From Candidatus Nitronereus thalassa (GTDB taxonomy: Bacteria; Nitrospirota; Nitrospiria; Nitrospirales; UBA8639): a stretch of 64,000 nt of DNA. The notes beneath the pieces were generated by a model. That model searched no databases. It saw only the letters and a list, made by a program, of their open reading frames with translations, and was not told the origin of the DNA. Position numbers and translations under genes: made by a program. Shown here piece after piece: positions 1 through 64,000 of the stretch. Position 1 is the first letter of the stretch. Each line of letters opens with the position of its first letter. The stretch covers positions 2,418,001 through 2,482,000 of the forward strand of contig NZ_JAQOUE010000001.1 of the NCBI RefSeq assembly GCF_032191465.1, read 5' to 3'.

Positions 1-886
1 AATCATGAGCCGGCATATGTTCACGATCCCGCCGATAGATGATGATGGCTTCTTCCGCGCCTAAGCGCTTCGCGGTCCTGGCCACATCCAACGCGGTATT
101 GCCTCCACCATACACGGCCACACGACGCCCAATTTTTGGCGGCGCTTCCCCCTCCATCTTTTCAAGAAACGACAGAGCATCCAAAATTCGCCCAGCGTCT
201 TTTCCTGGAACTTCCGCGCGTTTACTCAAATGAGCGCCGATAGCTAGAAAAGTCGCGTCAAACTTTTCTGACTCGATCGTGGCCTGCAGATCTTCCACTT
301 TGCGATTCAAATGGATCGTGACCCCCATGCCTTCAATGCGAGCAATCTCGGCATCCAGCACTTCGCGAGGGAGTCGATATTTTGGAATGCCAAATCGCAA
401 CATGCCTCCAGTTTTTGGGCCAGCCTCATAGATTGTCACTTGATGCCCAAACCGCGCTAAATGATAGGCTGCGGAAAGGCCACTGGGACCAGCGCCAATA
501 ATCAACACATGTTTTCCTGTTGGCGCCCCAGGTTCAATCTTCCAGTTGTTCTTGGCCGCCAGGTCACCCAGGAACCGTTCGACGGCATGGATGTTCACGG
601 CTTCGTCTAATTGTTCACGATTACATGCATCCTGACAGGGGTGATAACACACACGACCGTGAATCGCAGGGAAGGGATTGTCTTCCATAATCTTGAGCCA
701 GGCTTCGTGATACTTACCCTCTTCCGCTTCGAAGAGCCAGGCTTGGATATTTTCCCCTGCGGGACAGGCCCGATTACACGGCGGGAGATGGTCTGAATAT
801 TCCGGCCGCATCGTGCGCCAATTGCCCGTATGATTGGCGAGACTCGAACTAGGATCGAGTGTGATGGCAAATGGTTTACGTTCCAC
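1..886 (-). CDS. GltD-like FAD/NAD(P)-binding oxidoreductase, partial (C-terminus beyond window)
   Basis: Translating the minus strand from GTG at 886 gives an open frame running off the window edge (295 codons). A Cys-rich N-terminal stretch (PPCNRACPAGENIQ, about residues 28-42, then a second Cys cluster around CYHPCQDAC) resembles the [4Fe-4S]-binding head of glutamate synthase small subunit. It is followed by an FAD Rossmann motif (GAGPSGLSAAYHLA) and an NAD(P) motif (YGGGNTALDVARTAKRLGA). The start overlaps the last 11 bases of the beta-subunit gene upstream, so the two are probably translationally coupled. In this operon it most likely passes electrons between ferredoxin/NAD(P)H and the 2-oxoacid oxidoreductase rather than making glutamate; that role is inferred. 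No ATG fits, so the GTG start rests on the overlap and on good N-terminal family similarity. Confidence 0.85.
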   Translation of the reverse strand, partial: MERKPFAITLDPSSSLANHTGNWRTMRPEYSDHLPPCNRACPAGENIQAWLFEAEEGKYHEAWLKIMEDNPFPAIHGRVCYHPCQDACNREQLDEAVNIHAVERFLGDLAAKNNWKIEPGAPTGKHVLIIGAGPSGLSAAYHLARFGHQVTIYEAGPKTGGMLRFGIPKYRLPREVLDAEIARIEGMGVTIHLNRKVEDLQATIESEKFDATFLAIGAHLSKRAEVPGKDAGRILDALSFLEKMEGEAPPKIGRRVAVYGGGNTALDVARTAKRLGAEEAIIIYRRDREHMPAHD

Positions 887-1886
887 GTTCTTGTTCCTGT
901 TCACGCAATCCATACTGTTGGATGTTGGCATCCGCGATTGCCTGAATCGCTGCTATCCCAGTTGTATCTGGCGGATCGCCAAACAAATGTTTAAACCGTC
1001 CCTGTAATTCCAAGTACCGTTCAACTGAAACTTTGCGACGAATCGGGGTTCGATCAACAACCGCTCCATGCTCCGCTTCAAACAATGGAAACAACCCACT
1101 CTCCACAGCCATCCGGGCCACCTTAATCGTCAACGCAGGATCAGATTTCCATCCAAGCGGGCAGGGCACATGAATATGAATATATCGTGCGCCACGAATG
1201 TCCATGGCTTTGGTCACTTTGGCTTCCAAGTCATGCAGATCCGCGACAGAGGACGTGGCCACGTATGGAATCCCATGCGCCATGGCAATCGCTGGAAGAT
1301 TTTTTCCAACGCCGACGGGATTGCCGGGTTCCGGCCCCACCGCTTGCGTGGTGTTCGTCCAAGCACGTGCCGGGGTCGATCCTGACCGTTGCACGCCAGT
1401 GTTCATGTAGGCTTCGTTGTCATAGCAGATGTAGAGAACATCGTCGTTTCGCTCGAACATGCCGGACAGACACCCAAAACCAATATCGACCGTCGCGCCA
1501 TCGCCGCCCTGCGCGATGACTTTTGTCTCCTTCTTTCCCTTCGCTCGCATGGCTGCGGCTACTCCGCTCGCCACGGCTGGAGCATTGCCAAACAACGAAT
1601 GCATCCAAGGAATTTGCCAAGCACTTTCTGGGTAGGGGCTGGAGAACACTTCCAAACATCCGGTGGCATTCACCGCCACCAGGTTTTTGTTGGCTGCTCG
1701 CATGGCTGCATCGACAGCATACCGCGCGCCCAATGCTTCCCCACACCCCTGACAGGCTCGGTGACCGGAGTTGAGGGAATTCGTGCGATCTCTTTGGGAC
1801 TGGATTGTTTGGTTGTTTTCATTCAATAACCGATTCCCAACCGTGAAAGTTCCGGTTTGATAAAATTTCACTTGTGGATATGACAT
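876..1886 (-). CDS. porB: 2-oxoacid (pyruvate):ferredoxin oxidoreductase, beta subunit
   Basis: This 336-residue protein is the thiamine-diphosphate-binding subunit of a pyruvate or 2-oxoglutarate:ferredoxin oxidoreductase, which reversibly joins CO2 to acyl-CoA using reduced ferredoxin. A CxxCG motif lies at residues 45-49 and the ThDP/Mg signature GDGATVDIGFGCL at 128-140, with the downstream Asn at 157 (YDNEAYMNTGVQRSG). It is five bases downstream of the alpha subunit and overlaps the GltD-like gene, so gamma, alpha, beta and flavoprotein form one operon. Sequence alone does not settle pyruvate versus 2-oxoglutarate; overall similarity favours pyruvate. No separate ferredoxin-like delta subunit is visible in the window; it may lie left of base 1. 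Confidence 0.9.
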   Translation of the reverse strand: MSYPQVKFYQTGTFTVGNRLLNENNQTIQSQRDRTNSLNSGHRACQGCGEALGARYAVDAAMRAANKNLVAVNATGCLEVFSSPYPESAWQIPWMHSLFGNAPAVASGVAAAMRAKGKKETKVIAQGGDGATVDIGFGCLSGMFERNDDVLYICYDNEAYMNTGVQRSGSTPARAWTNTTQAVGPEPGNPVGVGKNLPAIAMAHGIPYVATSSVADLHDLEAKVTKAMDIRGARYIHIHVPCPLGWKSDPALTIKVARMAVESGLFPLFEAEHGAVVDRTPIRRKVSVERYLELQGRFKHLFGDPPDTTGIAAIQAIADANIQQYGLREQEQERGT

Positions 1887-1891
1887 GGTGG

Positions 1892-3148
1892 TTATCCTGC
1901 CTTCACTCCAAATGTTCCGGCCTCTCGCAGAAGGTTTTCCGGGGTGGGACCAGATCGACGTTTGGCTTGTTGACGAACCAACTCGTGATTAATGACATCC
2001 CAATTCAAATCCAGGAAATGGGGTTCCTCTAGCCCTTCTTCGGAAAGCGCTTCATGCACGACCCGTACAATAGATGCTTTGGGAATGGCTCGTCCTCCCA
2101 ATCCTGCAATCACCGTCTCGACCATCACGGGCAAATGTCGAAGCGCCATTTTCACTTCACTCGATACGATACCGCCCTTGCCCACGGACAAATCCTTTTC
2201 CACCACAATCACCCTTTTTGCCTGACCCAAGGCTTGTCGCAATGGGTACTTGGGGAATGGTCGATACGATACGATCTTCACTGCACCAACGGCGAGACCT
2301 TCCTTCCGTAAATCATCCACAGCATCCTTAATCGTGCCATTCACCGAACCGAGGGCGACAATAATAGTCTCCGCACCCTCTGTTTGATAAGACTCCAGCA
2401 ATCCGCCGGAAGGGCGACCGAAGGGTTGTTGAAATTCTTTTTGGATTCTGGGAAGGGCTTCGAGCGCCTGGAGATGTTTATGATGCGCCAAATATCGAAC
2501 TTCCATAAATGCATCAGGTCCCACCATCGAACCGATGGAAACAGGATCAGCAGGGTCGAGCATCTGAACCGGCTCGTACGGCGGAAGAAAGAAATCCACT
2601 TGTTCTTGAGTCGGAAGATCCACGGCCTCCACTGCATGCGTGAGGATATAGCCATCCATGCACACCATGACTGGGCAGCTTAAGGATTCCGCTAAGCGAA
2701 AGGCTTGAATGTGAAGATCGACCGCCTCCTGATTGTCCTCGGCAAACAATTGTATCCATCCCGAATCTCGTAGTGCCATGCTATCCGAATGGTCATTCCA
2801 AATATTGATGGGCGCTCCTACTGCGCGATTGGCAATGGTCATGACGATGGGCAAACCGAGACCCGCCGCGTTATAGACGGCTTCGGCCATGAACAACAGA
2901 CCTTGGCTCGTCGTTGCGGTGTACGTTCGTGCACCAGCCGCCGACGCACCAATCAAGACACTCAAGGCGCCAAATTCTGATTCCACGTTGAGAAACTGGC
3001 ACGGGCCGACTTCCCCGGCTTTCACTAGACACGATAGCGTTTCCACAATATGGGTCTGGGGGGAAATCGGATAACAGGCCGCCACTTCTGGGCGGCACAT
3101 GGCAACAGTCTTAGCAACGGCTTGTGATCCTTCAATTTGTTGTTTCAC
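1892..3148 (-). CDS. porA: 2-oxoacid (pyruvate):ferredoxin oxidoreductase, alpha subunit
   Basis: The 418-residue product has the pyrimidine-binding fold of the alpha subunit. YPISPQTHIVE (around residues 26-36) is the family's Y-P-I-T/S-P-x-T motif. TATTSQGLLFMAEAVYNAAG (about 78-97) and the VAIGAP-like NRAVGAPINIWNDHSD segment line the active site. The C-terminal domain II (from about residue 260) is complete, ending in ENLLREAGTFGVKAG. Length and order match the four-subunit enzymes of autotrophs that fix CO2 by the reverse TCA cycle. It starts 50 bases after the gamma subunit stop; the ATG is preceded by a purine-rich AAGAGGAAGAGGAGGAAG stretch that provides a strong ribosome binding site. 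Confidence 0.9.
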   Translation of the reverse strand: MKQQIEGSQAVAKTVAMCRPEVAACYPISPQTHIVETLSCLVKAGEVGPCQFLNVESEFGALSVLIGASAAGARTYTATTSQGLLFMAEAVYNAAGLGLPIVMTIANRAVGAPINIWNDHSDSMALRDSGWIQLFAEDNQEAVDLHIQAFRLAESLSCPVMVCMDGYILTHAVEAVDLPTQEQVDFFLPPYEPVQMLDPADPVSIGSMVGPDAFMEVRYLAHHKHLQALEALPRIQKEFQQPFGRPSGGLLESYQTEGAETIIVALGSVNGTIKDAVDDLRKEGLAVGAVKIVSYRPFPKYPLRQALGQAKRVIVVEKDLSVGKGGIVSSEVKMALRHLPVMVETVIAGLGGRAIPKASIVRVVHEALSEEGLEEPHFLDLNWDVINHELVRQQAKRRSGPTPENLLREAGTFGVKAG

Positions 3149-3198
3149 TTTTTGTCTTCCTCCTCTTCCTCTTTTCTCTTCGTAAAAGGGAGAGACGT

Positions 3199-3768
3199 CT
3201 ACACGGCTACCTGTGACCCCACATAGTCATAGGCCTCTCTCGCAATTTCAATATTGAGTTCGCCTATCGAGCCAGGAAATTTTTCCTGAATGGCCTTTTC
3301 GATAGATGACAAGGAAACTTCTTGCGTCAGGGCCGCAAAACCGGCGACTAACGCGGCGTTCGGAAGGGGACGATGGAGAAATTTGTTGGCAATGTCCGTG
3401 GCTGGAAAGATACAACACTGATGTTCCGATAACGTGGAACACAGCTCATCTATTCCCAATTCACGAGCGGTTCGGGTTGAGTTAATCAGCACGGCACCAT
3501 CAGACTGTAAGCCAGCAAATACCTCGACCTGGTGAAGAAGAGTCGAATCCTGAACAATAATCACATCAGGATTTACGATGGGTTCTCGTGCTCGTAGTTG
3601 GCGGTCGCTGATCCGACAGAAGGCCGCCACCGGCGCTCCTGTCCGCTCAGATCCAAAACTGGGAAAGGCCAAGGCAAATTTTCCATCCAGAAACGAGGCC
3701 ATGGACAACAGTTCCGCCGCTGTCACCACGCCTTGCCCTCCACGGCCATGAATTCGAACTTGCAGCAT
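3199..3768 (-). CDS. porG: 2-oxoacid (pyruvate):ferredoxin oxidoreductase, gamma subunit
   Basis: At 189 residues it has the usual length of the gamma subunit. The N-terminus carries the diagnostic RIHGRGGQGVVTAAELL, followed by FPSFGSERTGAPVAAFCRIS, both conserved across pyruvate, 2-oxoisovalerate and 2-oxoglutarate:ferredoxin oxidoreductases. The gamma subunit bridges the alpha/beta catalytic core in the complex. It is the first oxidoreductase gene of the leftward operon and begins 13 bases after the small membrane-protein gene, so promoter and regulation are probably shared with that gene. Confidence 0.9.
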   Translation of the reverse strand: MLQVRIHGRGGQGVVTAAELLSMASFLDGKFALAFPSFGSERTGAPVAAFCRISDRQLRAREPIVNPDVIIVQDSTLLHQVEVFAGLQSDGAVLINSTRTARELGIDELCSTLSEHQCCIFPATDIANKFLHRPLPNAALVAGFAALTQEVSLSSIEKAIQEKFPGSIGELNIEIAREAYDYVGSQVAV

Positions 3769-3781
3769 GAATCCTTTTCCT

Positions 3782-4027
3782 TTAGCTCATGATTTTCAAT
3801 GCAAAATAGGGAACAACAAAAAACACTAAGACGACAATTTTGTACTGCGCCAAATATTGAAAATAGGCACGAAGGAGATCTTGCTCATTTAATCCAAAAA
3901 AATAGCTATGGATTTTTATGGCTGTTTCTCGCATCCACGCCACAAAGAAAAAAGAAACTAAGAGGAAGCAGATGTTGATTACTGAAGCCCAGCCCAGAAG
4001 TTCCGTCAGTTCTGTGATAGTCATCAT
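3782..4027 (-). CDS. Small two-TM membrane protein, DUF6868-like
   Basis: The 81-residue product starts at the ATG ending at 4027, seven bases downstream of a perfect AGGAGG; a longer reading to 4120 is possible but has no such site. Two hydrophobic segments (about residues 12-30, WASVINICFLLVSFFFVAW, and 62-78, IVVLVFFVVPYFALKI) flank a loop containing HSYFFGLNEQDLLRAYFQYLAQYKI. The layout (short, LGW near the N-terminus, HxxxFGL loop, VPYxALKI end) fits the DUF6868 family as I recall it. No biochemical function is known. It is directly upstream of the oxidoreductase operon on the same strand and may be co-transcribed. Confidence 0.7.
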   Translation of the reverse strand: MMTITELTELLGWASVINICFLLVSFFFVAWMRETAIKIHSYFFGLNEQDLLRAYFQYLAQYKIVVLVFFVVPYFALKIMS

Positions 4028-4234
4028 GTTGGGACCTCCTGGCTTGGGGTTTCCTTCATTCCTCTTACTTCTAAATCCCACGCAAGAAGGATGCCGGCAA
4101 TCGTCACCATGCCCAACCACCTGACTTTCGATGATTTTTCGCAGGCGAAAGCCTCGGAAGGTCTAATAGAACTGAGGAGGAGGGGGACTGATGAAATCTA
4201 TTGAGTTGGGGTAAAATGCGTCACTGAGGAATTT

Positions 4235-4284
4235 TTAAAATATCCCCACTTTGATACCGGTAGGCCCCATTCTTAAATATCCCC
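4235..4284. repeat. Near-identical direct repeat upstream of ackA
   Basis: TTAAAATATCCCC (4235-4247) recurs as TTAAATATCCCC (4273-4284), differing by one A, with a 38-base pitch. The pair sits in the 360-base divergent intergenic region between the oxidoreductase operon and ackA. It could be a tandem operator site or a remnant of a mobile-element end; the sequence does not decide. The rest of this intergenic region shows nothing recognisable. Confidence 0.4.
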
Positions 4285-4389
4285 TAGTGAAAAAGCATTC
4301 TGAAGATTAGGAGCGCACTGCAATTTTATCCTAGATCTTCACTGATGGAAGGAATACGTTTTGCATCACAATATTGATATGTCCTTGGA

Positions 4390-5640
4390 ATGGCTGGTTC
4401 AATCCTTATGAAAGTGTTGGCCCTGAATTACGGAAGCTCCTCTATAAAATTTTTGATGGCTGAGTCACGCCCAAGCCATGACATGCTTTACCCCTTGGGT
4501 CGAGGATCTATCGATGGAATAGGCACTTCTCAATCAACGTTACGTCTTTACTTCTCAGACCGTCCCCCTGTTCAGGAAAGTTTGGTGGCTACCAACCATA
4601 CCCAAGGCACAACATTCCTTTTTGATCATTTCAACCTCTATGAGGAATTTTCTCCATCAACGATTCATGCGGTTGGCCATCGTGTGGTTCACGGCGGCGA
4701 TGTATTCACCCAACCAACCGTGGTCAATGCTGGAGTCCTCTCGACGTTAGAACGTCTTTGCGACCTTGCTCCTCTGCACAACCCCCTTGCCCTGAAAGGT
4801 ATTCAAGAGACCCGAACTATTCTGGGAGAATCCGTAGCCATGGTGTGTGTCTTTGATACAGCGTTTCATCACGACATGCCAAAGGTCGCCTCCACGTATG
4901 CGATTCCCCATGAGTTGGCCACTCGTCATCATATCAAGCGATATGGGTTCCATGGCATTGCCCACGCGTCGCTTGTTCAGGGGTATGTCACGCATAGGGG
5001 AGAGAGTCATCAACAAGATCGCGTAATCAGTTTGCACTTGGGCAATGGGTGCTCCATCACGGCCTCGAAAGGAGGTCGATCGGTTGATACTTCAATGGGA
5101 TTCACTCCATTAGAAGGCTTAGTCATGGGCACGCGCTCGGGCGACCTGGACCCGGCTCTTGTGAATTATCTAGCCGAGAAGGAACACGTGACATGCGCCG
5201 AAGTTGAAAAGTGGCTGAATCACAAATCAGGGCTTTTGGGGGTGTCCGGACAATCTTCGGACATGCGCATGCTTTTGGAGGCAGCCAATCATAACCATGA
5301 TGAACAAGCCACCTTGGCCATTGACCTATTCTGTTATCGGGCACGGAAATACATTGGGGCGTACCTTGCAACTTTAGGCGGAGCGGAGGCGATTATCTTT
5401 GGAGGTGGGATTGGGGAGGCATCGCCGGACATCCGACAGCGCATCTGCGAGAATCTGGAATGGTGCGGGTTGCAACTCGAACCGACAAGAAACGAGCAAG
5501 CCATTCACCTCTCTCCTGGAATGGCCACCTGCATTACCAAAGACCAGGCTCACCTTCCAGCCTATGTCGTTGCCGCTGACGAGGAAATGCTAATCGCTCA
5601 GCAAACTGTGGAATGTCTGACTCGATCGAATACAACATAA
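4390..5640 (+). CDS. ackA: Acetate kinase
   Basis: The product (416 residues from the first ATG) converts acetyl phosphate and ADP to acetate and ATP. The family's N-terminal phosphate motif NYGSSSIKF is at residues 13-21, and HRVVHGGD, RYGFHGIAHASL, HLGNGCSI and GGAEAIIFGGGIGEASPDIR follow in the expected order. A second ATG at 4408 (MKVLALNYGSS) matches the usual family start better; neither has a convincing ribosome binding site, so the true start may be 18 bases inside. It precedes the phosphoketolase gene by about 50 bases on the same strand; the pair forms a route from sugar phosphate to acetate with ATP gain. Confidence 0.93.
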   Translation: MAGSILMKVLALNYGSSSIKFLMAESRPSHDMLYPLGRGSIDGIGTSQSTLRLYFSDRPPVQESLVATNHTQGTTFLFDHFNLYEEFSPSTIHAVGHRVVHGGDVFTQPTVVNAGVLSTLERLCDLAPLHNPLALKGIQETRTILGESVAMVCVFDTAFHHDMPKVASTYAIPHELATRHHIKRYGFHGIAHASLVQGYVTHRGESHQQDRVISLHLGNGCSITASKGGRSVDTSMGFTPLEGLVMGTRSGDLDPALVNYLAEKEHVTCAEVEKWLNHKSGLLGVSGQSSDMRMLLEAANHNHDEQATLAIDLFCYRARKYIGAYLATLGGAEAIIFGGGIGEASPDIRQRICENLEWCGLQLEPTRNEQAIHLSPGMATCITKDQAHLPAYVVAADEEMLIAQQTVECLTRSNTT

Positions 5641-5692
5641 TGCCTTTACACTGATTAACCTCTCTCATACTCAATAGCACTTGGAGACTACC

Positions 5693-8077
5693 ATGCCTAC
5701 TTCAACATCAAAATCCAAAACTTTGATGCCGGCGTTGTTGAAACTGATGGATGCCTATTGGCGGGCAGCTAACTATCTCTCCGTGGGGCAGATCTACTTG
5801 CTTGATAATCCCCTGCTGCGCCAGCCGTTAAAAGTTGAGGATGTGAAACCCAGGTTACTAGGACATTGGGGTACGACCCCTGGACTCAATTTCATTTATG
5901 TCCACTTGAATCGTGTGATTAAGGAACACGATCTCAACATGCTGTACATCGCCGGACCTGGCCATGGCGGCCCCGCGCTTGTGGCGAATACTTATTTAGA
6001 AGGCACCTATAGCGAGGTCTACCCCGACATCTCGCAAGATACGGAGGGAATGAAACGGCTGTTCAAGCAGTTTTCCTTTCCCGGAGGAATCCCGAGCCAT
6101 GTGGCCCCGGAGACGCCAGGATCGATTCACGAAGGTGGAGAACTAGGCTATGCGTTGTCACATGCATTTGGGGCGGTGCTGGATAATCCGGATCTCATCG
6201 TATCCTGTGTCGTAGGAGATGGGGAAGCAGAAACCGGTCCTTTGGCCGCAGCCTGGCATTCGAATAAATTTCTTAATCCGGTCACAGACGGCGCGGTCTT
6301 ACCCATCTTGCATTTGAATGGCTACAAGATTGCCAACCCCACGGTCCTGGCTCGTATTCCCCACAAGGAGTTGGAAAGTTTGTTTGTCGGGTATGGGTAT
6401 CATCCGTTGTGGGTGGAAGGCGATGATCCCGCGACCATGCACCAATTGATGGCCGAAACCATGGACAAGGCAATCCAGCAGATTCATCGCATCCAACATT
6501 CCGCAAGAAAGAAAGGGGAGGCGACGAGACCCTTATGGCCTATGATTATTTTGCGAACGCCAAAGGGATGGACCGGCCCCAAAGAAGTAGATGGACAAAA
6601 AGCGGAAGGATATTGGCGATCCCATCAAGTTCCATTCTCCGGGATGGCTGGCAATCCTTCGCACTTAAAACTTTTGGAAAAATGGATGAAGAGTTACAAC
6701 CCGGAAACCCTGTTTGATGAGAACGGCCAATTGAAACCCGAACTGGCAGCCCTCGCCCCCACCGGCCTTCGGCGCATGGGCGCGAACCCACATGCTAATG
6801 GCGGCTTACTCCTCAAGGCGTTAAAAATGCCGAATTTTCGAGATTACGCGATCGAGGTCTCTCAACCCGGACAAGTCATTGGCGAAAGCACGCGAGTGAT
6901 GGGACAATTTCTTCGGGACGTCCTGAAGCGGAATCTCGAACAAAAAAACTTTCGCATCTTTGGGCCAGATGAAACCGCGTCCAATAGATTAGGGGCGGTG
7001 TTCGAAGTCACCAGTCGTGCCTGGGTCGCCGAGACCTTGCCCGAGGACGACCACTTAGCCGCCGATGGTCGGGTGATGGAAATTTTGAGTGAACACACCT
7101 GCCAAGGGTGGTTGGAAGGGTACTTGCTCACCGGGCGTCACGGTTTCTTTAACACGTATGAGGCCTTTGTCCACGTCGTGGACTCCATGTTCAACCAACA
7201 TGCGAAGTGGCTCAAAGTGACTGGAAAAGAAATTCCTTGGCGTCAACCGATTGCCTCACTGAACTATTTACTGTCGTCCCATGTGTGGCGACAGGATCAC
7301 AACGGGTTTTCGCATCAAGACCCAGGGTTTATTGATCATGTGGTCAACAAGAAAGCCGAAGTGATTCGGGTGTATCTCCCGCCGGATGCCAATAGTCTCT
7401 TATGGGTGACGGATCATTGTCTGCGGAGTCGAAATTTCATCAATGTGATCGTGGCCGGCAAACAGCCCCAACCGCAATATCTGAACATGGACGCCGCTAT
7501 CAAACATTGCACCGCAGGCATCGGGATGTGGGAATGGGCGAGCAATGACAAAGGGGCTGACCCCGATGTGGTTCTCGCTTGTGCCGGCGACACCCCAACG
7601 TTGGAAACGCTCGCGGCCGTGGATTTGCTTCGCCAATACCTTCCTGACCTGAAGGTCCGTGTCATTAATGTCGTCAACCTCATGAAACTTCAACAGCCAC
7701 GCGAGCATCCCCACGGTTTAACGGATAAAGAATTTGATACACTCTTTACAACGGACAAACCGATCATCTTTGCGTTTCACGGCTATCCCTGGCTGATTCA
7801 TCGTTTGACCTATCGACGAACGAATCATTGGAATCTGCACGTTCGTGGGTACAAAGAAGAAGGCACGACCACCACGCCATTTGATATGGTCGTTCGCAAT
7901 GATCTGGATCGTTTTCACTTGGTAGAAGACGTCATCGACCGCGTTCCCAGACTCGGCTATCACGCGGCCTACGTGAAACAAGCCATCCGCGACAAACTGA
8001 TCGACCACAAGGAATACATCGCGAAGTATGGAGAGGATATGCCGGAGATTCGGAATTGGAAATGGCCGGGGAGGTAA
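5693..8077 (+). CDS. xfp: Xylulose-5-phosphate/fructose-6-phosphate phosphoketolase
   Basis: This thiamine-diphosphate enzyme cleaves xylulose-5-P (and often fructose-6-P) with phosphate to acetyl-P plus glyceraldehyde-3-P (or erythrose-4-P). The 794-residue length is typical. Visible motifs include [17 protein letters not shown] near residue 90, [35 protein letters not shown], and the ThDP motif [20 protein letters not shown]. The ATG at 5693 is chosen over an in-frame TTG at 5681 because GGAG lies eight bases upstream of the ATG, inside the longer reading. Acetyl-P made here is the substrate of the acetate kinase encoded just upstream, and acetate or acetyl-P can feed the acetyl-CoA/pyruvate step of the neighbouring oxidoreductase operon. 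Confidence 0.95.
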
Positions 8078-8087
8078 GAATCCTTGC

Positions 8088-8157
8088 TTGTCATCCTGAG
8101 CCAAGGGAAGGATCTGCATTTAGGGGGTGAGATTCTTCGTTATACTCAGAATGACAA
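8088..8157. repeat. 70-bp palindromic repeat element
   Basis: TTGTCATCCTGAG at 8088-8100 is answered by CTCAGAATGACAA at 8145-8157 (one mismatch), with further pairing inward (AAGGATCT against GAGATTCTT). This arrangement is typical of short dispersed REP- or MITE-like elements with a GTCATCCTGAG end that recur in many environmental genomes. It lies 10 bases after the xfp stop codon. It contains no reading frame and lacks a T-run, so it is not an obvious intrinsic terminator. Confidence 0.7.
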
Positions 8158-8200
8158 AAATGATGAATCCCTTTCCTATCGGGGCATCCCCCGCTCGACG

Positions 8201-8228
8201 AGGTCCTTTTGTTTCGACAAAAGGACCT
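8201..8228. repeat. Perfect 11-bp stem hairpin
   Basis: AGGTCCTTTTG (8201-8211) and CAAAAGGACCT (8218-8228) form an 11-base perfect stem with loop TTTCGA. It is about 120 bases downstream of xfp. It has no trailing T-run, so it looks more like a dispersed palindrome than a Rho-independent terminator, though it could stabilise the 3' end of the xfp message. Confidence 0.6.
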
Positions 8229-8258
8229 AAAACCATGTTCGCCCGTGCACGGCCCTCC

Positions 8259-8293
8259 AGAGAATGGTGAGAGGAATTTATTCACCATTCTCT
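8259..8293. repeat. Perfect 12-bp stem hairpin
   Basis: AGAGAATGGTGA (8259-8270) and TCACCATTCTCT (8282-8293) pair perfectly around an 11-base loop. This is the third palindrome in a 210-base stretch after xfp. The remainder of the gap up to 8535 holds only unconvincing short frames. Confidence 0.6.
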
Positions 8294-8535
8294 TCCGGGT
8301 GCCTCCGCCATAACCCCGAATTAAATGGCTCAGGAACTCGCAAGGCTCAAACAGTCTTCGCCAAAGAACTCGATTCGGGATTGTGGCTCCGTTGCACCCA
8401 AGGCGCAGAGAACAAAGTTTTTGATTGGGAAGATCGCAGGTTCTATAATCATAAAATATAAATCTTTCCAAAATTACAATTTTAAATTTTCACGGGCTTT
8501 AAGCTGTCTTTTTCATACAAGGCCGCCCTTGACGA

Positions 8536-9444
8536 ATGGAATACTTTAGCGATCAAGAACATGGCTCCAAAGCACGGACTGAAGACGTAATATTGCCAAG
8601 CGTTTGGGGCGGTATAGTAGCAGCGGTGAAAGGGCTCATTTCCACAGGAGCTTTTGGTGAACATTTTCCCGAAGTATGCCTAGATGGAACATTACCAGTG
8701 GGCACAGATGAATCGGCATTCTCTCTGGCAATTCAGGCAGAGATCCCTGAGCTAGAGTGGCCACTGAAAACAACTCAAAGGCAGCAAGAAGGATATCGCT
8801 GGGAAGAAATTCCGTACTCTCCCTCTGAACTAGTCGTTTTAGACTTTGTACAATTCTGTTATTTACATGTCTCTAAACCCATTCAGGGCACTTATCATGA
8901 ATGGCACAAGCATTACCATTTGTCTTTTGATTCCCAAACTGGGAAAGATGAGTTTCGCCAAAAGATTAATCGGATATTTTCTCGAAATGGCGTTTCATAC
9001 GAGTTAAAACAGGATGGCAATATTATTCGGTTAGCTCCGGCTGTCCTTAGGGAGGAGTTAGAGTCAGCTAACTTCTCCACTGGTGATGGCACCTTGAATC
9101 AAATGTTGGAGGAGGCCCGTAGAAAGTTTCTCGATCCAAATCCTACAATTCGCCGAGAGGCTGTTGAGCGTTTATGGGATTCATGGGAAAGATTAAAATC
9201 CATTGAAGTGCCTTTAGACAAAAAGGATTCTATTTCTCAGCTTCTTGATAAGGCTGCAGCTGAGGAAAAATTTAGGGGATTATTAGAGGAAGAAGCTCGC
9301 AAACTATCAGATATTGGGAACACATTTCATATTCGGCATTCTGAAGTAACGCAAACGGCAATTAACGAGCCCTTACATATTGATTATCTATTCCACCGTT
9401 TATTCTCCATGATTTTATTGTTAATTAGGGCTAGGAACATTTAA
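8536..9444 (+). CDS. AbiJ-like protein, possible HEPN-type abortive-infection protein
   Basis: The 302-residue product begins MEYFSDQEHGSKARTEDV, resembling N-terminal AbiJ-type domains that open with a short FS-x-E motif. It ends with GNTFHIRHSEVTQ...HIDYLFHRLFSMILLLI (about residues 255-297), which I recognise as the C-terminal RHxE...YLFxRxFxxI arrangement of AbiJ-like abortive-infection proteins, whose HEPN-fold ends often act as RNases. A charged, helical middle (about 170-250) links the two. It stands alone, between the palindrome cluster and ftsH, in more A+T-rich sequence than its neighbours, which suggests acquisition. No good ribosome binding site precedes the ATG. Family assignment is from memory of motifs only. 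Confidence 0.6.
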   Translation: MEYFSDQEHGSKARTEDVILPSVWGGIVAAVKGLISTGAFGEHFPEVCLDGTLPVGTDESAFSLAIQAEIPELEWPLKTTQRQQEGYRWEEIPYSPSELVVLDFVQFCYLHVSKPIQGTYHEWHKHYHLSFDSQTGKDEFRQKINRIFSRNGVSYELKQDGNIIRLAPAVLREELESANFSTGDGTLNQMLEEARRKFLDPNPTIRREAVERLWDSWERLKSIEVPLDKKDSISQLLDKAAAEEKFRGLLEEEARKLSDIGNTFHIRHSEVTQTAINEPLHIDYLFHRLFSMILLLIRARNI

Positions 9445-9615
9445 TGTGAAAAGATTTAACAATTCATTTTTTTGGCTTTTCCATCGCCAAAGGGCTTTCT
9501 CTCTCTGCTTATTTACCATAGTGAAAACTGAAAAAGACTTTACAAGCTAAGAGGAAAATCCATTTACCCTAAATATTATTTTCCCCATCGGAGGTTGGCA
9601 ATCTAGAATAAAGCC

Positions 9616-11448
9616 TTAGATAGTTTGCAGCCCCGCTCCTTTCTCTCTACCCTCCATTAATGCTCGTAAATCGTCGCCGGTCATGGTTTCTTTTGTCATG
9701 AGCACTTGTGCGGCTTCGAGGAGGACGGGCTTGAGTTCGGTGAGGAGATCTTTTACTCGGTTGGCTTGGTTATCGATGAACTTGCGAACTTCCTGGTCGA
9801 TTTCTCTAGCAGTTTCTTCAGAATACTCATGTCCGTAACTGGATTCTCTGGTTTGAAGAAACGTGGGTTGGGCCGCGTTCTCCAAAGACACAGTACCCAA
9901 CAAATCGCTCATGCCATAGTCTTTGACCATACGCTTGGCAATGTTCGTGGCTTTTTGCAGATCGTCGGCAGCGCCGGTTGACGCTTCGCCAAAAACTATT
10001 TCTTCCGCTATACGACCACCAAGCAACACGGCAATTTTGTTTTCTAGCTCGCTGCGGGTGAGTAAGTAACGGTCCTCTGTTGGCGTCTGCAGTGTGTAGC
10101 CCAAGGCAGCAATACCTCGAGGAATAATCGAAATCTTTTGCACAGGGTCCACACCCTTGAGAGACAAGGCTACTAGGGCATGCCCGATTTCGTGATGGGC
10201 TACGCGTCGCCTTTCTTCTTGGCTGAGAATTCGATTCTTTTTTTCTAATCCTGCCACGACCCGTTCCACCGCTTCTTCCAAATCACGCTGCTCAACAATT
10301 TCCCGATCACGACGAACTGCTAACAGCGCGCCTTCATTAATAATGTTAGCCAGATCAGCCCCAACCATTCCTGGTGTCATGGCCGCGATGTTCTCCAGTT
10401 TGACGTCTGGTCCCATTTGAATAATTTTCGAGTGGATTTTTAAAATGGCTTCGCGACCTTTCCGATCCGGTCGATCCACGAGCACTTGTCGATCAAACCG
10501 GCCAGCTCGCATCAATGCGGGGTCAAGGATTTCGGGCCGGTTCGTTGCGGCCAAAATAATCACCCCCACTTTGGGATCAAACCCATCCATTTCCACGAGC
10601 AACTGGTTGAGGGTTTGCTCCCGCTCTTCATGGGTCATGGGTCCAGTGCCACGGGCCTTGCCCAGGGCATCCAATTCATCAATGAAAATTATGCATGGGG
10701 CTTTGCCTTTGGCTTGCTCAAATAAATCACGCACGCGCGCAGCCCCCACGCCTACAAACATTTCTACAAACTCCGATCCACTGATGGAAAAGAACGTCAC
10801 CCCTGACTCCCCCGCAATGGCCTTAGCCAACAGGGTTTTTCCCGTACCTGGGGGTCCGACGAGCAACACCCCCTTTGGGATTCTTCCACCGATCCGAGTG
10901 AATTTTTGCGGAGTTTTCAAAAATTCGATGACCTCGACAAGCTCATCTTTCGCTTCATCTACTCCTGCAACATCGCTCATCTTCACCTTGATGTCTTTTT
11001 CCACATAGATTTTGGCCTTGGATTGGCCAATTCGCATGAACCCTCCCCCTGCGCCTTGCCCCATTTTGCGCAACAGCCAAAACCACACGCCGGCAAAAAT
11101 TAAAATGGGAATGACCCAGGAAGCCACATCGCGCCACAGCGTGCTAACAATGACCCCAGCATATTCCACCCCTTTTTCCTCTAGCTGTTTGACCAAGTTG
11201 GGATCGTCAACGCGGATAGTTTTAAACCACTGTGGCTCCTTATCTGGGGTTTCGGGTTTGAGCTTTCCGTTTATCTCGGTATCGGTAATGGCGATTTCGT
11301 CCACCTTGTCCTCGGCAAGCCAAATCTTAAATTGACTATAGGGCACCTCATCCAGGTGTTGGGAGGCCAGGTAGACTTCCTGAAAGATGATGAGGAGCCA
11401 AAAGGCAATGAGAAAGTACCAAATTGAAATGCGCTGTTTTTTATCCAT
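9616..11448 (-). CDS. ftsH: ATP-dependent zinc metalloprotease FtsH
   Basis: A membrane-anchored AAA+ protease that degrades misassembled membrane proteins and short-lived regulators. From the ATG ending at 11448 the protein is 610 residues. Two transmembrane segments (about 8-25 and 109-127) bracket a periplasmic domain. Walker A GPPGTGKT is at 198-205, Walker [12 protein letters not shown] follows, then the second region of homology ([18 protein letters not shown]) and the zinc-binding HEIGH at 419-423. A longer reading starts at a TTG (11481); the ATG gives the normal FtsH N-terminus ([10 protein letters not shown]). It is transcribed leftward, after the P-type ATPase and its fragment. Confidence 0.95.
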
Positions 11449-11518
11449 GACTGAATTGTACACGGTCCTGGGCCCCTGCAAAAGCCCTGTATCTCCATGT
11501 GTTTGAGGAAAAAGAAAT

Positions 11519-11725
11519 TTACACCGATCGTCTTTTGACGACCTTGAAAATTTCCACGGTGATGAGGATGGTGGAGGCCAAGAATAGCAGGGTTCCCCAT
11601 TCTTCCAAAGATACTGGGGTTACATGAAGAACCGACTGGGTCATGGGCACATACATGGCCAGAATATAAATGCCTTGGGCTGCCAGGATACCAAATAGGA
11701 GAATCCAATTATTGCCGCAAGGCAA
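11519..11725 (-). pseudogene. Remnant of a P-type cation ATPase C-terminus (M9-M10 segment)
   Basis: The frame encodes about 65 residues (WILLFGILAAQGIYILAMYV, then a hydrophilic turn VSLEEWGTL and a second hydrophobic helix ending VEIFKVVKRR). This is the pattern of the last two helices of IC-type P-ATPases, including the LSLxEW linker and basic end; the intact ATPase upstream carries a diverged equivalent of the same region. There is no ATG, only a TTG, and nothing upstream belongs to an ATPase head. I read it as the leftover tail of a second ATPase gene, though a small expressed membrane protein cannot be excluded. Confidence 0.6.
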
Positions 11726-11785
11726 ATTTGAAGGTTCTAAGCCTCAAAGGGATTGAACTCTTTAGGGGGAATTTGGGAATGCGGG

Positions 11786-14560
11786 TTATGAGCCTGCAAC
11801 CACTGCTTCGTTATTTTTTGTTGTGAACCTGTGTCGAACCCACTTGTCTAATCCAACTATGAAATAGGACGCAACTCCAATTCCTAATATGGGAAGCCAT
11901 GTTCCACCATCAATTGGAGCGGAATGAAACAGGGAATGCATGAAGGGTGCATAGGTGAAGAGAAGTTGCAAAGCGATCATGACAATGACCCCCCACGTCA
12001 CCCAGGGATTGGAAAACAGCCCTAATTGAAGCAATGACCGTTCTAACGAGCGACAATTGAAAAGATAAAACATTTCTACCACGACAAACACGTTGACAGC
12101 CACTGTTCTGGCTTCAACCACGGTGCTCCCTCTTTCTTGTTCCCAAAGAAATAAACCAAAGGAACCAGCCAAGAGCAACGCGCCAACGAGAACAATACGC
12201 CAGAGTAATGCGCCCGTCAGCAGTGGTTGCCCGGGGTCACGGGGAGGACGATCCATGATCCCTGTTTCTTTTGGCTCAAAAGCTAGCATAAGCCCCAAAG
12301 CCACCGCAGTGGTCATATTGATCCACAAAATTTGAACTGGAAGAATCGGAAGCGCAAACCCCGCACCAATAGCCACCATGATGACCAAGCCTTCTCCCAT
12401 ATTGGTTGGCAGGGTCCAGACAATAAATTTGGTGAGGTTGTCAAAGACACCACGCCCTTCTTCTACAGCCGCTTCAATAGACGCAAAGTTGTCATCGGTC
12501 AGCACCATATCAGAAGACTCTTTTGCGACTTCCGTCCCCACACGTCCCATCGCGATACCGATGTCGGCTTGTTTGAGGGCAGGGGCATCGTTCACACCAT
12601 CCCCTGTCATAGCCACGATGTGCCCTTCGGTCTGAAGCGCTTCGACAAGACGCAGTTTCTGTTCTGGTGACACTCGGGCAAAGACCACGCTTCGATCAAC
12701 AGCTCTGGGTAGCGCATTATGAGGAGTGGTTGCAATGGCGCTTCCCGTCATGACCAAATTCGATTCTGTTCCCACTGGTGTTTCCGGAATCAACCCAATC
12801 TGCTCGGCGATGGCGCGCCCGGTCATGGCGTGGTCACCGGTGATCATTTTCACGGCAATTCCAGCTTTTTGACAATTGCCCACCGCAGCAATGGCCTCGG
12901 GGCGTGGCGGGTCCATCATAGCTTGTAATCCAAGAAAAACGAGTTCTCCCGCTGAGGCAGCTTGCTTCAACGAATGCCCTTCCACGTGTTTCCCTTCTGT
13001 TGATCGGGCCATGGCCAACACGCGCAGACCTTGTCCTGCTAAAGTTTCAGCCTGCTGCAAAGCGCGGCTTGCCTCAAGTGGAACTTCCCGGCCATCAGCA
13101 GAGAGCTCATACTGGCAGAGGTTCAGTATTTTCTCCACGGCGCCCTTCACTGACATGACTGCCTGTTGGTCAGCGCCTCTTCGATCCAGAGTAGCCATAA
13201 ATTGATTCTCAGATTCGAATGGGAGGACGTTCTCTCTCGTCACTTCATGCTGAATCTGCTTCACATCCAATCCGCCTTTGCAGGCAGACACGAGCATGGC
13301 GCCTTCAGTCGGATCACCCACAATATCCCAGTTCTCTTTTTGTTTAACGAGCTGAGCGTCATTGCACAAGACGCCCGCAAGGAGGCAGGCAGACAAAGCC
13401 GGTTCGTGATCCCAATTCACTAGTTGACCATCCTTTGTGAATTCACCCATTGGGTTGTACCCGGTTCCCGAAACCCTGAATAACTGCCCGCCTGCCCAAA
13501 CCCTTTGCACCGTCATCTGGTTTTCTGTGAGTGTGCCAGTTTTGTCTGAACAGATCACTGTGGTACTCCCAAGGGTTTCCACTGCTGGGAGCTTGCGAAT
13601 AATGGCATGGCGTTTGGCCATTCGGCTGACTCCAATGGCGAGTGTAATGGTCACCGCCGCCGGCAGGCCTTCAGGGATGGCCCCAACAGCCAAGGCAACC
13701 GCGGCCATAAACATCTCAACGGCTGACTGCCCTCGCCAAATCCCGATCGCAAATGTCACACCAGCTAATCCAAGAATCACCACTGTGAGAATTTTGCTGA
13801 AATGGGCTATTTTCTTGGTGAGCGGTGTTTCTATGTCAGGCGTTTCTCCAACTAATTGATGAATTCGCCCAATTTCCGTTGCCGACCCTGTACTGACGAC
13901 CACACCTTTTCCCTGACCTGAAGTCACTAGAGTACTGGAGTAGGCCATGTTTTGACGGTCGGCCATCAGTGTTTCGGTTGGAAGCCTATGCTCAGACTTG
14001 GAAACGACGAGGGATTCACCCGTTAAGGCTGATTCGTCAATCTGCAGTTCGCGCACACTGGTAAGCCGGAGATCAGCTGGAACTTTGTCTCCTGCCTCCA
14101 GCAGGACCACATCCCCCGGGACTAGATCTGAGGAAGGAATTTTGCATTTCTCTCCGCCACGCAACACGGTCGCCTCTGTTTTTACCATCGCAATCAAAGC
14201 ATCCAAGGCGTTTTCAGCTCGAGATTCCTGGATAAATCCGACTATGGCATTAACCAAGACCACGCCGAAGATGACACCAGCATCAACCCATTCGCCTAAG
14301 AGCGCCGTGATTCCGCTGGACGCTGTGAGGATATAAATGAGGGGATGATGGAACTGAAGAATGAACCGCATGAAGGAACCATGACGGCGAATTCTTGGGA
14401 GGGTATTCGGACCAAACCGCTCAAGCCGGGACGCGGCTTCATTTTGAGGGAGTCCTTGCGAGGCATCGGTTTCTAGAAAAAGAAGCACCTCATGAACGGG
14501 AAGGTGGTGCGTGTCTTGGGACATCGTGAGCTTAGGCTTTTTTTCTTCGCTCACACGCAT
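11786..14560 (-). CDS. P-type cation-transporting ATPase (P2/IC-type, CtpF-like)
   Basis: This 924-residue pump uses ATP via an aspartyl phosphate to move a cation across the membrane. It has an N-terminal cation-ATPase domain, TGES at 180-183, the M4 motif PEGLP (296-300), phosphorylation site DKTGT at 339-343, and hinge MTGDGVNDAP. M6 reads NMTTAVALGLMLAFEP rather than the calcium-pump DGLPA motif, so the ion (Ca, Mn, Mg or another) cannot be assigned. Two ATGs are possible, at 14560 and 14524; neither has a good ribosome site, and the shorter form loses only 12 residues. It is followed by the ATPase-tail fragment and then ftsH on the same strand. Confidence 0.88.
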   Translation of the reverse strand: MRVSEEKKPKLTMSQDTHHLPVHEVLLFLETDASQGLPQNEAASRLERFGPNTLPRIRRHGSFMRFILQFHHPLIYILTASSGITALLGEWVDAGVIFGVVLVNAIVGFIQESRAENALDALIAMVKTEATVLRGGEKCKIPSSDLVPGDVVLLEAGDKVPADLRLTSVRELQIDESALTGESLVVSKSEHRLPTETLMADRQNMAYSSTLVTSGQGKGVVVSTGSATEIGRIHQLVGETPDIETPLTKKIAHFSKILTVVILGLAGVTFAIGIWRGQSAVEMFMAAVALAVGAIPEGLPAAVTITLAIGVSRMAKRHAIIRKLPAVETLGSTTVICSDKTGTLTENQMTVQRVWAGGQLFRVSGTGYNPMGEFTKDGQLVNWDHEPALSACLLAGVLCNDAQLVKQKENWDIVGDPTEGAMLVSACKGGLDVKQIQHEVTRENVLPFESENQFMATLDRRGADQQAVMSVKGAVEKILNLCQYELSADGREVPLEASRALQQAETLAGQGLRVLAMARSTEGKHVEGHSLKQAASAGELVFLGLQAMMDPPRPEAIAAVGNCQKAGIAVKMITGDHAMTGRAIAEQIGLIPETPVGTESNLVMTGSAIATTPHNALPRAVDRSVVFARVSPEQKLRLVEALQTEGHIVAMTGDGVNDAPALKQADIGIAMGRVGTEVAKESSDMVLTDDNFASIEAAVEEGRGVFDNLTKFIVWTLPTNMGEGLVIMVAIGAGFALPILPVQILWINMTTAVALGLMLAFEPKETGIMDRPPRDPGQPLLTGALLWRIVLVGALLLAGSFGLFLWEQERGSTVVEARTVAVNVFVVVEMFYLFNCRSLERSLLQLGLFSNPWVTWGVIVMIALQLLFTYAPFMHSLFHSAPIDGGTWLPILGIGVASYFIVGLDKWVRHRFTTKNNEAVVAGS

Positions 14561-14760
14561 TTACGGCTGCCGTTCGGTGGCTTCAAAGAACATGATTGGT
14601 CCAGATGCCAAAAAATCTAAGGAAATTCAGGGAGGGCCTATCGATTGATCTCAATTTTCACACCACATCTTTTTTTCGCACAGATATACTCTGCTGCCCA
14701 TGTGCTACAAAATAGTATTTGGTTACCACCAAATCAGTTATTATCGTATAACGGCTCACA

Positions 14761-15093
14761 TCAGTCAGCTTTTTCCTCTTCGACTTCTAACACTTCACCC
14801 GTATTGGCGTCGATTTCGACTTCCATTAATTTCCCATCGGTCGTCACGATTTCGACTTCCCAGATGACTTTGTGATCCTTTTCCTCTTCAAGCTCCGCTT
14901 CCACGACCGTTCCTGGCACTTTTTGCAAGGCCGTTTGGATAGCTTGGTCTGCCGAGACTTTGGCCTCACCCGCGACATGGACTTTTTCTTTAATTTCGCA
15001 TTGCTCGTGGTGCTTGCGCATATGCGCACATCCTGTGCCCAAAAGTACGCTCACACTGAGTAACACCAAAACAACTGATTTACTGATAGTCAT
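14761..15093 (-). CDS. PepSY-domain lipoprotein
   Basis: The ATG ending at 15093 has AAAGGAG six bases upstream, so this 110-residue form is preferred over a longer frame to 15225. The N-terminus (MTISKSVVLVLLSVSVLLGTGC) is a signal peptide ending in a plausible lipobox (GTGC). The mature part holds a PepSY-like domain: VSADQAIQTALQKVPGTVVEAELEEE, then VIWEVEIVTTDGKLMEVEIDANTGEVLEVEE. PepSY domains inhibit peptidases or bind at the envelope; a precise role is unknown. It is highly acidic at the C-terminus. It lies upstream of, and on the same strand as, the P-type ATPase. Confidence 0.85.
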   Translation of the reverse strand: MTISKSVVLVLLSVSVLLGTGCAHMRKHHEQCEIKEKVHVAGEAKVSADQAIQTALQKVPGTVVEAELEEEKDHKVIWEVEIVTTDGKLMEVEIDANTGEVLEVEEEKAD

Positions 15094-15322
15094 ATGTGCT
15101 CCTTTGTTTGAATGAAAATATTGTCCATTGATATAGAGTATCTTTCTTGAAGGTATCAAATAATATGCCAGAGACAGGACTCCGGATTTATCGAACTTTC
15201 CCAATGCGTTGAGGCTCTCGACCATTTAAACAACGAGGCATTTCACTACAAGGTTATTTTCCTTGACTGGGGTAAAGGTCTACAGGCAAATCTAAACTTC
15301 ATTGTTCCCCTTGGACTAAAAT

Positions 15323-16963
15323 GTGACCTTATTGGAAGAAACCTCTGGTGTAAGAATTGCTTCGAAGAATACCGAAATGAAGAATCTCCCTTCAATCCCT
15401 AGGCTGAATTTATCTCAGTTTGATGCCGCCATTTTTGACTTGGATGGGGTCGTCACCCAAACAGCCAAGGTTCATGCGGCGGCATGGAAGAACATGTTTG
15501 ATGACTTTCTCAATATCCGTGCCTCACAGACGGGCGTACCTTTTCAGCCATTTGCCCCTGTCCAGGATTACCGTCAGTATGTGGATGGGAAACCGAGATA
15601 TGATGGCGTGACCAGTTTTTTACATTCTCGCGGAATTGACCTGCCTTACGGAGAACCCTCAGATCACCCGAGCCATGACACCATTTGCGGATTGGGCAAT
15701 CTCAAAAACAGAAAATTCTTAGAAACACTTCATGCACAGGGTGTAGACGTCTTTCCTTCGACGCTTGCGCTGATCAATTTCCTTAAGGCGAGGGGAAAGA
15801 CGGTCGCGGTTGTGACGGCTAGCGAGAACTGCCAGGAAATTCTTCAGGCCGCTGAAATAAAGGACCTTTTTACTGTCAGTGTGGATGGCCGAGACGCCAA
15901 GACCTTTCACCTGCACGGCAAACCGGAACCTGATACGTTTGTAAAGGCAGCGGAATTGCTCGGGGTTCACCCTCAACAAGCCGTGGTCTTTGAAGACGCC
16001 TTAGCCGGCGTCGAAGCCGGTCAGGCCGGACATTTTGGTTTGGTGATAGGAATCGATCGTGCGGGCCAGTCCGAAGCTCTGCATTCTCATGGAGGGGATG
16101 TGGTTGTTTCCGATTTGGTTGAAATCGAAGTCCTCGATGAAGCCGGGGTCTTATGGATTAGCTCGCAAGCCTTGCCTTCTGCGCTCCACCAATTCAAGAA
16201 ATTGATGGCTGAATTTCATGAAAAACGAGTCATCGTCTTTTTAGATTACGATGGAACATTAACGCCAATTGTGAATCGACCAGAGTTGGCCGTGCTATCT
16301 TCTGAAATGCGTGAGGCTTTGACCCTTTTGAGTCGTCAATGTCCGGTTGGTATTATCTCTGGTCGAGACCGCAAAGATGTTTCGGATTTGGTCAAACTCG
16401 ATTCCTTGATCTATGCGGGGAGCCACGGGTTCGATATTGCCGGACCTCAAGAGCTGAATCTTCATCATGAAGTCGGGACAGAATTTACTTCGGCACTCGA
16501 TCAGGCGGAGTCAGACCTTCGGGACCGGTTGCTTGGCATTCCCGGTTTATTACTTGAGCGAAAGAAATTCTCCATTACCGTGCATTATCGCCTGGTTCCT
16601 CAAGACCAGATACCAAAGGTTGCTCACGTGGTGACACAGGTCGTATCAACCTTTCCGACCCTCCAACGATCTGAAGGAAAGAAAGTCTTTGAGATTCAAC
16701 CACGGCTCGAATGGGATAAAGGCAAAGCCTTGTTATGGTTGCTTGATGGATTGGATTGGAAAGAAAAGAATTATTTTCCTGTCTATATCGGAGACGATCT
16801 GACGGACGAAAATGCGTTTCGTGTGTTAGCTGGTATGGGTATAGGAATCGTGGTGGAGGATGGATATCGGTTTTCCTCTGCACAATATGCCTTAGAAAAC
16901 CCTCACGAGGTGCAACAATTTCTCATGCATTTGTATCATCACTTGGACCGTATGGCTTCATGA
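15323..16963 (+). CDS. Fusion: beta-phosphoglucomutase-like HAD domain + trehalose-6-phosphate phosphatase
   Basis: The 546-residue protein has two haloacid-dehalogenase units. Residues about 34-275 resemble beta-phosphoglucomutase (nucleophile pair D39/D41 in FDLDGVV, VVTASENC, and VFEDALAGVEAGQAG), which interconverts beta-glucose-1-P and glucose-6-P. Residues about 300-540 resemble OtsB trehalose-6-phosphate phosphatase (D308/D310 in FLDYDGTLTP, IISGRD, then YIGDDLTDENAF). It overlaps the GH65 phosphorylase gene by ATGA, so the two are coupled. Together they suggest reversible trehalose (or related disaccharide) metabolism: phosphatase makes the sugar, phosphorylase plus mutase recycle it to glucose-6-P. 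The start is uncertain: GTG at 15323 or ATG at 15377, neither with a strong ribosome site. Confidence 0.88.
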   Translation: MTLLEETSGVRIASKNTEMKNLPSIPRLNLSQFDAAIFDLDGVVTQTAKVHAAAWKNMFDDFLNIRASQTGVPFQPFAPVQDYRQYVDGKPRYDGVTSFLHSRGIDLPYGEPSDHPSHDTICGLGNLKNRKFLETLHAQGVDVFPSTLALINFLKARGKTVAVVTASENCQEILQAAEIKDLFTVSVDGRDAKTFHLHGKPEPDTFVKAAELLGVHPQQAVVFEDALAGVEAGQAGHFGLVIGIDRAGQSEALHSHGGDVVVSDLVEIEVLDEAGVLWISSQALPSALHQFKKLMAEFHEKRVIVFLDYDGTLTPIVNRPELAVLSSEMREALTLLSRQCPVGIISGRDRKDVSDLVKLDSLIYAGSHGFDIAGPQELNLHHEVGTEFTSALDQAESDLRDRLLGIPGLLLERKKFSITVHYRLVPQDQIPKVAHVVTQVVSTFPTLQRSEGKKVFEIQPRLEWDKGKALLWLLDGLDWKEKNYFPVYIGDDLTDENAFRVLAGMGIGIVVEDGYRFSSAQYALENPHEVQQFLMHLYHHLDRMAS

Positions 16964-19350
16964 GCGACTGGTCGTTAGTGTACGAAGAATTTAATCCCGA
17001 GCAAGAACGGTTGCGTGAAGCCTTGTGCACGTTGGGTAATGGCTATTTTGCTACGCGTGGTGCGGCGCACGAAGCTGAAGCCGACTCCACCCACTATCCC
17101 GGCACCTATCTCGCTGGTGGGTATAATCGTTTGCACACTGAAATTGGGGGGCGCACGATTGAACACGAAGATCTCGTCAATCTGCCAAATTGGTTATCCC
17201 TGTCCTTTCGTCATCCTGACGCCAATTGGTTTAACCTCCAAGCGGTCGACATCCTCTCGTATCGTCAGGAACTCGATTTGAAGGCTGGAGTTCTGCATCG
17301 AGCCGTGCAATTCCAAGATAGCCAACTCCGTCGAACGACGGTCTCTAGCCGACGGTTTGTGCATATTGGCCTTCATCACCTGGCAGGATTGGAAGTCGTG
17401 ATTACCCCAGAGAATTGGTCGGGGCCTTTGGAAGTTCGTTCCGCTCTGGATGGACGCGTGGTCAACGCCGGGGTCGCTCGCTACCAAGCCTTAAATAATA
17501 AACATCTGGCGGGAATCGAATCTTCGGTGGTTGGAGAGGACGAGATCTTTCTCTACATGGAAACGAATCAATCCAAGCTTCGCATTGCGGAAGCCGCGCG
17601 GACCAGGTTCGTTCTGGATGATTCCTTGTTACATCCAACACGTGCTGTGATTCAAGAACCCGAATTGATCGGGCAAGCATGTACCATTCCAATGAAGCAA
17701 GGGCGCCCCCTCACCATTGAAAAAATAGTCACCCTGTACACGGCACGAGACCATGGGATTTCAGAATGTGGTTTGGATGCCAGACAGGCGCTCACCAATG
17801 CGGCGGGATTTGAAGATTTACTGAGATCGCACACACAGCACTTGAGTCGATTGTGGCAACGATGCGATATCGGCATTCAAGATGGCGAAGACTCTCAACT
17901 CACCTTGAGGCTGCATATTTTTCACCTGCTCCAAACCACATCGCCAAGCACGATTGGGTTGGACGTGGGCGTACCCGCCAGAGGCCTCCATGGGGAGGCG
18001 TATCGTGGTCATATTTTTTGGGATGAGCTGTTTATTTTCCCATTTCTCAATCTTCGCATCCCGGACATCACGAAATCCCTTCTGCTCTATCGTCATCGAC
18101 GGTTGGATCAAGCTCGAAGAAATGCCCAGGAGGCCGGATTTAACGGCGCGCTCTATCCCTGGCAATCGGGCAGCAACGGCCGGGAGGAAAGTCAGCGCCT
18201 CCACCTCAATCCACAATCAGGGCGATGGACGCCGGACAACAGTGCACTCCAACGACATGTCAATGCGGCCATTGTGTACAACGTGTGGCACTATTTCCAA
18301 GTCACTGACGATTGGGAATTTCTCTCGTTTTACGGCGCCGAAATGATTTTAGAGATTGCTCGGTTTTGGGCCAGCGCCGTGTCCTACAATGCGGAAAAAG
18401 ACCGCTATGAAATTTTTGATGTGATGGGACCCGATGAATACCACGACCAGTACCCAAAAGCGGATCATCCTGGATTGAACAACAATGCCTACACCAACCT
18501 CATGGTGGTCTGGGTTTTTTGTCGAGCCTTAGAATTACTCGATATGTTGTCGGTGGATAGCCGAACGGAGCTTCGGGAGATCATGCACATCAGCACCACG
18601 GAAGCCGAGTTGTGGGATGACATCAGCCGGAAGATGTTTCTACCTTTTCATGACAAAGGAATTATTAGCCAATTTGAAGGTTATGAAGACTTGGAAGAAT
18701 TTGATTGGGAACGCTATCGAGAAAAATATGGCGACATTCATCGACTGGATCGCATTCTCGAAGCCGAGGGGGACTCAACAAATCGATACAAATTATCCAA
18801 ACAAGCTGATGTGTTGATGTTGTTTTATTTATTTTCGTCAGACGAATTGCGGATCTTGTTTAAACGGCTAGGCTATCCTTTTAAGTATTCCACGATTCCC
18901 CAAAACGTGGCCTACTACTTGAGTCGAACGGCTCATGGATCTTCCCTGAGTCGGGTAGTCCATTCCTGGGTAACGGCAAGATCCGATCGTGCGCAGGCAT
19001 GGGATTTATTGAAAGCGGCGCTTCGGGTGGATATTTCCGATGTTCAGTCTGGGACTACTGCCGAGGGGATTCATTTAGGCGCGATGGCGGGGACCGTAGA
19101 TTTGATTCAACGCGGGCATACGGGCTTGGAAACGCGGGGCGGAACATTGTACTTTAATCCCTGCCTCCCTAAGGGATTGAAGGCACTCAATCTTCGACTG
19201 TTTTATCGGGGACATTCTTTGGATGTGGCCGTCACCCAAGAGACCTTTCAAATTGGATCACGCCCTGGGCGATCCTCCCCCATTCGAATATCCATCAAAG
19301 GCAAATCCCAAAAGCTTAAACCAGGGCAAATTGTCAGCGCTTCGATTTAG
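16960..19350 (+). CDS. Glycoside hydrolase family 65 disaccharide phosphorylase (trehalose/kojibiose/maltose type)
   Basis: The ATG at 16960 overlaps the fusion gene's stop (ATGA) and gives 796 residues, normal for GH65; longer upstream readings belong to the other frame. The N-terminal beta-sandwich begins WSLVYEEFNPEQERLREALCTLGNGYFATRGA. The (alpha/alpha)6 barrel includes GEAYRGHIFWDELFIFPFL, GALYPWQSGSNGREE and the catalytic acid Glu493 in DVMGPDEYH. The C-terminal jelly roll has HLGAMAGTVDLIQRGHTGLE. GH65 enzymes phosphorolyse alpha-glucosides to beta-glucose-1-P; the fused beta-phosphoglucomutase next door matches that product. Trehalose is the most likely substrate because of the adjacent trehalose-P phosphatase, but kojibiose or maltose cannot be excluded. 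Confidence 0.9.
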   Translation: MSDWSLVYEEFNPEQERLREALCTLGNGYFATRGAAHEAEADSTHYPGTYLAGGYNRLHTEIGGRTIEHEDLVNLPNWLSLSFRHPDANWFNLQAVDILSYRQELDLKAGVLHRAVQFQDSQLRRTTVSSRRFVHIGLHHLAGLEVVITPENWSGPLEVRSALDGRVVNAGVARYQALNNKHLAGIESSVVGEDEIFLYMETNQSKLRIAEAARTRFVLDDSLLHPTRAVIQEPELIGQACTIPMKQGRPLTIEKIVTLYTARDHGISECGLDARQALTNAAGFEDLLRSHTQHLSRLWQRCDIGIQDGEDSQLTLRLHIFHLLQTTSPSTIGLDVGVPARGLHGEAYRGHIFWDELFIFPFLNLRIPDITKSLLLYRHRRLDQARRNAQEAGFNGALYPWQSGSNGREESQRLHLNPQSGRWTPDNSALQRHVNAAIVYNVWHYFQVTDDWEFLSFYGAEMILEIARFWASAVSYNAEKDRYEIFDVMGPDEYHDQYPKADHPGLNNNAYTNLMVVWVFCRALELLDMLSVDSRTELREIMHISTTEAELWDDISRKMFLPFHDKGIISQFEGYEDLEEFDWERYREKYGDIHRLDRILEAEGDSTNRYKLSKQADVLMLFYLFSSDELRILFKRLGYPFKYSTIPQNVAYYLSRTAHGSSLSRVVHSWVTARSDRAQAWDLLKAALRVDISDVQSGTTAEGIHLGAMAGTVDLIQRGHTGLETRGGTLYFNPCLPKGLKALNLRLFYRGHSLDVAVTQETFQIGSRPGRSSPIRISIKGKSQKLKPGQIVSASI

Positions 19351-19359
19351 GGGGTTTTT

Positions 19360-19839
19360 TTAATCCCGCTGGCGGGATTTCAGGGCTCGTTCCATTTCCC
19401 TTCCAGCCTCACGTTTCTTGATGGTCTCACGTCGATCATAATTCTTTTTTCCACGAGCCAACCCCAACTCGACTTTGGCAATTCCGCGGGGATTAAAATA
19501 GATGCGTAGTGGAACAATGGTGAGCCCCTTTTGCTGCACCTTGCCCGTTAACTTTTCAATTTGTTTTTTGTGTAACAATAAGGGCCGCGGCCGGAGCGGC
19601 TCATGATTCATAATGTTGCCATGGCTGTATTCCCCAATGTGAACGTTATGAAGAATGGATTTTCCCTGCGCCACAGTGGCATACCCTTCTCGCAAATTGA
19701 CCCGGCCCTCACGAAGGGACTTTACTTCGGTTCCCTTGAGAATGAGACCCGCCTCAATTTTTTCTTCAATCGAATAGTCGTGAAACGCCTTTCGATTTGA
19801 GCCAACGGTTTTGAAACCACTGTCTTGTTTTTCAGCCAT
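19360..19839 (-). CDS. smpB: SsrA-binding protein SmpB
   Basis: SmpB binds tmRNA and brings it to stalled ribosomes for trans-translation. The 159-residue product carries the family's N-terminal NRKAFHDYSIEEKIEAGLILKGTEVKSLR, the GKSILHNVHIGEYSHGN strand, the GLTIVPLRIYFN core and the basic tail GLARGKKNYDRRETIKKREAGREMER needed for ribosome function. It converges on the GH65 gene, with only nine bases between the stops. The ssrA RNA itself is not in the window. Confidence 0.95.
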   Translation of the reverse strand: MAEKQDSGFKTVGSNRKAFHDYSIEEKIEAGLILKGTEVKSLREGRVNLREGYATVAQGKSILHNVHIGEYSHGNIMNHEPLRPRPLLLHKKQIEKLTGKVQQKGLTIVPLRIYFNPRGIAKVELGLARGKKNYDRRETIKKREAGREMERALKSRQRD

Positions 19840-19955
19840 GAAATACGCCTTCTGTGAGAACGACCAAGTGCTATGTAATCCGACTGCAGCGTCTCGACTT
19901 TCAAAAAGTCATTCTCGCGGCACTGGAGCCAACAATGGCTCCGTCCATTATATCC

Positions 19956-20028
19956 GCGGGAATCCAGGGTTTCGCGCTCTTTGATTTTACCTCTTACAAT
20001 CTGGATCCCCGCATACCACCGCGGGGAT
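19956..20028. repeat. Palindromic REP-like element
   Basis: ATCCCCGC (20005-20012) and GCGGGGAT (20021-20028) form a perfect 8-bp stem with an 8-base loop. An outer arm, GCGGGAATCCAG (19956-19967), pairs imperfectly with CTGGATCCCCGC (20001-20012). The sequence type (CTGGATCCCCGC...GCGGGGATGACGG) is a common dispersed repeat in bacterial genomes. It lies in the 307-base gap between divergent smpB and the DciA-like gene; the remainder of the gap shows nothing clear. Confidence 0.6.
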
Positions 20029-20146
20029 GACGGGACCAGGTTGTACAGACCACATTCCACTCAATGTGTTGTGGTTCCCAAACCTTATGTCTATGAGGCT
20101 GCCCATAAGTTGATCATTTGGTTTCACCATCCTAGAATGACTCCCC

Positions 20147-20611
20147 ATGCAATCCTTTACCTCCTTTCAAGCCATATTACAAGGCGTGGCACAAAGCCAA
20201 GGATTCGACGTCAGGCTGTGGGAGTATCGATTGCAAACCCAATGGAAGGATATTGTGGGAGATGTGTTGGCGGCGCACACATGGCCCACCAGAATTCGCT
20301 TTCGCAAACTTTTTATCGCCGTCGAAACGACGGTGTGGTTACATCAACTGACGTATCTGAAATCCACGCTCATGGAAAAAATCCAATCCCAAACACCGAA
20401 TCTCTACCTAAAAGACATTGTCTTTCGGATCGGCGAAATTCCTGAACAACATTGGGATGAACCAGTATCAAGAAATATTGCCCCTCATGTATCCCCAGAA
20501 TCCCTCATGACGGCAACCGAAGTTACCCGAGAAGTCACCAATGAGGAGATACGCTATTCACTGACACGAGTGATTTCCAAAGCACTATCTTCCAGTACTA
20601 ACGAGATTTGA
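20147..20611 (+). CDS. DUF721/DciA-like protein (putative replicative helicase loader)
   Basis: The 154-residue product has the DUF721 pattern in its first 90 residues: LWEYRLQTQWKDIVGDVLAAHTWPTRIRFRKLFIAVETTVWLHQLTYLKSTLMEKI, i.e. the W-x-x-I/V-V-G...H-T-x-P...L-x-I-x-V-x-x-x-x-W-x-x-x-L signature. DciA proteins of this family help load the DnaB helicase in bacteria lacking DnaC. The C-terminal 60 residues are poorly conserved. It starts at ATG 20147, transcribed away from smpB. DciA as the functional name is inferred from domain similarity. Confidence 0.75.
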   Translation: MQSFTSFQAILQGVAQSQGFDVRLWEYRLQTQWKDIVGDVLAAHTWPTRIRFRKLFIAVETTVWLHQLTYLKSTLMEKIQSQTPNLYLKDIVFRIGEIPEQHWDEPVSRNIAPHVSPESLMTATEVTREVTNEEIRYSLTRVISKALSSSTNEI

Positions 20612-20637
20612 TAATTTTTATTCTTGGGGTGGGTACT

Positions 20638-21745
20638 TTATTTGCTAACTTCATCTATATGACAAATCCCAAACTGGCGCACAATCTTTCTGGATTCAAG
20701 ATCCCAAAGTAAAATTGGTCCACCCCCAGAAACCAAATATTTCCCATCTGGACTAAAATCCAAGGCGCGTTGTTCCCCTTCACTTGGATCTTTCAGTTTT
20801 CTTATCACCTCTCCACTCGGGAAATCCCAAATAGAAATCAAACCAGAACTATCTGCCGACCCCACTGCCAGGTATCTTCCATCTAGGCTGAAACTAAGCC
20901 CCCAAGCGGATACCGTTTCCTTGTCGGTAAACTCTTTCCTTTCGTTTCCTGTTACCACATCCCAAACATAGATATTACGATCTTTTTCCCCAAAGCTATG
21001 AATACCAGCCCCAACGATATATTTCCCATCTGGACTCCACCGAACCGAATAGAATCCTCCGCTTGCTTCAAAAACTTTAACCACATTTCCAGAATCAACT
21101 TTCCATATACGAGATACGAGCCGTCTTATCCCAGCTTCCGGAAACGAGAAATTTTCCATAAAGGCTAAAATCAATTGATTCAATCATATGTGTGTGGCCA
21201 ACAAATTCTTTTACATAATAGTTCCCCTGTTTGGGATCCCATAAAAGGATACGTCCATCATGACCTGCGGAAGCAATGAACTATCCATCAGGGCTAAACG
21301 TAACAGACCGAAGGCCTCCATCGTGGCCTTGAAAAACTTGCAATTCTTTAAATATTGGCTCTGGTGCATCAAAATCTGTTTGTATAGCATATAAGCGAAC
21401 CGTTCTATCGCGAAGACCGGCAACGAACCGATCCCCGCTTGGACTCCAGGCCAGAGAAAATATTCCTTTCCTCAAGCTAAACGGCCCCAAATCCTCCTCA
21501 CCCTCAGGAATTCGAGGATCATGAATAAACATAATGGCTTTAAACTAACACTCCTCTTTATTCCACAAACGAATAGTCCCATCAAAGCCGCCGGCAGAGA
21601 GGAAATATTTCCCATCTGGATGAAATGCTACCGATGTGGTGTCGTTATCGTTTGGGAGAAAGTACAATTGAGCATGGCTTAAAGGATTCAAGCCTATTAA
21701 GCTCATGATAAATAAGCAGGTTCTAAAAATTTGCAAAGATGACAT
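20638..21745 (-). pseudogene. WD40-repeat secreted protein, broken by two amber stops and a 7-bp duplication
   Basis: Reading leftward, a signal-peptide start (MSSLQIFRTCLFIMSLIGL, ATG ending at 21745) leads into WD40 blades such as TSVAFHPDGKYFLSAGGFDG. The frame is broken by TAG at 21545-21547 and again by TAG at 21281-21283, inside SFSPDG-stop-FIASAGHDGRILLWD, where WD40 spacing needs a residue. At 21107-21120 the heptamer ATACGAG is tandemly duplicated; removing one copy would restore GSWDKTARIWKVDSGN and join the frame that runs to 20638. Without the lesions the gene would encode about 367 codons, roughly seven blades. It is most likely a recent pseudogene. Confidence 0.85.
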
Positions 21746-21759
21746 TTTTTACCTTTGGT

Positions 21760-22191
21760 TTATTTCACCATAGGAAGGTCCTCAACCCAAATTACTCGAT
21801 TTTCATATTCGCCAGAACCCAACGAAGAAAAAAACTTTTGGTCGGCGGTTACCACCCGACTATTTATGGTTTCGGCGAGGGCCAGGTAGAGGCAATCGTA
21901 TAAACTTTGCTTGGTTTGGAGAGCTAAAGCGAACGCAGGTTTAAATAATCGTTCGTCTGAATGTTTCTGCAAGGGAATCTGTTTCAATTCCTTGAGAATC
22001 GTTTCTCCTTCTTCAGGGGTCAGCTCATTTCGGCGGATTCGTTTGGAGAGGACACTGCCTAATTCTAAATGGAAAAAGGCTGGGACATGGAGAGAAGCAT
22101 TCAAAAATTGTAGTCGGCTGGCGACCTCGGAGTGAATTTCAGGAAGAAACCATTTAATTCCAACGCTGGCATCCACTACATAGCGACTCAC
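21760..22191 (-). CDS. PIN-domain toxin, VapC/FitB-like ribonuclease
   Basis: The 143-residue product has the PIN fold: D7 in YVVDASVGIKWF, E43 in FFHLELGSVL, then YDCLYLALAE and RVVTADQKFF supplying the remaining acidic residues that bind Mg2+. PIN toxins cleave tRNA or rRNA when not held by their antitoxin. It starts with GTG at 22191 in a GTGA overlap with the antitoxin gene, the usual order (antitoxin first) with translational coupling. It is followed by the WD40 pseudogene on the same strand. Confidence 0.88.
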   Translation of the reverse strand: MSRYVVDASVGIKWFLPEIHSEVASRLQFLNASLHVPAFFHLELGSVLSKRIRRNELTPEEGETILKELKQIPLQKHSDERLFKPAFALALQTKQSLYDCLYLALAETINSRVVTADQKFFSSLGSGEYENRVIWVEDLPMVK

Positions 22192-22421
22192 CGATCCCGA
22201 TCCTCTCGAATGAGAGTGGCACTATCACTAAATTTTCTGCCTGATTGTTTAAGGGTCTTCTGAAGCTTTGCAATCCGTTTCCAGGCACTCTCATAATCAG
22301 GGACGGCTTCTTCTAGAATTGTCTTTACTTCCGATTGCAACGACCTGCCATTTTCTTTGGCCCGCTTTTTTAATCGCTCTACTATTTTATCATTCAGTTG
22401 TCGCACCAAGACTTGTGCCAT
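22188..22421 (-). CDS. Ribbon-helix-helix antitoxin, FitA/VapB-like
   Basis: The ATG ending at 22421, preceded by GAGGGG, gives a 77-residue protein; an upstream in-frame start at 22493 is ignored because it has no such site and overlaps the previous gene. MAQVLVRQLNDKIVERLKKRAKENGRSLQSEVKTILEEA is a classic FitA-type ribbon-helix-helix DNA-binding domain. The C-terminal half (YESAWKRIAKLQKTLKQSGRKFSDSATLIREDRDR) would wrap the PIN toxin. Autoregulation is expected through the palindrome just upstream. Confidence 0.85.
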   Translation of the reverse strand: MAQVLVRQLNDKIVERLKKRAKENGRSLQSEVKTILEEAVPDYESAWKRIAKLQKTLKQSGRKFSDSATLIREDRDR

Positions 22422-22453
22422 GTTCCCCTCGAATATAGTGATTGGCGATTGAA

Positions 22454-22474
22454 ATGATAGCAAAATGATATCAT
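22454..22474. promoter_or_regulatory. Candidate operator of the toxin-antitoxin pair
   Basis: A perfect 10-bp palindrome ATGATATCAT (22465-22474) with a further ATGATA at 22454-22459 lies 33-53 bases upstream of the antitoxin ATG. Ribbon-helix-helix antitoxins usually bind such inverted repeats over their own promoter. The assignment is from position and symmetry only. Confidence 0.45.
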
Positions 22475-22489
22475 GGACCCTATCAAGCG

Positions 22490-23035
22490 TCAATCATCAA
22501 ATAAGACCTGAATGTTTTGTTCTTTCTCTGGCTTTGATTTATCAGGGATTGGTCCGATCCAACCTTTGGTTTTTCCTTGGAGATGAATAAATACTCCACG
22601 GGCGGCTTGTTCAAAATCATGCCGGAATGTTTCTTCTTCTTCGCCTTCTTTCTTTTCTAAATATCGATGCAAGGTATCGGGGTGAGTCCAGTCGGGATCG
22701 GAAAATATATAAATAGTCACTTCTCGATAATAATCGTTAGGGTCATCAGGATTCGTTGGACGAATTTTTAGGGAGCGTAGATCATTCGTGGCCAACACGA
22801 CTTCACGAAATCGACGGATCAACGTTTCGATTTCCGGGTCGCTGGTCCATGCCGGCACATGCACGGCCACGACCGTCCCTTCTTGCCAGCCATTACTGAA
22901 CGGTGGAATGGTGCGGTCCGGTCGAGAAAGATACATTCCGCCAAATATGAGCATGAATCCGCCGAGCAAAATCGTAAGTCCAATTTTGACGACAGGGTCA
23001 AATGGTTTTTTTGTTGGGGATTTTTGAGAATCCAA
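22490..23035 (-). CDS. Membrane-anchored protein of unknown function
   Basis: The 181-residue product has a short cytoplasmic start, one transmembrane helix (about residues 16-35, VKIGLTILLGGFMLIFGGMY) and a soluble domain, with alternating strands (GTVVAVHVPAW, EVTIYIFSDPDW, GVFIHLQGKTKGWIGPIP). I do not recognise a family. The helix has no cleavage site, so the domain is probably tethered outside the membrane. It is upstream of the toxin-antitoxin pair on the same strand, 68 bases apart. Confidence 0.7.
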   Translation of the reverse strand: MDSQKSPTKKPFDPVVKIGLTILLGGFMLIFGGMYLSRPDRTIPPFSNGWQEGTVVAVHVPAWTSDPEIETLIRRFREVVLATNDLRSLKIRPTNPDDPNDYYREVTIYIFSDPDWTHPDTLHRYLEKKEGEEEETFRHDFEQAARGVFIHLQGKTKGWIGPIPDKSKPEKEQNIQVLFDD

Positions 23036-23231
23036 TGTTTGCCAAATATAGGGTTAGAAATTTTCCAGATCCCCCTCAGCAGAATTTCAAAACAAGTAGG
23101 GGAAACCGGGGAAGTCCTAAACGCCCCGTCCCCCTTTTGCAGAGGAAGAAATTATTAAGATTGAAGAAATGTTTGCAAAACTAGAATAACCAAATTATTG
23201 GAGGGGAACGCAACAGAGGGTCGGGAAACAG

Positions 23232-25730
23232 CTAGGCCGACCCACTGGTTTCAGAGGTAGGGTCGGCAGTGCCGTTAATGTCGGCATCAACTTCCACGTC
23301 GTCACTTTCAGCGAGCTTGGCGACGGCCACGACTCGGTCGGTGTCTTCCATATCGATGAGGCGGACACCTTGAGAATTGCGTCCGATGTCACGGAGGTCA
23401 TCCATTTTTGTGCGAAGAATTTTTCCTTCCGCGGTGATGATCATGATTTCATCGGTATCGCTGACTCGATGAAAGGATACGGCCTGGCCATTTTTTTCCG
23501 TCACTTTGACGCTGATGACGCCACGCCCTCCACGGCCTTGGGTACGGTATTCCGTCACCAATGTCCGCTTCCCGTATCCTCCTTCGGTGACTGTCAATAT
23601 CGACGCTTCTTCATCTGGCGTGATCGTCGTCATGCCAATAACTTGGTTGGTTTCATCGAGACTGATACCGCGTACGCCACGAGCCGTTCGACCCATAGGA
23701 CGTACATCGTTTTCCCGGAATCGAATGACGAGTCCTTCTTTGGTCCCCAATACGATATCCGATTTTCCATCTGTGATTTCCACACCAATGAGTTTATCGC
23801 CTTCCTCCAGGGTCAAGGCAATAATTCCCCCTTGCCGCGGATTGCCATACGCCGACAACTCGGTCTTTTTAATGATTCCGCGGCGAGTGGCCATAACCAC
23901 GTACAAGTTATCGGGAAAATCTCTTACCGGTAACGTCGTGGTGACTTTTTCCTCCGAAGCCAGAGTGAGCAAATTCACCATGGCCTTGCCTTTACTTGTG
24001 CGACTGGCTTCTGGAATCTCATGGACCTTGAGCCAGTAAACTTTCCCGGCATCGGTGAAGAACAAAATATAATCATGTGTGGACGCGGTGAAGAGTTTTT
24101 CTACGAAGTCTTCTTCCTTCACCCCCATGCCAATCTTGCCTTTTCCACCACGGCGTTGGGCACGATACTCCGACACCGGGTGGCGCTTGATATACCCCTC
24201 ATGAGAAATGGTAACCGCCATTTCTTCATCCGCGATGAGATCTTCAATATTGATTTCCGCCTCTTGGGGAATGATCTCGGTACGCCGGTCATCTTGGTAG
24301 GCTTCTTGAATCGCCATCAATTCATCTTTGATGATGGTTCTGACTAATTCGTCGGAACCCAATACCGCTTTCAAATGGGCAATTTTGGCTTTCAGGTCTT
24401 CGAGTTCTTGAATGAGTTTATCGCGCTCGAGTTGGGTCAGCCGTTGGAGCCGCATGTCCAGAATGGCTGCAGCCTGAATTTCCGATAAAGGAAATTGTGC
24501 GACCAGTTGCGTTTTCGCCACGTCGGGAGAGGCCGATCCACGAATAAGTGCAATAATCGCGTCTAGATGTTCGAGCGCAATTTGAAGACCTTCCAAAATA
24601 TGCGCGCGTTCTTCGGCTTTTCGAAGATCATAGGCGGTTCGGCGAATGACGACTTCGCGCCGATGCTCAAGAAACGCCGTGAGAATTTGTTTGAGATTGA
24701 GTACCTCTGGTCGGTTGTTGACCAAGGCCAGCATGATTACCCCAAAGGTGTTTTGCATTTGGGTGTGTTTATAGAGCTGGTTGAGAAGGACAAGAGGGAT
24801 CGTGGCTTTTTTCAACTCTATGACAATGCGCATACCTTCTCGATCTGATTCATCCCGAATATCGGATACCCCTTCGATTCGCTTCTCGTGAATGAGTTCC
24901 GCGATTTTTTCCAATAACTTGGCTTTGTTCACCTGGTAGGGAATTTCAGTGACAATGATGCTATCTCGATCACGTTTCTCATCGGTTTCAATATGCGTCT
25001 TAGCTCGTAGCGTGAGTAATCCTCGACCGGTGAGATACGCATCTTTTATGCCTTGGGTCCCATAAATATAACCAGCCGTGGGAAAGTCTGGACCTGGAAT
25101 GATTCCCATAAGATCTGAGATCCCGACCTCTGGATCTTCCAGAACCTTGAGCAATCCTCTCACCACTTCTCCAAGATTGTGAGGCGGAATGTTGGTGGCA
25201 TACCCGACCGCGATTCCTCCTGCGCCATTGATGAGCAGGTTAGGTACCTTGGCTGGAAGGACCAACGGCTCGACATCGGACTCATCGTAGGTGGGACCAA
25301 AATCCACGGTTTCTTTTTCGATGTCCGCGAGCATCTCACCGGCCAACTTAGTGAGTCGGGCTTCGGTGTACCGCATGGCTGCAGGTGGATCTCCATCGAC
25401 CGATCCGTAATTCCCTTGGCCATCCACGAGGGTGTAGCGCATATTGAAATCTTGCGCCATGCGCACCTGAGTATCGTAGATGGCGGAATCCCCATGCGGA
25501 TGATAGTTCCCCATGATCTCGCCGACGATTTTGGCGGACTTCCGATACGCGCGGTTATGGGCCAGACCCATTTGGTGCATGCCGTACAAAATCCGCCGAT
25601 GCACAGGCTTGAACCCATCGCGCACATCGGGCAAGGCTCGACCAACGATGACACTCATCGCGTAATCGAGATACGACATCCGCATCTCATCTTCGATGGC
25701 TACTTGGGTGAGGCGTTCTTCTGGCGGCAT
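23232..25730 (-). CDS. gyrA: DNA gyrase subunit A
   Basis: GyrA is the DNA-breaking and rejoining subunit of gyrase. The 832-residue protein has the winged-helix core with the quinolone-resistance region [19 protein letters not shown] (the Ser and Asp of susceptible enzymes are present), the active-site Tyr in [10 protein letters not shown], a coiled-coil gate, and a C-terminal six-blade beta-pinwheel introduced by the GyrA box QRRGGKG. The C-terminus ends in an acidic tail ([15 protein letters not shown]), as in many gyrases. It lies 42 bases downstream of gyrB in the leftward dnaA-dnaN-gyrB-gyrA series. Confidence 0.97.
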
Positions 25731-25772
25731 GATAAATTAAATGGATTTAGGTTGAGGCTGTTAATCTCAAAG

Positions 25773-29449
<3,677 letters not shown>

Positions 29450-29528
29450 GACAGGGCTCCCTTCTGATGGCTGGCGAATGGTCTAGGCATCCAACCGGGT
29501 TGTTTCCTTAGTGAATGGTGATTCACTG

Positions 29529-30887
29529 TTAGGCTTTACTGATTTCATCCTTTAAGCTTTCGATCGTGGTTCGCAATCCCGAGTCGTCATCGAGGGCTTT
29601 TTCAATTTGCCGACACGCATGCATGATGGTCGTATGATCTTTCCCCCCAAACTCCCGGCCAATTTCTGGAAATGAAGAAGCCGTGAGTTCACGAGAGAGG
29701 AACATGGCAATTTGCCTGGGATGCACCAGGGTTTTTGTGCGCCGCTTGGATTTCAACTCGGATATTTTAATATTAAATCGATTAGCCACCACCTCTTGTA
29801 CATCCTCAAGAGTAATAAATTTTCTCTTGCTTCCCAACAGGTCCCGCAAAATGTTTTTGGCCATTTCAGTCGTGATGGTTTTTCCGGTAAGTGTCGCATA
29901 GGCGCCCAATCGGATAAGAGCTCCTTCCAACTCACGGATATTACTCCGGAGGTTTTCAGCCAACAATTGAATGACTTCTTCCCCGATGGCGATTCCTTCT
30001 TCTTCGGATTTCTTTCTGAGAATGGCGATTCTCGTTTCTACGTCCGGAGGTTGAAGGTCGGCAATCAGGCCCCATTCAAATCGTGACCGAAGCCGTTCTT
30101 CCATCGAGGGCATTTCTTTGGGAAACCTGTCACTGGATAACACGATCTGTTTCCTGGCTTCATACAAGGTATTGAATGTATGAAAGAACTCTTCTTGGGT
30201 TCGTTCCTTACCAGCTAGGAATTGGATATCGTCTATGAGGAGCATATCCACATTTCGATACCGCCGCCTCAAGTCGATCATTTTATCGTACCGGATGGAA
30301 TTAATTACTTCGTTGGTAAATTGTTCTGTCGTGACATAGGCAATTCGAAGGTCACTTTTTTCCATCACATAGGTACCGATGGAATTTAAAAGATGGGTTT
30401 TCCCTAATCCAACTCCCCCATAAATAAAGAAAGGGTTATAGGCTCTTGCCGGGGCTTCGGCCACGGCTAAACTCGCCGCATGGGCAAATTGATTACTCGC
30501 ACCTACCACAAAATTATCAAAGGTATATTTGGGATTGGGAAGCTGACGTCTGTTCTTCCCTTGTGTTACCGGCGGATCGTCTCCCATTGGAATGGCGGGA
30601 ATATGGGCATTCTCTTGTTCACCAACCACAAACTGAATTTCGACTTTCCCTTCTTCCCCGCCACCTTGGGCCGAATGAAGAGCTTCCCCTATCAAACTCC
30701 GGTAATTTCTGCCAAGCCACTCTCCGAAAAACTTATTAGGGACAACGATAGTTGCACTGGATCCGTTAATTTCACCTAACTTGGTAGGATGAAACCAGTT
30801 TTCCACCACTTCCCGGCCCATTCGGGACTCAATATATCCTAGAGCAAGGTCCCAAATATTCTTTCCTTCCACTACCACCGTCTCCAT
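29529..30887 (-). CDS. dnaA: Chromosomal replication initiator protein DnaA
   Basis: DnaA binds DnaA boxes and opens the origin. The ATG ending at 30887 gives 452 residues beginning METVVVEGKNIWDLALGYIES; in-frame TTG/GTG codons a few residues upstream are alternatives. The AAA+ core shows Walker A (GGVGLGKTHLLNSIG) and Walker B (MLLIDDIQFLAGKE). The C-terminal domain IV holds the box-binding signature GGKDHTTIMHACRQIEKAL. The region upstream (to the right) contains several DnaA boxes. Confidence 0.96.
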   Translation of the reverse strand: METVVVEGKNIWDLALGYIESRMGREVVENWFHPTKLGEINGSSATIVVPNKFFGEWLGRNYRSLIGEALHSAQGGGEEGKVEIQFVVGEQENAHIPAIPMGDDPPVTQGKNRRQLPNPKYTFDNFVVGASNQFAHAASLAVAEAPARAYNPFFIYGGVGLGKTHLLNSIGTYVMEKSDLRIAYVTTEQFTNEVINSIRYDKMIDLRRRYRNVDMLLIDDIQFLAGKERTQEEFFHTFNTLYEARKQIVLSSDRFPKEMPSMEERLRSRFEWGLIADLQPPDVETRIAILRKKSEEEGIAIGEEVIQLLAENLRSNIRELEGALIRLGAYATLTGKTITTEMAKNILRDLLGSKRKFITLEDVQEVVANRFNIKISELKSKRRTKTLVHPRQIAMFLSRELTASSFPEIGREFGGKDHTTIMHACRQIEKALDDDSGLRTTIESLKDEISKA

Positions 30888-30899
30888 TCCCACTATCAA

Positions 30900-31174
30900 C
30901 AGGTTTATTCACAGATGTGGATAACTTACACACCTATATCCTTTTTCTTTATTTTATTCCACCCATATTTTTAAAATCCCTCACATATCCGTAACCCTGT
31001 CCCCAATCGTTATTCAGACTATACACGGATCTATACCCACGATGGGAAATCCCCATCTCCTCGACCTTCCTACTCAAATTATCTATTTCCCGTTATTCAC
31101 AAGCCCTATTAATATTCCTACGACTACTAATTTTCTTTTTACACAGGGAAATATAAGAGAATAGGTTTTTCCAT
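30900..31174. other. oriC: Putative replication origin (oriC) with DnaA boxes
   Basis: This gene-free stretch directly upstream of dnaA contains TTATTCACA (30905-30913) facing TGTGGATAA (30916-30924, the perfect consensus TTATCCACA on the other strand) two bases apart, and a third box TTATTCACA at 31093-31101. A weaker TTATTCAGA is at 31010-31018. T-rich and A+T-rich runs (about 30940-30975 and 31120-31150) could serve as the unwinding element. The context (dnaA-dnaN-gyrBA on one side, rpmH-rnpA and parAB with parS on the other, divergent transcription) supports oriC. Confidence 0.75.
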
Positions 31175-31438
31175 TCACAGGGATATCACCATATCGGCAT
31201 CAAAAATCATCTGTAACATATCAAAATATTGAATTTTCGAATATGTTTTTTCTTTATTAGTATTTTGAGCATTATGGTCACCAAGGACAAAACAAGGAAA
31301 TGGCCAACTATGTGTAAATTCTGTGCCTTCTTGGACAAAAATCGCTGACACTGAATAGTCTGAAGATTGGGGAGATGATAATAATTCGTTAAAATCAGGA
31401 TCTTGTTCTTTTGAAATAATGTACAGAATTTTTTTCAA
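31175..31438 (-). CDS. Small DsrH/TusB-like or DsrE-fold protein
   Basis: The 87-residue product starts MKKILYIISKEQDPDFNELLSS, has a central strand SVSAIFVQEGTEF, and ends with LQMIFDADMVISL. The pattern (strand, helix, strand, short end with D-x-V-I-x-L) is suggestive of the DsrH/TusB branch of the DsrE family, which works as a heteromer in sulfur relay to tRNA or in sulfur oxidation. Similarity is weak. It follows the DsrE-like gene by five bases, so the two are probably partners. It is the last gene before oriC. Confidence 0.55.
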   Translation of the reverse strand: MKKILYIISKEQDPDFNELLSSPQSSDYSVSAIFVQEGTEFTHSWPFPCFVLGDHNAQNTNKEKTYSKIQYFDMLQMIFDADMVISL

Positions 31439-31443
31439 TTATA

Positions 31444-31791
31444 TTACCCTAAAACCATGGCCCGATCGGCATTGAGCAGGTATGAATTAATTTCTGAAAT
31501 TGAGGCCTCTTTGACCGAAAAGTCAGGGTCAATGGAATAGTCTTTTGAGCTACCTTGGGGAATCACAAGAGGAAGTTCAAGTTCTTGAATCACGGGTAGA
31601 TATTTTTCCAAAATTTCGGCATCTTTTACATCCATAGCATCCTCCGTGAGAAGGATCCTAGCCTTCCCTAGAAGAATAATCGTCAGTGGAATTGACCCCG
31701 TGGACAGACCCAAGGCAATCCTAAGACCCTCCACCGGTCTACCGGTAGTCATGGGATCCTCACGAAGTACAACGATAATATTGTTTAACAT
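31444..31791 (-). CDS. DsrE/DsrF-like sulfur-relay family protein
   Basis: The 115-residue product (MLNNIIVVLREDPMTTGRPVEGLRIALGLS) has the DsrE-fold opening: a strand, a loop and the R-P-x-E-G-L-R-I-A-x-G helix, then PLTIILLGKARILLTEDAM, close to TusC/DsrF. A catalytic Cys like that of DsrE/TusD is not present, as is usual for the F/C branch. It is paired with the next, shorter gene and downstream of hisS, about 150 bases away, on the same strand. Confidence 0.65.
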   Translation of the reverse strand: MLNNIIVVLREDPMTTGRPVEGLRIALGLSTGSIPLTIILLGKARILLTEDAMDVKDAEILEKYLPVIQELELPLVIPQGSSKDYSIDPDFSVKEASISEINSYLLNADRAMVLG

Positions 31792-31944
31792 GTTGGTTGA
31801 TGAAAGATCGGGAAAGGCTTGAAAAGGTAAAGACCTGGTGCCTTTAATAGAGATCGTGATTTAGGTTACATTACTTATTGAAAAACAAAGAGAAAATCAT
31901 ATTCTTACACAAAAAAAAAGTCAACAAAATGATGAATGACAGGG

Positions 31945-33198
31945 CTAAATAGAAAAGCGTTTTTTTAAAAAGGTTGGGATTTCAGAAAGTGAAATGTTCT
32001 CCTGGGCTTTAGTCTCCATGTTCCTAAGGATAGCGTTATTTTGTGAAACTTCATCGTCCCCAAGAATTAGCACATAGGGTGCGGATAGTCTATCTGCAGA
32101 ACGAAGGAGGTTTTTTAATGAGGTGCTATTGTGATCAGTGTCAGCCGTAATTCCGTTTAGACGAAGTGTGTCAAGAAGGGATACACCCGCCTTGGACCCT
32201 AATGGACCAAATCCTGCAATAAATACCCAGGGATTAGGTGTAGGGATCATGCACTCTGGTAAAGCGAGTAGGACCCGTTCAAGTCCAATAGCAAATCCCA
32301 CGGCAGGGGTTGGTTTTCCACCCAAAACTTCAAAAAGACCGTCATACCGTCCACCAGCACCAATGGCGTTTTGTGCACCTAAGGAAGAACAGGAGACCTC
32401 AAACGTCGTCATGGAATAGTAATCCAAACCACGGACAAGGCGAGGGTTAAGATGGTATGGAATGGAAAGCATTTCAAGATCAGCCAATACTTGGTGAAAA
32501 TGGTCTTTTGAATTTTTCCCAAGGAAATCTGGGAGTTTGGGTGCTTCTTCCGTAGCGGTTCGACATTGAGTAACTTTGCAATCAAGAACTCTGAGTGGGT
32601 TGGTATCAATTCGACGCCGGCAGTTGGAGCAGAGCTGTTCGAATTTTGGTTTCAAAAAGGCCACGAGGTTGTCTTTGTACCCCAGGCGATCTTGAGGCTG
32701 GCCTAATGAATTGATTTCCAGGGTGAGCCCAGGCAACTGTAGGGATGAAAAAAATCTCCAAAGGAGGGAAATTACTTCGACATCCGCATTGGGACTAGTG
32801 AATCCAACCATTTCTACGCCAAACTGATGAAATTGACGGAATCTGCCGGCCTGGGGGCGCTCATGCCTAAACATAGGGCCAATGTAATAAAGTTTTTTGC
32901 AGGTGGGGTCATTAATAAGGTTATGTTCTATTAAGGAGCGCACGACCCCGGCTGTCCCTTCGGGTCTTAGGGTCAGGGAACTGCCATCACGATCTGGAAA
33001 AGTATACATTTCTTTTTCCACGATATCCGTGGCTCCCCCAATGCTCCGTACGTATAGGTCTGTTGGTTCAAATATAGGAATTCGAATTTCCCTAAACCCG
33101 TAGGATTGGGCCAGGCGATGGGCCGCGATTTCCACAACATTCCATTTCGGCATTTGACTGGGTGGAATGTCTTTGACTCCTTTAATGCCACGAATCAT
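31945..33198 (-). CDS. hisS: Histidine--tRNA ligase
   Basis: Class II aminoacyl-tRNA synthetase charging tRNA-His. The 417-residue protein begins with MIRGIKGVKDIPPSQ and shows motif 2 (YIGPMFRHERPQAGRFRQFHQFG), the His-specific signature LVRGLDYYSMTTFEV, and motif 3 (AVGFAIGLERVLLAL). The C-terminal anticodon-binding domain follows, ending near LSEIPTFLKKRF. A good promoter lies upstream on the minus strand (33268-33296). Confidence 0.96.
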   Translation of the reverse strand: MIRGIKGVKDIPPSQMPKWNVVEIAAHRLAQSYGFREIRIPIFEPTDLYVRSIGGATDIVEKEMYTFPDRDGSSLTLRPEGTAGVVRSLIEHNLINDPTCKKLYYIGPMFRHERPQAGRFRQFHQFGVEMVGFTSPNADVEVISLLWRFFSSLQLPGLTLEINSLGQPQDRLGYKDNLVAFLKPKFEQLCSNCRRRIDTNPLRVLDCKVTQCRTATEEAPKLPDFLGKNSKDHFHQVLADLEMLSIPYHLNPRLVRGLDYYSMTTFEVSCSSLGAQNAIGAGGRYDGLFEVLGGKPTPAVGFAIGLERVLLALPECMIPTPNPWVFIAGFGPLGSKAGVSLLDTLRLNGITADTDHNSTSLKNLLRSADRLSAPYVLILGDDEVSQNNAILRNMETKAQENISLSEIPTFLKKRFSI

Positions 33199-33267
33199 GT
33201 ATGTTTTTTCCTAAATGTGTGAGTATAGGAAGGGGAAATTGGATAAGGCAAACGTTTAATTTGCCGA

Positions 33268-33296
33268 CTATAAAAGGGGAAAGTTCGGAGAGTCAA
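33268..33296 (-). promoter_or_regulatory. Sigma70-type promoter for hisS
   Basis: On the minus strand TTGACT (33291-33296) is followed after 17 bases by TTATAG (33268-33273). It points to hisS, whose ATG ends at 33198, leaving a leader of about 60 bases. Confidence 0.5.
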
Positions 33297-33364
33297 CGAA
33301 AGGGGTATAGTGGAAAATATTTTCACCCACAGCCTTAGTCGACTTTTTTCAATGGGTTGACCAT

Positions 33365-33394
33365 TTGACACATGAGAGAAGACGAATCTACAAT
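33365..33394 (+). promoter_or_regulatory. Sigma70-type promoter for rpmH-rnpA
   Basis: TTGACA (33365-33370) is followed after 18 bases by TACAAT (33389-33394). The predicted start of transcription is about 30 bases before the rpmH ATG. This would drive the rightward rpmH-rnpA-yidD-yidC series. Confidence 0.55.
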
Positions 33395-33433
33395 GATTTC
33401 TTTAGTGTTTTTCCACGAAGAGGATAACTAATT

Positions 33434-33580
33434 ATGTCAATGACATTCCGACAACCGTCGAACCTGAAAAGAAAACGTGACCACGGATTCCGGAAACGGA
33501 TGAGTACCAAAAATGGCAGGAAGGTTTTGGCGCGCCGTCGCCGCAAAGGCCGATACCGTCTCACAGTCTCTGATGAATGA
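33434..33580 (+). CDS. rpmH: 50S ribosomal protein L34
   Basis: This short gene encodes 48 residues ([20 protein letters not shown], then [27 protein letters not shown]). The T-x-x-P-S-N-x-K-R-K-R-x-H-G-F-R-x-R-M-x-T-x-x-G-R-x-V-L-x-R-R-R-x-K-G-R signature is unmistakable. The first ATG (33434) is preferred because GAGGAT lies about ten bases upstream; a second ATG at 33440 (MTFRQPS) is possible. Its stop overlaps the rnpA start by eight bases. Confidence 0.95.
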
Positions 33581-33953
33581 TTCTCTCACGCGTTCGTCTG
33601 AATTCTTTCTCAAGAAAAAACAAGATTATGATCGTGTGAAGCGAGAGGGGAGGAGATGCCAAACCTCTTTGTTTAATGTCATGTTTTGCTCATCGGCGAC
33701 TTACGATACCCGAGTTGGAATTGTAGTCGGTCGACGATTTGGGAATGCCGTAGTCAGAAATCGCGGGAAGCGAATTTTTCGAGAGTTGGTCCGAAAAACT
33801 CACGGCTTGTTGGTGAAAGGCTATGATATCGTCGTGTTTCCGAAGCGCCCCGTCCTTACCTACAACCATCGTTCCCTCGTTGAATCGTGGGTTCAAATTT
33901 TGTCTCGCGAAGGGCTAGTATCGTCACCCGAACCCATGCCATGCGTCAAATAG
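33573..33953 (+). CDS. rnpA: Ribonuclease P protein component
   Basis: Protein subunit that assists the RNase P RNA in maturing tRNA 5' ends. The ATG at 33573 overlaps the end of rpmH and gives 126 residues; a longer reading from 33513 merely covers rpmH in another frame. It carries the family's [18 protein letters not shown] start and the basic signature [23 protein letters not shown], which binds the RNA. The next gene, yidD, begins inside its last codons. Confidence 0.93.
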
Positions 33954-34150
33954 CCTTGTGGATGATTGGAATCTACCAACGATGGATTTCGCCATGGTTG
34001 GGTCAGTCATGTCGCTTTGAACCCTCATGTTCCTGGTATACTCGAGAAGCCATTGAACGATATGGAATCATGCATGGGACTTGTTTAGGAGTGTTTCGCC
34101 TTTGTAAATGCCATCCTTTCCACCCTGGGGGGATCGACCCCGTTCCCTAA
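33941..34150 (+). CDS. yidD: Membrane protein insertion efficiency factor YidD
   Basis: The ATG at 33941 overlaps the rnpA end by 13 bases and yields 69 residues: [20 protein letters not shown] with the diagnostic [20 protein letters not shown] and [15 protein letters not shown]. YidD is a small amphipathic protein that aids YidC-dependent membrane insertion. The Cys pattern and Pro-Ser-Cys-S/T-x-Y motif are intact. Gene order rpmH-rnpA-yidD-yidC is the classical one. Confidence 0.95.
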
Positions 34151-34274
34151 ACCTTCGTTTGAGAGCAATCCTCCTCCCCCATTCAGTTGGTGAATACACA
34201 CAAGGAACCCATGATCTCTGTGGTCGAATTTCGCACAATAAAGGAGATATCGAGAACGCTCTACTAAATTTATC

Positions 34275-36017
34275 ATGGAAAAGCGCATCATTATCTTTCT
34301 CGTTATCTCTCTGGGAATCATTCTTGGGTACGATGTCTTGCTCAAGGAATTTGGATTCCTGCCCCAGCCCGTGCAAGTGGAGGAGTCGCAATCTTTTGAA
34401 TCCGACAGTAAGGATTCATCAAAGGAAATAGCCTCACAAAGTATCAGAAAGTCTAGTGAAACGGGCGAAGAAATTTCCGGTGTTTCAGTTCCTACCGAAC
34501 TTCACGAATCCTTCGAATTCATTGAAACTTCACTTTACCAGGCTTCCATCAGTAACCGGGGAGCTCAAATCCATAGCTGGAAACTCAAGCACTACCTCAC
34601 CCAAGACGGGGAAACTTCCGACCCGATTGAGTTTGTGTATCAAGAAGGCCACTTTGCCGGCCCTCTTACTGTCCAAGTATCTGACCCCACCCTGAGCAAA
34701 TTGTTGAAGTCGGCCATTTATCAAGTTGGTCGAGACTTCGAAACTCTAGATTCAACCCATCCTACGGGAACCCTCACGTATACCTTTGCAGACCAAGAAT
34801 CGGGGATTGCTATCAAGAAAGAGCTGACCTTTCATCACGATTCCTACATCGTAGATGTTGTGATCAGGACCGAAGGCCTGGACGATAAGGTTGAGGTATT
34901 ATTGGGCACCAACTTTGGAGTCGTTGAATGGGGACAAGGGTTCATTGGTGCGCTGGGACCAGCCTGGATGATTGGGGAGACGCTCGAAAAAGAAACCCCT
35001 GAACCCGAAATACGGAAATCAGGCGACATCCAATGGGCTGCTCTTCAAGACAAATACTTTATTAGTGTCATGATTCCGGAATCCGCCCGTGGTGTGTTTG
35101 CGCGAACCGAAACTGAACGCGTTGTGACGGGTGGAGTGGAATTTTCACCGGAGAGCGATAATGGGCGAATTGTATTTCAGCTCTATTCCGGCCCCAAACA
35201 ATTTGATGCCATGAAGGCCCTGGGGCATGGGCTCGAGGATACGATTGATTTTGGCTGGTTCATTTATGGAAGTTGGGACATTGTCAGAGCCGTGGCGAAA
35301 CCCCTCTTCTACGTGCTTCGCTTTCTATACGAGTATACGCAGAACTATGGTGTGGCCATCATCCTCTTAACGTGTGGCATAAAGCTTTTGTTCGTGCCCC
35401 TTCAATACAAGAGCTATAAATCCATGCAGGGGATGCAAAAGATTCAACCTAAGGTCCAGGCCATGCAGCAGAAGTTCAAGGATGATCGGGAACGGCTCAA
35501 TCGGGAACTGATCAAGCTGTACAAGGAGCATAAAGTGAATCCGGTTGGCGGGTGTTTGCCAATGTTGCTCCAAATGCCGGCCTTCATTTCCTTGTTCAAT
35601 ATTTTGTACATGACCGTTGATCTTCGGCAGGCCCCGTTCGCGTTGTGGATTACCGACCTCTCCGTTCCCGATCCATTTTATGTACTCCCGATTTTGATGG
35701 GAGTTTCCATGGTCTTGCAACAAAAGATCATGCCGACGACGATGGATCCGACTCAGGCCAAAATGATGCTGTTGTTGCCGGTGTTTTTGACCTTTCTCTT
35801 TTTAACCTTCCCGGCAGGACTCGTCTTGTATTGGGTAACCAATAATGTTTTGACTATTACCCAACAATTCGTGACCGATCGGTTTATTCTGAAAAAGCCA
35901 ACTTTTTCGCAAGCTCCGCCTGAACCCTCCGAGGCATTACCAGAGCCAGCAGAAGAGCCTGCCGGATCCAAGAAAAAAAAGGGTAAAGGGAAAAATTCAC
36001 AAAAAGAGTCCGTGTAA
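34275..36017 (+). CDS. yidC: Membrane protein insertase YidC
   Basis: The 580-residue protein is the Oxa1-family insertase of the inner membrane. It has an N-terminal helix (MEKRIIIFLVISLGIILGYDVLL), a large periplasmic domain (about 60-345) and the conserved five-helix core starting near YGVAIILLTCGIKLLFVPLQYKSYKSMQGMQKIQP, with KVNPVGGCLPMLLQMPAFISLFNIL and the hydrophobic FPAGLVLYWVTNNVLTITQQ end. The Lys-rich tail (KKKKGKGKNSQKE) is typical and may touch the ribosome. It starts 124 bases after yidD. Confidence 0.96.
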   Translation: MEKRIIIFLVISLGIILGYDVLLKEFGFLPQPVQVEESQSFESDSKDSSKEIASQSIRKSSETGEEISGVSVPTELHESFEFIETSLYQASISNRGAQIHSWKLKHYLTQDGETSDPIEFVYQEGHFAGPLTVQVSDPTLSKLLKSAIYQVGRDFETLDSTHPTGTLTYTFADQESGIAIKKELTFHHDSYIVDVVIRTEGLDDKVEVLLGTNFGVVEWGQGFIGALGPAWMIGETLEKETPEPEIRKSGDIQWAALQDKYFISVMIPESARGVFARTETERVVTGGVEFSPESDNGRIVFQLYSGPKQFDAMKALGHGLEDTIDFGWFIYGSWDIVRAVAKPLFYVLRFLYEYTQNYGVAIILLTCGIKLLFVPLQYKSYKSMQGMQKIQPKVQAMQQKFKDDRERLNRELIKLYKEHKVNPVGGCLPMLLQMPAFISLFNILYMTVDLRQAPFALWITDLSVPDPFYVLPILMGVSMVLQQKIMPTTMDPTQAKMMLLLPVFLTFLFLTFPAGLVLYWVTNNVLTITQQFVTDRFILKKPTFSQAPPEPSEALPEPAEEPAGSKKKKGKGKNSQKESV

Positions 36018-36035
36018 AGAATTGGATCTCCCACG

Positions 36036-37496
36036 ATGGAAACTTCGGGAGAAGATACAATTTGCGCCATTGCCACCCCAATGGGAGAGGGCGGGGTCGG
36101 CATCGTTCGAGTGAGCGGCGATGGCGCTATTGCCTTGTCCTCCAACGTTGTCCGTCCCAGAACCCTTCCTTCCCTGGAACACCTCACCAGCCACCGTATG
36201 TATTTATGTGATGTCCTCGCTGATTGGGGTAATGAGAGCGACGCCCCAAGCCATGTGCCTCTGGATGAAGCCCTAGTGGTCGTCATGAAACGGCCTCGTT
36301 CTTATACCGGCGAAGACGTGGTGGAAATACAGACACATGGCGGGCCATTGATTCTTCGATCAACCTGCGATGCTCTTATTCGAGGAGGGGCCAGAATGGC
36401 AGAGCCTGGCGAGTTTACGAAGCGAGCCTTTTTGAATGGGCGGCTCGATTTAATTCAGGCCGAGGCAGTGTTGGACACGATTCAAGCTACGACTGCTAGC
36501 AGCTTGCGCACAGCCCAGGTCCTGTTACGTGGGCAGCTTACCAAAGAAGTCGAATTATTGAGAGAAGAACTCATTCGAAATCTGGCGCATCTTGAAGCAG
36601 GAATGGATTTTGTTGAAGAAGATATTTCCTTTATTCAAAACGAGGAGTTGGCTCTCGTTCTTCAGTACACTCATTCCAAGCTCCAAGAATTGATTGATTC
36701 TTTTGAAGAAGGCCGAATTGTGCGAGAAGGCATTAAGGCTGCCATTATTGGTCGTCCTAACGTGGGAAAATCGAGCCTGCTTAATGCTCTCCTTAAAACC
36801 GATCGAGCCATTGTCTCTCCAACTCCCGGAACGACACGGGATGTGATTGATGAAGCCGTGAATGTGGCTGGCCTTCACATGCGGCTCTTGGATACGGCGG
36901 GTCTTCGGCAAACAGAAGATTTTATTGAAGAAGAAGGCATGCGACGGACGAAGCAAGCCGTCGAGGAAGCCGATCTTCTCTTGATCCTGGTCGACGGCTC
37001 GGTGGGGGTGACCGAGGACGATCGTGCGTTGATTCAAAATTATCAAAATGACCGGTGCCTAATGATTATCAACAAATGCGATCTTTCGATTAACATTTCA
37101 CCCAAAGAAATTTCAGTCCTGGAGTCTTGGATTGAGCCAAGATCTCCTGCGGCTGATAAAAAAAACACCGGAATGACCAAGCGCATCATTCAGATTTCCG
37201 CCAAAACCGGAGATGGGTTGGACGAGTTAAAAAAATCCATTCGTTCATGTTTTTTAAAAGACAATTTTGAACCTGGTCAGGCTCCCATGGTCACCCATCT
37301 TCGTCATAAAACCGCCTTAACCAAAGCCAGGGATTCCATTCAACAGGCTCAAGCATCGATCAAAGCAGAAATGGATGGGGAATGTATTGCGCTGGATATG
37401 CGAGGTGCTCTAGACTCCCTTGGCGAAATCACCGGGGCGATAAGTACCGAAGATATTTTGGACAGAATTTTTCGAGACTTCTGCATTGGAAAGTAA
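36036..37496 (+). CDS. mnmE: tRNA modification GTPase MnmE
   Basis: With MnmG it installs carboxymethylaminomethyl (or related) groups on U34 of certain tRNAs. The 486-residue protein has the tetrahydrofolate-binding N-terminal domain (DTICAIATPMGEGGVGIVRVSG), a G domain inserted in the helical domain (GRPNVGKSSLLNALL, DTAGLR, NKCD) and the C-terminal catalytic-type motif FCIGK. It is 18 bases after yidC and 24 bases before mnmG. Confidence 0.96.
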   Translation: METSGEDTICAIATPMGEGGVGIVRVSGDGAIALSSNVVRPRTLPSLEHLTSHRMYLCDVLADWGNESDAPSHVPLDEALVVVMKRPRSYTGEDVVEIQTHGGPLILRSTCDALIRGGARMAEPGEFTKRAFLNGRLDLIQAEAVLDTIQATTASSLRTAQVLLRGQLTKEVELLREELIRNLAHLEAGMDFVEEDISFIQNEELALVLQYTHSKLQELIDSFEEGRIVREGIKAAIIGRPNVGKSSLLNALLKTDRAIVSPTPGTTRDVIDEAVNVAGLHMRLLDTAGLRQTEDFIEEEGMRRTKQAVEEADLLLILVDGSVGVTEDDRALIQNYQNDRCLMIINKCDLSINISPKEISVLESWIEPRSPAADKKNTGMTKRIIQISAKTGDGLDELKKSIRSCFLKDNFEPGQAPMVTHLRHKTALTKARDSIQQAQASIKAEMDGECIALDMRGALDSLGEITGAISTEDILDRIFRDFCIGK

Positions 37497-37520
37497 ATAT
37501 ATTTAGGAACTTACACTTAT

Positions 37521-39416
37521 ATGCCAATAGAACGAGATATTATTGTGATTGGAGGGGGCCATGCAGGCTGCGAAGCAGCGCTTGCCGGTGCCCGTATGGG
37601 CTGTCGGGTCGTGTTGTTGACGATTGATACAACAAAAATCGCTCAAATGCCTTGTAATCCTGCGGTTGGTGGAATAGCGAAAGGGCATTTGGTGAAAGAA
37701 ATCGATGCCCTTGGTGGGGAGATCGGATTCAACACCGACAAAGCGGGAATTCAGTTTCGCATTCTAAATACCCGTAAAGGACCTGCGGTTCGAGCCACTC
37801 GAGTCCAATGTGACAAGTCTTTGTACCGGATGGCCATGCAGAATACTTTGAAGGCACAACCATTGCTGGAAATTTTTGAGGGAACGGCTGAGCGGATTTT
37901 GACCAAAGGCCATGCGGTGATCGGGGTAGTGACGAATTCAGGGGAAACTATTCATGCTAAAGCTATCGTCATCACATCAGGAACCTTCTTAAAAGGTCTG
38001 ATGCATATTGGCATGAACCATCTTCCCGGTGGGCGGGCTGGAGAATCTCCAGCGGAGCACCTTTCGGATTGTATGAGAGATTTTGGGTTTGAAGTGGGGC
38101 GCCTAAAGACTGGTACACCTCCTCGGTTACATCGAGATACCATTAATTTTGAAGTAATGCAGGTCCAGCCAGGAGATGAATCTCCCAGGCCATTTTCTGC
38201 TCAAACCCAAGCAATTTCCAATCCTCAAATCTGTTGCCACTTAACCACAACAACCTCAGAAACACATGAAATTATTATGAAAAATCTTGATCGGTCACCG
38301 ATGTATTCGGGAGTCATTGAGTCGGTGGGACCAAGATATTGTCCATCTATTGAAGACAAGGTTGTACGTTTTTCAGAAAAAACCGGGCACCAAATTTTTC
38401 TTGAACCAGAAGAATTAAATTCTCCTTCATTTTATCCAAACGGTATTTCCACCAGTCTTCCGGTAGATGTTCAAGCGGCAATGTTAAAAACCATTCCTGG
38501 ACTCGAACATGCCAAAATGCTCAAGCCTGGCTATGCCATTGAATACGATTATTTTCCCCCTCGCCAGCTTCATCCCACGCTTGAGACAAAACTTGTGAAG
38601 GGTTTATTTCATGCGGGACAAATTAATGGCACTTCCGGGTATGAAGAAGCAGCAGCACAAGGGTTAATGGCTGGGATCAATGCGGCTCTTATGGTCAAGG
38701 AACTTTCCCCGTTTGTTCTTGATCGTTCCCAAGCCTATATTGGCGTTCTTATTGATGATTTAATAACCAAAGATGCGTTAGAGCCCTATCGAATGTTTAC
38801 TTCTCGTGCGGAGTATCGATTGCTTCTTCGTGAAGATAATGCGGATTCCAGACTTATGGAAATTGGGCATGGCTTAGGTTTGGTAAAAGAATCAATTTTT
38901 CATAAATTTATGGAGAAACAACGGACAATTATTGAAGAAGTCGATCGGTTAAATCATTCACGCCCCATTTGGGATAGTGAAACAGAACAGCGTTGGAAAA
39001 AACATCAGGAGGTTATTCCTGATCCAGGTCATACACTTGGGCAACTTCTTAGGCGTCCGGAAATTTCTTATGAAAAGTTATGTGAAATCGTTGACTATTG
39101 TCCTGTTGAAGATTTCACGATTCAGGAGGCCATTGAAATTTCCATAAAATATGAAGGGTATATTATTAGGCAAATGCAACACATTGAAAAATTTAAGAAG
39201 CTGGAAAGAAAAGCTATTCCGGAAAACTTTGTCTATGATGGAATTAGCGGATTTTCAAAAGAAGTTGTTGAGAAATTATCAAAAGTGAAGCCGGCTTCTG
39301 TTGGTCAAGCTTCGAGAATATCAGGAATTACACCTGCCGCCATTTCTCTCCTTTTAGTTTCATTGGAACGATATAAACGATATAATAGAGCCAAGCAGGC
39401 ATCACGAATCATTTAA
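37521..39416 (+). CDS. mnmG: tRNA uridine-5-carboxymethylaminomethyl modification enzyme MnmG (GidA)
   Basis: FAD-dependent partner of MnmE. The 631-residue protein opens with the FAD motif [22 protein letters not shown], followed by [22 protein letters not shown] and the [14 protein letters not shown] segment typical of the family. The C-terminal region has [13 protein letters not shown] and a helical tRNA-binding domain. The next downstream feature is a parS site and then rsmG. Confidence 0.96.
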
Positions 39417-39446
39417 AAGTCATTATTTTTTAATAGTTTGTGAAAT

Positions 39447-39462
39447 TGTTCCACGTGGAACA
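39447..39462. promoter_or_regulatory. parS: parS centromere-like site 1
   Basis: TGTTCCACGTGGAACA is a perfect 16-bp palindrome matching the parS family bound by chromosomal ParB. It sits between mnmG and rsmG, ending six bases before the rsmG ATG, so it also covers that gene's ribosome-binding region. A second identical copy lies at 40124. Confidence 0.92.
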
Positions 39463-39468
39463 CAAAAA

Positions 39469-40119
39469 ATGGAACCAGGACTATATTTCGAACTTATACG
39501 CCAGGAATCAGAAAAAATAGGATTTCTGATAGAAAAGGATGCCATTGAAAAGTTTGAAACGTATTTGCTGGAGTTAATTAAATGGAACAAAAAAGTTAAT
39601 CTGACAGGGCATAGGGATGAACGGTCCATCATTGCCAATCTGTTTATCGATTCCCTTGCATTTCACAAAGCCATAAAAAGTTTCTCAGCTTGTTCAGTCT
39701 TGGATATTGGAACAGGCGCAGGGTTTCCTGGCCTACCGTTAAATATTTCAGAGCCAAAACTTTCGGTTACATTGGTTGAGCCTAATTTAAAAAAAGTCTC
39801 ATTTCTGCACCACATTATTGGGACATTAGGTTTGAAAAACGTCGAGGTTCTAGCGACGCGAATCGAAGATATTCAAAAATATGAATATGTTCCAAGGGCC
39901 TATCAAGGGGTTATTTTAAAAGCATTGCGATTGGATATCTGTTTACCTTATGTTAGGCCTTTATTGGACGAGAATGGAATGATTGTAGTGAGTCGTGCGA
40001 AATCATCAGGTAAAGAAGTTGGAGTAAGAGGCATTACCATTCATGAAAGAATTCCCTATCGATTGCCATTTGGTTTTGGTGAACGTGAATTGATGATTCT
40101 TTCTCCTACATGTACATAG
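39469..40119 (+). CDS. rsmG: 16S rRNA (guanine-N7)-methyltransferase RsmG (GidB)
   Basis: The enzyme methylates G527 of 16S rRNA with S-adenosylmethionine. The 216-residue protein shows KWNKKVNLTGHRDE, the SAM motif VLDIGTGAGFPGLPLNI and VEPNLKKVSFLHHI, all in the usual places. It is flanked on both sides by parS sites, as is common for this gene near origins. Confidence 0.94.
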   Translation: MEPGLYFELIRQESEKIGFLIEKDAIEKFETYLLELIKWNKKVNLTGHRDERSIIANLFIDSLAFHKAIKSFSACSVLDIGTGAGFPGLPLNISEPKLSVTLVEPNLKKVSFLHHIIGTLGLKNVEVLATRIEDIQKYEYVPRAYQGVILKALRLDICLPYVRPLLDENGMIVVSRAKSSGKEVGVRGITIHERIPYRLPFGFGERELMILSPTCT

Positions 40120-40123
40120 CCAA

Positions 40124-40139
40124 TGTTCCACGTGGAACA
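40124..40139. promoter_or_regulatory. parS: parS centromere-like site 2
   Basis: The second copy of TGTTCCACGTGGAACA, five bases after the rsmG stop and 35 bases before the parA ATG. ParB bound here could both seed the partition complex and repress parAB. Confidence 0.92.
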
Positions 40140-40174
40140 TTCAATAATCCCATTTAAAATTATCAATTATTTCA

Positions 40175-40945
40175 ATGGCTAAGATTATCGCCATAGCGAA
40201 CCAAAAGGGAGGAGTTGGGAAAACAACTACCTCAGTAAATCTAGCTGCGGCTTTGGCGATTTCGAAGAAATCAGTATTACTCATAGACCTCGATCCTCAG
40301 GCCAATGCCACAAGTGGTCTTGGTGTTGAAGATAAAAATCTTGCCATTTACGATTGTTTGATTAAAAAAACCCCGACGAAAGAAGCCATTGTAGAAACAT
40401 TAGTCACAGGTTTGCACCTGCTCCCCTCAGGATCTGACCTCGTCGGTGCAGAAATTGAATTAGCAGAAGTTTCTGGGAGAGAGCATACCCTAAAAAATGT
40501 TGTTGGTGAAATCAGTAATCAGTATGATTTCATCCTACTTGATTGCCCGCCAGCCCTAGGTCTGTTGACCGTCAATGCCTTAGCCGCAGCGAATTCAGTA
40601 CTCATTCCTGTGCAATGCGAGTATTATGCGATGGAAGGATTAGGCCGGCTTATTCAAAATATTGATCGTGTGCGAAATTCCTTTAATCCCCAGTTGGAGC
40701 TAGAGGGAATTTTGTTAACCATGTGGGACGCTAGATTAACCCTTTCCAAACAGGTTTCTGAGGAAGTCAGAAAGTTTTTTGGACAAAAAGTTTATCAAAC
40801 CATGATTCCAAGAAATGTGGCATTGGCTGAGGCACCAAGTTACGGTAGGCCTGGTCTATTGTACAATGCGTCGTCCTCTGGTTCGAAAGCCTATATGGAT
40901 ATGTCTAAGGAGCTGTTAGTAAATGGAGAAGAAGGCCTTAGGTAA
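40175..40945 (+). CDS. parA: Chromosome partitioning ATPase ParA (Soj)
   Basis: A Walker-type ATPase of 256 residues that forms DNA-bound gradients moving ParB-parS complexes. The deviant Walker A KGGVGKTTTSVNLAAALA is at about residues 11-28, with LLIDLDPQANATSGLG and FILLDCPPALGLLTVNALAA following. The short N-terminus (no HTH domain) is the chromosomal Soj type. The start is 35 bases after parS site 2, and the end overlaps parB by 23 bases. Confidence 0.96.
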   Translation: MAKIIAIANQKGGVGKTTTSVNLAAALAISKKSVLLIDLDPQANATSGLGVEDKNLAIYDCLIKKTPTKEAIVETLVTGLHLLPSGSDLVGAEIELAEVSGREHTLKNVVGEISNQYDFILLDCPPALGLLTVNALAAANSVLIPVQCEYYAMEGLGRLIQNIDRVRNSFNPQLELEGILLTMWDARLTLSKQVSEEVRKFFGQKVYQTMIPRNVALAEAPSYGRPGLLYNASSSGSKAYMDMSKELLVNGEEGLR

Positions 40946-41783
40946 AGGGCTTGGCGCGTTATTGCCTAGCCATGAACAGGGTGTTTCCGGGTCAGATCAG
41001 GTTTTACAGAAAGTTTCTGTTACCCAAATTTTCCCAAATCAGTTTCAGCCAAGAAAAAAGTTTTCTCAAGAAGCACTAGAAAGCTTAGCCGAATCAATCA
41101 GGCAAAATGGAATTCTTCAGCCATTGTTGGTGCGAAGAAAGGGTGACGGAATTTTCGAACTCATTGCAGGAGAAAGGCGATTTCGGGCGGCTAAATTAGC
41201 CAACCTGTCTACAGTGCCAGTCATTGTTCGTAATTCCAAGGATGATGAATCTACGATATTGGCCCTAGTTGAAAATATCCAACGTCAAGATTTGAACCCT
41301 ATGGAAGAAGCCAGGGCCTTTACTCAACTCATTGAGGAATTTGGTTTGACACAGGAAATGGTTGCCGAGCAAGTAGGGCGTGAGCGGTCCTCGGTTGCTA
41401 ATATATTAAGGCTAGTATCATTACCTACGGAAATACAACAGTTAATTGAATCAGAACAATTAACGCTGGGCCACGCAAAGGTCATTTTGGGCCTGGGAGA
41501 TGCGAAAACGAAAATTTATATGGCCTCTAAAATTGTTCGTGACCAACTTTCTGTTCGTGATGTCGAGCGAATGATCAAGAAAGATCAAGCCGGTTTGAAA
41601 AAAAACGCTAGGGCAAAGGGGCCCGCGGGTTCTCAACAACGCTTTCCTAATGTGCAAGAGCAGCTCCGCAAACATCTTGGAACCAAAGTTGTCATTCATC
41701 CCAAGAAGCGCGGAGGAGAGTTGACAGTGGCCTACTATTCGGACGAGGATCTTACTCGAATTGTGGACGTGATTTTATCCTGA
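40923..41783 (+). CDS. parB: Chromosome partitioning protein ParB (Spo0J)
   Basis: The 286-residue CTPase/DNA-binding protein has the N-terminal KKALGKGLGALLP start (ParA-stimulating region), the CTP-binding motifs LAESIRQNGILQPLLVRR and GERRFRAAKLA, the ENIQRQDLNPMEEARAF box, a helix-turn-helix (LTQEMVAEQVGRERSSVANILRL), and a C-terminal dimerisation domain. Both parS sites needed for its loading lie just upstream. It overlaps parA and is followed by two bactofilin genes. Confidence 0.96.
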   Translation: MEKKALGKGLGALLPSHEQGVSGSDQVLQKVSVTQIFPNQFQPRKKFSQEALESLAESIRQNGILQPLLVRRKGDGIFELIAGERRFRAAKLANLSTVPVIVRNSKDDESTILALVENIQRQDLNPMEEARAFTQLIEEFGLTQEMVAEQVGRERSSVANILRLVSLPTEIQQLIESEQLTLGHAKVILGLGDAKTKIYMASKIVRDQLSVRDVERMIKKDQAGLKKNARAKGPAGSQQRFPNVQEQLRKHLGTKVVIHPKKRGGELTVAYYSDEDLTRIVDVILS

Positions 41784-41877
41784 AAATTAAGTAGGCTAGG
41801 CAGGGTGAGTGTTTCACATTTCAATCGGAAAAAATCAACTTTTTTAAACACCTAATATTAATAAAGGGGGGACTTCC

Positions 41878-42354
41878 ATGTTTGGAAGGAATAGTGATGC
41901 TGAAAATAGTTCTGGAACATCTGGAGGGTCTTCTTCCTCCGAATCTCGGCGAGGGCAAACGGGTCATGAAGGGGTGTTGAACCAAAGCCATGACGTGAGT
42001 GCATTTGTCGGGGAGGGCGTCGAATTTAAAGGAGTGATTAATTATCAGGGAACCGTTCGTATTGATGGGCAATTAGAAGGAGAGATCCACACGGAAGGTG
42101 TCCTCATCGTTGGCCAGGGCGCCGTCATTGATGCCAAGGTGGAAGCCGGCACCATTATCTGCCAAGGACGGATCGTCGGCGATATTTTAGCAAGAGATAA
42201 AATTCAACTGATGTCCCCTGCCGTTCTTAATGGCTCTTTGAAAACTCCTTCCTTGTCAATGGAAGAAGGGGTCTTGTTCAACGGAACATGTGAAATGGGG
42301 CCTGTCGGAAAGAAGAGTTCAAGCTATAGCAGCGATAGCTTGAAAGCGGTGTGA
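41878..42354 (+). CDS. Bactofilin (polymer-forming cytoskeletal protein) 1
   Basis: Bactofilins polymerise without nucleotide into filaments that position cell-wall or chromosome-partition proteins. The 158-residue product has a disordered Ser/Gly-rich N-terminus (to about 40) and the beta-helical core: FVGEGVEFKGVINYQGTVRIDGQLEGEIHTEGVLIVGQGAVIDAKVEAGTIICQGRIVGDI. AGGGGGGG-type ribosome site (AAAGGGGGGA) lies upstream of ATG 41878. It is followed by a second copy (42475) in tandem; the neighbouring parAB genes suggest a role in chromosome positioning, as shown for bactofilins in Myxococcus. Confidence 0.9.
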   Translation: MFGRNSDAENSSGTSGGSSSSESRRGQTGHEGVLNQSHDVSAFVGEGVEFKGVINYQGTVRIDGQLEGEIHTEGVLIVGQGAVIDAKVEAGTIICQGRIVGDILARDKIQLMSPAVLNGSLKTPSLSMEEGVLFNGTCEMGPVGKKSSSYSSDSLKAV

Positions 42355-42474
42355 CCACCGGTATTCAAGAATCAATATTGAGACAACCCAGGCCATGGAC
42401 AAAGGTATTCTTAGGGATAGGTAAAAACTCCTGAAGACGGACCTTTACCAAACGTAAAGGCGAAGGAGGCAGGT

Positions 42475-42933
42475 ATGTGGGGCGATAAAGACGAGAAAAA
42501 AAAGAAGGAAACGATCTTTGAAGAAGACCATTACACCTTCTTAGGAAAAGGTGTCGATTTTAAAGGCAAAGCTAACTTTGATGGAACGGTAAGGGTCGAT
42601 GGTCATTTCGAGGGTGAAATAACCACAGCGGATACCTTGATCATTGGTGAGCATGCCGTGATCAAAGGGTCGATTATTGGTGGCGTGATTGTGTCCGGAG
42701 GAAAAGTCGAGGGCAACATTGTCGCATCAAAGAAAGTTCAACTTCTCAAGCCTGCCGTGTTAATTGGAGATGTGCAATCTCCCTCGTTTTCCATGGAAGA
42801 AGGCGTGTTATTTCAAGGAGTCTGTGACATGGGAATCAGTCACCTAGACGATTTGGAACCTTCAACAACCTTGGAAAATGTTCATGATCTCAACGCTCAC
42901 CGCGATCATAAACTCCGTTCTCAGGAAGCCTAA
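42475..42933 (+). CDS. Bactofilin (polymer-forming cytoskeletal protein) 2
   Basis: A 152-residue paralogue of the preceding gene. The core (FLGKGVDFKGKANFDGTVRVDGHFEGEITTADTLIIGEHAVIKGSIIGGVIVSGGKVEGNIVAS) repeats the same beta-helix turns; the N-terminus is short and Lys/Glu-rich (DKDEKKKKET), the C-terminus acidic and probably disordered. Divergence between the two suggests distinct roles or hetero-polymers. The next gene, mnmA, starts six bases after its stop. Confidence 0.9.
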   Translation: MWGDKDEKKKKETIFEEDHYTFLGKGVDFKGKANFDGTVRVDGHFEGEITTADTLIIGEHAVIKGSIIGGVIVSGGKVEGNIVASKKVQLLKPAVLIGDVQSPSFSMEEGVLFQGVCDMGISHLDDLEPSTTLENVHDLNAHRDHKLRSQEA

Positions 42934-42939
42934 ATAGGG

Positions 42940-44091
42940 ATGTCTCGACCAACCGTTCTTTTAGGAATGAGTGGCGGCGTGGATAGCTCTGTGGCCGCCC
43001 TACTTCTGACCGAAGAAGGGTACGATGTTCGTGGCGTCACCCTTCAAGTGTGGGAGCAGGAAGATGAAACTGTGGCCGTTACCAAAAAATGGGAGGAGCG
43101 GGGTTGTTGTAAGGTTGGGCTAGCCCGGCACGTCGCGAAACAACTCAACATTCCGCATGAAGTGGTGGATACCCGAGAAGCCTTCCAAAAGGGGGTCATC
43201 GACGATTTTGTCTCAGGGTATCTTTCTGGGGAAACCCCCAATCCTTGCGTTCGGTGCAATGAGCGAGTGAAGTTCGGAAAGTTATACCACCTTGCCCAAG
43301 CCCGTGGGGTCGATTTTGTTGCGACAGGCCATTATGCTCGCATTAAGCCAATCGAAAAAGGCTATGGTCTTTTCAAAGGCCTCGATCCCAAAAAAGACCA
43401 ATCCTATTTTCTGTATCGTCTTTCTTCATCTTGGCTACACAATATTCTCTTTCCTTTGGGCCATCTTCACAAGACTGAAGTGTGGAAACGTGCGGAAGAT
43501 ATGGGGCTTCCGGTTGAAGAATTACAGGAAAGCCAAGAAATTTGTTTTGTCACGCAGGGGGATTATCGGGAGTTTTTGAAAATTGAGGCTCCACAAGCCA
43601 CATGCCCAGGGCCTTTTGTGGATCAAGAGGGTCAATATCTCGGAGAACATCGTGGAATTGCTTTCTATACTCCAGGGCAACGCAAGGGCCTTGGGCTCGC
43701 AACTGGGGAGCGGTTATACGTTCAACATGTCGACCCCCAAACCAATACCGTGACTGTTGGGAAAGAGGATGCATTACAACAAGAAGCATGCCTTGTCGGT
43801 GATCTGAATTGGCTGGAGGAGAAAGTTCCGGAAGGAACTCGGTCCGTTGCGGTTAAATATCGCTATGCATCTCAGGTGGTGCCGGGAACGCTCATTTCCA
43901 GGTCAAATGGGATGTTTGACGTCAAATTTGATACTTCGCAGAAAGCGCTGAGCCCAGGACAATCTGCCGTCTTCTATGACGGTGACCAAGTCCTAGGAGG
44001 GGGAATTATTCAACGCACTTCTAATAATTCCAGAAGTCTTCCTTTATTGCCCAAAACCAGCCAACCCAATGCAGCTGGTCGTGTGTCCTGA
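42940..44091 (+). CDS. mnmA: tRNA-specific 2-thiouridylase MnmA
   Basis: MnmA thiolates U34 of tRNA for Lys, Glu and Gln. The 383-residue protein shows the PP-loop LGMSGGVDSSVAALLL, the catalytic Cys in TPNPCVRCNERVKFG, and the second Cys in ESQEICFV. The DsrE-type genes near oriC might belong to the sulfur relay feeding it, but a link is only inferred. The C-terminus (about 20 residues after QRTSNN) is an unconserved tail. Confidence 0.95.
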   Translation: MSRPTVLLGMSGGVDSSVAALLLTEEGYDVRGVTLQVWEQEDETVAVTKKWEERGCCKVGLARHVAKQLNIPHEVVDTREAFQKGVIDDFVSGYLSGETPNPCVRCNERVKFGKLYHLAQARGVDFVATGHYARIKPIEKGYGLFKGLDPKKDQSYFLYRLSSSWLHNILFPLGHLHKTEVWKRAEDMGLPVEELQESQEICFVTQGDYREFLKIEAPQATCPGPFVDQEGQYLGEHRGIAFYTPGQRKGLGLATGERLYVQHVDPQTNTVTVGKEDALQQEACLVGDLNWLEEKVPEGTRSVAVKYRYASQVVPGTLISRSNGMFDVKFDTSQKALSPGQSAVFYDGDQVLGGGIIQRTSNNSRSLPLLPKTSQPNAAGRVS

Positions 44092-44215
44092 CTAACTTCT
44101 AAGTCCTTGACCTGGTTGACACTCAGGGGTTCACATGATACCGTGCTGCGTTTTTTTGTACTTGCGCTGAGCGCAAGCGCTTATGTTCCGCCTTCATCAT
44201 AATCGCGACTGAACC

Positions 44216-44755
44216 ATGACGAAAAATACTGTTGCACGCCGCTATGCGCAGGCGTTATTTCGATTCATTGACAAAGGAAGTTTGGAAAGTGCCCAAGCCG
44301 GAATTCAAGATCTGGCTCGCGCATTTGAAGAGTCTACTTCCCTTAAACATGTGATGGCCTCTCCAGTATTTACCTTGGAAGAAAAGTCGTCGGTGCTCAC
44401 GGCTTGTAGTGAACGAGCAGGGTGTCCACCAGCTTTAGGAAAGTTTTGCGAACTTTTATTGAAAAAAAATCGTGTCGGATTCTTGCCGGAAATTGCGGAA
44501 GCGTTTCGAGATTTAATGGATCAAGAGCGCGGAAAACAGCAAGTCATCGTCACCTCGGCTAATAATATTGATACTGCCGGGAGGGAAGACCTCCAATTAA
44601 AATTACAAGGATTGCTGAATAAACCGGTGGACGTGTCATTTCATGAAGATCCTTCGTTGTTGGCAGGCATTCAAATCAGAATTGGAAGCAAAGTCTATGA
44701 TAGTACCATCAAGGGCCAACTTCAAAAGATGCGGGCTCAACTGGTAAAGGGGTAA
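44216..44755 (+). CDS. atpH: ATP synthase F1 delta subunit
   Basis: The 179-residue product joins F1 to the peripheral stalk. The N-terminal helical bundle starts VARRYAQALFRFIDKGSLE, and the C-terminal signature DPSLLAGIQIRIGSKVYDSTIKGQLQKM is the family's most conserved block. It is the first gene of an F1-only operon; Fo genes (a, c, b) are not here. atpA follows after three bases. Confidence 0.93.
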   Translation: MTKNTVARRYAQALFRFIDKGSLESAQAGIQDLARAFEESTSLKHVMASPVFTLEEKSSVLTACSERAGCPPALGKFCELLLKKNRVGFLPEIAEAFRDLMDQERGKQQVIVTSANNIDTAGREDLQLKLQGLLNKPVDVSFHEDPSLLAGIQIRIGSKVYDSTIKGQLQKMRAQLVKG

Positions 44756-44758
44756 GGC

Positions 44759-46267
44759 ATGCAGATCAAGGCAGAGGAAATTAGTTCGATCATTCAGGAA
44801 AAGATTAAAGGCTTCGAGCAACGCGTCGATGTCACTGAAACCGGCTATGTCATTCAAGTGGGAGACGGCATTGCCAAGGTTTATGGCTTAGAAGGAGCCA
44901 TGGCCGGTGAGTTGTTAGAGTTTACCGGAAATATTTTTGGCGTGGCGTTGAATCTTGAAGAAGATAGTGTCGGTGCCGTGATCATGGGATCCGACACGGG
45001 GATTAAGGAAGGTGATCCGGTCAAACGCACGGGCCGCATCGCCGAGGTGCCAGTTGGCGATGCCTTGGTGGGACGTGTGGTGGATGCCATTGGCCAGCCA
45101 ATCGATGGAAAAGGTCCGATTAATTCTACAGAGACTCGACTCGTGGAAGTTCGGGCTCCTGGAGTCGTGGAGCGTCAATCTGTCGGTGAACCGTTGCAGA
45201 CCGGACTGAAAGCCATTGATGCCATGATCCCAATTGGCCGTGGCCAACGCGAGTTAATCATCGGCGATCGGCAAACCGGAAAGACCGCGATTGCCGTGGA
45301 TACTATCATCAATCAGAAGGGCCTCAACGTCTTTTGTTTTTATGTGGCCATCGGGCAAAAACGATCAACCGTTGCCCGCGTCGTGAAAACCCTAGAAGAT
45401 GCCGGTGCCATGGAATACACCACCGTAGTCTCAGCGACAGCCAGTGATGCCGCTCCCCTCCAATTCTTTGCTCCGTACACCGGCGTGACGATGGGGGAAT
45501 TCTTTCGAGATAACGGCAAGCATGCCTTAATCGTATATGACGATCTTTCCAAGCATGCAGTGGCGTATCGCCAAATGTCGTTGTTGCTTCGGCGCCCACC
45601 AGGACGTGAAGCGTTTCCAGGGGATGTGTTCTTTTTACATTCCCGGTTGCTGGAGCGTGCGGCTAAACTCAGTGAAGAAAACGGTTCTGGTAGCCTCACC
45701 GCCCTGCCCATAATTGAAACTCAGGCAGGGGACGTATCAGCCTATGTACCAACCAACGTCATTTCCATTACCGATGGACAAATTTATTTAGCCGCGGATT
45801 TGTTTTATTCCGGTATTCGCCCAGCGATTAACGTGGGCCTTTCGGTTTCTCGTGTGGGTGGTGCCGCGCAAATCAAAACCATGAAACAAGTAGCAGGGAC
45901 CCTCCGATTAGATCTTGCCCAATATCGAGAAATGGCGGCGTTTGCCCAATTTGGCAGTGAGTTGGATAAATCCACACAAGCCCAACTCGCGCGTGGTGCC
46001 AGAATGGTGGAGCTGTTAAAACAAGAGCAGTACAAACCCATGGCCGTCGCCGATCAGGTGATCTCGATTTACGCTGGAGTCAATGGGTTTATTGATGATG
46101 TTCCGACAAACAAAGTTCGGGAATTTGAGTCTAGCTTATTGGAATACATCAAAGAAAAGCATCCGCAGATACGAGAAGAAGTTGTCACCAAGAAAAAAAT
46201 CGATGATGAGTTTGGTGGTCAGCTCAAGCAGATCATCGCTGATTTTAAAAAGACTAAAAAATTCTAA
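44759..46267 (+). CDS. atpA: ATP synthase F1 alpha subunit
   Basis: Non-catalytic nucleotide-binding subunit, 502 residues, the standard length. Walker [16 protein letters not shown] is near residue 170, with [25 protein letters not shown] and the ATP-synthase alpha/beta signature around [15 protein letters not shown] clear GGGGTAAGG ribosome region overlaps the end of atpH. Confidence 0.97.
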
Positions 46268-46293
46268 AGTGTAAGAAGTAACCACTTCGATTT

Positions 46294-47175
46294 ATGGCAA
46301 GTTTACAAGACCTCAGACGGAAAATTTCTTCCGTCAAAAATACACAAAAGATTACCAAGGCGATGAAAATGGTCGCGGCGGCAAAACTCAAGCGCGCGCA
46401 GGACCGGATTATGTCAGCCCGTCCCTATGCCCATAAACTTCGCGGAGTCGTTGCCAATCTTGGCGAACATGCCAGCCGGACATCCCATCCCCTGCTTCAT
46501 AAGCGGACCGGGAACAAAACAGAGTTGTTAGTCATCACTAGCGATCGAGGCCTCTGTGGGGCGTTCAATACTAACATTCTTCGTCGGGCCGTGGAGTTTC
46601 TTCACGAACGGAGTAAAGCCGGTGAACAGGTCTCGGTGAGTGTAGTAGGGCGAAAAAGCGTAGATTTTTTTAGGCGACGGACCTGGACTATTCGGCAAGA
46701 ATGGCCTGGGGTATTTGATCGCCTGACATACGAACATGCCTTGGACATTGGTCAAAATATCATTCAGCAATATAACGAAGGCACGTTTGATCAACTTTAC
46801 GTGGTCTACAATGAATTTAAATCCGTCATGCAGCAACGGGTCTTGGTTGAAAAGTTTCTTCCTATTGAAGCGCTGGAAGATGAATCATCCGAACAGCCGG
46901 CGGCAGAAGGGCCAAAGGGGTCATACCTCTACGAACCAGACGAGCATGAACTGTTAGAAGTTCTATTGCCCAAACATTTTGAAGTCCAAACCTTTCGGGT
47001 GTTGTTGGAGTCAGCCGCAGCGGAACAGGCCGCGCGAATGACGGCCATGGATGGTGCCACAAGAAACGCCGGGGAACTCATTAAGAAAGTGACGTTGTTC
47101 TATAATAAAACCCGACAGGCAGCGATTACCAAGGAATTAATGGATATCGTCGGTGGTGCGGAAGCATTAAAGTAA
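46294..47175 (+). CDS. atpG: ATP synthase F1 gamma subunit
   Basis: The central shaft of F1, 293 residues. Both terminal helices are clear: MASLQDLRRKISSVKNTQKITKAMKMVAAAKLKRAQ at the start and MTAMDGATRNAGELIKKVTLFYNKTRQAAITKELMDIVGGAEAL at the end, with TSDRGLCGAFNTNI in the middle. It follows atpA by 26 bases. Confidence 0.96.
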   Translation: MASLQDLRRKISSVKNTQKITKAMKMVAAAKLKRAQDRIMSARPYAHKLRGVVANLGEHASRTSHPLLHKRTGNKTELLVITSDRGLCGAFNTNILRRAVEFLHERSKAGEQVSVSVVGRKSVDFFRRRTWTIRQEWPGVFDRLTYEHALDIGQNIIQQYNEGTFDQLYVVYNEFKSVMQQRVLVEKFLPIEALEDESSEQPAAEGPKGSYLYEPDEHELLEVLLPKHFEVQTFRVLLESAAAEQAARMTAMDGATRNAGELIKKVTLFYNKTRQAAITKELMDIVGGAEALK

Positions 47176-48725
<1,550 letters not shown>

Positions 48726-48726
<1 letters not shown>

Positions 48727-49172
48727 TGGCAACCTCGACCGAAGCTACGCAATCCGGGAAGATTTTGTTAGAAGTTGTGACCCCGGATAAACTGCTTCTA
48801 AGCGAAGAAGTTGATCAGGTCTCGGCCCCGGGAACCGAAGGTGATTTTGGCGTGTTGCCTGGCCATTGTCATTTTCTTTCAACCCTTCGCATTGGCGAAC
48901 TGAATTATCGCATTGGCGAGAAAACGCAATTCATGTCGGTGTTGTGGGGATTCGCGGAAGTCACCTCAACGAAGGTGACCATCCTCGCGGAGATTGCGGA
49001 GAAGGCCGAAGATATCGACGTAGAAAGGGCCAAAGAGGCTGTCGCCAAAGCCGAGGCGCATTTAGAGCGTGGAGGTCTCCCCTCTGAAGTTGAAGAAGCC
49101 AAAGTCAGCCTGGAAAAAGCTCGCCTTCGACAAAAAGTGGCGGAGCGGCTGCAAAAGCAGGGTCGTTCTTAA
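48726..49172 (+). CDS. atpC: ATP synthase F1 epsilon subunit
   Basis: The 148-residue product has the N-terminal beta-sandwich (ILLEVVTPDKLLLSEEVDQVSAPGTEGDFGVLPGHCHFLSTL) and a helical C-terminal hairpin (about 95-140), which in other bacteria inhibits ATP hydrolysis. It overlaps the atpD stop by one base and ends the operon. Confidence 0.94.
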
Positions 49173-49274
49173 TTGAGAAAGTCCTGCGTGAAGTATGTTC
49201 CGTAAAGCGAAAAAAGTGAGTTCTTTCCGGATCACGCAAAATTCAACACCCATCACGGTATCCTAAAACCTTCC

Positions 49275-50270
49275 ATGCCGCATGTTGAAACGCGGACGGA
49301 AATCCTCGTCACAGCCGGAGAGAGTTCTAAGCGATTAGATCACTTTCTGGCGAATCACGATCCAGACTTTTCCCGCACCATTTTGCAGCGCCTCATTCTC
49401 GATGGGCAAATCACCATCGATGGTCAAACCGTAAAGCCCAGCCATAAGATCAAACCGGGGGATCGAATCATCCTGATTGTTCCCCGCCCGGAACCACTAG
49501 ACATTCAGCCAGAACCCATTCCCCTTGAAATTTTGTATGAAGATGATTCACTGTTAGTCCTCAATAAACAGGCGGACTTGGTGGTACACCCTGCGCCGGG
49601 GAACTGGTCTGGAACCCTAGTTAATGCATTGCTGTATCATCTCCAGACTGAAACTGGCTCGCTGTCAAACATCGGCGGAAAAGAACGCCCAGGGCTGGTG
49701 CATCGATTGGATAAAAACACCACTGGCGTCATGGTTGTGGCGAAACATGACCAGGCGCATGCAAATTTAGCCTCGCAGTTTAAACGGCATTCAATCACCC
49801 GCGTATATGAGGCGTTAATTTTGGGCGTCCCCAAAAAACATGAAGGGACCATTGAATTGGCCATTGGGCGTGATACCAAGGAACGCAAAAAATTTTCCGC
49901 CAATACCGCAAGACCAAAGGCCTCGGCCACAGTCTATCGAGTGACCGAACGGTTTGGTAGAATCGCCTCAACCGTGGATTTATTCCCACAAACAGGGCGA
50001 ACTCATCAATTGCGTGTGCATCTGGCATCCATCAGTTGCCCAATTCTTGGAGATCCTACGTATGGTGGAAAACGGGTGTCATCTTTAGAAGATATTCACA
50101 TTCCTCGGGTGATGCTCCATGCGAAAGTGTTAGGCTTTGTGCATCCCATGACTCAAGAAGAAATGATCTTTTCAGCGCCTATGCCGGTTGATATGAAAGA
50201 GACTATTCAGCTGATTCGTACACGAATCAGTCCCGTGACCACACAACAAAGAGAGGGAAAGAAGTCGTGA
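49275..50270 (+). CDS. RluA/RluD-family pseudouridine synthase
   Basis: The 331-residue protein has an N-terminal S4 RNA-binding domain (KRLDHFLANHDPDFSRTILQRLILDGQITIDGQ) and the catalytic domain with the active-site Asp in GLVHRLDKNTTGVMVVAK. PQTGRTHQLRVHLASISCPILGDPTYGG completes the RluA signature. Having an S4 domain and this length, it is most like RluD (23S rRNA positions 1911/1915/1917), but RluC or another specificity is possible. Its stop overlaps the start of the next gene. Confidence 0.93.
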   Translation: MPHVETRTEILVTAGESSKRLDHFLANHDPDFSRTILQRLILDGQITIDGQTVKPSHKIKPGDRIILIVPRPEPLDIQPEPIPLEILYEDDSLLVLNKQADLVVHPAPGNWSGTLVNALLYHLQTETGSLSNIGGKERPGLVHRLDKNTTGVMVVAKHDQAHANLASQFKRHSITRVYEALILGVPKKHEGTIELAIGRDTKERKKFSANTARPKASATVYRVTERFGRIASTVDLFPQTGRTHQLRVHLASISCPILGDPTYGGKRVSSLEDIHIPRVMLHAKVLGFVHPMTQEEMIFSAPMPVDMKETIQLIRTRISPVTTQQREGKKS

Positions 50271-50704
50271 GTCGTGAGAAAGGATTAGCCGCTGACCAAG
50301 TTTTGGATACATTGGGAGAACTCGTGGCGGCCTTGGCCGCTTTTGCAGCAAAAGTCCCGGCCCAATCGTTTATGGTAAATCAGAGCATGCGCCCTACGGA
50401 AGAAACGATTGAGGCTTACGAGAATACGGTGTACAGATTTCGTGATCGGGCCGGATCTACCTTTCGTGTGTTGAACAGGTTTTTTATTGATTCACTCGAA
50501 GCCTTTGAAGCCGGAAGGGTATATGATGCGGTTCCACCTCTGCTCCTCGCTGTGGAACAACTTGTGGAACTTCATAAAGAAGAAAAAGTGAAATACACTG
50601 ATCAACAACAAAACCGCATTCGGGAATTCCATTTGCGATTGGAAAAAATTCTTCCTGAAAAGAACAAGCCCGAAGTCGATCTCCCCACACCCGAATCCTA
50701 TTGA
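50267..50704 (+). CDS. Conserved small helical protein, unknown function
   Basis: This 145-residue, mostly helical protein (LDTLGELVAALAAFAAKVPAQSFM...FRDRAGSTFRVLNRFFIDSLEAFEAGRVYDAVPPLLLAVEQLVELHKE) starts with GTG in an overlap with the pseudouridine synthase stop, so they are translated together. It has no signal, membrane segment or known motif that I recognise. Coupling suggests a role linked to rRNA/tRNA modification, but that is speculation. Confidence 0.75.
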   Translation: MSREKGLAADQVLDTLGELVAALAAFAAKVPAQSFMVNQSMRPTEETIEAYENTVYRFRDRAGSTFRVLNRFFIDSLEAFEAGRVYDAVPPLLLAVEQLVELHKEEKVKYTDQQQNRIREFHLRLEKILPEKNKPEVDLPTPESY

Positions 50705-50707
50705 GGA

Positions 50708-50825
50708 CCTGTTGAAAAGGCCCGCCAGCGGCCTTCTTGGTCCTTGGCCGTGCTCACGTACTTCATGTACCCTCCGGTCGCCAAATGACCTTCGGCCTTG
50801 CTGGACGAACTTTTTGAACTGGTCC
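50708..50825. repeat. About 115-bp imperfect palindromic repeat
   Basis: The left arm GTTGAAAAGGCCCGCCAGCG (from 50711) pairs with the right arm that ends GCTGGACGAACTTTTTGAAC (to 50819), and a smaller inner palindrome around CACGTACTTCATGTACC lies at the centre. I recognise this type of element (GCCAGCGGC...GCTGGACG...TTTTTGA) as a dispersed repeat seen often in Nitrospira genomes, from memory. It carries no gene. Confidence 0.65.
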
Positions 50826-50916
50826 TTAGGCAAAATTAGTTTGTACGGTGCAAAGGCGATCACCAGTTCAGCGCAGTTGACAGGACCACCAAAATAAGTG
50901 AAAAAGAACGACAGCC

Positions 50917-50992
50917 GCGCCTGTGGCTCAATGGATAGAGCATCGGTCTTCGGAACCGAGGGTTGGGGGTTCGAGTCCCTCCAGGCGCCCCA
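50917..50992 (+). tRNA. tRNA-Arg (anticodon UCG)
   Basis: A complete cloverleaf can be folded: acceptor GCGCCTG/CAGGCGC, D arm GCTC...GAGC, anticodon stem TCGGT/ACCGA around loop CTTCGGA (anticodon TCG, reading CGA), and T arm with GGTTCGAGTCC. CCA is encoded at 50990-50992. Its 3' part (50945-50989) is repeated in reverse orientation at 54133-54177, so the gene is a likely integration target. Confidence 0.93.
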
Positions 50993-51018
50993 CGTCCTAA
51001 GCTGGTCGAACACCCATT

Positions 51019-51187
51019 AACGATAACCAATACTTACTCGATTCAATGGGCTCAGACAACGACAAATCTCAAAGAGCTGGCGCGCTTGAGATGGACGGAA
51101 AACTGGCCGGTCAAGCGGCTGGCAGAGCATTTCGGCAAAAGCCCGGAGACCATTCAGTGGCATTTGGGGCGGATGAAAAGGGGCTAG
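51019..51187 (+). pseudogene. Helix-turn-helix fragment downstream of the tRNA
   Basis: An open frame following the tRNA encodes TNLKELARLRWTENWPVKRLAEHFGKSPETIQWHLGRMKRG, a plausible helix-turn-helix of the recombinase/sigma type. No ATG is in frame; the frame runs back into the tRNA, where it yields only a tRNA artefact (MGVRVPPGAP). It may be the 3' end of a broken regulator or recombinase, or use an unusual start. The position next to the integration target suggests element debris. Confidence 0.35.
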
Positions 51188-51260
51188 GTGGTCTTTTTTG
51201 ATCTCTGTCAGCCGCCGTTGAAGCCGGGGAAATCTTTGCCGCATGCATCCCTGGGCAAAT

Positions 51261-52004
51261 CTACCCATAGGCCAAAAGGAAAATCGCCTTCTCGGAGGAT
51301 GAAGAAACCAAGGGATCAGAAAGACAGGATTCAAAGTCGCTGTCGGATGTTATTAGAACCGGAAACTTGCTTTTAGAAAACAGGTTCACGATCATCGCAT
51401 CTGCTCCCCGGAGGCCCTGATCTCCCATCAATTGAACTAGATCATTCCATCGCAAAGGGCTGTGAAACAAATCTGAAACTCCATCTTCCATGACTTCCAC
51501 AAAATTGAGACCGAGATCTTCTTCAAGCAATGTCCATTCATTGACCAGCATGGAGCCGACAAACTTTTTGCAGAAGTCCCTCCAGTCATCGACACCATAG
51601 GCTTGTTCCACGTTCTGCCGAAGTTTTTTAAGGCGGCGTTCATCGATTTTGAAAGAGTGATTCTGTCTTCGCGCAGCCGTGTCCTTATCCCGGATGTCTT
51701 TCAATAAACCATAGATCGGCTCACGTTGGGATTCACGTTTGAGTACCCCGAAAAGCTGAATGCATCCCTGAGTCACCTGTTTGCGAAAAATCAGATCAAT
51801 GAATTCCATTCGGCTGATCACGTTGACGTAGAGCGAAGCCCCTTGCTCATGAAGAAAATCGAGAACGTCGTTCGCTTGGTTGAAAAGCCGGTCATCGTCG
51901 TAGGCCAGCGCATACAAGAATCCGGTATCGGCGAGATATCTCGGCGGACTGCCGCAACCTTGAAAATGCCGGGCAAGGTCGTCCAAACTCCTCAGAACCT
52001 TCAT
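51261..52004 (-). CDS. PIN-like domain nuclease, probable toxin
   Basis: The 247-residue protein begins with a short leader and then YLADTGFLYALAYDDDRLFNQANDVLDFL (first catalytic Asp near residue 26), a Glu in NVISRMEFIDLIF (about 67), a long helical insert with many charges (about 85-185), then GADAMIVNLFSKSKFPVLITSDSDFESCL, supplying the last acidic residues. This is the PIN order, but the insert makes it almost twice the size of a VapC. The start codon shares a base with the stop of a 56-residue gene upstream (TAATG), a toxin-antitoxin-like arrangement. Confidence 0.7.
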   Translation of the reverse strand: MKVLRSLDDLARHFQGCGSPPRYLADTGFLYALAYDDDRLFNQANDVLDFLHEQGASLYVNVISRMEFIDLIFRKQVTQGCIQLFGVLKRESQREPIYGLLKDIRDKDTAARRQNHSFKIDERRLKKLRQNVEQAYGVDDWRDFCKKFVGSMLVNEWTLLEEDLGLNFVEVMEDGVSDLFHSPLRWNDLVQLMGDQGLRGADAMIVNLFSKSKFPVLITSDSDFESCLSDPLVSSSSEKAIFLLAYG

Positions 52005-52174
52005 TACGCTTCCAAATCCTTCGGCGCAGGAGGAGGAGACGCCACTTTCTTCTTGTCGTCCCGATTTATCTTATCGACCAGGCCCTGCGGCGGCCATTGC
52101 CGGCCTAGCTTTTTTAACTTTTCAGCCCATTTTCTGCCGGCACCTTTTTTAGGAATTCTCGGTTTTTCGCTCAT
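52004..52174 (-). CDS. 56-residue basic protein, putative partner of the PIN nuclease
   Basis: Read directly from the sequence: MSEKPRIPKKGAGRKWAEKL, then KKLGRQWPPQGLVDKINRDD, ending SPPPAPKDLEA. The ATG ending at 52174 has GGAGG six bases upstream, a strong start. The stop and the nuclease start overlap (TAATG), so the two are translationally coupled. It is Lys/Arg-rich at first and Pro-rich at the end; no known family. By position it could be an antitoxin or cofactor, which is inferred only. Confidence 0.75.
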   Translation of the reverse strand: MSEKPRIPKKGAGRKWAEKLKKLGRQWPPQGLVDKINRDDKKKVASPPPAPKDLEA

Positions 52175-52246
52175 TTTTTCCTCCGATATCTGAATCAGTT
52201 ATACCATAGGCTTTTTGGTCGTCTAAACACCTAATTTTACTGAGAC

Positions 52247-52780
52247 TTAATGAGCCGCCCGGCAAGTGATTGATCGGCAAAAACGAGTAGAGTATAAGTA
52301 GGACAAAAGCCCTTTTGAGTCCAGTCCGGTAACGTAATCCAGCTTATCAGACGGCAATTCCCGCCCGTTTAGCCAGGTTTTCAGCTTTCCCGGCCACCGG
52401 GGCTCTATTAAAAAATTATTATTGAGCGCATTCTTCTCGGCCAGCCCGTTAATGTGCAAATTGAACATATTGGATTTATAGCCGAAGACTTGTTTAAAAG
52501 GGGATCGAACCACATGATTCCCTGCACGCTCTCGCCATTGATTCTTATCGTCAACACTATATGAGCTTAAATTCCAGTCCTTTACCTCGATTATCGCGAC
52601 CCCTGCCCCTCTCCGCATCAAGATGATGTCTGGCATGTCACCATTCAGAAACGGCTGGAAGAAGATCTCGTAATCGTCTGAGAGCCGCTGGGCCAAGGAC
52701 GTGGCAAGTGCTATCTCGCCAGGCGTTGGAGGCACCTTGAGCCGTTCAATGTTTTCGAGACATGGAAAAATTTTAGCCAT
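52247..52780 (-). pseudogene. NERD-domain nuclease-related protein, C-terminally truncated
   Basis: The ATG ending at 52780 (AGGGAAACC upstream) encodes 177 residues. It has the NERD nuclease motif (MPDIILMRRGAGVAIIEVKDWNL; D...E-x-K as in PD-(D/E)xK enzymes) and the start of the following linker (DKLDYVTGLDSKG). NERD proteins are normally 500 residues or more and often continue into a UvrD-type helicase; here the sequence stops abruptly after LYSTRFCRSITCRAAH. It lies just after the attC of the cupin cassette, so it appears to be a second, damaged gene cassette. A genuine short protein remains possible. Confidence 0.65.
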
Positions 52781-52821
52781 CAAGGTTTCCCTTCACCAAC
52801 GCGGCACAAAGTATCAAAGGC

Positions 52822-52914
52822 AGCTAACGACCCAAGCTCAGCGACCCGGCGCACGGGACGCGTGGATTGCAAACCACGACGTCATGCCGGGTTCGCTGCA
52901 GCGCATGGTTATGC
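52822..52914 (-). repeat. attC: Integron attC site of the cupin cassette
   Basis: Read on the minus strand it begins GCATAAC (R'' box, 52914-52908) and ends GTTAGCT (R' box, 52828-52822). Between them AGCGAACCCGGC and GCCGGGTCGCT pair to form the L boxes with unpaired extra bases, the usual sign of an attC hairpin. The first 12 bases at the R'' side (GTGCCGCATAAC on the minus strand) are the exact complement of the start of the cassette at 53470-53459, as required when a circular cassette re-forms its attC. The boxes deviate slightly from consensus. Confidence 0.7.
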
Positions 52915-53469
52915 GGCACTTGGTTGTGTACTTCATGGGCCTCTACTTTTCTGCTTACGACCAAAGGCGGCTGGTCGCGGTTACATTTTCCTTTCGTGAT
53001 TATGAGGCGAAACTTTCTATTCAAGGCTTTCGGATGGATCTTCCTTTACCTTTTTCAGCCACGATGAATTCCAGCCATCGAACACCTTCAGTCTTACTAG
53101 GGTTCCAATGGGAATGAGTGGTGCCGGCCGGAACGAGTAGGCTGTCACCGGGTTTTAGGGTAATGGGTTCCTTGCCCTCCTGCTGGAAAACTGGTGTCCC
53201 AGAAACTACATAGAAGGTGACCGCCGCCGGATGAAAATGGCGACGGTTGACACCACCTGGCTCGTACTTCACATCTATGACTGTGAAGTCCAGATTCGCT
53301 GTGCCGTCCACTCCGCGTACTATGAGATCCGTAGGTGTTACCCCAGATTTTTGTGGGATGTCTTTCGGATCTTGTGCGTGAGCTACAGACGCAGCTAGAG
53401 CCGCCCCGAATAAGATGAGTTTAGTTAGTCTGTTCATTTTCAATCTCCATTTCGATGAGTGCCGCATAA
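52828..53469 (-). mobile_element. Integron gene cassette carrying a cupin gene
   Basis: The 642-base unit begins with TTATGC at 53469 (minus strand) and ends at the G of the attC R' box (52828). It carries one gene in the direction leading away from the integrase fragment, followed by its attC, which is the classical cassette layout. The integration point would be the G|TTATGC junction at 53470/53469. Confidence 0.65.
53021..53437 (-). CDS. Secreted cupin-domain protein (cassette gene)
   Basis: The ATG ending at 53437 is preceded by GGAGATTGAAA and gives 138 residues; a longer frame to 53467 would begin inside the cassette boundary. A signal peptide (MNRLTKLILFGAALAASVAHAQ) precedes a single cupin domain: EPGGVNRRHFHPAAVTFYVVSGTPVFQQEGKEP and LKPGDSLLVPAGTTHSHWN, with the metal-binding His residues (H-x-H, H at GTTHSHW). 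Its substrate is unknown; small periplasmic cupins often bind or isomerise small molecules. It is the only gene of its cassette. Confidence 0.85.
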   Translation of the reverse strand: MNRLTKLILFGAALAASVAHAQDPKDIPQKSGVTPTDLIVRGVDGTANLDFTVIDVKYEPGGVNRRHFHPAAVTFYVVSGTPVFQQEGKEPITLKPGDSLLVPAGTTHSHWNPSKTEGVRWLEFIVAEKGKGRSIRKP

Positions 53470-53470
53470 C

Positions 53471-53803
53471 AGTTTATTAAACGACACCTGTCGCAAAAGC
53501 TGGTGCCGCTTTATTTTTAGTTTGATAAGGTCAAAAACTAATGCTTTTTTACCTATTAAACAAGCACTTACTTATTTTTATTAACAAAGAATCTATCAGG
53601 AGAAGCGGCACTTGTCGCTTTTCCTGAAATTTACCTTACCTTCTTTGGTTTTATTTTTCCCTTATTTTTCAATACCTTGTATTAACTACGGTTCAAATAA
53701 TCCCGGAGTTTTTGCGACTGTCGCCGTTTATATTGCTGTCACATTATTTATTGATTTTTTATGTTATTTTAATTACTGTACATATAACCAGCATGGAGTG
53801 CTT
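53471..53803. other. Putative attI / promoter region of the integron
   Basis: This 333-base gene-free stretch separates the cassette junction from the integrase fragment. Beside the junction is an imperfect repeat (AAACGACACCTGTCGC; GCTGGTGCCGCTTT). A related, inverted version AAGCGGCACTTGTCGCTTTT lies at 53602-53621. In integrons this is where attI, the cassette promoter and the intI promoter lie; I cannot identify those elements individually. The sequence is strongly A+T-rich. Confidence 0.4.
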
Positions 53804-54132
53804 ATGAATATTTACCGTCACGATGACACCCCGATTCCCCTAAATTCTAAACCCGTCAAGTTTCTGGACCGTTACCGCACTTGGTTAAGGCTCAACGGTT
53901 ATGCCTGGCAAACCGAAAAGCACTACATTATGTGGGTTGCCAAATTTATTCGTTTTCATGGTATGAAGCATCCCGAAACCTTGGGGTCAGAGGATATCGC
54001 TGCTTTTCTCTCTGAAAAGACGCTCCAGGAGCATTGGTCACCAAGCACCCAAAAAACCGCCCTGAATGCCCTCGCCAATGTTTATACCAAGTTTTTAGGC
54101 ATGGATATTGGCACCCTTCATTTTCGATATGC
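53804..54132 (+). pseudogene. intI: Integron integrase, N-terminal fragment (intI-like)
   Basis: The ATG at 53804 (GGAG six bases upstream) starts MNIYRHDDTPIPLNS followed by the core-binding domain of integron integrases: KFLDRYRTWLRLNGYAWQTE, KHYIMWVAKFIRFHGMKHPE, LGSEDIAAFL and STQKTALNALANVYTKFLGM. The frame stops matching at about residue 109, at the start of the tRNA-Arg fragment; the catalytic domain (R-H-R-Y) and the integron-specific insert are missing. The residues read beyond this point (GGTRTPNPRFRRP) are just an antisense tRNA. It is divergent from the cassettes, as in known integrons, and cannot be active. Confidence 0.8.
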
Positions 54133-54177
54133 GGCGCCTGGAGGGACTCGAACCCCCAACCCTCGGTTCCGAAGACC
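54133..54177 (-). repeat. 45-bp copy of the tRNA-Arg 3' end (att-like), inverted
   Basis: These 45 bases are identical to the reverse complement of 50945-50989, i.e. from the anticodon stem through the discriminator base of tRNA-Arg(UCG). A fragment from anticodon to 3' end is exactly what tyrosine integrases leave at the far end of an element in a tRNA gene. It is, however, in the opposite orientation to the intact tRNA. It also marks the truncation of the integron integrase and the left edge of the large element. Confidence 0.9.
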
Positions 54178-54297
54178 CAACCGATCACGATAAGACTAAG
54201 AATGATTGAGTAGGATAGAGTATTCCAATCTCCGTATCAACACAAGCGTTTCGCTCCTTTTATGTGTGAACAAGTGTGATCCTGGTGGATTCAGAAT

Positions 54298-54340
54298 TGG
54301 GAGTATAACTGGGAGTGAACCGGGAGTAAAACTGGGAGTG
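54298..54340 (+). repeat. Four iteron-like 11-12-bp repeats
   Basis: GGGAGT occurs at 54299, 54311, 54322 and 54334, i.e. every 11 to 12 bases (roughly one helical turn), within YGGGAGTRWAA-type units. The right half, GGGAGTAAAACTGGGAGTG (54322-54340), is repeated perfectly at 63896-63914. The stretch from 54194 to 54488 has no gene I can support; besides the repeats nothing else is apparent. Confidence 0.6.
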
Positions 54341-54488
54341 GATTGGGTCCCTGCGCCGAACTTGAAAGAAGGCGACCCCATGGGGGGACTTTTAGGGAAA
54401 CCTTGTATACCTTGCCATTGAATAACATCCCCTCGATGAGTGGATTTCGACAGAAACCGTAGTGGGGAATAAAGATATTTTAGCAAGC

Positions 54489-55289
54489 CTATTTCCGGAG
54501 ATTTAAGGTGATGTGCTTACTTATTTTTTCCCCATTCCGCAGCAGCAAAACGTCAACTCCTTTGCCAGCATACTTTTCTACCACTTTGGGCAACGTAGAA
54601 CGGTCAATTATTTCAATTTCCCCAATCTGCCTGATAATATCCCCCCTTAAAACATCTGCATTAAATGCAGGTGAACCTTTGACCACCACCACCACCACAA
54701 CTCCCTTATTACTCTCAATGAGTTGGCGTTCTTCCTCTTTAAGATCTCTAATTTTAACACCAAATACTGGCTCCTTACCCTTCACCCAAAAGGTTGCCGT
54801 GTAATCATAACGACGCACGTTATATGGAATGTAGGTTGTTTGCGTCCCCGTAGTTTGGGTAGTTGCTGTACCTGAGTAGCTGCCGGATCCACCAGAGCCA
54901 AAAACATTTCCGGATAAATTTGTCGTTTGGGTTTGCGTATTGGGCAAGCTAAGTGGCAAGGATCCAGAGAGTGTCTCTGTATATTCTGAATGCAATACAA
55001 CAACCTCTGCGCCAACGGCTTTCCCTTGCTCCAATGCCTGGGATTCATCAATCTTGGCGGCATTGAAACGTGAATGTCCGATTAAATCATAGCCTTCTTC
55101 TCGCATGGCTAGAGTTTTACTTTCAAAGTCACCTCCACGAATTAGGGTTGGCTCAACCACAGAAGATTTGGGGGGTGCCGAAAGTGCTTTTAGATCAGCA
55201 CCACCCGTATTATCATAATAAAATTTCGCAAAGGGATTGGGGGCGCACGCAGAGAGCAAGAGGATGGAAGCAATAAGAAAGAACCTCAT
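54489..55289 (-). CDS. PDZ-domain lipoprotein
   Basis: The 266-residue protein has a lipoprotein signal (MRFFLIASILLLSACAPNPF; lipobox LSAC at 12-15). A middle domain (about 40-125, EGYDLIGHSRFNAAKIDESQALEQGKAVGAEVVVLHSEYTE) is followed by a Gly/Ser/Thr-rich linker (SGNVFGSGGSGSYSGTATTQTTGTQ). The C-terminal PDZ domain (about 195-264) reads VVVVVVKGSPAFNADVLRGDIIRQIGEIEI...KGVDVLLLRNGEKI. It would sit at the envelope and bind protein ends. It is an unusual cargo for a mobile element and its partner is unknown. Confidence 0.8.
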   Translation of the reverse strand: MRFFLIASILLLSACAPNPFAKFYYDNTGGADLKALSAPPKSSVVEPTLIRGGDFESKTLAMREEGYDLIGHSRFNAAKIDESQALEQGKAVGAEVVVLHSEYTETLSGSLPLSLPNTQTQTTNLSGNVFGSGGSGSYSGTATTQTTGTQTTYIPYNVRRYDYTATFWVKGKEPVFGVKIRDLKEEERQLIESNKGVVVVVVVKGSPAFNADVLRGDIIRQIGEIEIIDRSTLPKVVEKYAGKGVDVLLLRNGEKISKHITLNLRK

Positions 55290-55311
55290 AGGCTGCTCCT
55301 TTAGTCATCCA

Positions 55312-56016
55312 TTATTGAATAGAACAGTTCAAAATAGTTTTCCCAGAAAATCCAAGCAGATAAAGCTTTTCAAAATCCAAGTTAAACCCTGAGACAATCT
55401 CATTGAGCATTTTATCTAGCACTGGAAAAGTTTCATTATCATCAAAGCGAAAACCTATATAATCATCGAATGTGATAACAAGCATGTATGATTTTCCATA
55501 TTGCCTATTGGATTTTCCCTCAACACATTTTCTTATTAACTCACAAGTTTTTTTCCTGGTATCATTTACGCTAACCGCTTCATCCTTTACCTGAATTTTA
55601 TGCCCCCTTTTTTCTGATCCTTCATAGCGCAAGTCACCTACTAAATTTACATGCCCATGTTCAAGAAAGTATTTCATTCGCAGGTAATCATCTTTCCCAT
55701 CAACTGCTCTCGTAAATTCAACCTTTAACTCTTTTGGGGGCGTGTAGGACTTGTCAAGGATCGTAGCATCATAATTATCATTGTCCAAATTTGGTATACA
55801 TGCGACATCTTTCCTATTTCCATATAAATTCATAGCTAGTTGACACAAAGGGAGGATTTCTTCAAAGAAGGGTTTGGCTAGCCCCTTCTTTAGAAGAGCT
55901 TGTTCTTTTAATTCTGGAGTTTTTGAAAACTCACTTATCTTTTCGTCAATCCAAGATTGGAGCTCTCTCGGACTTCTCGAAGCAATTAAGTCTTCTTGAT
56001 TTAGAATGCTAGGCAT
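55312..56016 (-). CDS. Unknown protein (possible nuclease-like)
   Basis: This 234-residue protein has no signal or membrane segment. A region about 80-125 (YDATILDKSYTPPKELKVEFTRAVDG, then DDYLRMKYFLEHGHVNLVGD) loosely recalls a restriction-type D...E-x-x core, but the usual E-x-K is not clear, so I do not assign it. It is 22 bases upstream of the PDZ lipoprotein gene and probably co-transcribed with it. Base composition is A+T-rich. Confidence 0.6.
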   Translation of the reverse strand: MPSILNQEDLIASRSPRELQSWIDEKISEFSKTPELKEQALLKKGLAKPFFEEILPLCQLAMNLYGNRKDVACIPNLDNDNYDATILDKSYTPPKELKVEFTRAVDGKDDYLRMKYFLEHGHVNLVGDLRYEGSEKRGHKIQVKDEAVSVNDTRKKTCELIRKCVEGKSNRQYGKSYMLVITFDDYIGFRFDDNETFPVLDKMLNEIVSGFNLDFEKLYLLGFSGKTILNCSIQ

Positions 56017-56308
56017 TTACTTTCTAAAAATACCTTAGTGTCGGAATTTGGAAGCAGAAGACTGTAACTCATCAGGAAAAAACGGAACAACAAAGAGAAA
56101 TCGTAGTGACCGATCATGCTTGAGTCTGAACAAAGTTACCTATTGGGGCTTTACAGGCAATTTTGGATCGCTTGTTTTCCTCAACTCTTACATTCCTTTC
56201 CCTCTGTTCTATTTGCCCCGACTGGACTGGGAAAGACCCATGAAAGGTGGACTGCTTAAGAGCATAATGGATTTTCACAATAGCGATTGCCACACAAAAC
56301 GGTATCGG

Positions 56309-57553
56309 TCAAGAAGGCGCATTCAAATCAATGTTAATATCCGCGTTTAAATTCAGCCCTGCGGAATTCAAAAAATCCCTGATAAAAATGTTATGTAATG
56401 ACCTAAATTCTTCTTTTGGCCCAATTGGATAACGTGGGAAGATAGTCGTACCTTGGGGTAAATTCTGACTCACGGAATCAAAATAGCCAAAATTAATAAG
56501 ACCTCCCAATTGGCAGTTCTTGGCGTCAATCTCAATGTCAAATGCAAATTCTAGGGACTCCGAACCCAATAAAGCCCGATACTTTTCAACCTGAAACAGG
56601 ACATTCGCAAATAGGGACCAAGCCCAGGAAGCCGCTAAATGGAAAGGTTGAAAATACTCATCCTTTTTCCTTAGATGGGTGAGTTCGATCATCCCATCTG
56701 AATATGTTTCAAAAGAAACTAAACAATGATCGGTCCCTCCCACACCACGTGTGCCCCTTAAGATGGGTCGGTAACTGTGAAGGTGAAATGGAATACACAA
56801 AGGATATGTGCCTAAATCACCTACGCTAGCATTGAAGGATTTTAATTCTGGACGAATTTCTTCTCGATTATGGACCCGATCAACGTTTACTGGATGCAAC
56901 GGTAACGCCGTTCCCCTGATCCCGAACGCTTGTTCAGAGGCACTTGAAAAAATTTTGAAATTCTCAGAGAAGAGAAGTTGGCGATCCTTGAGCCTATTGT
57001 CCACAGTCGTCAAAGCACGATTTAGCTGTAAGGTAAGATCCTGAATTTCCCGCATCGTTAGTTTCTCGGATCGGTCGGCCCTTCTCACGTAACATTCTTT
57101 AGTGCTTTTATGGCGGTGAGGGCCTAACCAAGACCTCTCTACCCTAATAACTACCACGCCGGAACCGTCTTTTTCAGTTGCAACACCAGCACATTCTATT
57201 ATGGGAATCTGAGGTTCGATACAATCTCTGCATTGTTTTCTGATACGATCCGCAAGATCATGACAATCCCGTAGGGCAAAAATTTCTTTTGCTCGTGCGG
57301 GATGATCACGGGATTCAGCAACCCCCAAAAAAACCGTTCCTCCATAGGAATTCCCAAAGGCAATGACTTCCTCTAGGATCACATCTCTAGCATATTCGCT
57401 AATATTCCCTTTACCCGATTGCCATGGATCTGAGGTTCCTTTTTTCGTTGGAAGTTGTCCCTTAAATTCAATCCCCTCTCCTTCCTGAATCTCATCCTTA
57501 ATTATTTGGTCAACGTCTTCTTTGGTGAATTGGTTAGCTCGTTTATCTACCAT
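56309..57553 (-). CDS. AlbA/Schlafen-type putative DNA-binding (divergent AAA) protein
   Basis: The 414-residue product has an N-terminal AlbA_2-like domain: GEGIEFKGQLPTK (about 26-38), LEEVIAFGNSYGGTVFLGVAESRD, and GSGVVVIRVERSWLGPHRHKSTKECYVRRADRSEKLT. This fold occurs in helicase-regulators, transcription factors and Schlafen-related defence proteins. The C-terminal 220 residues are unfamiliar. Such proteins are frequent in phage-defence and mobile islands. A 292-base gap separates it from the next gene to the left; nothing convincing is seen there. Confidence 0.7.
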   Translation of the reverse strand: MVDKRANQFTKEDVDQIIKDEIQEGEGIEFKGQLPTKKGTSDPWQSGKGNISEYARDVILEEVIAFGNSYGGTVFLGVAESRDHPARAKEIFALRDCHDLADRIRKQCRDCIEPQIPIIECAGVATEKDGSGVVVIRVERSWLGPHRHKSTKECYVRRADRSEKLTMREIQDLTLQLNRALTTVDNRLKDRQLLFSENFKIFSSASEQAFGIRGTALPLHPVNVDRVHNREEIRPELKSFNASVGDLGTYPLCIPFHLHSYRPILRGTRGVGGTDHCLVSFETYSDGMIELTHLRKKDEYFQPFHLAASWAWSLFANVLFQVEKYRALLGSESLEFAFDIEIDAKNCQLGGLINFGYFDSVSQNLPQGTTIFPRYPIGPKEEFRSLHNIFIRDFLNSAGLNLNADINIDLNAPS

Positions 57554-57690
57554 TTCTTCAAAATACCCTATAAAGTTTAAAACTCAAACAGATATAGCTT
57601 TTATGGCTTGCCTGTATCTCGTGCTTCATTGGTTCTTGTACTACATTAATTTTACGCTGGTGTTATTCTAAAATTGTATAAAAACCTCGA

Positions 57691-58422
57691 TTAATCTTGC
57701 ATAATGGCCCTGTCGGGATTTTCAAACTCTTCCCGTAATTTCCGCCTGAATAGTTCCAGTTTTTCCTTTTGCTTCACAGGGGATAGTTTCTGAAATCGCG
57801 GGTCTCGTTTAAACTTCTCTTCCTCTAGTTGAAGGCTGCCTGTTAAAGGAGATGAAGGCTCTCCACTATTAGATCCTCCTTGCTCTATCCCCCCTCTATC
57901 GACTAAACCATCCAAGAATTGGGAAAAGGCTTTTAAATTGTCAGAAAGTGACATGCCTAACTCTTGTACTCGCTTGGCTTGGAGCACACCTTGTCTCAAC
58001 TTAACATCGAATATCCTAAGCAATGACATGGCATGAGAATTGGCTGGTCCAGATTCCTTAATTGATTCATCATCAGTAAGAGTCCGTAACCACTTTCCAT
58101 AGGAGTCATACAGGATCATATGATTGTTCATTATAGTGGGAACCTTCTCATACAAGACGTTATATTTCTTGCATTCAGCCAGATCCCCTATTACTTCAGC
58201 TTCTTCAAATTTCGTCATCTCTGCTTCGCACCTATCTAACTGATGAATATGTTCGTTTAGAATGTCACTAACCTTTCTGAATTCCTGCGCATAAAAGCGA
58301 TCTAAGCTTTGAGGGCCGGTTTCAGCAGAGACATCTAGAGTCAATAAAATTAGGAACGTCCCTAATATAAAAAAATTCACGAGTCTTGGGGTGCCAGAAA
58401 TACACATAACCCAACTATTCAC
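57691..58422 (-). CDS. Unknown protein with N-terminal membrane segment/signal
   Basis: The 243-residue product has a hydrophobic N-terminus (about residues 14-33, LVNFFILGTFLILLTLDVSA) that ends in a plausible signal-peptidase site (VSA-ET), followed by a long helical domain with coiled-coil character and a charged C-terminus (KFKRDPRFQKLSPVKQKEKLELFRRKLREEFENPDR). I do not recognise a family. Its start overlaps the previous gene's stop (ATGA), so it forms a coupled pair with the membrane protein. Confidence 0.65.
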   Translation of the reverse strand: MNSWVMCISGTPRLVNFFILGTFLILLTLDVSAETGPQSLDRFYAQEFRKVSDILNEHIHQLDRCEAEMTKFEEAEVIGDLAECKKYNVLYEKVPTIMNNHMILYDSYGKWLRTLTDDESIKESGPANSHAMSLLRIFDVKLRQGVLQAKRVQELGMSLSDNLKAFSQFLDGLVDRGGIEQGGSNSGEPSSPLTGSLQLEEEKFKRDPRFQKLSPVKQKEKLELFRRKLREEFENPDRAIMQD

Positions 58423-58907
58423 TTCTTGGCTTGCAATATGACATAGGCCAAACTACACATCACGGTGCCTGCAATTATTTCCATAAAGACTAAAGAAAAA
58501 TTTATCTTTAGGTTGGCATCTGCTCCCAGTAGTGGGAGGAACCTATAACCCCAAGAAATAGTATGTGTAGTTCCCCTAATGTCTACTTCTTTATAGCAAG
58601 GCACGTATAATACCAAAATCAATACCATTCCTAACCACACAATCAACACTTTGGATTTTAATGGCAGATCTTTCCAAGGAATCATATTGCCCAATATGTT
58701 ATCCCTTATTCTCTGCAAGTGCTTCCAGGGAATCCACTCTGCAACCCATGGAACTATAACCCCTGCAAACAGGATGACCATAATGACGAGCCAGATGCCA
58801 AATCCATCAGAACTGTAGAAATAATTAAGAGCGAATAAAGATCCGATGCCAATTAGGAAAGCCGTCGCATAAGTTTTCCAATCATCCTTCATCAAACTTG
58901 CCATCAT
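58419..58907 (-). CDS. Four-helix integral membrane protein, unknown
   Basis: The 162-residue protein has four hydrophobic segments (about 12-28, 34-54, 86-104 and 137-158), the last ending VMCSLAYVILQAKK. It is short and lacks catalytic motifs. A four-base overlap couples it to the downstream secreted helical protein. Together the two look like a membrane-bound module of the element. Confidence 0.65.
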   Translation of the reverse strand: MMASLMKDDWKTYATAFLIGIGSLFALNYFYSSDGFGIWLVIMVILFAGVIVPWVAEWIPWKHLQRIRDNILGNMIPWKDLPLKSKVLIVWLGMVLILVLYVPCYKEVDIRGTTHTISWGYRFLPLLGADANLKINFSLVFMEIIAGTVMCSLAYVILQAKK

Positions 58908-59459
58908 TCTTAGTTGAGGGATTTAGAAGAAGTATTCTTTTCAACAATGAATATCCGCAATTTTGACCTTTTTAATAGAGAAAACGCTAGTGAAAGATTT
59001 AGGATGAAGAATAGTGATTAAAAAAGAAGGAATAATACTGAAAGATAAACCAAGCTATCATGTTATTCTCGTTCTGTTTTGAGGACAAAGTAAGCATGGA
59101 AACGTCATGAATAATATACGCTCATGTCCGTACACCCTTGATGGGATAGATCACAAGATAGGCTTAACCACGGGAATTTGACTACTTGATGCCTTCACAC
59201 AGGGCACCAAAGACAAACAAAAGAAGAGAAAATATGGTGTCGCTAATGTCCGTTAAGTTTGTTAATTCTGAAAATGAATGTAAATTATTTTCGGATCATA
59301 TTTAATAAGATTAAATGAGATTGGGATAATCAATTCAATGGTCCATGATGGCATTATATTTGTTCGGTCACTGCTAATATATATAAAAAAGGCTTCAAAG
59401 CCTTCCCCGTTTCGGTCTTTAAAAAGAATAAGATATTTTTGCATTAGCCATTAAGACAT

Positions 59460-59586
59460 CATGACGCATTTACGTGAATGACACGATTTGACGCATATCT
59501 CTGGTAATTTCGCTATAACCTATAGGCATAATATAAATTACTGAAAATACGTGTCAGAATCCGTCATCTGTCCTAAATACGTCATG
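59460..59586. repeat. Nested inverted repeats at the end of the primase gene (possible element origin)
   Basis: CATGACGCATTTA (59460-59472) faces TAAATACGTCATG (59574-59586), one mismatch in 13. Inside, TGACACG (59479-59485) faces CGTGTCA (59550-59556). TGACGCAT occurs twice (59462, 59489). The outer arm overlaps the last codons of the primase gene. Such clusters adjacent to D5-type primases can be replication origins; position and symmetry only. The rest of 58908-59581 (about 670 bases) shows nothing else; a 60-codon minus-strand frame there looks spurious. Confidence 0.55.
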
Positions 59587-61720
59587 ACATGCGTGCACTT
59601 TCGCGCAACCCAATACCCCACCATCCCCGCCGATTGGCTTTGCGATCATCAATCAAGCCTCGTTCTTTCAGACAAAGACCCAGGGCCTTTTGTGATATAG
59701 GGTTTTCTCCGTTCTCTACGCACCATTTTTTATACGATTCGTAGAGGCCCTTAGAGGGCACAAAAGATTGGGGCTCTTGAATACAACAATCCGCCAGAAA
59801 CCCACCCAGTGTATCCATTTCATCACGATAGGATTGAGTGGCGTTTTTCACGTCGTCTGGCATTCCGAGACCATGACTTTGCCACTTTAAACAGCCTTGT
59901 ATAGCCCAATTCAGAATGCCTTGGTCTTCCTCACTCAATTTCTGCTTTAATTCCTTATCTTGTTCTTCTTCAGGAATTGTCTCTACAAAGGGAATGAGTC
60001 GAATCCTCCTCCATATCGCATGATCGGTGCCTTTAATATTGGGTTTATGGTTTGTTGCTAAGAATAATTTTAATGTTGGGGTAAACTCAAAAAATTCCTG
60101 GTGCAAGAACCTGGCCGTGATTTTGTCTCCGCCTGTCACTTGCTTTACTAAGGCTTCATCAAGTTTTTTCCCTTCCTGGCATTCCGTGGCCGTGACAAGA
60201 CGTACCCCAACCAAGCGCGCTAGATCATTCGGAATCGCATTCTGTTTTTTTGCCAAAAACGTGGAGAAATCCGCTTGCTGAGCATAGTCACCCAGGCACG
60301 TCCGAATGGTTTCCAAGAAAGTGGATTTTCCGTTGGCCCCCGTACCATAAAGAATGAATAGAATTTGTTCGTTTGCCTGGCCCGTGAGACCATAACCGAT
60401 CGCTCGTTGTAGGAAGTCCACCAAGTCTTGGCGTTCCTGCATGATCCGACACAGAAAGATTTCCCAAAGAGGGGCTGTGGCGTTAGCATCAAAATCGACG
60501 GGAGCCAGCTTGGTGATGAGTTTTCGGCGATCATGAGGAAGGAGTTCACCTGTGCGAAGATCAACCGTGCCATTTCGACAATTCAAAAGCATAGGTTCAT
60601 TATCAAGCTCTGTCGGAGCGACTGGGATTTTTGCTTCAGACTCTGCCAAATGAATCATCCCCCGAAGTCGAGGGGTGGCTTCAGATTGCAAGGAATGGCG
60701 AATAACTTTTTTTCGGTCTTCCTTATCCTCGATTTTCTCAGCCTCATTGACAATTCCGCGAACGGTGGTCTTGGCTAACCGCACAATTTCCTCAGTATCA
60801 TCCACTATCCATTGCTGCCCATTCCATACGAGCCATTTCTTCCACGGATGGCAATAGCGAATGAAGTCCCCATGAAGGGCAACTAAACGTTCAGCATTGC
60901 CATAGTCGGTTAGAGGAAACACTTTGCGAAGCATGATGGTAGGTTCTTCTTGTCGCCTCGTCCACCGTTGCCACCAGCCAGCCAGCTTATGTAATCTTGG
61001 ATCGTCCAGACTAATTCGTTCCAGTTTGTACCAAACATGGCCCCACAGTGAGCCTTCCCTGACCAACCAATCATCCAGGCCAACTTTTATCCCAGACGTA
61101 TCAGGCAGTTTGACGAATTGAACATGTGCGCCGCGTTGGATGAGTGCCATCCCCAGGGCAAAAACCCCACCCAAAATGTCAAAGAGTTTGTCTTTGGTCC
61201 AAGCATCAGAATCGGGAATAATCTCAACCTGCCGCGCTCTCCATATGAACTGATCTAATTCAGGACAATCCAATCTTTCACCAGAATCTATCTTGACTCG
61301 CCAGTTCCAGACCCCACCGATTCCAATGCAGGGCTTGCCATGCTGACAAAAACTGGCCGCCTTTTTTTCTCCCTCCGTTATATAGACAAAGATACTTGGA
61401 TCACTTGCCGTTAAACGCCAATCCACCAAGGGGGGTAAGTAAAGATGGGGATCGGAGCCAGGCGGTTGATAATATTTGATTGTGTGTCCCTTGGCATCTT
61501 TGAGTGGTGGGAATAACTTCAATCGGGAGAAACCATTCCTGTTTCCATCCGGATCCCAATAGGAAATCTCATAGGCACTGGAAACAGCATTATACTTAGA
61601 ACCCAGTTTTTGTAAGCGATGTGGGTTTACAGATTGAATGGCCAACTGACTAAGGGTTTGATCACTCAAGCCACTTTTTTGCAGATCGGTTAGGTGTTCG
61701 GGGTGAAGGTCAGACATCAT
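59582..61720 (-). CDS. Phage/plasmid-type primase-helicase (DUF3854 + D5 SF3 helicase)
   Basis: The 712-residue protein would start replication of the element. The N-terminal half (about 100-230) carries a TOPRIM-like DUF3854 domain (VYITEGEKKAASFCQHGKPCIGIGGVWNW, IIPDSDAWTKD). A D5_N domain leads to a superfamily 3 helicase with Walker A FILYGTGANGKSTFLETI, LVTATECQEGKKLDEALVKQVTGGDKITARFLHQ, and LKLFLATNHKPNI. The C-terminus is a winged-helix-like tail. It lies immediately after the excisionase gene on the same strand. ATG ending at 61720 or 61717 are both possible. Confidence 0.9.
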   Translation of the reverse strand: MMSDLHPEHLTDLQKSGLSDQTLSQLAIQSVNPHRLQKLGSKYNAVSSAYEISYWDPDGNRNGFSRLKLFPPLKDAKGHTIKYYQPPGSDPHLYLPPLVDWRLTASDPSIFVYITEGEKKAASFCQHGKPCIGIGGVWNWRVKIDSGERLDCPELDQFIWRARQVEIIPDSDAWTKDKLFDILGGVFALGMALIQRGAHVQFVKLPDTSGIKVGLDDWLVREGSLWGHVWYKLERISLDDPRLHKLAGWWQRWTRRQEEPTIMLRKVFPLTDYGNAERLVALHGDFIRYCHPWKKWLVWNGQQWIVDDTEEIVRLAKTTVRGIVNEAEKIEDKEDRKKVIRHSLQSEATPRLRGMIHLAESEAKIPVAPTELDNEPMLLNCRNGTVDLRTGELLPHDRRKLITKLAPVDFDANATAPLWEIFLCRIMQERQDLVDFLQRAIGYGLTGQANEQILFILYGTGANGKSTFLETIRTCLGDYAQQADFSTFLAKKQNAIPNDLARLVGVRLVTATECQEGKKLDEALVKQVTGGDKITARFLHQEFFEFTPTLKLFLATNHKPNIKGTDHAIWRRIRLIPFVETIPEEEQDKELKQKLSEEDQGILNWAIQGCLKWQSHGLGMPDDVKNATQSYRDEMDTLGGFLADCCIQEPQSFVPSKGLYESYKKWCVENGENPISQKALGLCLKERGLIDDRKANRRGWWGIGLRESARMS

Positions 61721-61725
61721 TGCGT

Positions 61726-61938
61726 TTACATTTCCCCGGATCTTCCCAAAGGAGTTTTAACCTCGTCTCGCCACCCCGTCTTAATCAATGCTTCAACAGC
61801 TTCGATCGGAATGCGAATCAATCGCCCAATTTTTACGCTGGGCACTCTTCTTTCTAAAATGTCCCTCCGCCACGTTGAAGCCTTTCGTCCAGTCAATTCC
61901 TCTGCCTCAAAAACGCTGATCAGTTTTTCTGACTTCAT
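61726..61938 (-). CDS. Excisionase/AlpA-like helix-turn-helix protein
   Basis: The 70-residue protein, with AGGAGG seven bases before the ATG, is a MerR-like HTH_17 module: LISVFEAEELTGRKASTWRRDILERRVPSVKIGRLIRIPIEAVEALI. Such proteins bind att-site DNA, promoting excision, or regulate the element. Its position between integrase and primase is standard in satellites and integrative elements. Confidence 0.85.
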   Translation of the reverse strand: MKSEKLISVFEAEELTGRKASTWRRDILERRVPSVKIGRLIRIPIEAVEALIKTGWRDEVKTPLGRSGEM

Positions 61939-61971
61939 GGTTCCTCCTTCTACACTATTGATCGATTTTGG

Positions 61972-62000
61972 TTGACAGGTATCTCCAATAGGAATATTTT
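61972..62000 (+). promoter_or_regulatory. Sigma70-type promoter for the zinc-finger/integrase genes
   Basis: TTGACA (61972-61977), a 17-base spacer and TATTTT (61995-62000) face right, in the 110-base gap between the divergent excisionase and zinc-finger genes. The excisionase could bind here to control both directions. Confidence 0.55.
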
Positions 62001-62048
62001 ATGTACACTATTATCATTTAGTAAATAGTTACATTATAGGGTACAAAA

Positions 62049-62852
62049 TTGCTGAGGAAACATATAAATCATAGAGGGATTTGGTGGCACGGACCTGTGA
62101 GAATAGATCGGGACGTTATATTTCCATGGGACCTTAAGCCTTACAATCCATTTGATTATTACCATCCGTATAAAGCGACCAAGACCCGAAGAACGCGTTC
62201 CCTTTATCATCTGTTTGCAGATTTGGACGGCAATGACCCAATGAAATTGAAGGATTTTTGCCAAAAATTCGGGGTCTTGGGAAATCCCCACAAAATATGG
62301 ATTCCCTTGAACAAGACCGCTTTTGGAAATCAGACATTCTATGACTTTGATCCGGAAATAGAGGATCCTGAGCAAAAAGACACAAGAGGAAGTGTTTTTC
62401 CTGATCAAAAACTTTGTTCAACAACAACGCTTTGGGAATTTCAGAGGGAGCAAAATGCAATGAAGGAAACTCTTCAATTCCTGGTCGAATGCGAAAATGC
62501 TAAGAACGCACGGACTCGACTGGCGGCAAAAGAAAAAATCTCAATGCGCATTGCTGGGGAACTTACAAAAGTAGTGATGCGTCCTGTTTGGAATAAAAGG
62601 GAGATGCGCTGGGTAACCCAGTGGGATAGTTTAACTCTATGCGGCCTAATGTATTTGATGCTTGCATTTGATCTTCAAAGCCCAGGTCGCAACCTTCTTT
62701 GTGGGAAATGCGGAAGGTTTTTTCTTGCCGTACATGCCCGTTCTGAATATTGCTCACCCCGATGTCAAAATGCTGCAAAAGTAGCACGTTTTAGAAGAAA
62801 GGAGAGAATGCGTCATAGAAAAAGATTAGGCGATAAAGGAAAGGAGTCTTAG
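62049..62852 (+). CDS. CGNR-type zinc-finger protein, unknown role
   Basis: The 267-residue product ends with a Cys4-type finger, LCGKCGRFFLAVHARSEYCSPRCQNAAKVARFRRKERM, of the CGNR/plant-AP2-like kind often carried in mobile elements. The N-terminus contains GIWWHGPVRIDRDVIFPWDLKPYNPFDYYHP and then a helical middle. Translation appears to start at a TTG (62049): an upstream in-frame TAG excludes a longer start and no close ATG keeps the conserved-looking N-terminus. It runs into the integrase gene with two bases between, so they are probably one operon. Confidence 0.65.
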   Translation: MLRKHINHRGIWWHGPVRIDRDVIFPWDLKPYNPFDYYHPYKATKTRRTRSLYHLFADLDGNDPMKLKDFCQKFGVLGNPHKIWIPLNKTAFGNQTFYDFDPEIEDPEQKDTRGSVFPDQKLCSTTTLWEFQREQNAMKETLQFLVECENAKNARTRLAAKEKISMRIAGELTKVVMRPVWNKREMRWVTQWDSLTLCGLMYLMLAFDLQSPGRNLLCGKCGRFFLAVHARSEYCSPRCQNAAKVARFRRKERMRHRKRLGDKGKES

Positions 62853-62854
62853 TT

Positions 62855-64000
62855 ATGGCAAGGCTTGGAGGCAAAGATAGAGGGATTGTTTTTAAAGATG
62901 GGAAGTGGTGGGTTAGGTTGTTCATCAATGGGCGAGAAAAGTGGTTTCGTGCAGAAAATAAAACACAGGCCAAGGCTTTGTATGGACGACTTAGGGCGGA
63001 TATTCGTGAGGGCAAATATTTTCCTGAGAAATTTGATAAACAGAAAGACATTTCCCTTCGAGCCTGGATTGATCGCTATTTAGAGGGATCGACCAATCGA
63101 AACCTTGTCAATGAAAAACGACATGGTCGATTCTGGAAGCTATTGCTGGGAAAAAGAACGCTCGGCCAAATTACCATCGAAGATTGCCGGCGTACTCAAG
63201 CCAAAATTCGGGCAAAGGGAAAATGGAAGCCAGCGACGATAAACCGTTATATGGCCTTTCTGCGACGGGTACTTATGGTGGCTTTGAAGGAAGGAAAGAT
63301 TAGTCAGAATCCCGTGAGCTCCGTAAAGTTTTTCCCCGAAGCCGAAAAGGTGCGTTTTCTTACCGATGAGGAATTACTCAACCTTCGTAAACATTTGGCA
63401 GAAGAAGAATGGAAACTGGTGGCTTTTGCTGTGGAAACGGGGATCAGGAGAGAAGAACAATTCCACCTCCGCTGGAACCACATTTCCTTTGAAGCCCAAA
63501 CCCTCACCATTCCTCTTCCCAAAGGAGGGCGTACCCGGCATGTTCCTTTATCCACCCAAGCCTTAGAAATCCTTCGATCTCTGGATTCCATTCTTAATTC
63601 ACCGTTTGTGTTTGCCGGCATCAAAGATCCGCTTCAACCTATGGATAGTCGCGCTTTCATGCGCCGAGCGTTTGAACCGGCCCTGCGAAAGGCCGCCATC
63701 CAAGGGGCTTCCTGGCATACCTTACGGCACACCACAGCATCACGCCTTGCCATGGCTGGCGTCCCGATACGAACCATTCAGGAAATCCTTGGTCACCGTG
63801 ACATTGGGACAACCTTGAAGTACACCCATCTTGCCCCAAGCCACCTCAAGGAAGCCATTCAATTGGGCAGTTTAGCCAATTTGGAATCTCGAACTGGGAG
63901 TAAAACTGGGAGTGAGGGATTGCAAAGTAGGAAGGATGCTTCACAAGTGGTTGATTTGATGGCGCGCCAGTCTATCCTTTCTCAATCGATATCAAATTAA
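62855..64000 (+). CDS. Tyrosine recombinase (phage-type integrase)
   Basis: The 381-residue protein, with AAGGAG before the ATG, ends with TAA at the last bases of the window. It has an N-terminal arm-binding region, a core-binding domain (about 65-160, SLRAWIDRYLEGSTNR...WKPATINRYMAFLRRVLMVALKEG) and a complete catalytic domain: Arg in ETGIRREEQFHLRW, Lys in LPKGGRTRHVPL, HTLRH, and the nucleophile Tyr in LKYTHLAPSHL. It would integrate and excise the element. The C-terminal tail contains a GSKTGSEG repeat whose DNA is shared with 54.3 kb. Confidence 0.93.
   Translation: MARLGGKDRGIVFKDGKWWVRLFINGREKWFRAENKTQAKALYGRLRADIREGKYFPEKFDKQKDISLRAWIDRYLEGSTNRNLVNEKRHGRFWKLLLGKRTLGQITIEDCRRTQAKIRAKGKWKPATINRYMAFLRRVLMVALKEGKISQNPVSSVKFFPEAEKVRFLTDEELLNLRKHLAEEEWKLVAFAVETGIRREEQFHLRWNHISFEAQTLTIPLPKGGRTRHVPLSTQALEILRSLDSILNSPFVFAGIKDPLQPMDSRAFMRRAFEPALRKAAIQGASWHTLRHTTASRLAMAGVPIRTIQEILGHRDIGTTLKYTHLAPSHLKEAIQLGSLANLESRTGSKTGSEGLQSRKDASQVVDLMARQSILSQSISN
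63896..63914 (+). repeat. 19-bp direct repeat of 54322-54340 inside the integrase 3' end
   Basis: GGGAGTAAAACTGGGAGTG is identical to 54322-54340 and in the same orientation, 9.6 kb apart. Here it encodes part of the integrase tail. It might be the core of the recombination site for the element, or a tail shared with a lost second integrase copy. Confidence 0.6.

Follow-up and report, generated by a model that had tools for sequence, protein, structure and literature searches.

Two overlapping genes of Candidatus Nitronereus thalassa, lying in the 64,000-nucleotide stretch of DNA analysed here (the window), probably form a three-enzyme, one-way module for trehalose synthesis that would require neither OtsA nor UDP-glucose. 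In the proposed route, the beta-phosphoglucomutase (bPGM) domain would convert glucose-6-phosphate (G6P) to beta-glucose-1-phosphate, and the GH65 protein, as a trehalose-6-phosphate (T6P) phosphorylase working in reverse, would join this to a second G6P to yield T6P and Pi. The OtsB domain would then dephosphorylate T6P to trehalose, a protective sugar, drawing the chain forward, with a net reaction of 2 G6P + H2O -> trehalose + 2 Pi. We infer the three activities, the net direction and 6-phosphate binding by R174, H415 and R598 of the GH65 protein from sequence. In the literature searched, we found no natural version of a route that combines bPGM, reverse T6P phosphorylase and OtsB.

The coupled genes and their genome

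The upstream gene encodes a bPGM-like and an OtsB-like domain in one protein, as the initial annotation had it, and matches to TIGR02009, TIGR00685 and PF02358 bear this out. The bPGM domain scores 167.7 bits with TIGR02009, a wider subfamily model (cut-off 153.35), and stays below the equivalog cut-off of TIGR01990 (101.3 vs 189.4). The OtsB domain scores 175.4 with TIGR00685, the T6P phosphatase equivalog (cut-off 68.05), and matches PF02358 at 7.7e-48. A residue check finds the bPGM active site intact, with the HAD nucleophile and acid/base Asp, the Lys and the Glu-Asp pair; the catalytic residues of OtsB, listed in the table, are intact as well. An internal ATG at residue 19 is the likelier start of the fusion gene, because the relatives in the alignment begin near there.

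Overlap of the fusion gene with the GH65 gene, also proposed earlier, is seen as an ATGA stop/start. An exact 4-base overlap occurs in 29 of 47 loci with bPGM-OtsB and GH65 (near-copies not removed), and the fusion and linkage are not due to chance, because they are kept across phyla. The initial annotation had seen no OtsA nearby, and the search elsewhere extends this to the whole window genome (4.01 Mb, 98.7% complete), where OtsA (GT20, PF00982) is absent throughout. PTS EIIC was not found there either, and OtsB and GH65 occur once each. The genome has matches to TreY, TreZ and TreS, so it would have other trehalose routes. In a promoter and terminator scan, counts were near or under the shuffled mean.

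Table. Positions of the genes, domains and key codons in the window.
Feature	Position	Strand	Remarks
bPGM-OtsB fusion gene	15323..16963	+	likely start ATG at 15377
bPGM-type HAD domain	15422..16048	+	residues 34-242; D39, D41, R92, K200, E224, D225 present
OtsB (trehalose-6-phosphate phosphatase) domain	16223..16933	+	residues 301-537; D308, D310, K466, D491, D492, D495 present
ATGA stop/start overlap, fusion gene and GH65 gene	16960..16963	+	
GH65 gene, predicted trehalose-6-phosphate phosphorylase	16960..19350	+	ATG 16960; 796 aa
Codon of Arg174, predicted 6-phosphate clamp	17479..17481	+	
Codon of His415, predicted 6-phosphate clamp	18202..18204	+	between fingerprint residue Q412 and D426
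Codon of Glu493, general acid (GPDEYH)	18436..18438	+	
Codon of Arg598, predicted 6-phosphate clamp	18751..18753	+	

Substrate and acceptor of the GH65 protein

The GH65 protein has all three GH65 Pfam domains (N, catalytic and C), and its AlphaFold model confirms the GH65 fold. It retains the phosphorylase residues, namely the general acid E493, two phosphate-site serines (HGSSLS) and H705, and the phosphate-site Lys position is occupied by Arg341, as it is by Arg in 9lb6. Judged by its spacing from H705, Q696 falls where FjGH65A has E616, the hydrolase general base. A hydrolase was rejected because the phosphate-site residues are retained.

Specificity was read from six fingerprint columns (CsKP 64/392/394/402/416/585), at which T6P phosphorylases carry the motif DQGQDE (PMC8537180). 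The window protein agrees at five of the six positions (D71, Q402, G404, Q412 and E603); the sixth column (CsKP 416) aligns to W423, an alignment-dependent placement, and the conserved D426 lies three residues further along. Caldithrix CaGP, which bears the motif, made T6P from beta-Glc1P and G6P (PMC8537180). The closest solved structure both by sequence (469 bits) and by fold (TM 0.85) is 9lb6, a Weissella GH65 with identical letters at all six columns; its label is T6P-acting, although as a hydrolase or phosphatase rather than a phosphorylase. Thus, the fingerprint and the nearest solved relative make a T6P phosphorylase (EC 2.4.1.216; Lactococcus, Caldithrix and Weissella-type) the best reading of the protein. 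Three other identities were rejected as their fingerprints are not matched: trehalose phosphorylase (2.4.1.64; TRIGPP), kojibiose phosphorylase (EEAPxx) and maltose phosphorylase (KV[MF]NES). Against the published fingerprints, maltose and kojibiose fit poorly as substrates, and free trehalose should not be one.

Of the initial annotation, the domain assignments, the gene overlap, the association with trehalose and the OtsA absence all hold, but its suggestion of reversible trehalose storage or a switchable route is not supported. Such a route is unlikely because the enzyme should not use free trehalose. With a signature of the T6P type rather than that of trehalose phosphorylase, and no OtsA or PTS EIIC to supply T6P, the cassette would therefore be one-way and synthetic, pulled by OtsB.

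The fingerprint does not set OtsB-less fusions apart: 62 of the 72 OtsB-accompanied rows retain its five clear letters, and so do 14 of the 19 OtsB-less bPGM-GH65 rows. We scanned 170 positions that are at least 95% conserved among 66 OtsB-accompanied GH65s. Just three of them, R174, H415 and R598, have been lost by both clades of OtsB-less bPGM-GH65 fusions; all are basic (post hoc chance of three out of three, 0.003). This unbiased scan replaced the pair R349 and R598 as a T6P code, R349 being lost in one clade only. The same R/R/H/R at 174/349/415/598, with all three scan residues, is found in both Lactobacillales relatives, 9lb6 and L140, the latter assigned by similarity only. We predict that R174, H415 and R598 bind the 6-phosphate as a clamp. 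The model has pLDDT below 50 at 169-179 and 403-424, the loops of two of the three. R598 persists in three bPGM-GH65 fusions whose locus lacks OtsB (L177, L178 and L193). L193 and L111 keep all of the residues, yet their genomes show no OtsB.

Recurrence of the trio and rival readings

The bPGM/OtsB/GH65 trio recurs in many bacterial phyla with varied splits and fusions, as bPGM-OtsB plus GH65, as one protein and as three genes; OtsB plus GH65 is also seen. One-protein frames occur at 12 loci with 1320-1395 aa, 8 of the 12 having 1320-1341. In several relatives from actinobacteria (L180, L181 and L184) the bPGM or OtsB part is decayed; in L181, a one-protein form, three of eight checked bPGM residues are changed. 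Among 295 genomes sampled from the phylum, with OtsA scored as absent when nothing exceeds the cut-off, the bPGM-OtsB plus GH65 cassette is present in 11 of 14 genomes with OtsB but without OtsA, and in 2 of 116 with both, an association not corrected for kinship. All 11 of these OtsA-less cassette genomes belong to one family.

One might instead suppose that the cassette serves trehalose breakdown, GH65 being a trehalose phosphorylase, bPGM feeding glycolysis and OtsB being a relic or serving elsewhere. bPGM commonly adjoins GH65 (10 of 11 distant GH65 loci), on a Lactiplantibacillus plasmid as well, and four genomes (G310, G311, G312 and G334) have OtsB-less bPGM-GH65 fusions with neither OtsA nor OtsB. 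These relatives can therefore work without T6P, and we abandoned an early view of every close relative as a T6P enzyme. Breakdown is nonetheless unlikely for the window cassette: its GH65 shows D, Q, G, Q and E in the fingerprint instead of TRIGPP, and all 67 OtsB domains of one set retain the catalytic residues, as do 10 of 11 in a second, L184 being the exception. The OtsB-less relatives are likelier to use unphosphorylated acceptors, because R174, H415 and R598 are lost there.

That GH65 degrades T6P made elsewhere, so that OtsB and GH65 together hold T6P low, is less likely still. The T6P phosphorylase of Lactococcus has been described as catabolic, and 40 of the 67 tested genomes holding a GH65 of this clade have OtsA, but the window genome lacks GT20 and PTS EIIC, the two T6P sources tested. 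OtsA is also missing from all 11 sampled cassette genomes of the window's family, the window genome included, and from several unrelated carriers, among them isolates of Desulfobulbus, Kineobactrum, Marinobacter (two) and Vreelandella. An acceptor other than G6P, a sugar or polyol phosphate whose glucosylated product OtsB would free, seems the least probable of all. G6P is assigned by homology and many GH65 subgroups are uncharacterised (PMC8537180), but five of six fingerprint letters are common to an assayed T6P phosphorylase and the OtsB domain lies above the T6P phosphatase equivalog cut-off.

Comparison with known systems

In the OtsA/OtsB pathway, the last step is likewise OtsB acting on T6P, whereas T6P comes from a UDP-glucose-dependent GT20 synthase and not, as predicted here, from a phosphorylase. 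In Lactococcus, with its PTS uptake, the T6P phosphorylase has a breakdown role, whereas the window GH65 is tied to OtsB in a genome without PTS EIIC or OtsA. L140 has a bPGM partner as here, but its plasmid stretch has no annotated OtsB. Carvalho et al. reportedly used an engineered trePP-pgmB-otsB in Lactococcus lactis for trehalose synthesis in 2011. This engineered route has the same three activities assembled by hand, whereas the window version would be a putative natural operon, or elsewhere a single protein. A table row of PMC6942593 lists the trePP, pgmB, otsB gene set for Lactococcus lactis.

The domains of M. tuberculosis OtsB1 (Rv2006) are presumably bPGM, OtsB and GH65. Its 1327 aa fall among the one-protein frames, a likeness by length alone. 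According to a review, T6P phosphatase activity in M. tuberculosis is shown by OtsB2 only; a later paper notes that the claim against OtsB1 activity came without data, and a 2025 paper calls OtsB1 biochemically uncharacterised, though in the DosR regulon.

A broader joint reading, for which we would put the chances slightly below even, is that of a natural nucleotide-sugar-free trehalose route in many phyla, with OtsB1 of the DosR dormancy regulon as a single-chain form and R174/H415/R598 as an acceptor switch. Many bacterial phyla and plasmids would carry it, and perhaps an archaeon too. The switch, with T6P-making OtsB-dependent enzymes on one side and OtsB-free relatives using an unphosphorylated acceptor on the other, shares that not quite even judgement. 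If true, bacteria could form trehalose directly from G6P within a single coupled module that spares the UTP cost of the OtsA route, OtsB genes in OtsA-less genomes would be accounted for, OtsB1 would gain a testable function, and a short residue code could predict GH65 acceptors.

In 5gvx, which we take to be M. tuberculosis OtsB2, the OtsB domain is preceded by a HAD-like end, as in the window fusion. Within the bPGM domain its match is confined to residues 206-242, whereas the window bPGM has its active site intact.

Cassette enzymes and the proposed route

The gene for the fusion of beta-phosphoglucomutase (bPGM) and trehalose-6-phosphate (T6P) phosphatase (OtsB) overlaps the GH65 gene by ATGA, and the internal ATG at 15377 is its likelier start because aligned relatives begin near there. 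An FtsH gene is also near the cassette.

Features of the cassette and its surroundings (window coordinates)
Feature	Position	Strand	Remark
Acetate kinase	4390-5640		
Phosphoketolase	5681-8077		
Cation P-type ATPase	11786-14560		
PepSY gene	14761-15225		
bPGM-OtsB fusion ORF	15323-16963	+	bPGM-type HAD domain N-terminal, OtsB domain C-terminal
GH65 enzyme gene	16960-19350	+	796 aa, directly downstream of the fusion ORF

All checked active-site positions are intact in bPGM (D39, D41, K200, E224, D225) and in OtsB (D308, D310, K466, D491, D492, D495). Among domains of related loci above set score limits, the OtsB pattern is kept in 67 of 67, variable position 312 excepted. For bPGM, 87 of 89 domains keep the core; of the other two, one has Asp for E224 and one is cut short. 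In a second, mostly actinobacterial set, counting the window row each time, the OtsB core is kept in 10 of 11 rows (failure in L184), and 13 of 15 rows keep that of bPGM (failures in L181 and L192).

In the proposed route, bPGM would convert G6P to beta-Glc1P, GH65 would couple beta-Glc1P with G6P, and OtsB would strip off the phosphate, a step that would render the whole route one-way. A trePP-pgmB-otsB set in L. lactis was reportedly used for trehalose synthesis. The introduction of these three genes is tabulated in PMC6942593 (Carvalho 2011), and reverse T6P phosphorylase serves in vitro T6P production (PMC13121652). No description of a natural bPGM-OtsB-T6P phosphorylase route was found in the accessible portions of the open-licence literature searched.

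De Beul et al. 2021 (PMC8537180) define a six-position GH65 fingerprint that reads DQGQDE in T6P phosphorylases, and Caldithrix CaGP with this motif produced T6P from beta-Glc1P and G6P. In our own alignment, the window GH65 (P0002) agrees at five positions (D71, Q402, G404, Q412, E603); column six aligns to W423, with a conserved D426 three residues further, a placement that is alignment-dependent. The nearest solved relative by both sequence and fold, the Weissella ceti GH65 (PDB 9lb6), has identical letters at all six columns and clusters by sequence with the Lactiplantibacillus row. Phosphate-site residues are present in P0002, with Arg replacing Lys as in 9lb6. Incidentally, the two lists that name 9lb6 disagree, one giving T6P hydrolase and the other T6P phosphatase; its letters are of the T6P-phosphorylase type. 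Of the rows whose locus includes OtsB, 62 of 72 conserve the five letters, as do 14 of 19 OtsB-less bPGM-GH65 rows, so the fingerprint cannot separate the two kinds.

Basic residues lost in OtsB-less clades

None of the 72 GH65 rows that have OtsB at their locus lacks R349 or R598; two of these rows duplicate others. OtsB-less bPGM-GH65 fusions fall mostly into two clades, of 20 rows (support 100, two rows not being plain fusions) and 6 rows (support 98), both nested amid relatives mostly with OtsB in a tree built by a quick method, with some forks weak. When all positions were scanned over 66 OtsB-accompanied rows, 170 had the window's residue in at least 95% of rows. Exactly three of them, R174, H415 and R598, are lost in both OtsB-less clades (18 and 6 rows), loss meaning retention in at most one-tenth of the rows of each. 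Because R, K or H occupies 26 of the 170 positions, the post hoc chance that all three lost positions are basic is 0.003. The three residues are kept in both Lactobacillales rows. From these sequence patterns, we read R174, H415 and R598 as a predicted holding site for the 6-phosphate.

Plain fusions of the larger clade are present in 18 genomes. No OtsB occurs anywhere in 6 of these, and OtsA is absent in all four of the 6 that were also searched for it. Exceptions exist. Three bPGM-GH65 fusions retain R598: L177 and L178, sharing one genome with OtsB elsewhere, and L193, in whose genome no OtsB was found. L111 retains all four residues (174/349/415/598), yet its genome has no detected OtsB; L057 has R, Q, Q and Q there, and no OtsB in its genome. 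One genome (G242) holds both a cassette (L050) and an OtsB-less fusion (L056), which suggests different jobs for the two systems.

Distribution and trehalose gene content

In the phylum sample, a GH65 match (E up to 1e-30) is present in 29 of 295 genomes. Close GH65s are next to bPGM-OtsB or fused to bPGM, except L057, a lone gene, and L058, truncated where its contig stops. A separate bPGM adjoins 10 of the 11 distant GH65s examined (about 30-34% identity). A genome-collection scan confirmed at least 538 relatives, and the best 80 loci, which were taken further, include two-gene, three-gene and one-protein forms and span Pseudomonadota, Thermodesulfobacteriota, Bacteroidota, Planctomycetota, Actinomycetota, Ignavibacteriota and others. 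One relative (L067) comes from an archaeal MAG, on a contig of 6.9 kb that is possibly misbinned, and plasmid-borne copies occur. In the phylum of one Actinomycetota MAG, 42 of 296 genomes match (E up to 1e-100), one-protein forms among them. On a Rubrobacter radiotolerans plasmid (L145:4133-8340), a gene of the polyphosphate kinase 2 family comes after OtsB and GH65, and polyphosphate might thus drive the feed.

The initial annotation saw no OtsA near the cassette and called for a genome-wide look-up; the host genome (4.01 Mb, 2 contigs, 98.7% complete) has no GT20 (OtsA) match. Its GH65 is single-copy, as is its OtsB, that of the cassette, and no PTS EIIC was found in it. Among nine GH13 matches, three of four scanned frames exceed the cut-offs for TreS, TreZ and TreY, so glucans or maltose can also serve as sources of trehalose. 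The maltokinase segment that follows TreS scores below cut-off (272 vs 375), and the fourth frame (L007) appears GlgE-like, but no GlgE model matched it.

OtsA was searched for in 67 genomes, selected ahead of outcome, whose GH65 belongs to this clade, some with and some without OtsB (17 from the phylum set, 50 from the 80 named loci). OtsA is present in 40 and absent in 27, including 11 of 11 from the window's family, ten with the cassette and one (G252) with a lone GH65. In the phylum sample, with OtsA scored only above its cut-off, the cassette is present in 11 of 14 genomes having OtsB without OtsA, the window's own included, and in 2 of 116 having both (Fisher p 9e-12, kinship ignored). 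The other three OtsB-only genomes are G084 and G262 (short fragments) and G270 (OtsB, no GH65 match).

Across 121 loci, the number with a given kind of neighbour is 29 for P-type ATPases (all subtypes pooled), 15 for PfkB-like kinases, 11 for PEP-synthase-like proteins and 10 for phosphoketolases, as raw counts with no background control. In M. tuberculosis, pfkB and ctpF, the latter for a P-type ATPase, belong to the DosR regulon. In the window, fermentation-type genes, pyruvate:ferredoxin oxidoreductase parts among them, lie close to the cassette (876-15225). The 8536-9444 gene, whose protein matches AbiJ N-terminal domain 4 (Pfam PF18863, 4.6e-12), is possibly of abortive-infection type.

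One-protein forms and M. tuberculosis OtsB1

Frame length at the 12 one-protein loci ranges over 1320-1395 aa, with 8 frames of 1320-1341 aa. By length, M. tuberculosis OtsB1 (Rv2006) falls within this range, and it presumably carries the same three domains. According to a 2024 review (PMC11046441), OtsB1 is 1327 aa long and of unknown function. A 2025 paper (PMC12090744) describes it as a biochemically uncharacterised DosR regulon member, and states that the 2004 claim that it lacks phosphatase activity was made without data.

The link to OtsB1 is weakened by decayed actinobacterial one-protein members. L184 (6459-10379) has the OtsB nucleophile Asp replaced by Ala and no detectable bPGM domain, L180 (6690-10376) has only a trace of bPGM, and 3 of 8 checked bPGM residues are altered in L181 (6393-10418).

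What the first reader, a model, noticed from the sequence alone, without database searches (positions are those of the whole stretch)
54133..64000. Self-contained integrative element of about 10 kb with D5 primase and unusual envelope cargo
Integrase, excisionase-like HTH, D5-type primase-helicase and zinc-finger gene form the hallmark core of phage-satellite-like or integrative plasmid elements. No capsid, terminase or conjugation genes are seen. The cargo (PDZ lipoprotein, unknown soluble protein, AlbA/Schlafen protein, coupled secreted/membrane pair) is not a system I recognise and may be a defence or envelope module.
Basis: partly seen in the sequence, partly recalled or inferred. Interest (0 to 1): 0.7.

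Follow-up and report, generated by a model that had tools for sequence, protein, structure and literature searches.

The report
Satellite-like tRNA-targeted island in Nitrospirales
A 9.8 kb mobile DNA island with its own integrase and replication primase, apparently stranded by a DNA rearrangement, belongs to a family of phage-satellite-like islands that insert into tRNA genes of nitrite-oxidising Nitrospira-type bacteria, and its unfamiliar cargo sits where sister islands carry DNA-restriction and similar defence genes.

Summary
54130-63968 is a 9.84 kb integrative element with a tyrosine integrase, a zinc-finger gene contiguous with it, an excisionase-type HTH, a P4/D5-type primase-helicase and five cargo genes. 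It has no capsid, terminase or conjugation genes.

Its far end is a 48-nt copy of the 3' half of the genome's single tRNA-Arg(TCG). A congener has an empty site downstream of that tRNA. Sister elements in other Nitrospirales sit at tRNA-Arg or tRNA-Gln genes. They share the integrase, the zinc-finger gene and mostly the xis, but carry different replication proteins and cargo. Arm-type repeats mark both ends, one set inside the integrase coding sequence. One sister locus has a terminase small subunit; another element carries a type II restriction-modification system in the cargo slot.

Best reading: a satellite-like integrative island that works like PICMI/PICI elements but belongs to neither by the features tested. 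Here its integrase end stops nine bases into the tRNA 3' end and faces away from the tRNA, so it is probably stranded by an inversion.

The cargo does not recur as a unit. Defence is plausible by position and folds (Schlafen/AlbA_2; a PD-(D/E)XK-like layout) but untested.

The parts
50917..50992 (+). Intact tRNA-Arg(TCG), the presumed attB target; only copy of this isoacceptor in the genome; 3' end GGCGCCCCA differs from GCGC(G/A)CCA of relatives
54130..54177 (-). Far att end: copy of tRNA-Arg 3' half, anticodon loop to 3' end, inverted relative to 50917-50992
   Evidence: 48 nt, 98%; 45 nt exact, tRNA nt 29-73
54294..54341 (+). Far-end arm-type repeats (tandem ACTGGGAGT-like units), about 117 bp from the att end
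   Evidence: same layout in L139, L144, L149, L173
54489..55289 (-). Cargo: predicted lipoprotein with C-terminal PDZ domain (266 aa)
   Evidence: PDZ_2 6.3e-10; signal/lipobox read from sequence; no plasmid or phage match
55312..56016 (-). Cargo: orphan 234 aa protein, candidate PD-(D/E)XK-like nuclease (invariant E53, D83, E100-x-T102, K168)
   Evidence: Foldseek inconclusive
56309..57553 (-). Cargo: Schlafen/AlbA_2 domain protein (414 aa); E24, E29, E80 correspond to SLFN13 E205, E210, D248 by motif
   Evidence: 52 bits; weak pairwise alignment, E 0.083
57691..58422 (-). Cargo: predicted secreted, mostly helical protein (243 aa), start overlaps the end of the upstream gene
   Evidence: 3 of 346 genomes, weak
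58419..58907 (-). Cargo: predicted multi-pass membrane protein (162 aa), coupled to the secreted protein
   Evidence: no convincing homologue in 197 genomes
59582..61720 (-). P4/D5-type primase-helicase (712 aa): DUF3854 + D5_N + DUF5906, Walker A GTGANGKST
61726..61938 (-). Excisionase/AlpA-type HTH (70 aa), next to the primase
   Evidence: about 50% identical in L139, L146, L143, L148
62049..62852 (+). Zinc-finger gene contiguous with int (267 aa), four Cys invariant in seven elements
62855..64000 (+). Tyrosine integrase (381 aa as read); homology with relatives ends near residue 371
63891..63915 (+). Integrase-side arm-type repeats inside the int coding sequence (GAACTGGGAGTAAAACTGGGAGTGA)
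63960..63968 (-). TGGCGCGCC: nine-base stub of a tRNA-Arg 3' end at the position where relatives continue into the tRNA; rearrangement breakpoint follows

Best explanation
A small, satellite-like integrative island of Nitrospirales. Inferred life cycle: integrase with Xis, probably helped by the int-adjacent zinc-finger protein, recombines a core in the anticodon loop of a tRNA gene. The tRNA 3' half is supplied by the element on the integrase side, and the displaced 3' half is left at the far end. Integrase arm-binding sites lie about 55 bp inside the integrase-side end (within the int coding sequence) and about 117-134 bp inside the far end. After excision, the P4/D5 primase-helicase would replicate the circle, and transfer would need a helper phage or other carrier, because no transfer genes are present. 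The five cargo genes occupy the slot between the primase and the far end, where sister elements carry other accessory and defence genes; here they are proposed to act as host-protection cargo. Shown: gene content, att copy, end repeats, empty site, sister family, broken integrase-side att. Inferred: that the end repeats bind integrase, helper dependence, cargo function, and that a roughly 13 kb inversion with one breakpoint in the tRNA acceptor stem separated int from the tRNA and left this copy unable to excise normally.
For: Families. Far tRNA 3'-half copy. Empty site in the same genus: tRNA-Arg followed after 151 bp by the desaturase that here lies 13.9 kb away. Sister integrases of 53-71% abut tRNA-Arg(acg, tct, tcg, ccg) or tRNA-Gln 3' ends at all 11 evaluable loci. 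Far tRNA copies at tRNA nt 30-76 in a 6.0 kb sister and nt 31-74 in a 16.1 kb sister. End repeats similar within an element and differing between elements (ACTGGGAGT versus ACCGTGACC types), 0 of 1000 shuffles. Zinc-finger Cys invariant. Terminase small subunit at sister locus L143, R-M system in L146. Stranding: integrase-side sequence is TGGCGCGCC then unrelated DNA; the tRNA 3' end is uniquely GGCGCCCCA among the relatives read.
Against: No packaging, capsid-remodelling or helper-interference gene was recognised in this element, so satellite status is by analogy. The integrase family was not found in IMG/VR viral contigs. L143's far end was not mapped, so its terminase gene is only probably inside the element. 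An assembly error could also produce the inverted arrangement; reads were not available. The inversion breakpoints are inferred from one genome.
Confidence: 0.72

Rival explanations
1. An integrative plasmid-like or IME-type island that replicates with the D5 primase and moves by conjugal mobilisation or natural transfer, with no link to phages.
For: No packaging gene in this element; replication proteins are swapped freely among sisters; the integrase family is absent from viral contigs.
Against: No relaxase or mobilisation gene was recognised; an oriT was not searched for. Sister locus L143 has a terminase small subunit, and a primase relative at tRNA-Ser (L132) sits with terminase large subunit and head protease.
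Confidence: 0.22
2. A decayed remnant, no longer functional, of a once-larger prophage or island; the cargo is junk in passing.
For: The integrase-side att is broken, the element lies beside a truncated integron-type integrase, and cargo genes lack homologues.
Against: All element genes are intact open frames, and complete sister elements of 6.0-16.1 kb have the same compact layout without phage structural genes.
Confidence: 0.15
3. The inverted arrangement is an assembly error and the element really sits directly downstream of tRNA-Arg.
For: Re-inverting the segment restores a normal tRNA-int junction (CCTCCA + GGCGCGCCA, as in congener G027).
Against: The junctions are not simple repeats: nine tRNA bases then new sequence at one, and a changed tRNA 3' end at the other, which a repeat-driven misjoin would not obviously create.
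Confidence: 0.15

Closest known systems
PICMI (phage-inducible chromosomal minimalist islands of Vibrionaceae; PMC10803314)
   Same: Small island with int, a gene overlapping or contiguous with int, an AlpA/HTH_17-type regulator and a DUF3987 or DUF5906 primase; no capsid-remodelling genes; unrelated accessory genes
   Different: PICMI insert at fis and were found complete only in Vibrio; this family inserts at tRNA-Arg/Gln in Nitrospirales and carries more cargo; no helper phage known
PICI (phage-inducible chromosomal islands; PMC6092414)
   Same: Integrase, xis, primase replication module, specific att site, no structural genes, accessory genes; terminase small subunit in some (compare sister locus L143)
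   Different: No Stl/Rpr-type repressor recognised, no terS in this element, induction and packaging not shown
P4-like satellites (PMC8628076)
   Same: Primase-helicase of the P4 alpha type with an AlpA-like HTH and an accessory-gene hotspot
   Different: No Psu, Sid or Delta match
tRNA-integrated genomic islands in general
   Same: Integrase at the tRNA 3' end, displaced 3' half at the far end
   Different: End repeats embedded in the int coding sequence, swapped primases, and here a rearranged att

Membership tests
PICMI | int, AlpA-type regulator and DUF3987/DUF5906 primase together | tested here: met
   PF00589 and PF19263 above cut-off; HTH_17 23.7 bits, below its cut-off of 27 but matching
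PICMI | Gene overlapping or contiguous with int (iolg/icg, in most subfamilies) | tested here: met
   Zinc-finger gene ends at 62852, int starts at 62855; conserved in seven elements
PICMI | Integration at fis (called a hallmark in PMC10803314) | tested here: not met
   att is tRNA-Arg 3' half; sisters at tRNA-Arg/Gln
PICMI | Packaging by a helper phage | not testable with these tools
   Needs infection experiments
PICI | Integrase, xis and primase module, no structural genes, roughly 12-15 kb | tested here: met
   9.8 kb here, sisters 6.0-16.1 kb
PICI | Master regulator and PICI-specific genes (repressor, interference, terS) | tested here: inconclusive
   None recognised in this element; terS-like gene at sister locus L143
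P4-like satellite | Psu, Sid and Delta with primase and AlpA | tested here: not met
   No such match in Pfam or PHROGs scans of the element's proteins
ICE/IME | Relaxase or conjugation genes | tested here: not met
   None
Temperate prophage | Capsid, terminase, tail genes | tested here: not met
Known anti-phage defence system (cargo) | Match to a PADLOC system model | tested here: not met
   No cargo protein matched; only a weak HTH hit for the xis gene
PD-(D/E)XK nuclease (55312-56016) | alpha-beta-beta-beta-alpha-beta core with D at strand 2 and (D/E)-x-K on strand 3 | tested here: inconclusive
   Predicted order and E53, D83, E100 fit; the lysine is T102; no significant Foldseek match

The most novel reading that the evidence does not exclude
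A Nitrospirota-specific family of phage satellites in which one int-zinc finger-xis module with int-embedded arm sites is shared by elements using at least four different replication proteins, and in which the AlbA_2/Schlafen protein, the PD-(D/E)XK-like protein and the membrane/secreted pair of this copy form one or more undescribed anti-phage systems.
Probability: 0.25. Interest if true: 0.65.

Novelty: new variant of a known kind. Interest (0 to 1): 0.45.

Why it matters
Nitrospira-type bacteria oxidise nitrite in soils and wastewater plants, and I found no description of phage satellites in them in the held papers (three searches, so only an indication). The family gives mapped att sites, end repeats and a core gene set that can be searched for and tested. 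Paired end repeats that differ between elements make integrase-arm co-evolution directly testable, and the cargo slot is a place to look for new phage-defence genes in this phylum.

Tried and rejected
Recurrent cargo: searched each cargo protein in 197-396 genomes; no recurrence as a unit (for the PDZ lipoprotein only the C-terminal 173 residues were searched, so its N-terminal part is untested in genomes). Plasmids and phages: no match for the orphan, secreted and PDZ proteins where tried. A second match of the secreted protein, in G053 (L136), lies antisense to a pgsA-like gene and was discarded. Site-specific inversion between the two inverted tRNA copies was rejected as the cause of the arrangement, because it would flip 50992-54130 and leave the int-tRNA junction intact. 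Off-target integration into the integron integrase gene was rejected, because the tRNA half would then be at the integrase end. Origin iterons in 58900-59700: only weak two-copy repeats. Rfam: only the tRNA. Structure of the zinc-finger protein was of low confidence (pLDDT 65) and not used.

Full report
Observation. The window lies at G000:C1:2418001-2482000 of a 4.01 Mb, two-contig genome. No PADLOC model matched the cargo.

Ends. A 48-nt copy of the 3' half of tRNA-Arg(TCG) lies at 54130-54177, on the minus strand, while the intact tRNA lies at 50917-50992 on the plus strand. The genome has no other close copy. In the sister element L034/L139 the far copy covers tRNA nt 30-76, in G037 nt 31-74, and here nt 29-73: the same anticodon-loop-to-3'-end block. 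Sister integrases read into the antisense tRNA (for example ...SSQVLDMLARP|EGVEPPTARSVV). Repeats of the type GAACTGGGAGTAAAACTGGGAGTG lie about 55 bp from the tRNA at the integrase end and 117-134 bp from the far copy at the other end. They are similar at the two ends of an element and differ between elements: ACTGGGAGT in this element and L139; ACCGTGACC/ACCGGGACC in L144; ACCGTGACC at the far end of L149, whose integrase side keeps one such unit. Clusters occur only at the ends in the loci scanned. I read them as integrase arm-binding sites; this is inference from position and pairing.

Empty site and rearrangement. In congener G027 the same tRNA is followed after 151 bp by a desaturase gene; here 13,891 bp (50993-64883) lie between them. 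In this genome the integrase end does not meet a tRNA: after GTTGATTTGA comes TGGCGCGCC (63960-63968), the expected start of the tRNA 3' end at the expected distance, and then unrelated DNA. The intact tRNA ends GGCGCCCCA, whereas every relative read at this locus has GCGC(G/A)CCA. Inverting the segment between tRNA position 50984 and 63968 would restore a normal tRNA-int junction. I therefore infer an inversion that leaves the element unable to excise normally; a misassembly is not excluded. The region 50993-54129 between tRNA and element holds an HTH fragment weakly like ISL3, a 247 aa orphan, a NERD-domain protein, a cupin and the N-terminal third of an integron-type integrase (53804-54130) cut off exactly at the tRNA copy.

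Family. Related integrases abut tRNA-Arg(acg, tct, tcg, ccg) or tRNA-Gln genes at all 11 loci with a readable integrase 3' end. The zinc-finger gene next to int keeps four cysteines in seven elements although overall identity is 17-28%. Replication proteins differ: D5-type here, PrimPol + DUF5906 in L143, DUF3987 in L146, TOPRIM + DnaB in L145. Cargo differs: a type II methyltransferase and restriction enzyme in L146, inside mapped boundaries of 16.1 kb in the same contig; an HD/dGTPase-like gene in L145; a membrane-anchored protein in L139. L143 has a terminase small subunit after its primase (phrog_51 1.2e-8), its far end unmapped.

Cargo. The 234 aa protein is found in 6 of 396 phylum genomes, in its two closest homologues as a lone gene. 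Its alignment has invariant E53, D83, E100, T102 and K168, and the predicted model (pLDDT 80) places them in the order of a PD-(D/E)XK core, but structure searches were not significant (FokI best at E 0.17). The AlbA_2 protein keeps the two glutamates shown to be essential in SLFN13 (E205, E210; PMC5862951) and has E80 at the place of D248; the E-x4-EFK motif match is by eye, since the pairwise alignment is weak and gapped there. The membrane and secreted proteins overlap by four bases and have no convincing homologues. Defence is the most likely cargo role by slot and folds, not by test.

Verdict. Best described as a satellite-like integrative island: it works like PICMI/PICI elements but fails PICMI's fis site and P4's Psu/Sid/Delta, and phage dependence was not testable. 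New variant of a known kind.

Noticed in passing
window 53804-54130 (+): N-terminal ~109 residues of an integron-type integrase (PRK15417 1e-19, TIGR02249) cut off exactly at the tRNA 3'-half copy; possibly the remnant of an older element at the same tRNA.
   Followed up: partly
window 50984-50992: tRNA-Arg(TCG) 3' end is GGCGCCCCA (discriminator C) where all relatives read have G or A before CCA.
   Followed up: partly
window 51261-52004 and 52247-52783 (-): A 247 aa protein without Pfam match and a NERD nuclease-related protein downstream of the tRNA, within the 13.9 kb insertion.
   Followed up: no
L132 6034-17244: tRNA-Ser-integrated element in another Nitrospirales genome with a DUF3854-type primase, terminase large subunit and head protease, between tRNA copies: prophage-remnant or capsid-forming satellite candidate.
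   Followed up: partly
L143 3950-4399: Terminase small subunit-like gene behind the PrimPol primase of the tRNA-Arg(ccg) sister element.
   Followed up: partly
L173 10681-10724 with L036 9576-9649: Sister element of 16.1 kb at tRNA-Gln carrying a type II R-M system between primase and far end.
   Followed up: yes
L002 5059-5592: DUF1569 protein with possible TAT signal between the element and the conserved desaturase.
   Followed up: no
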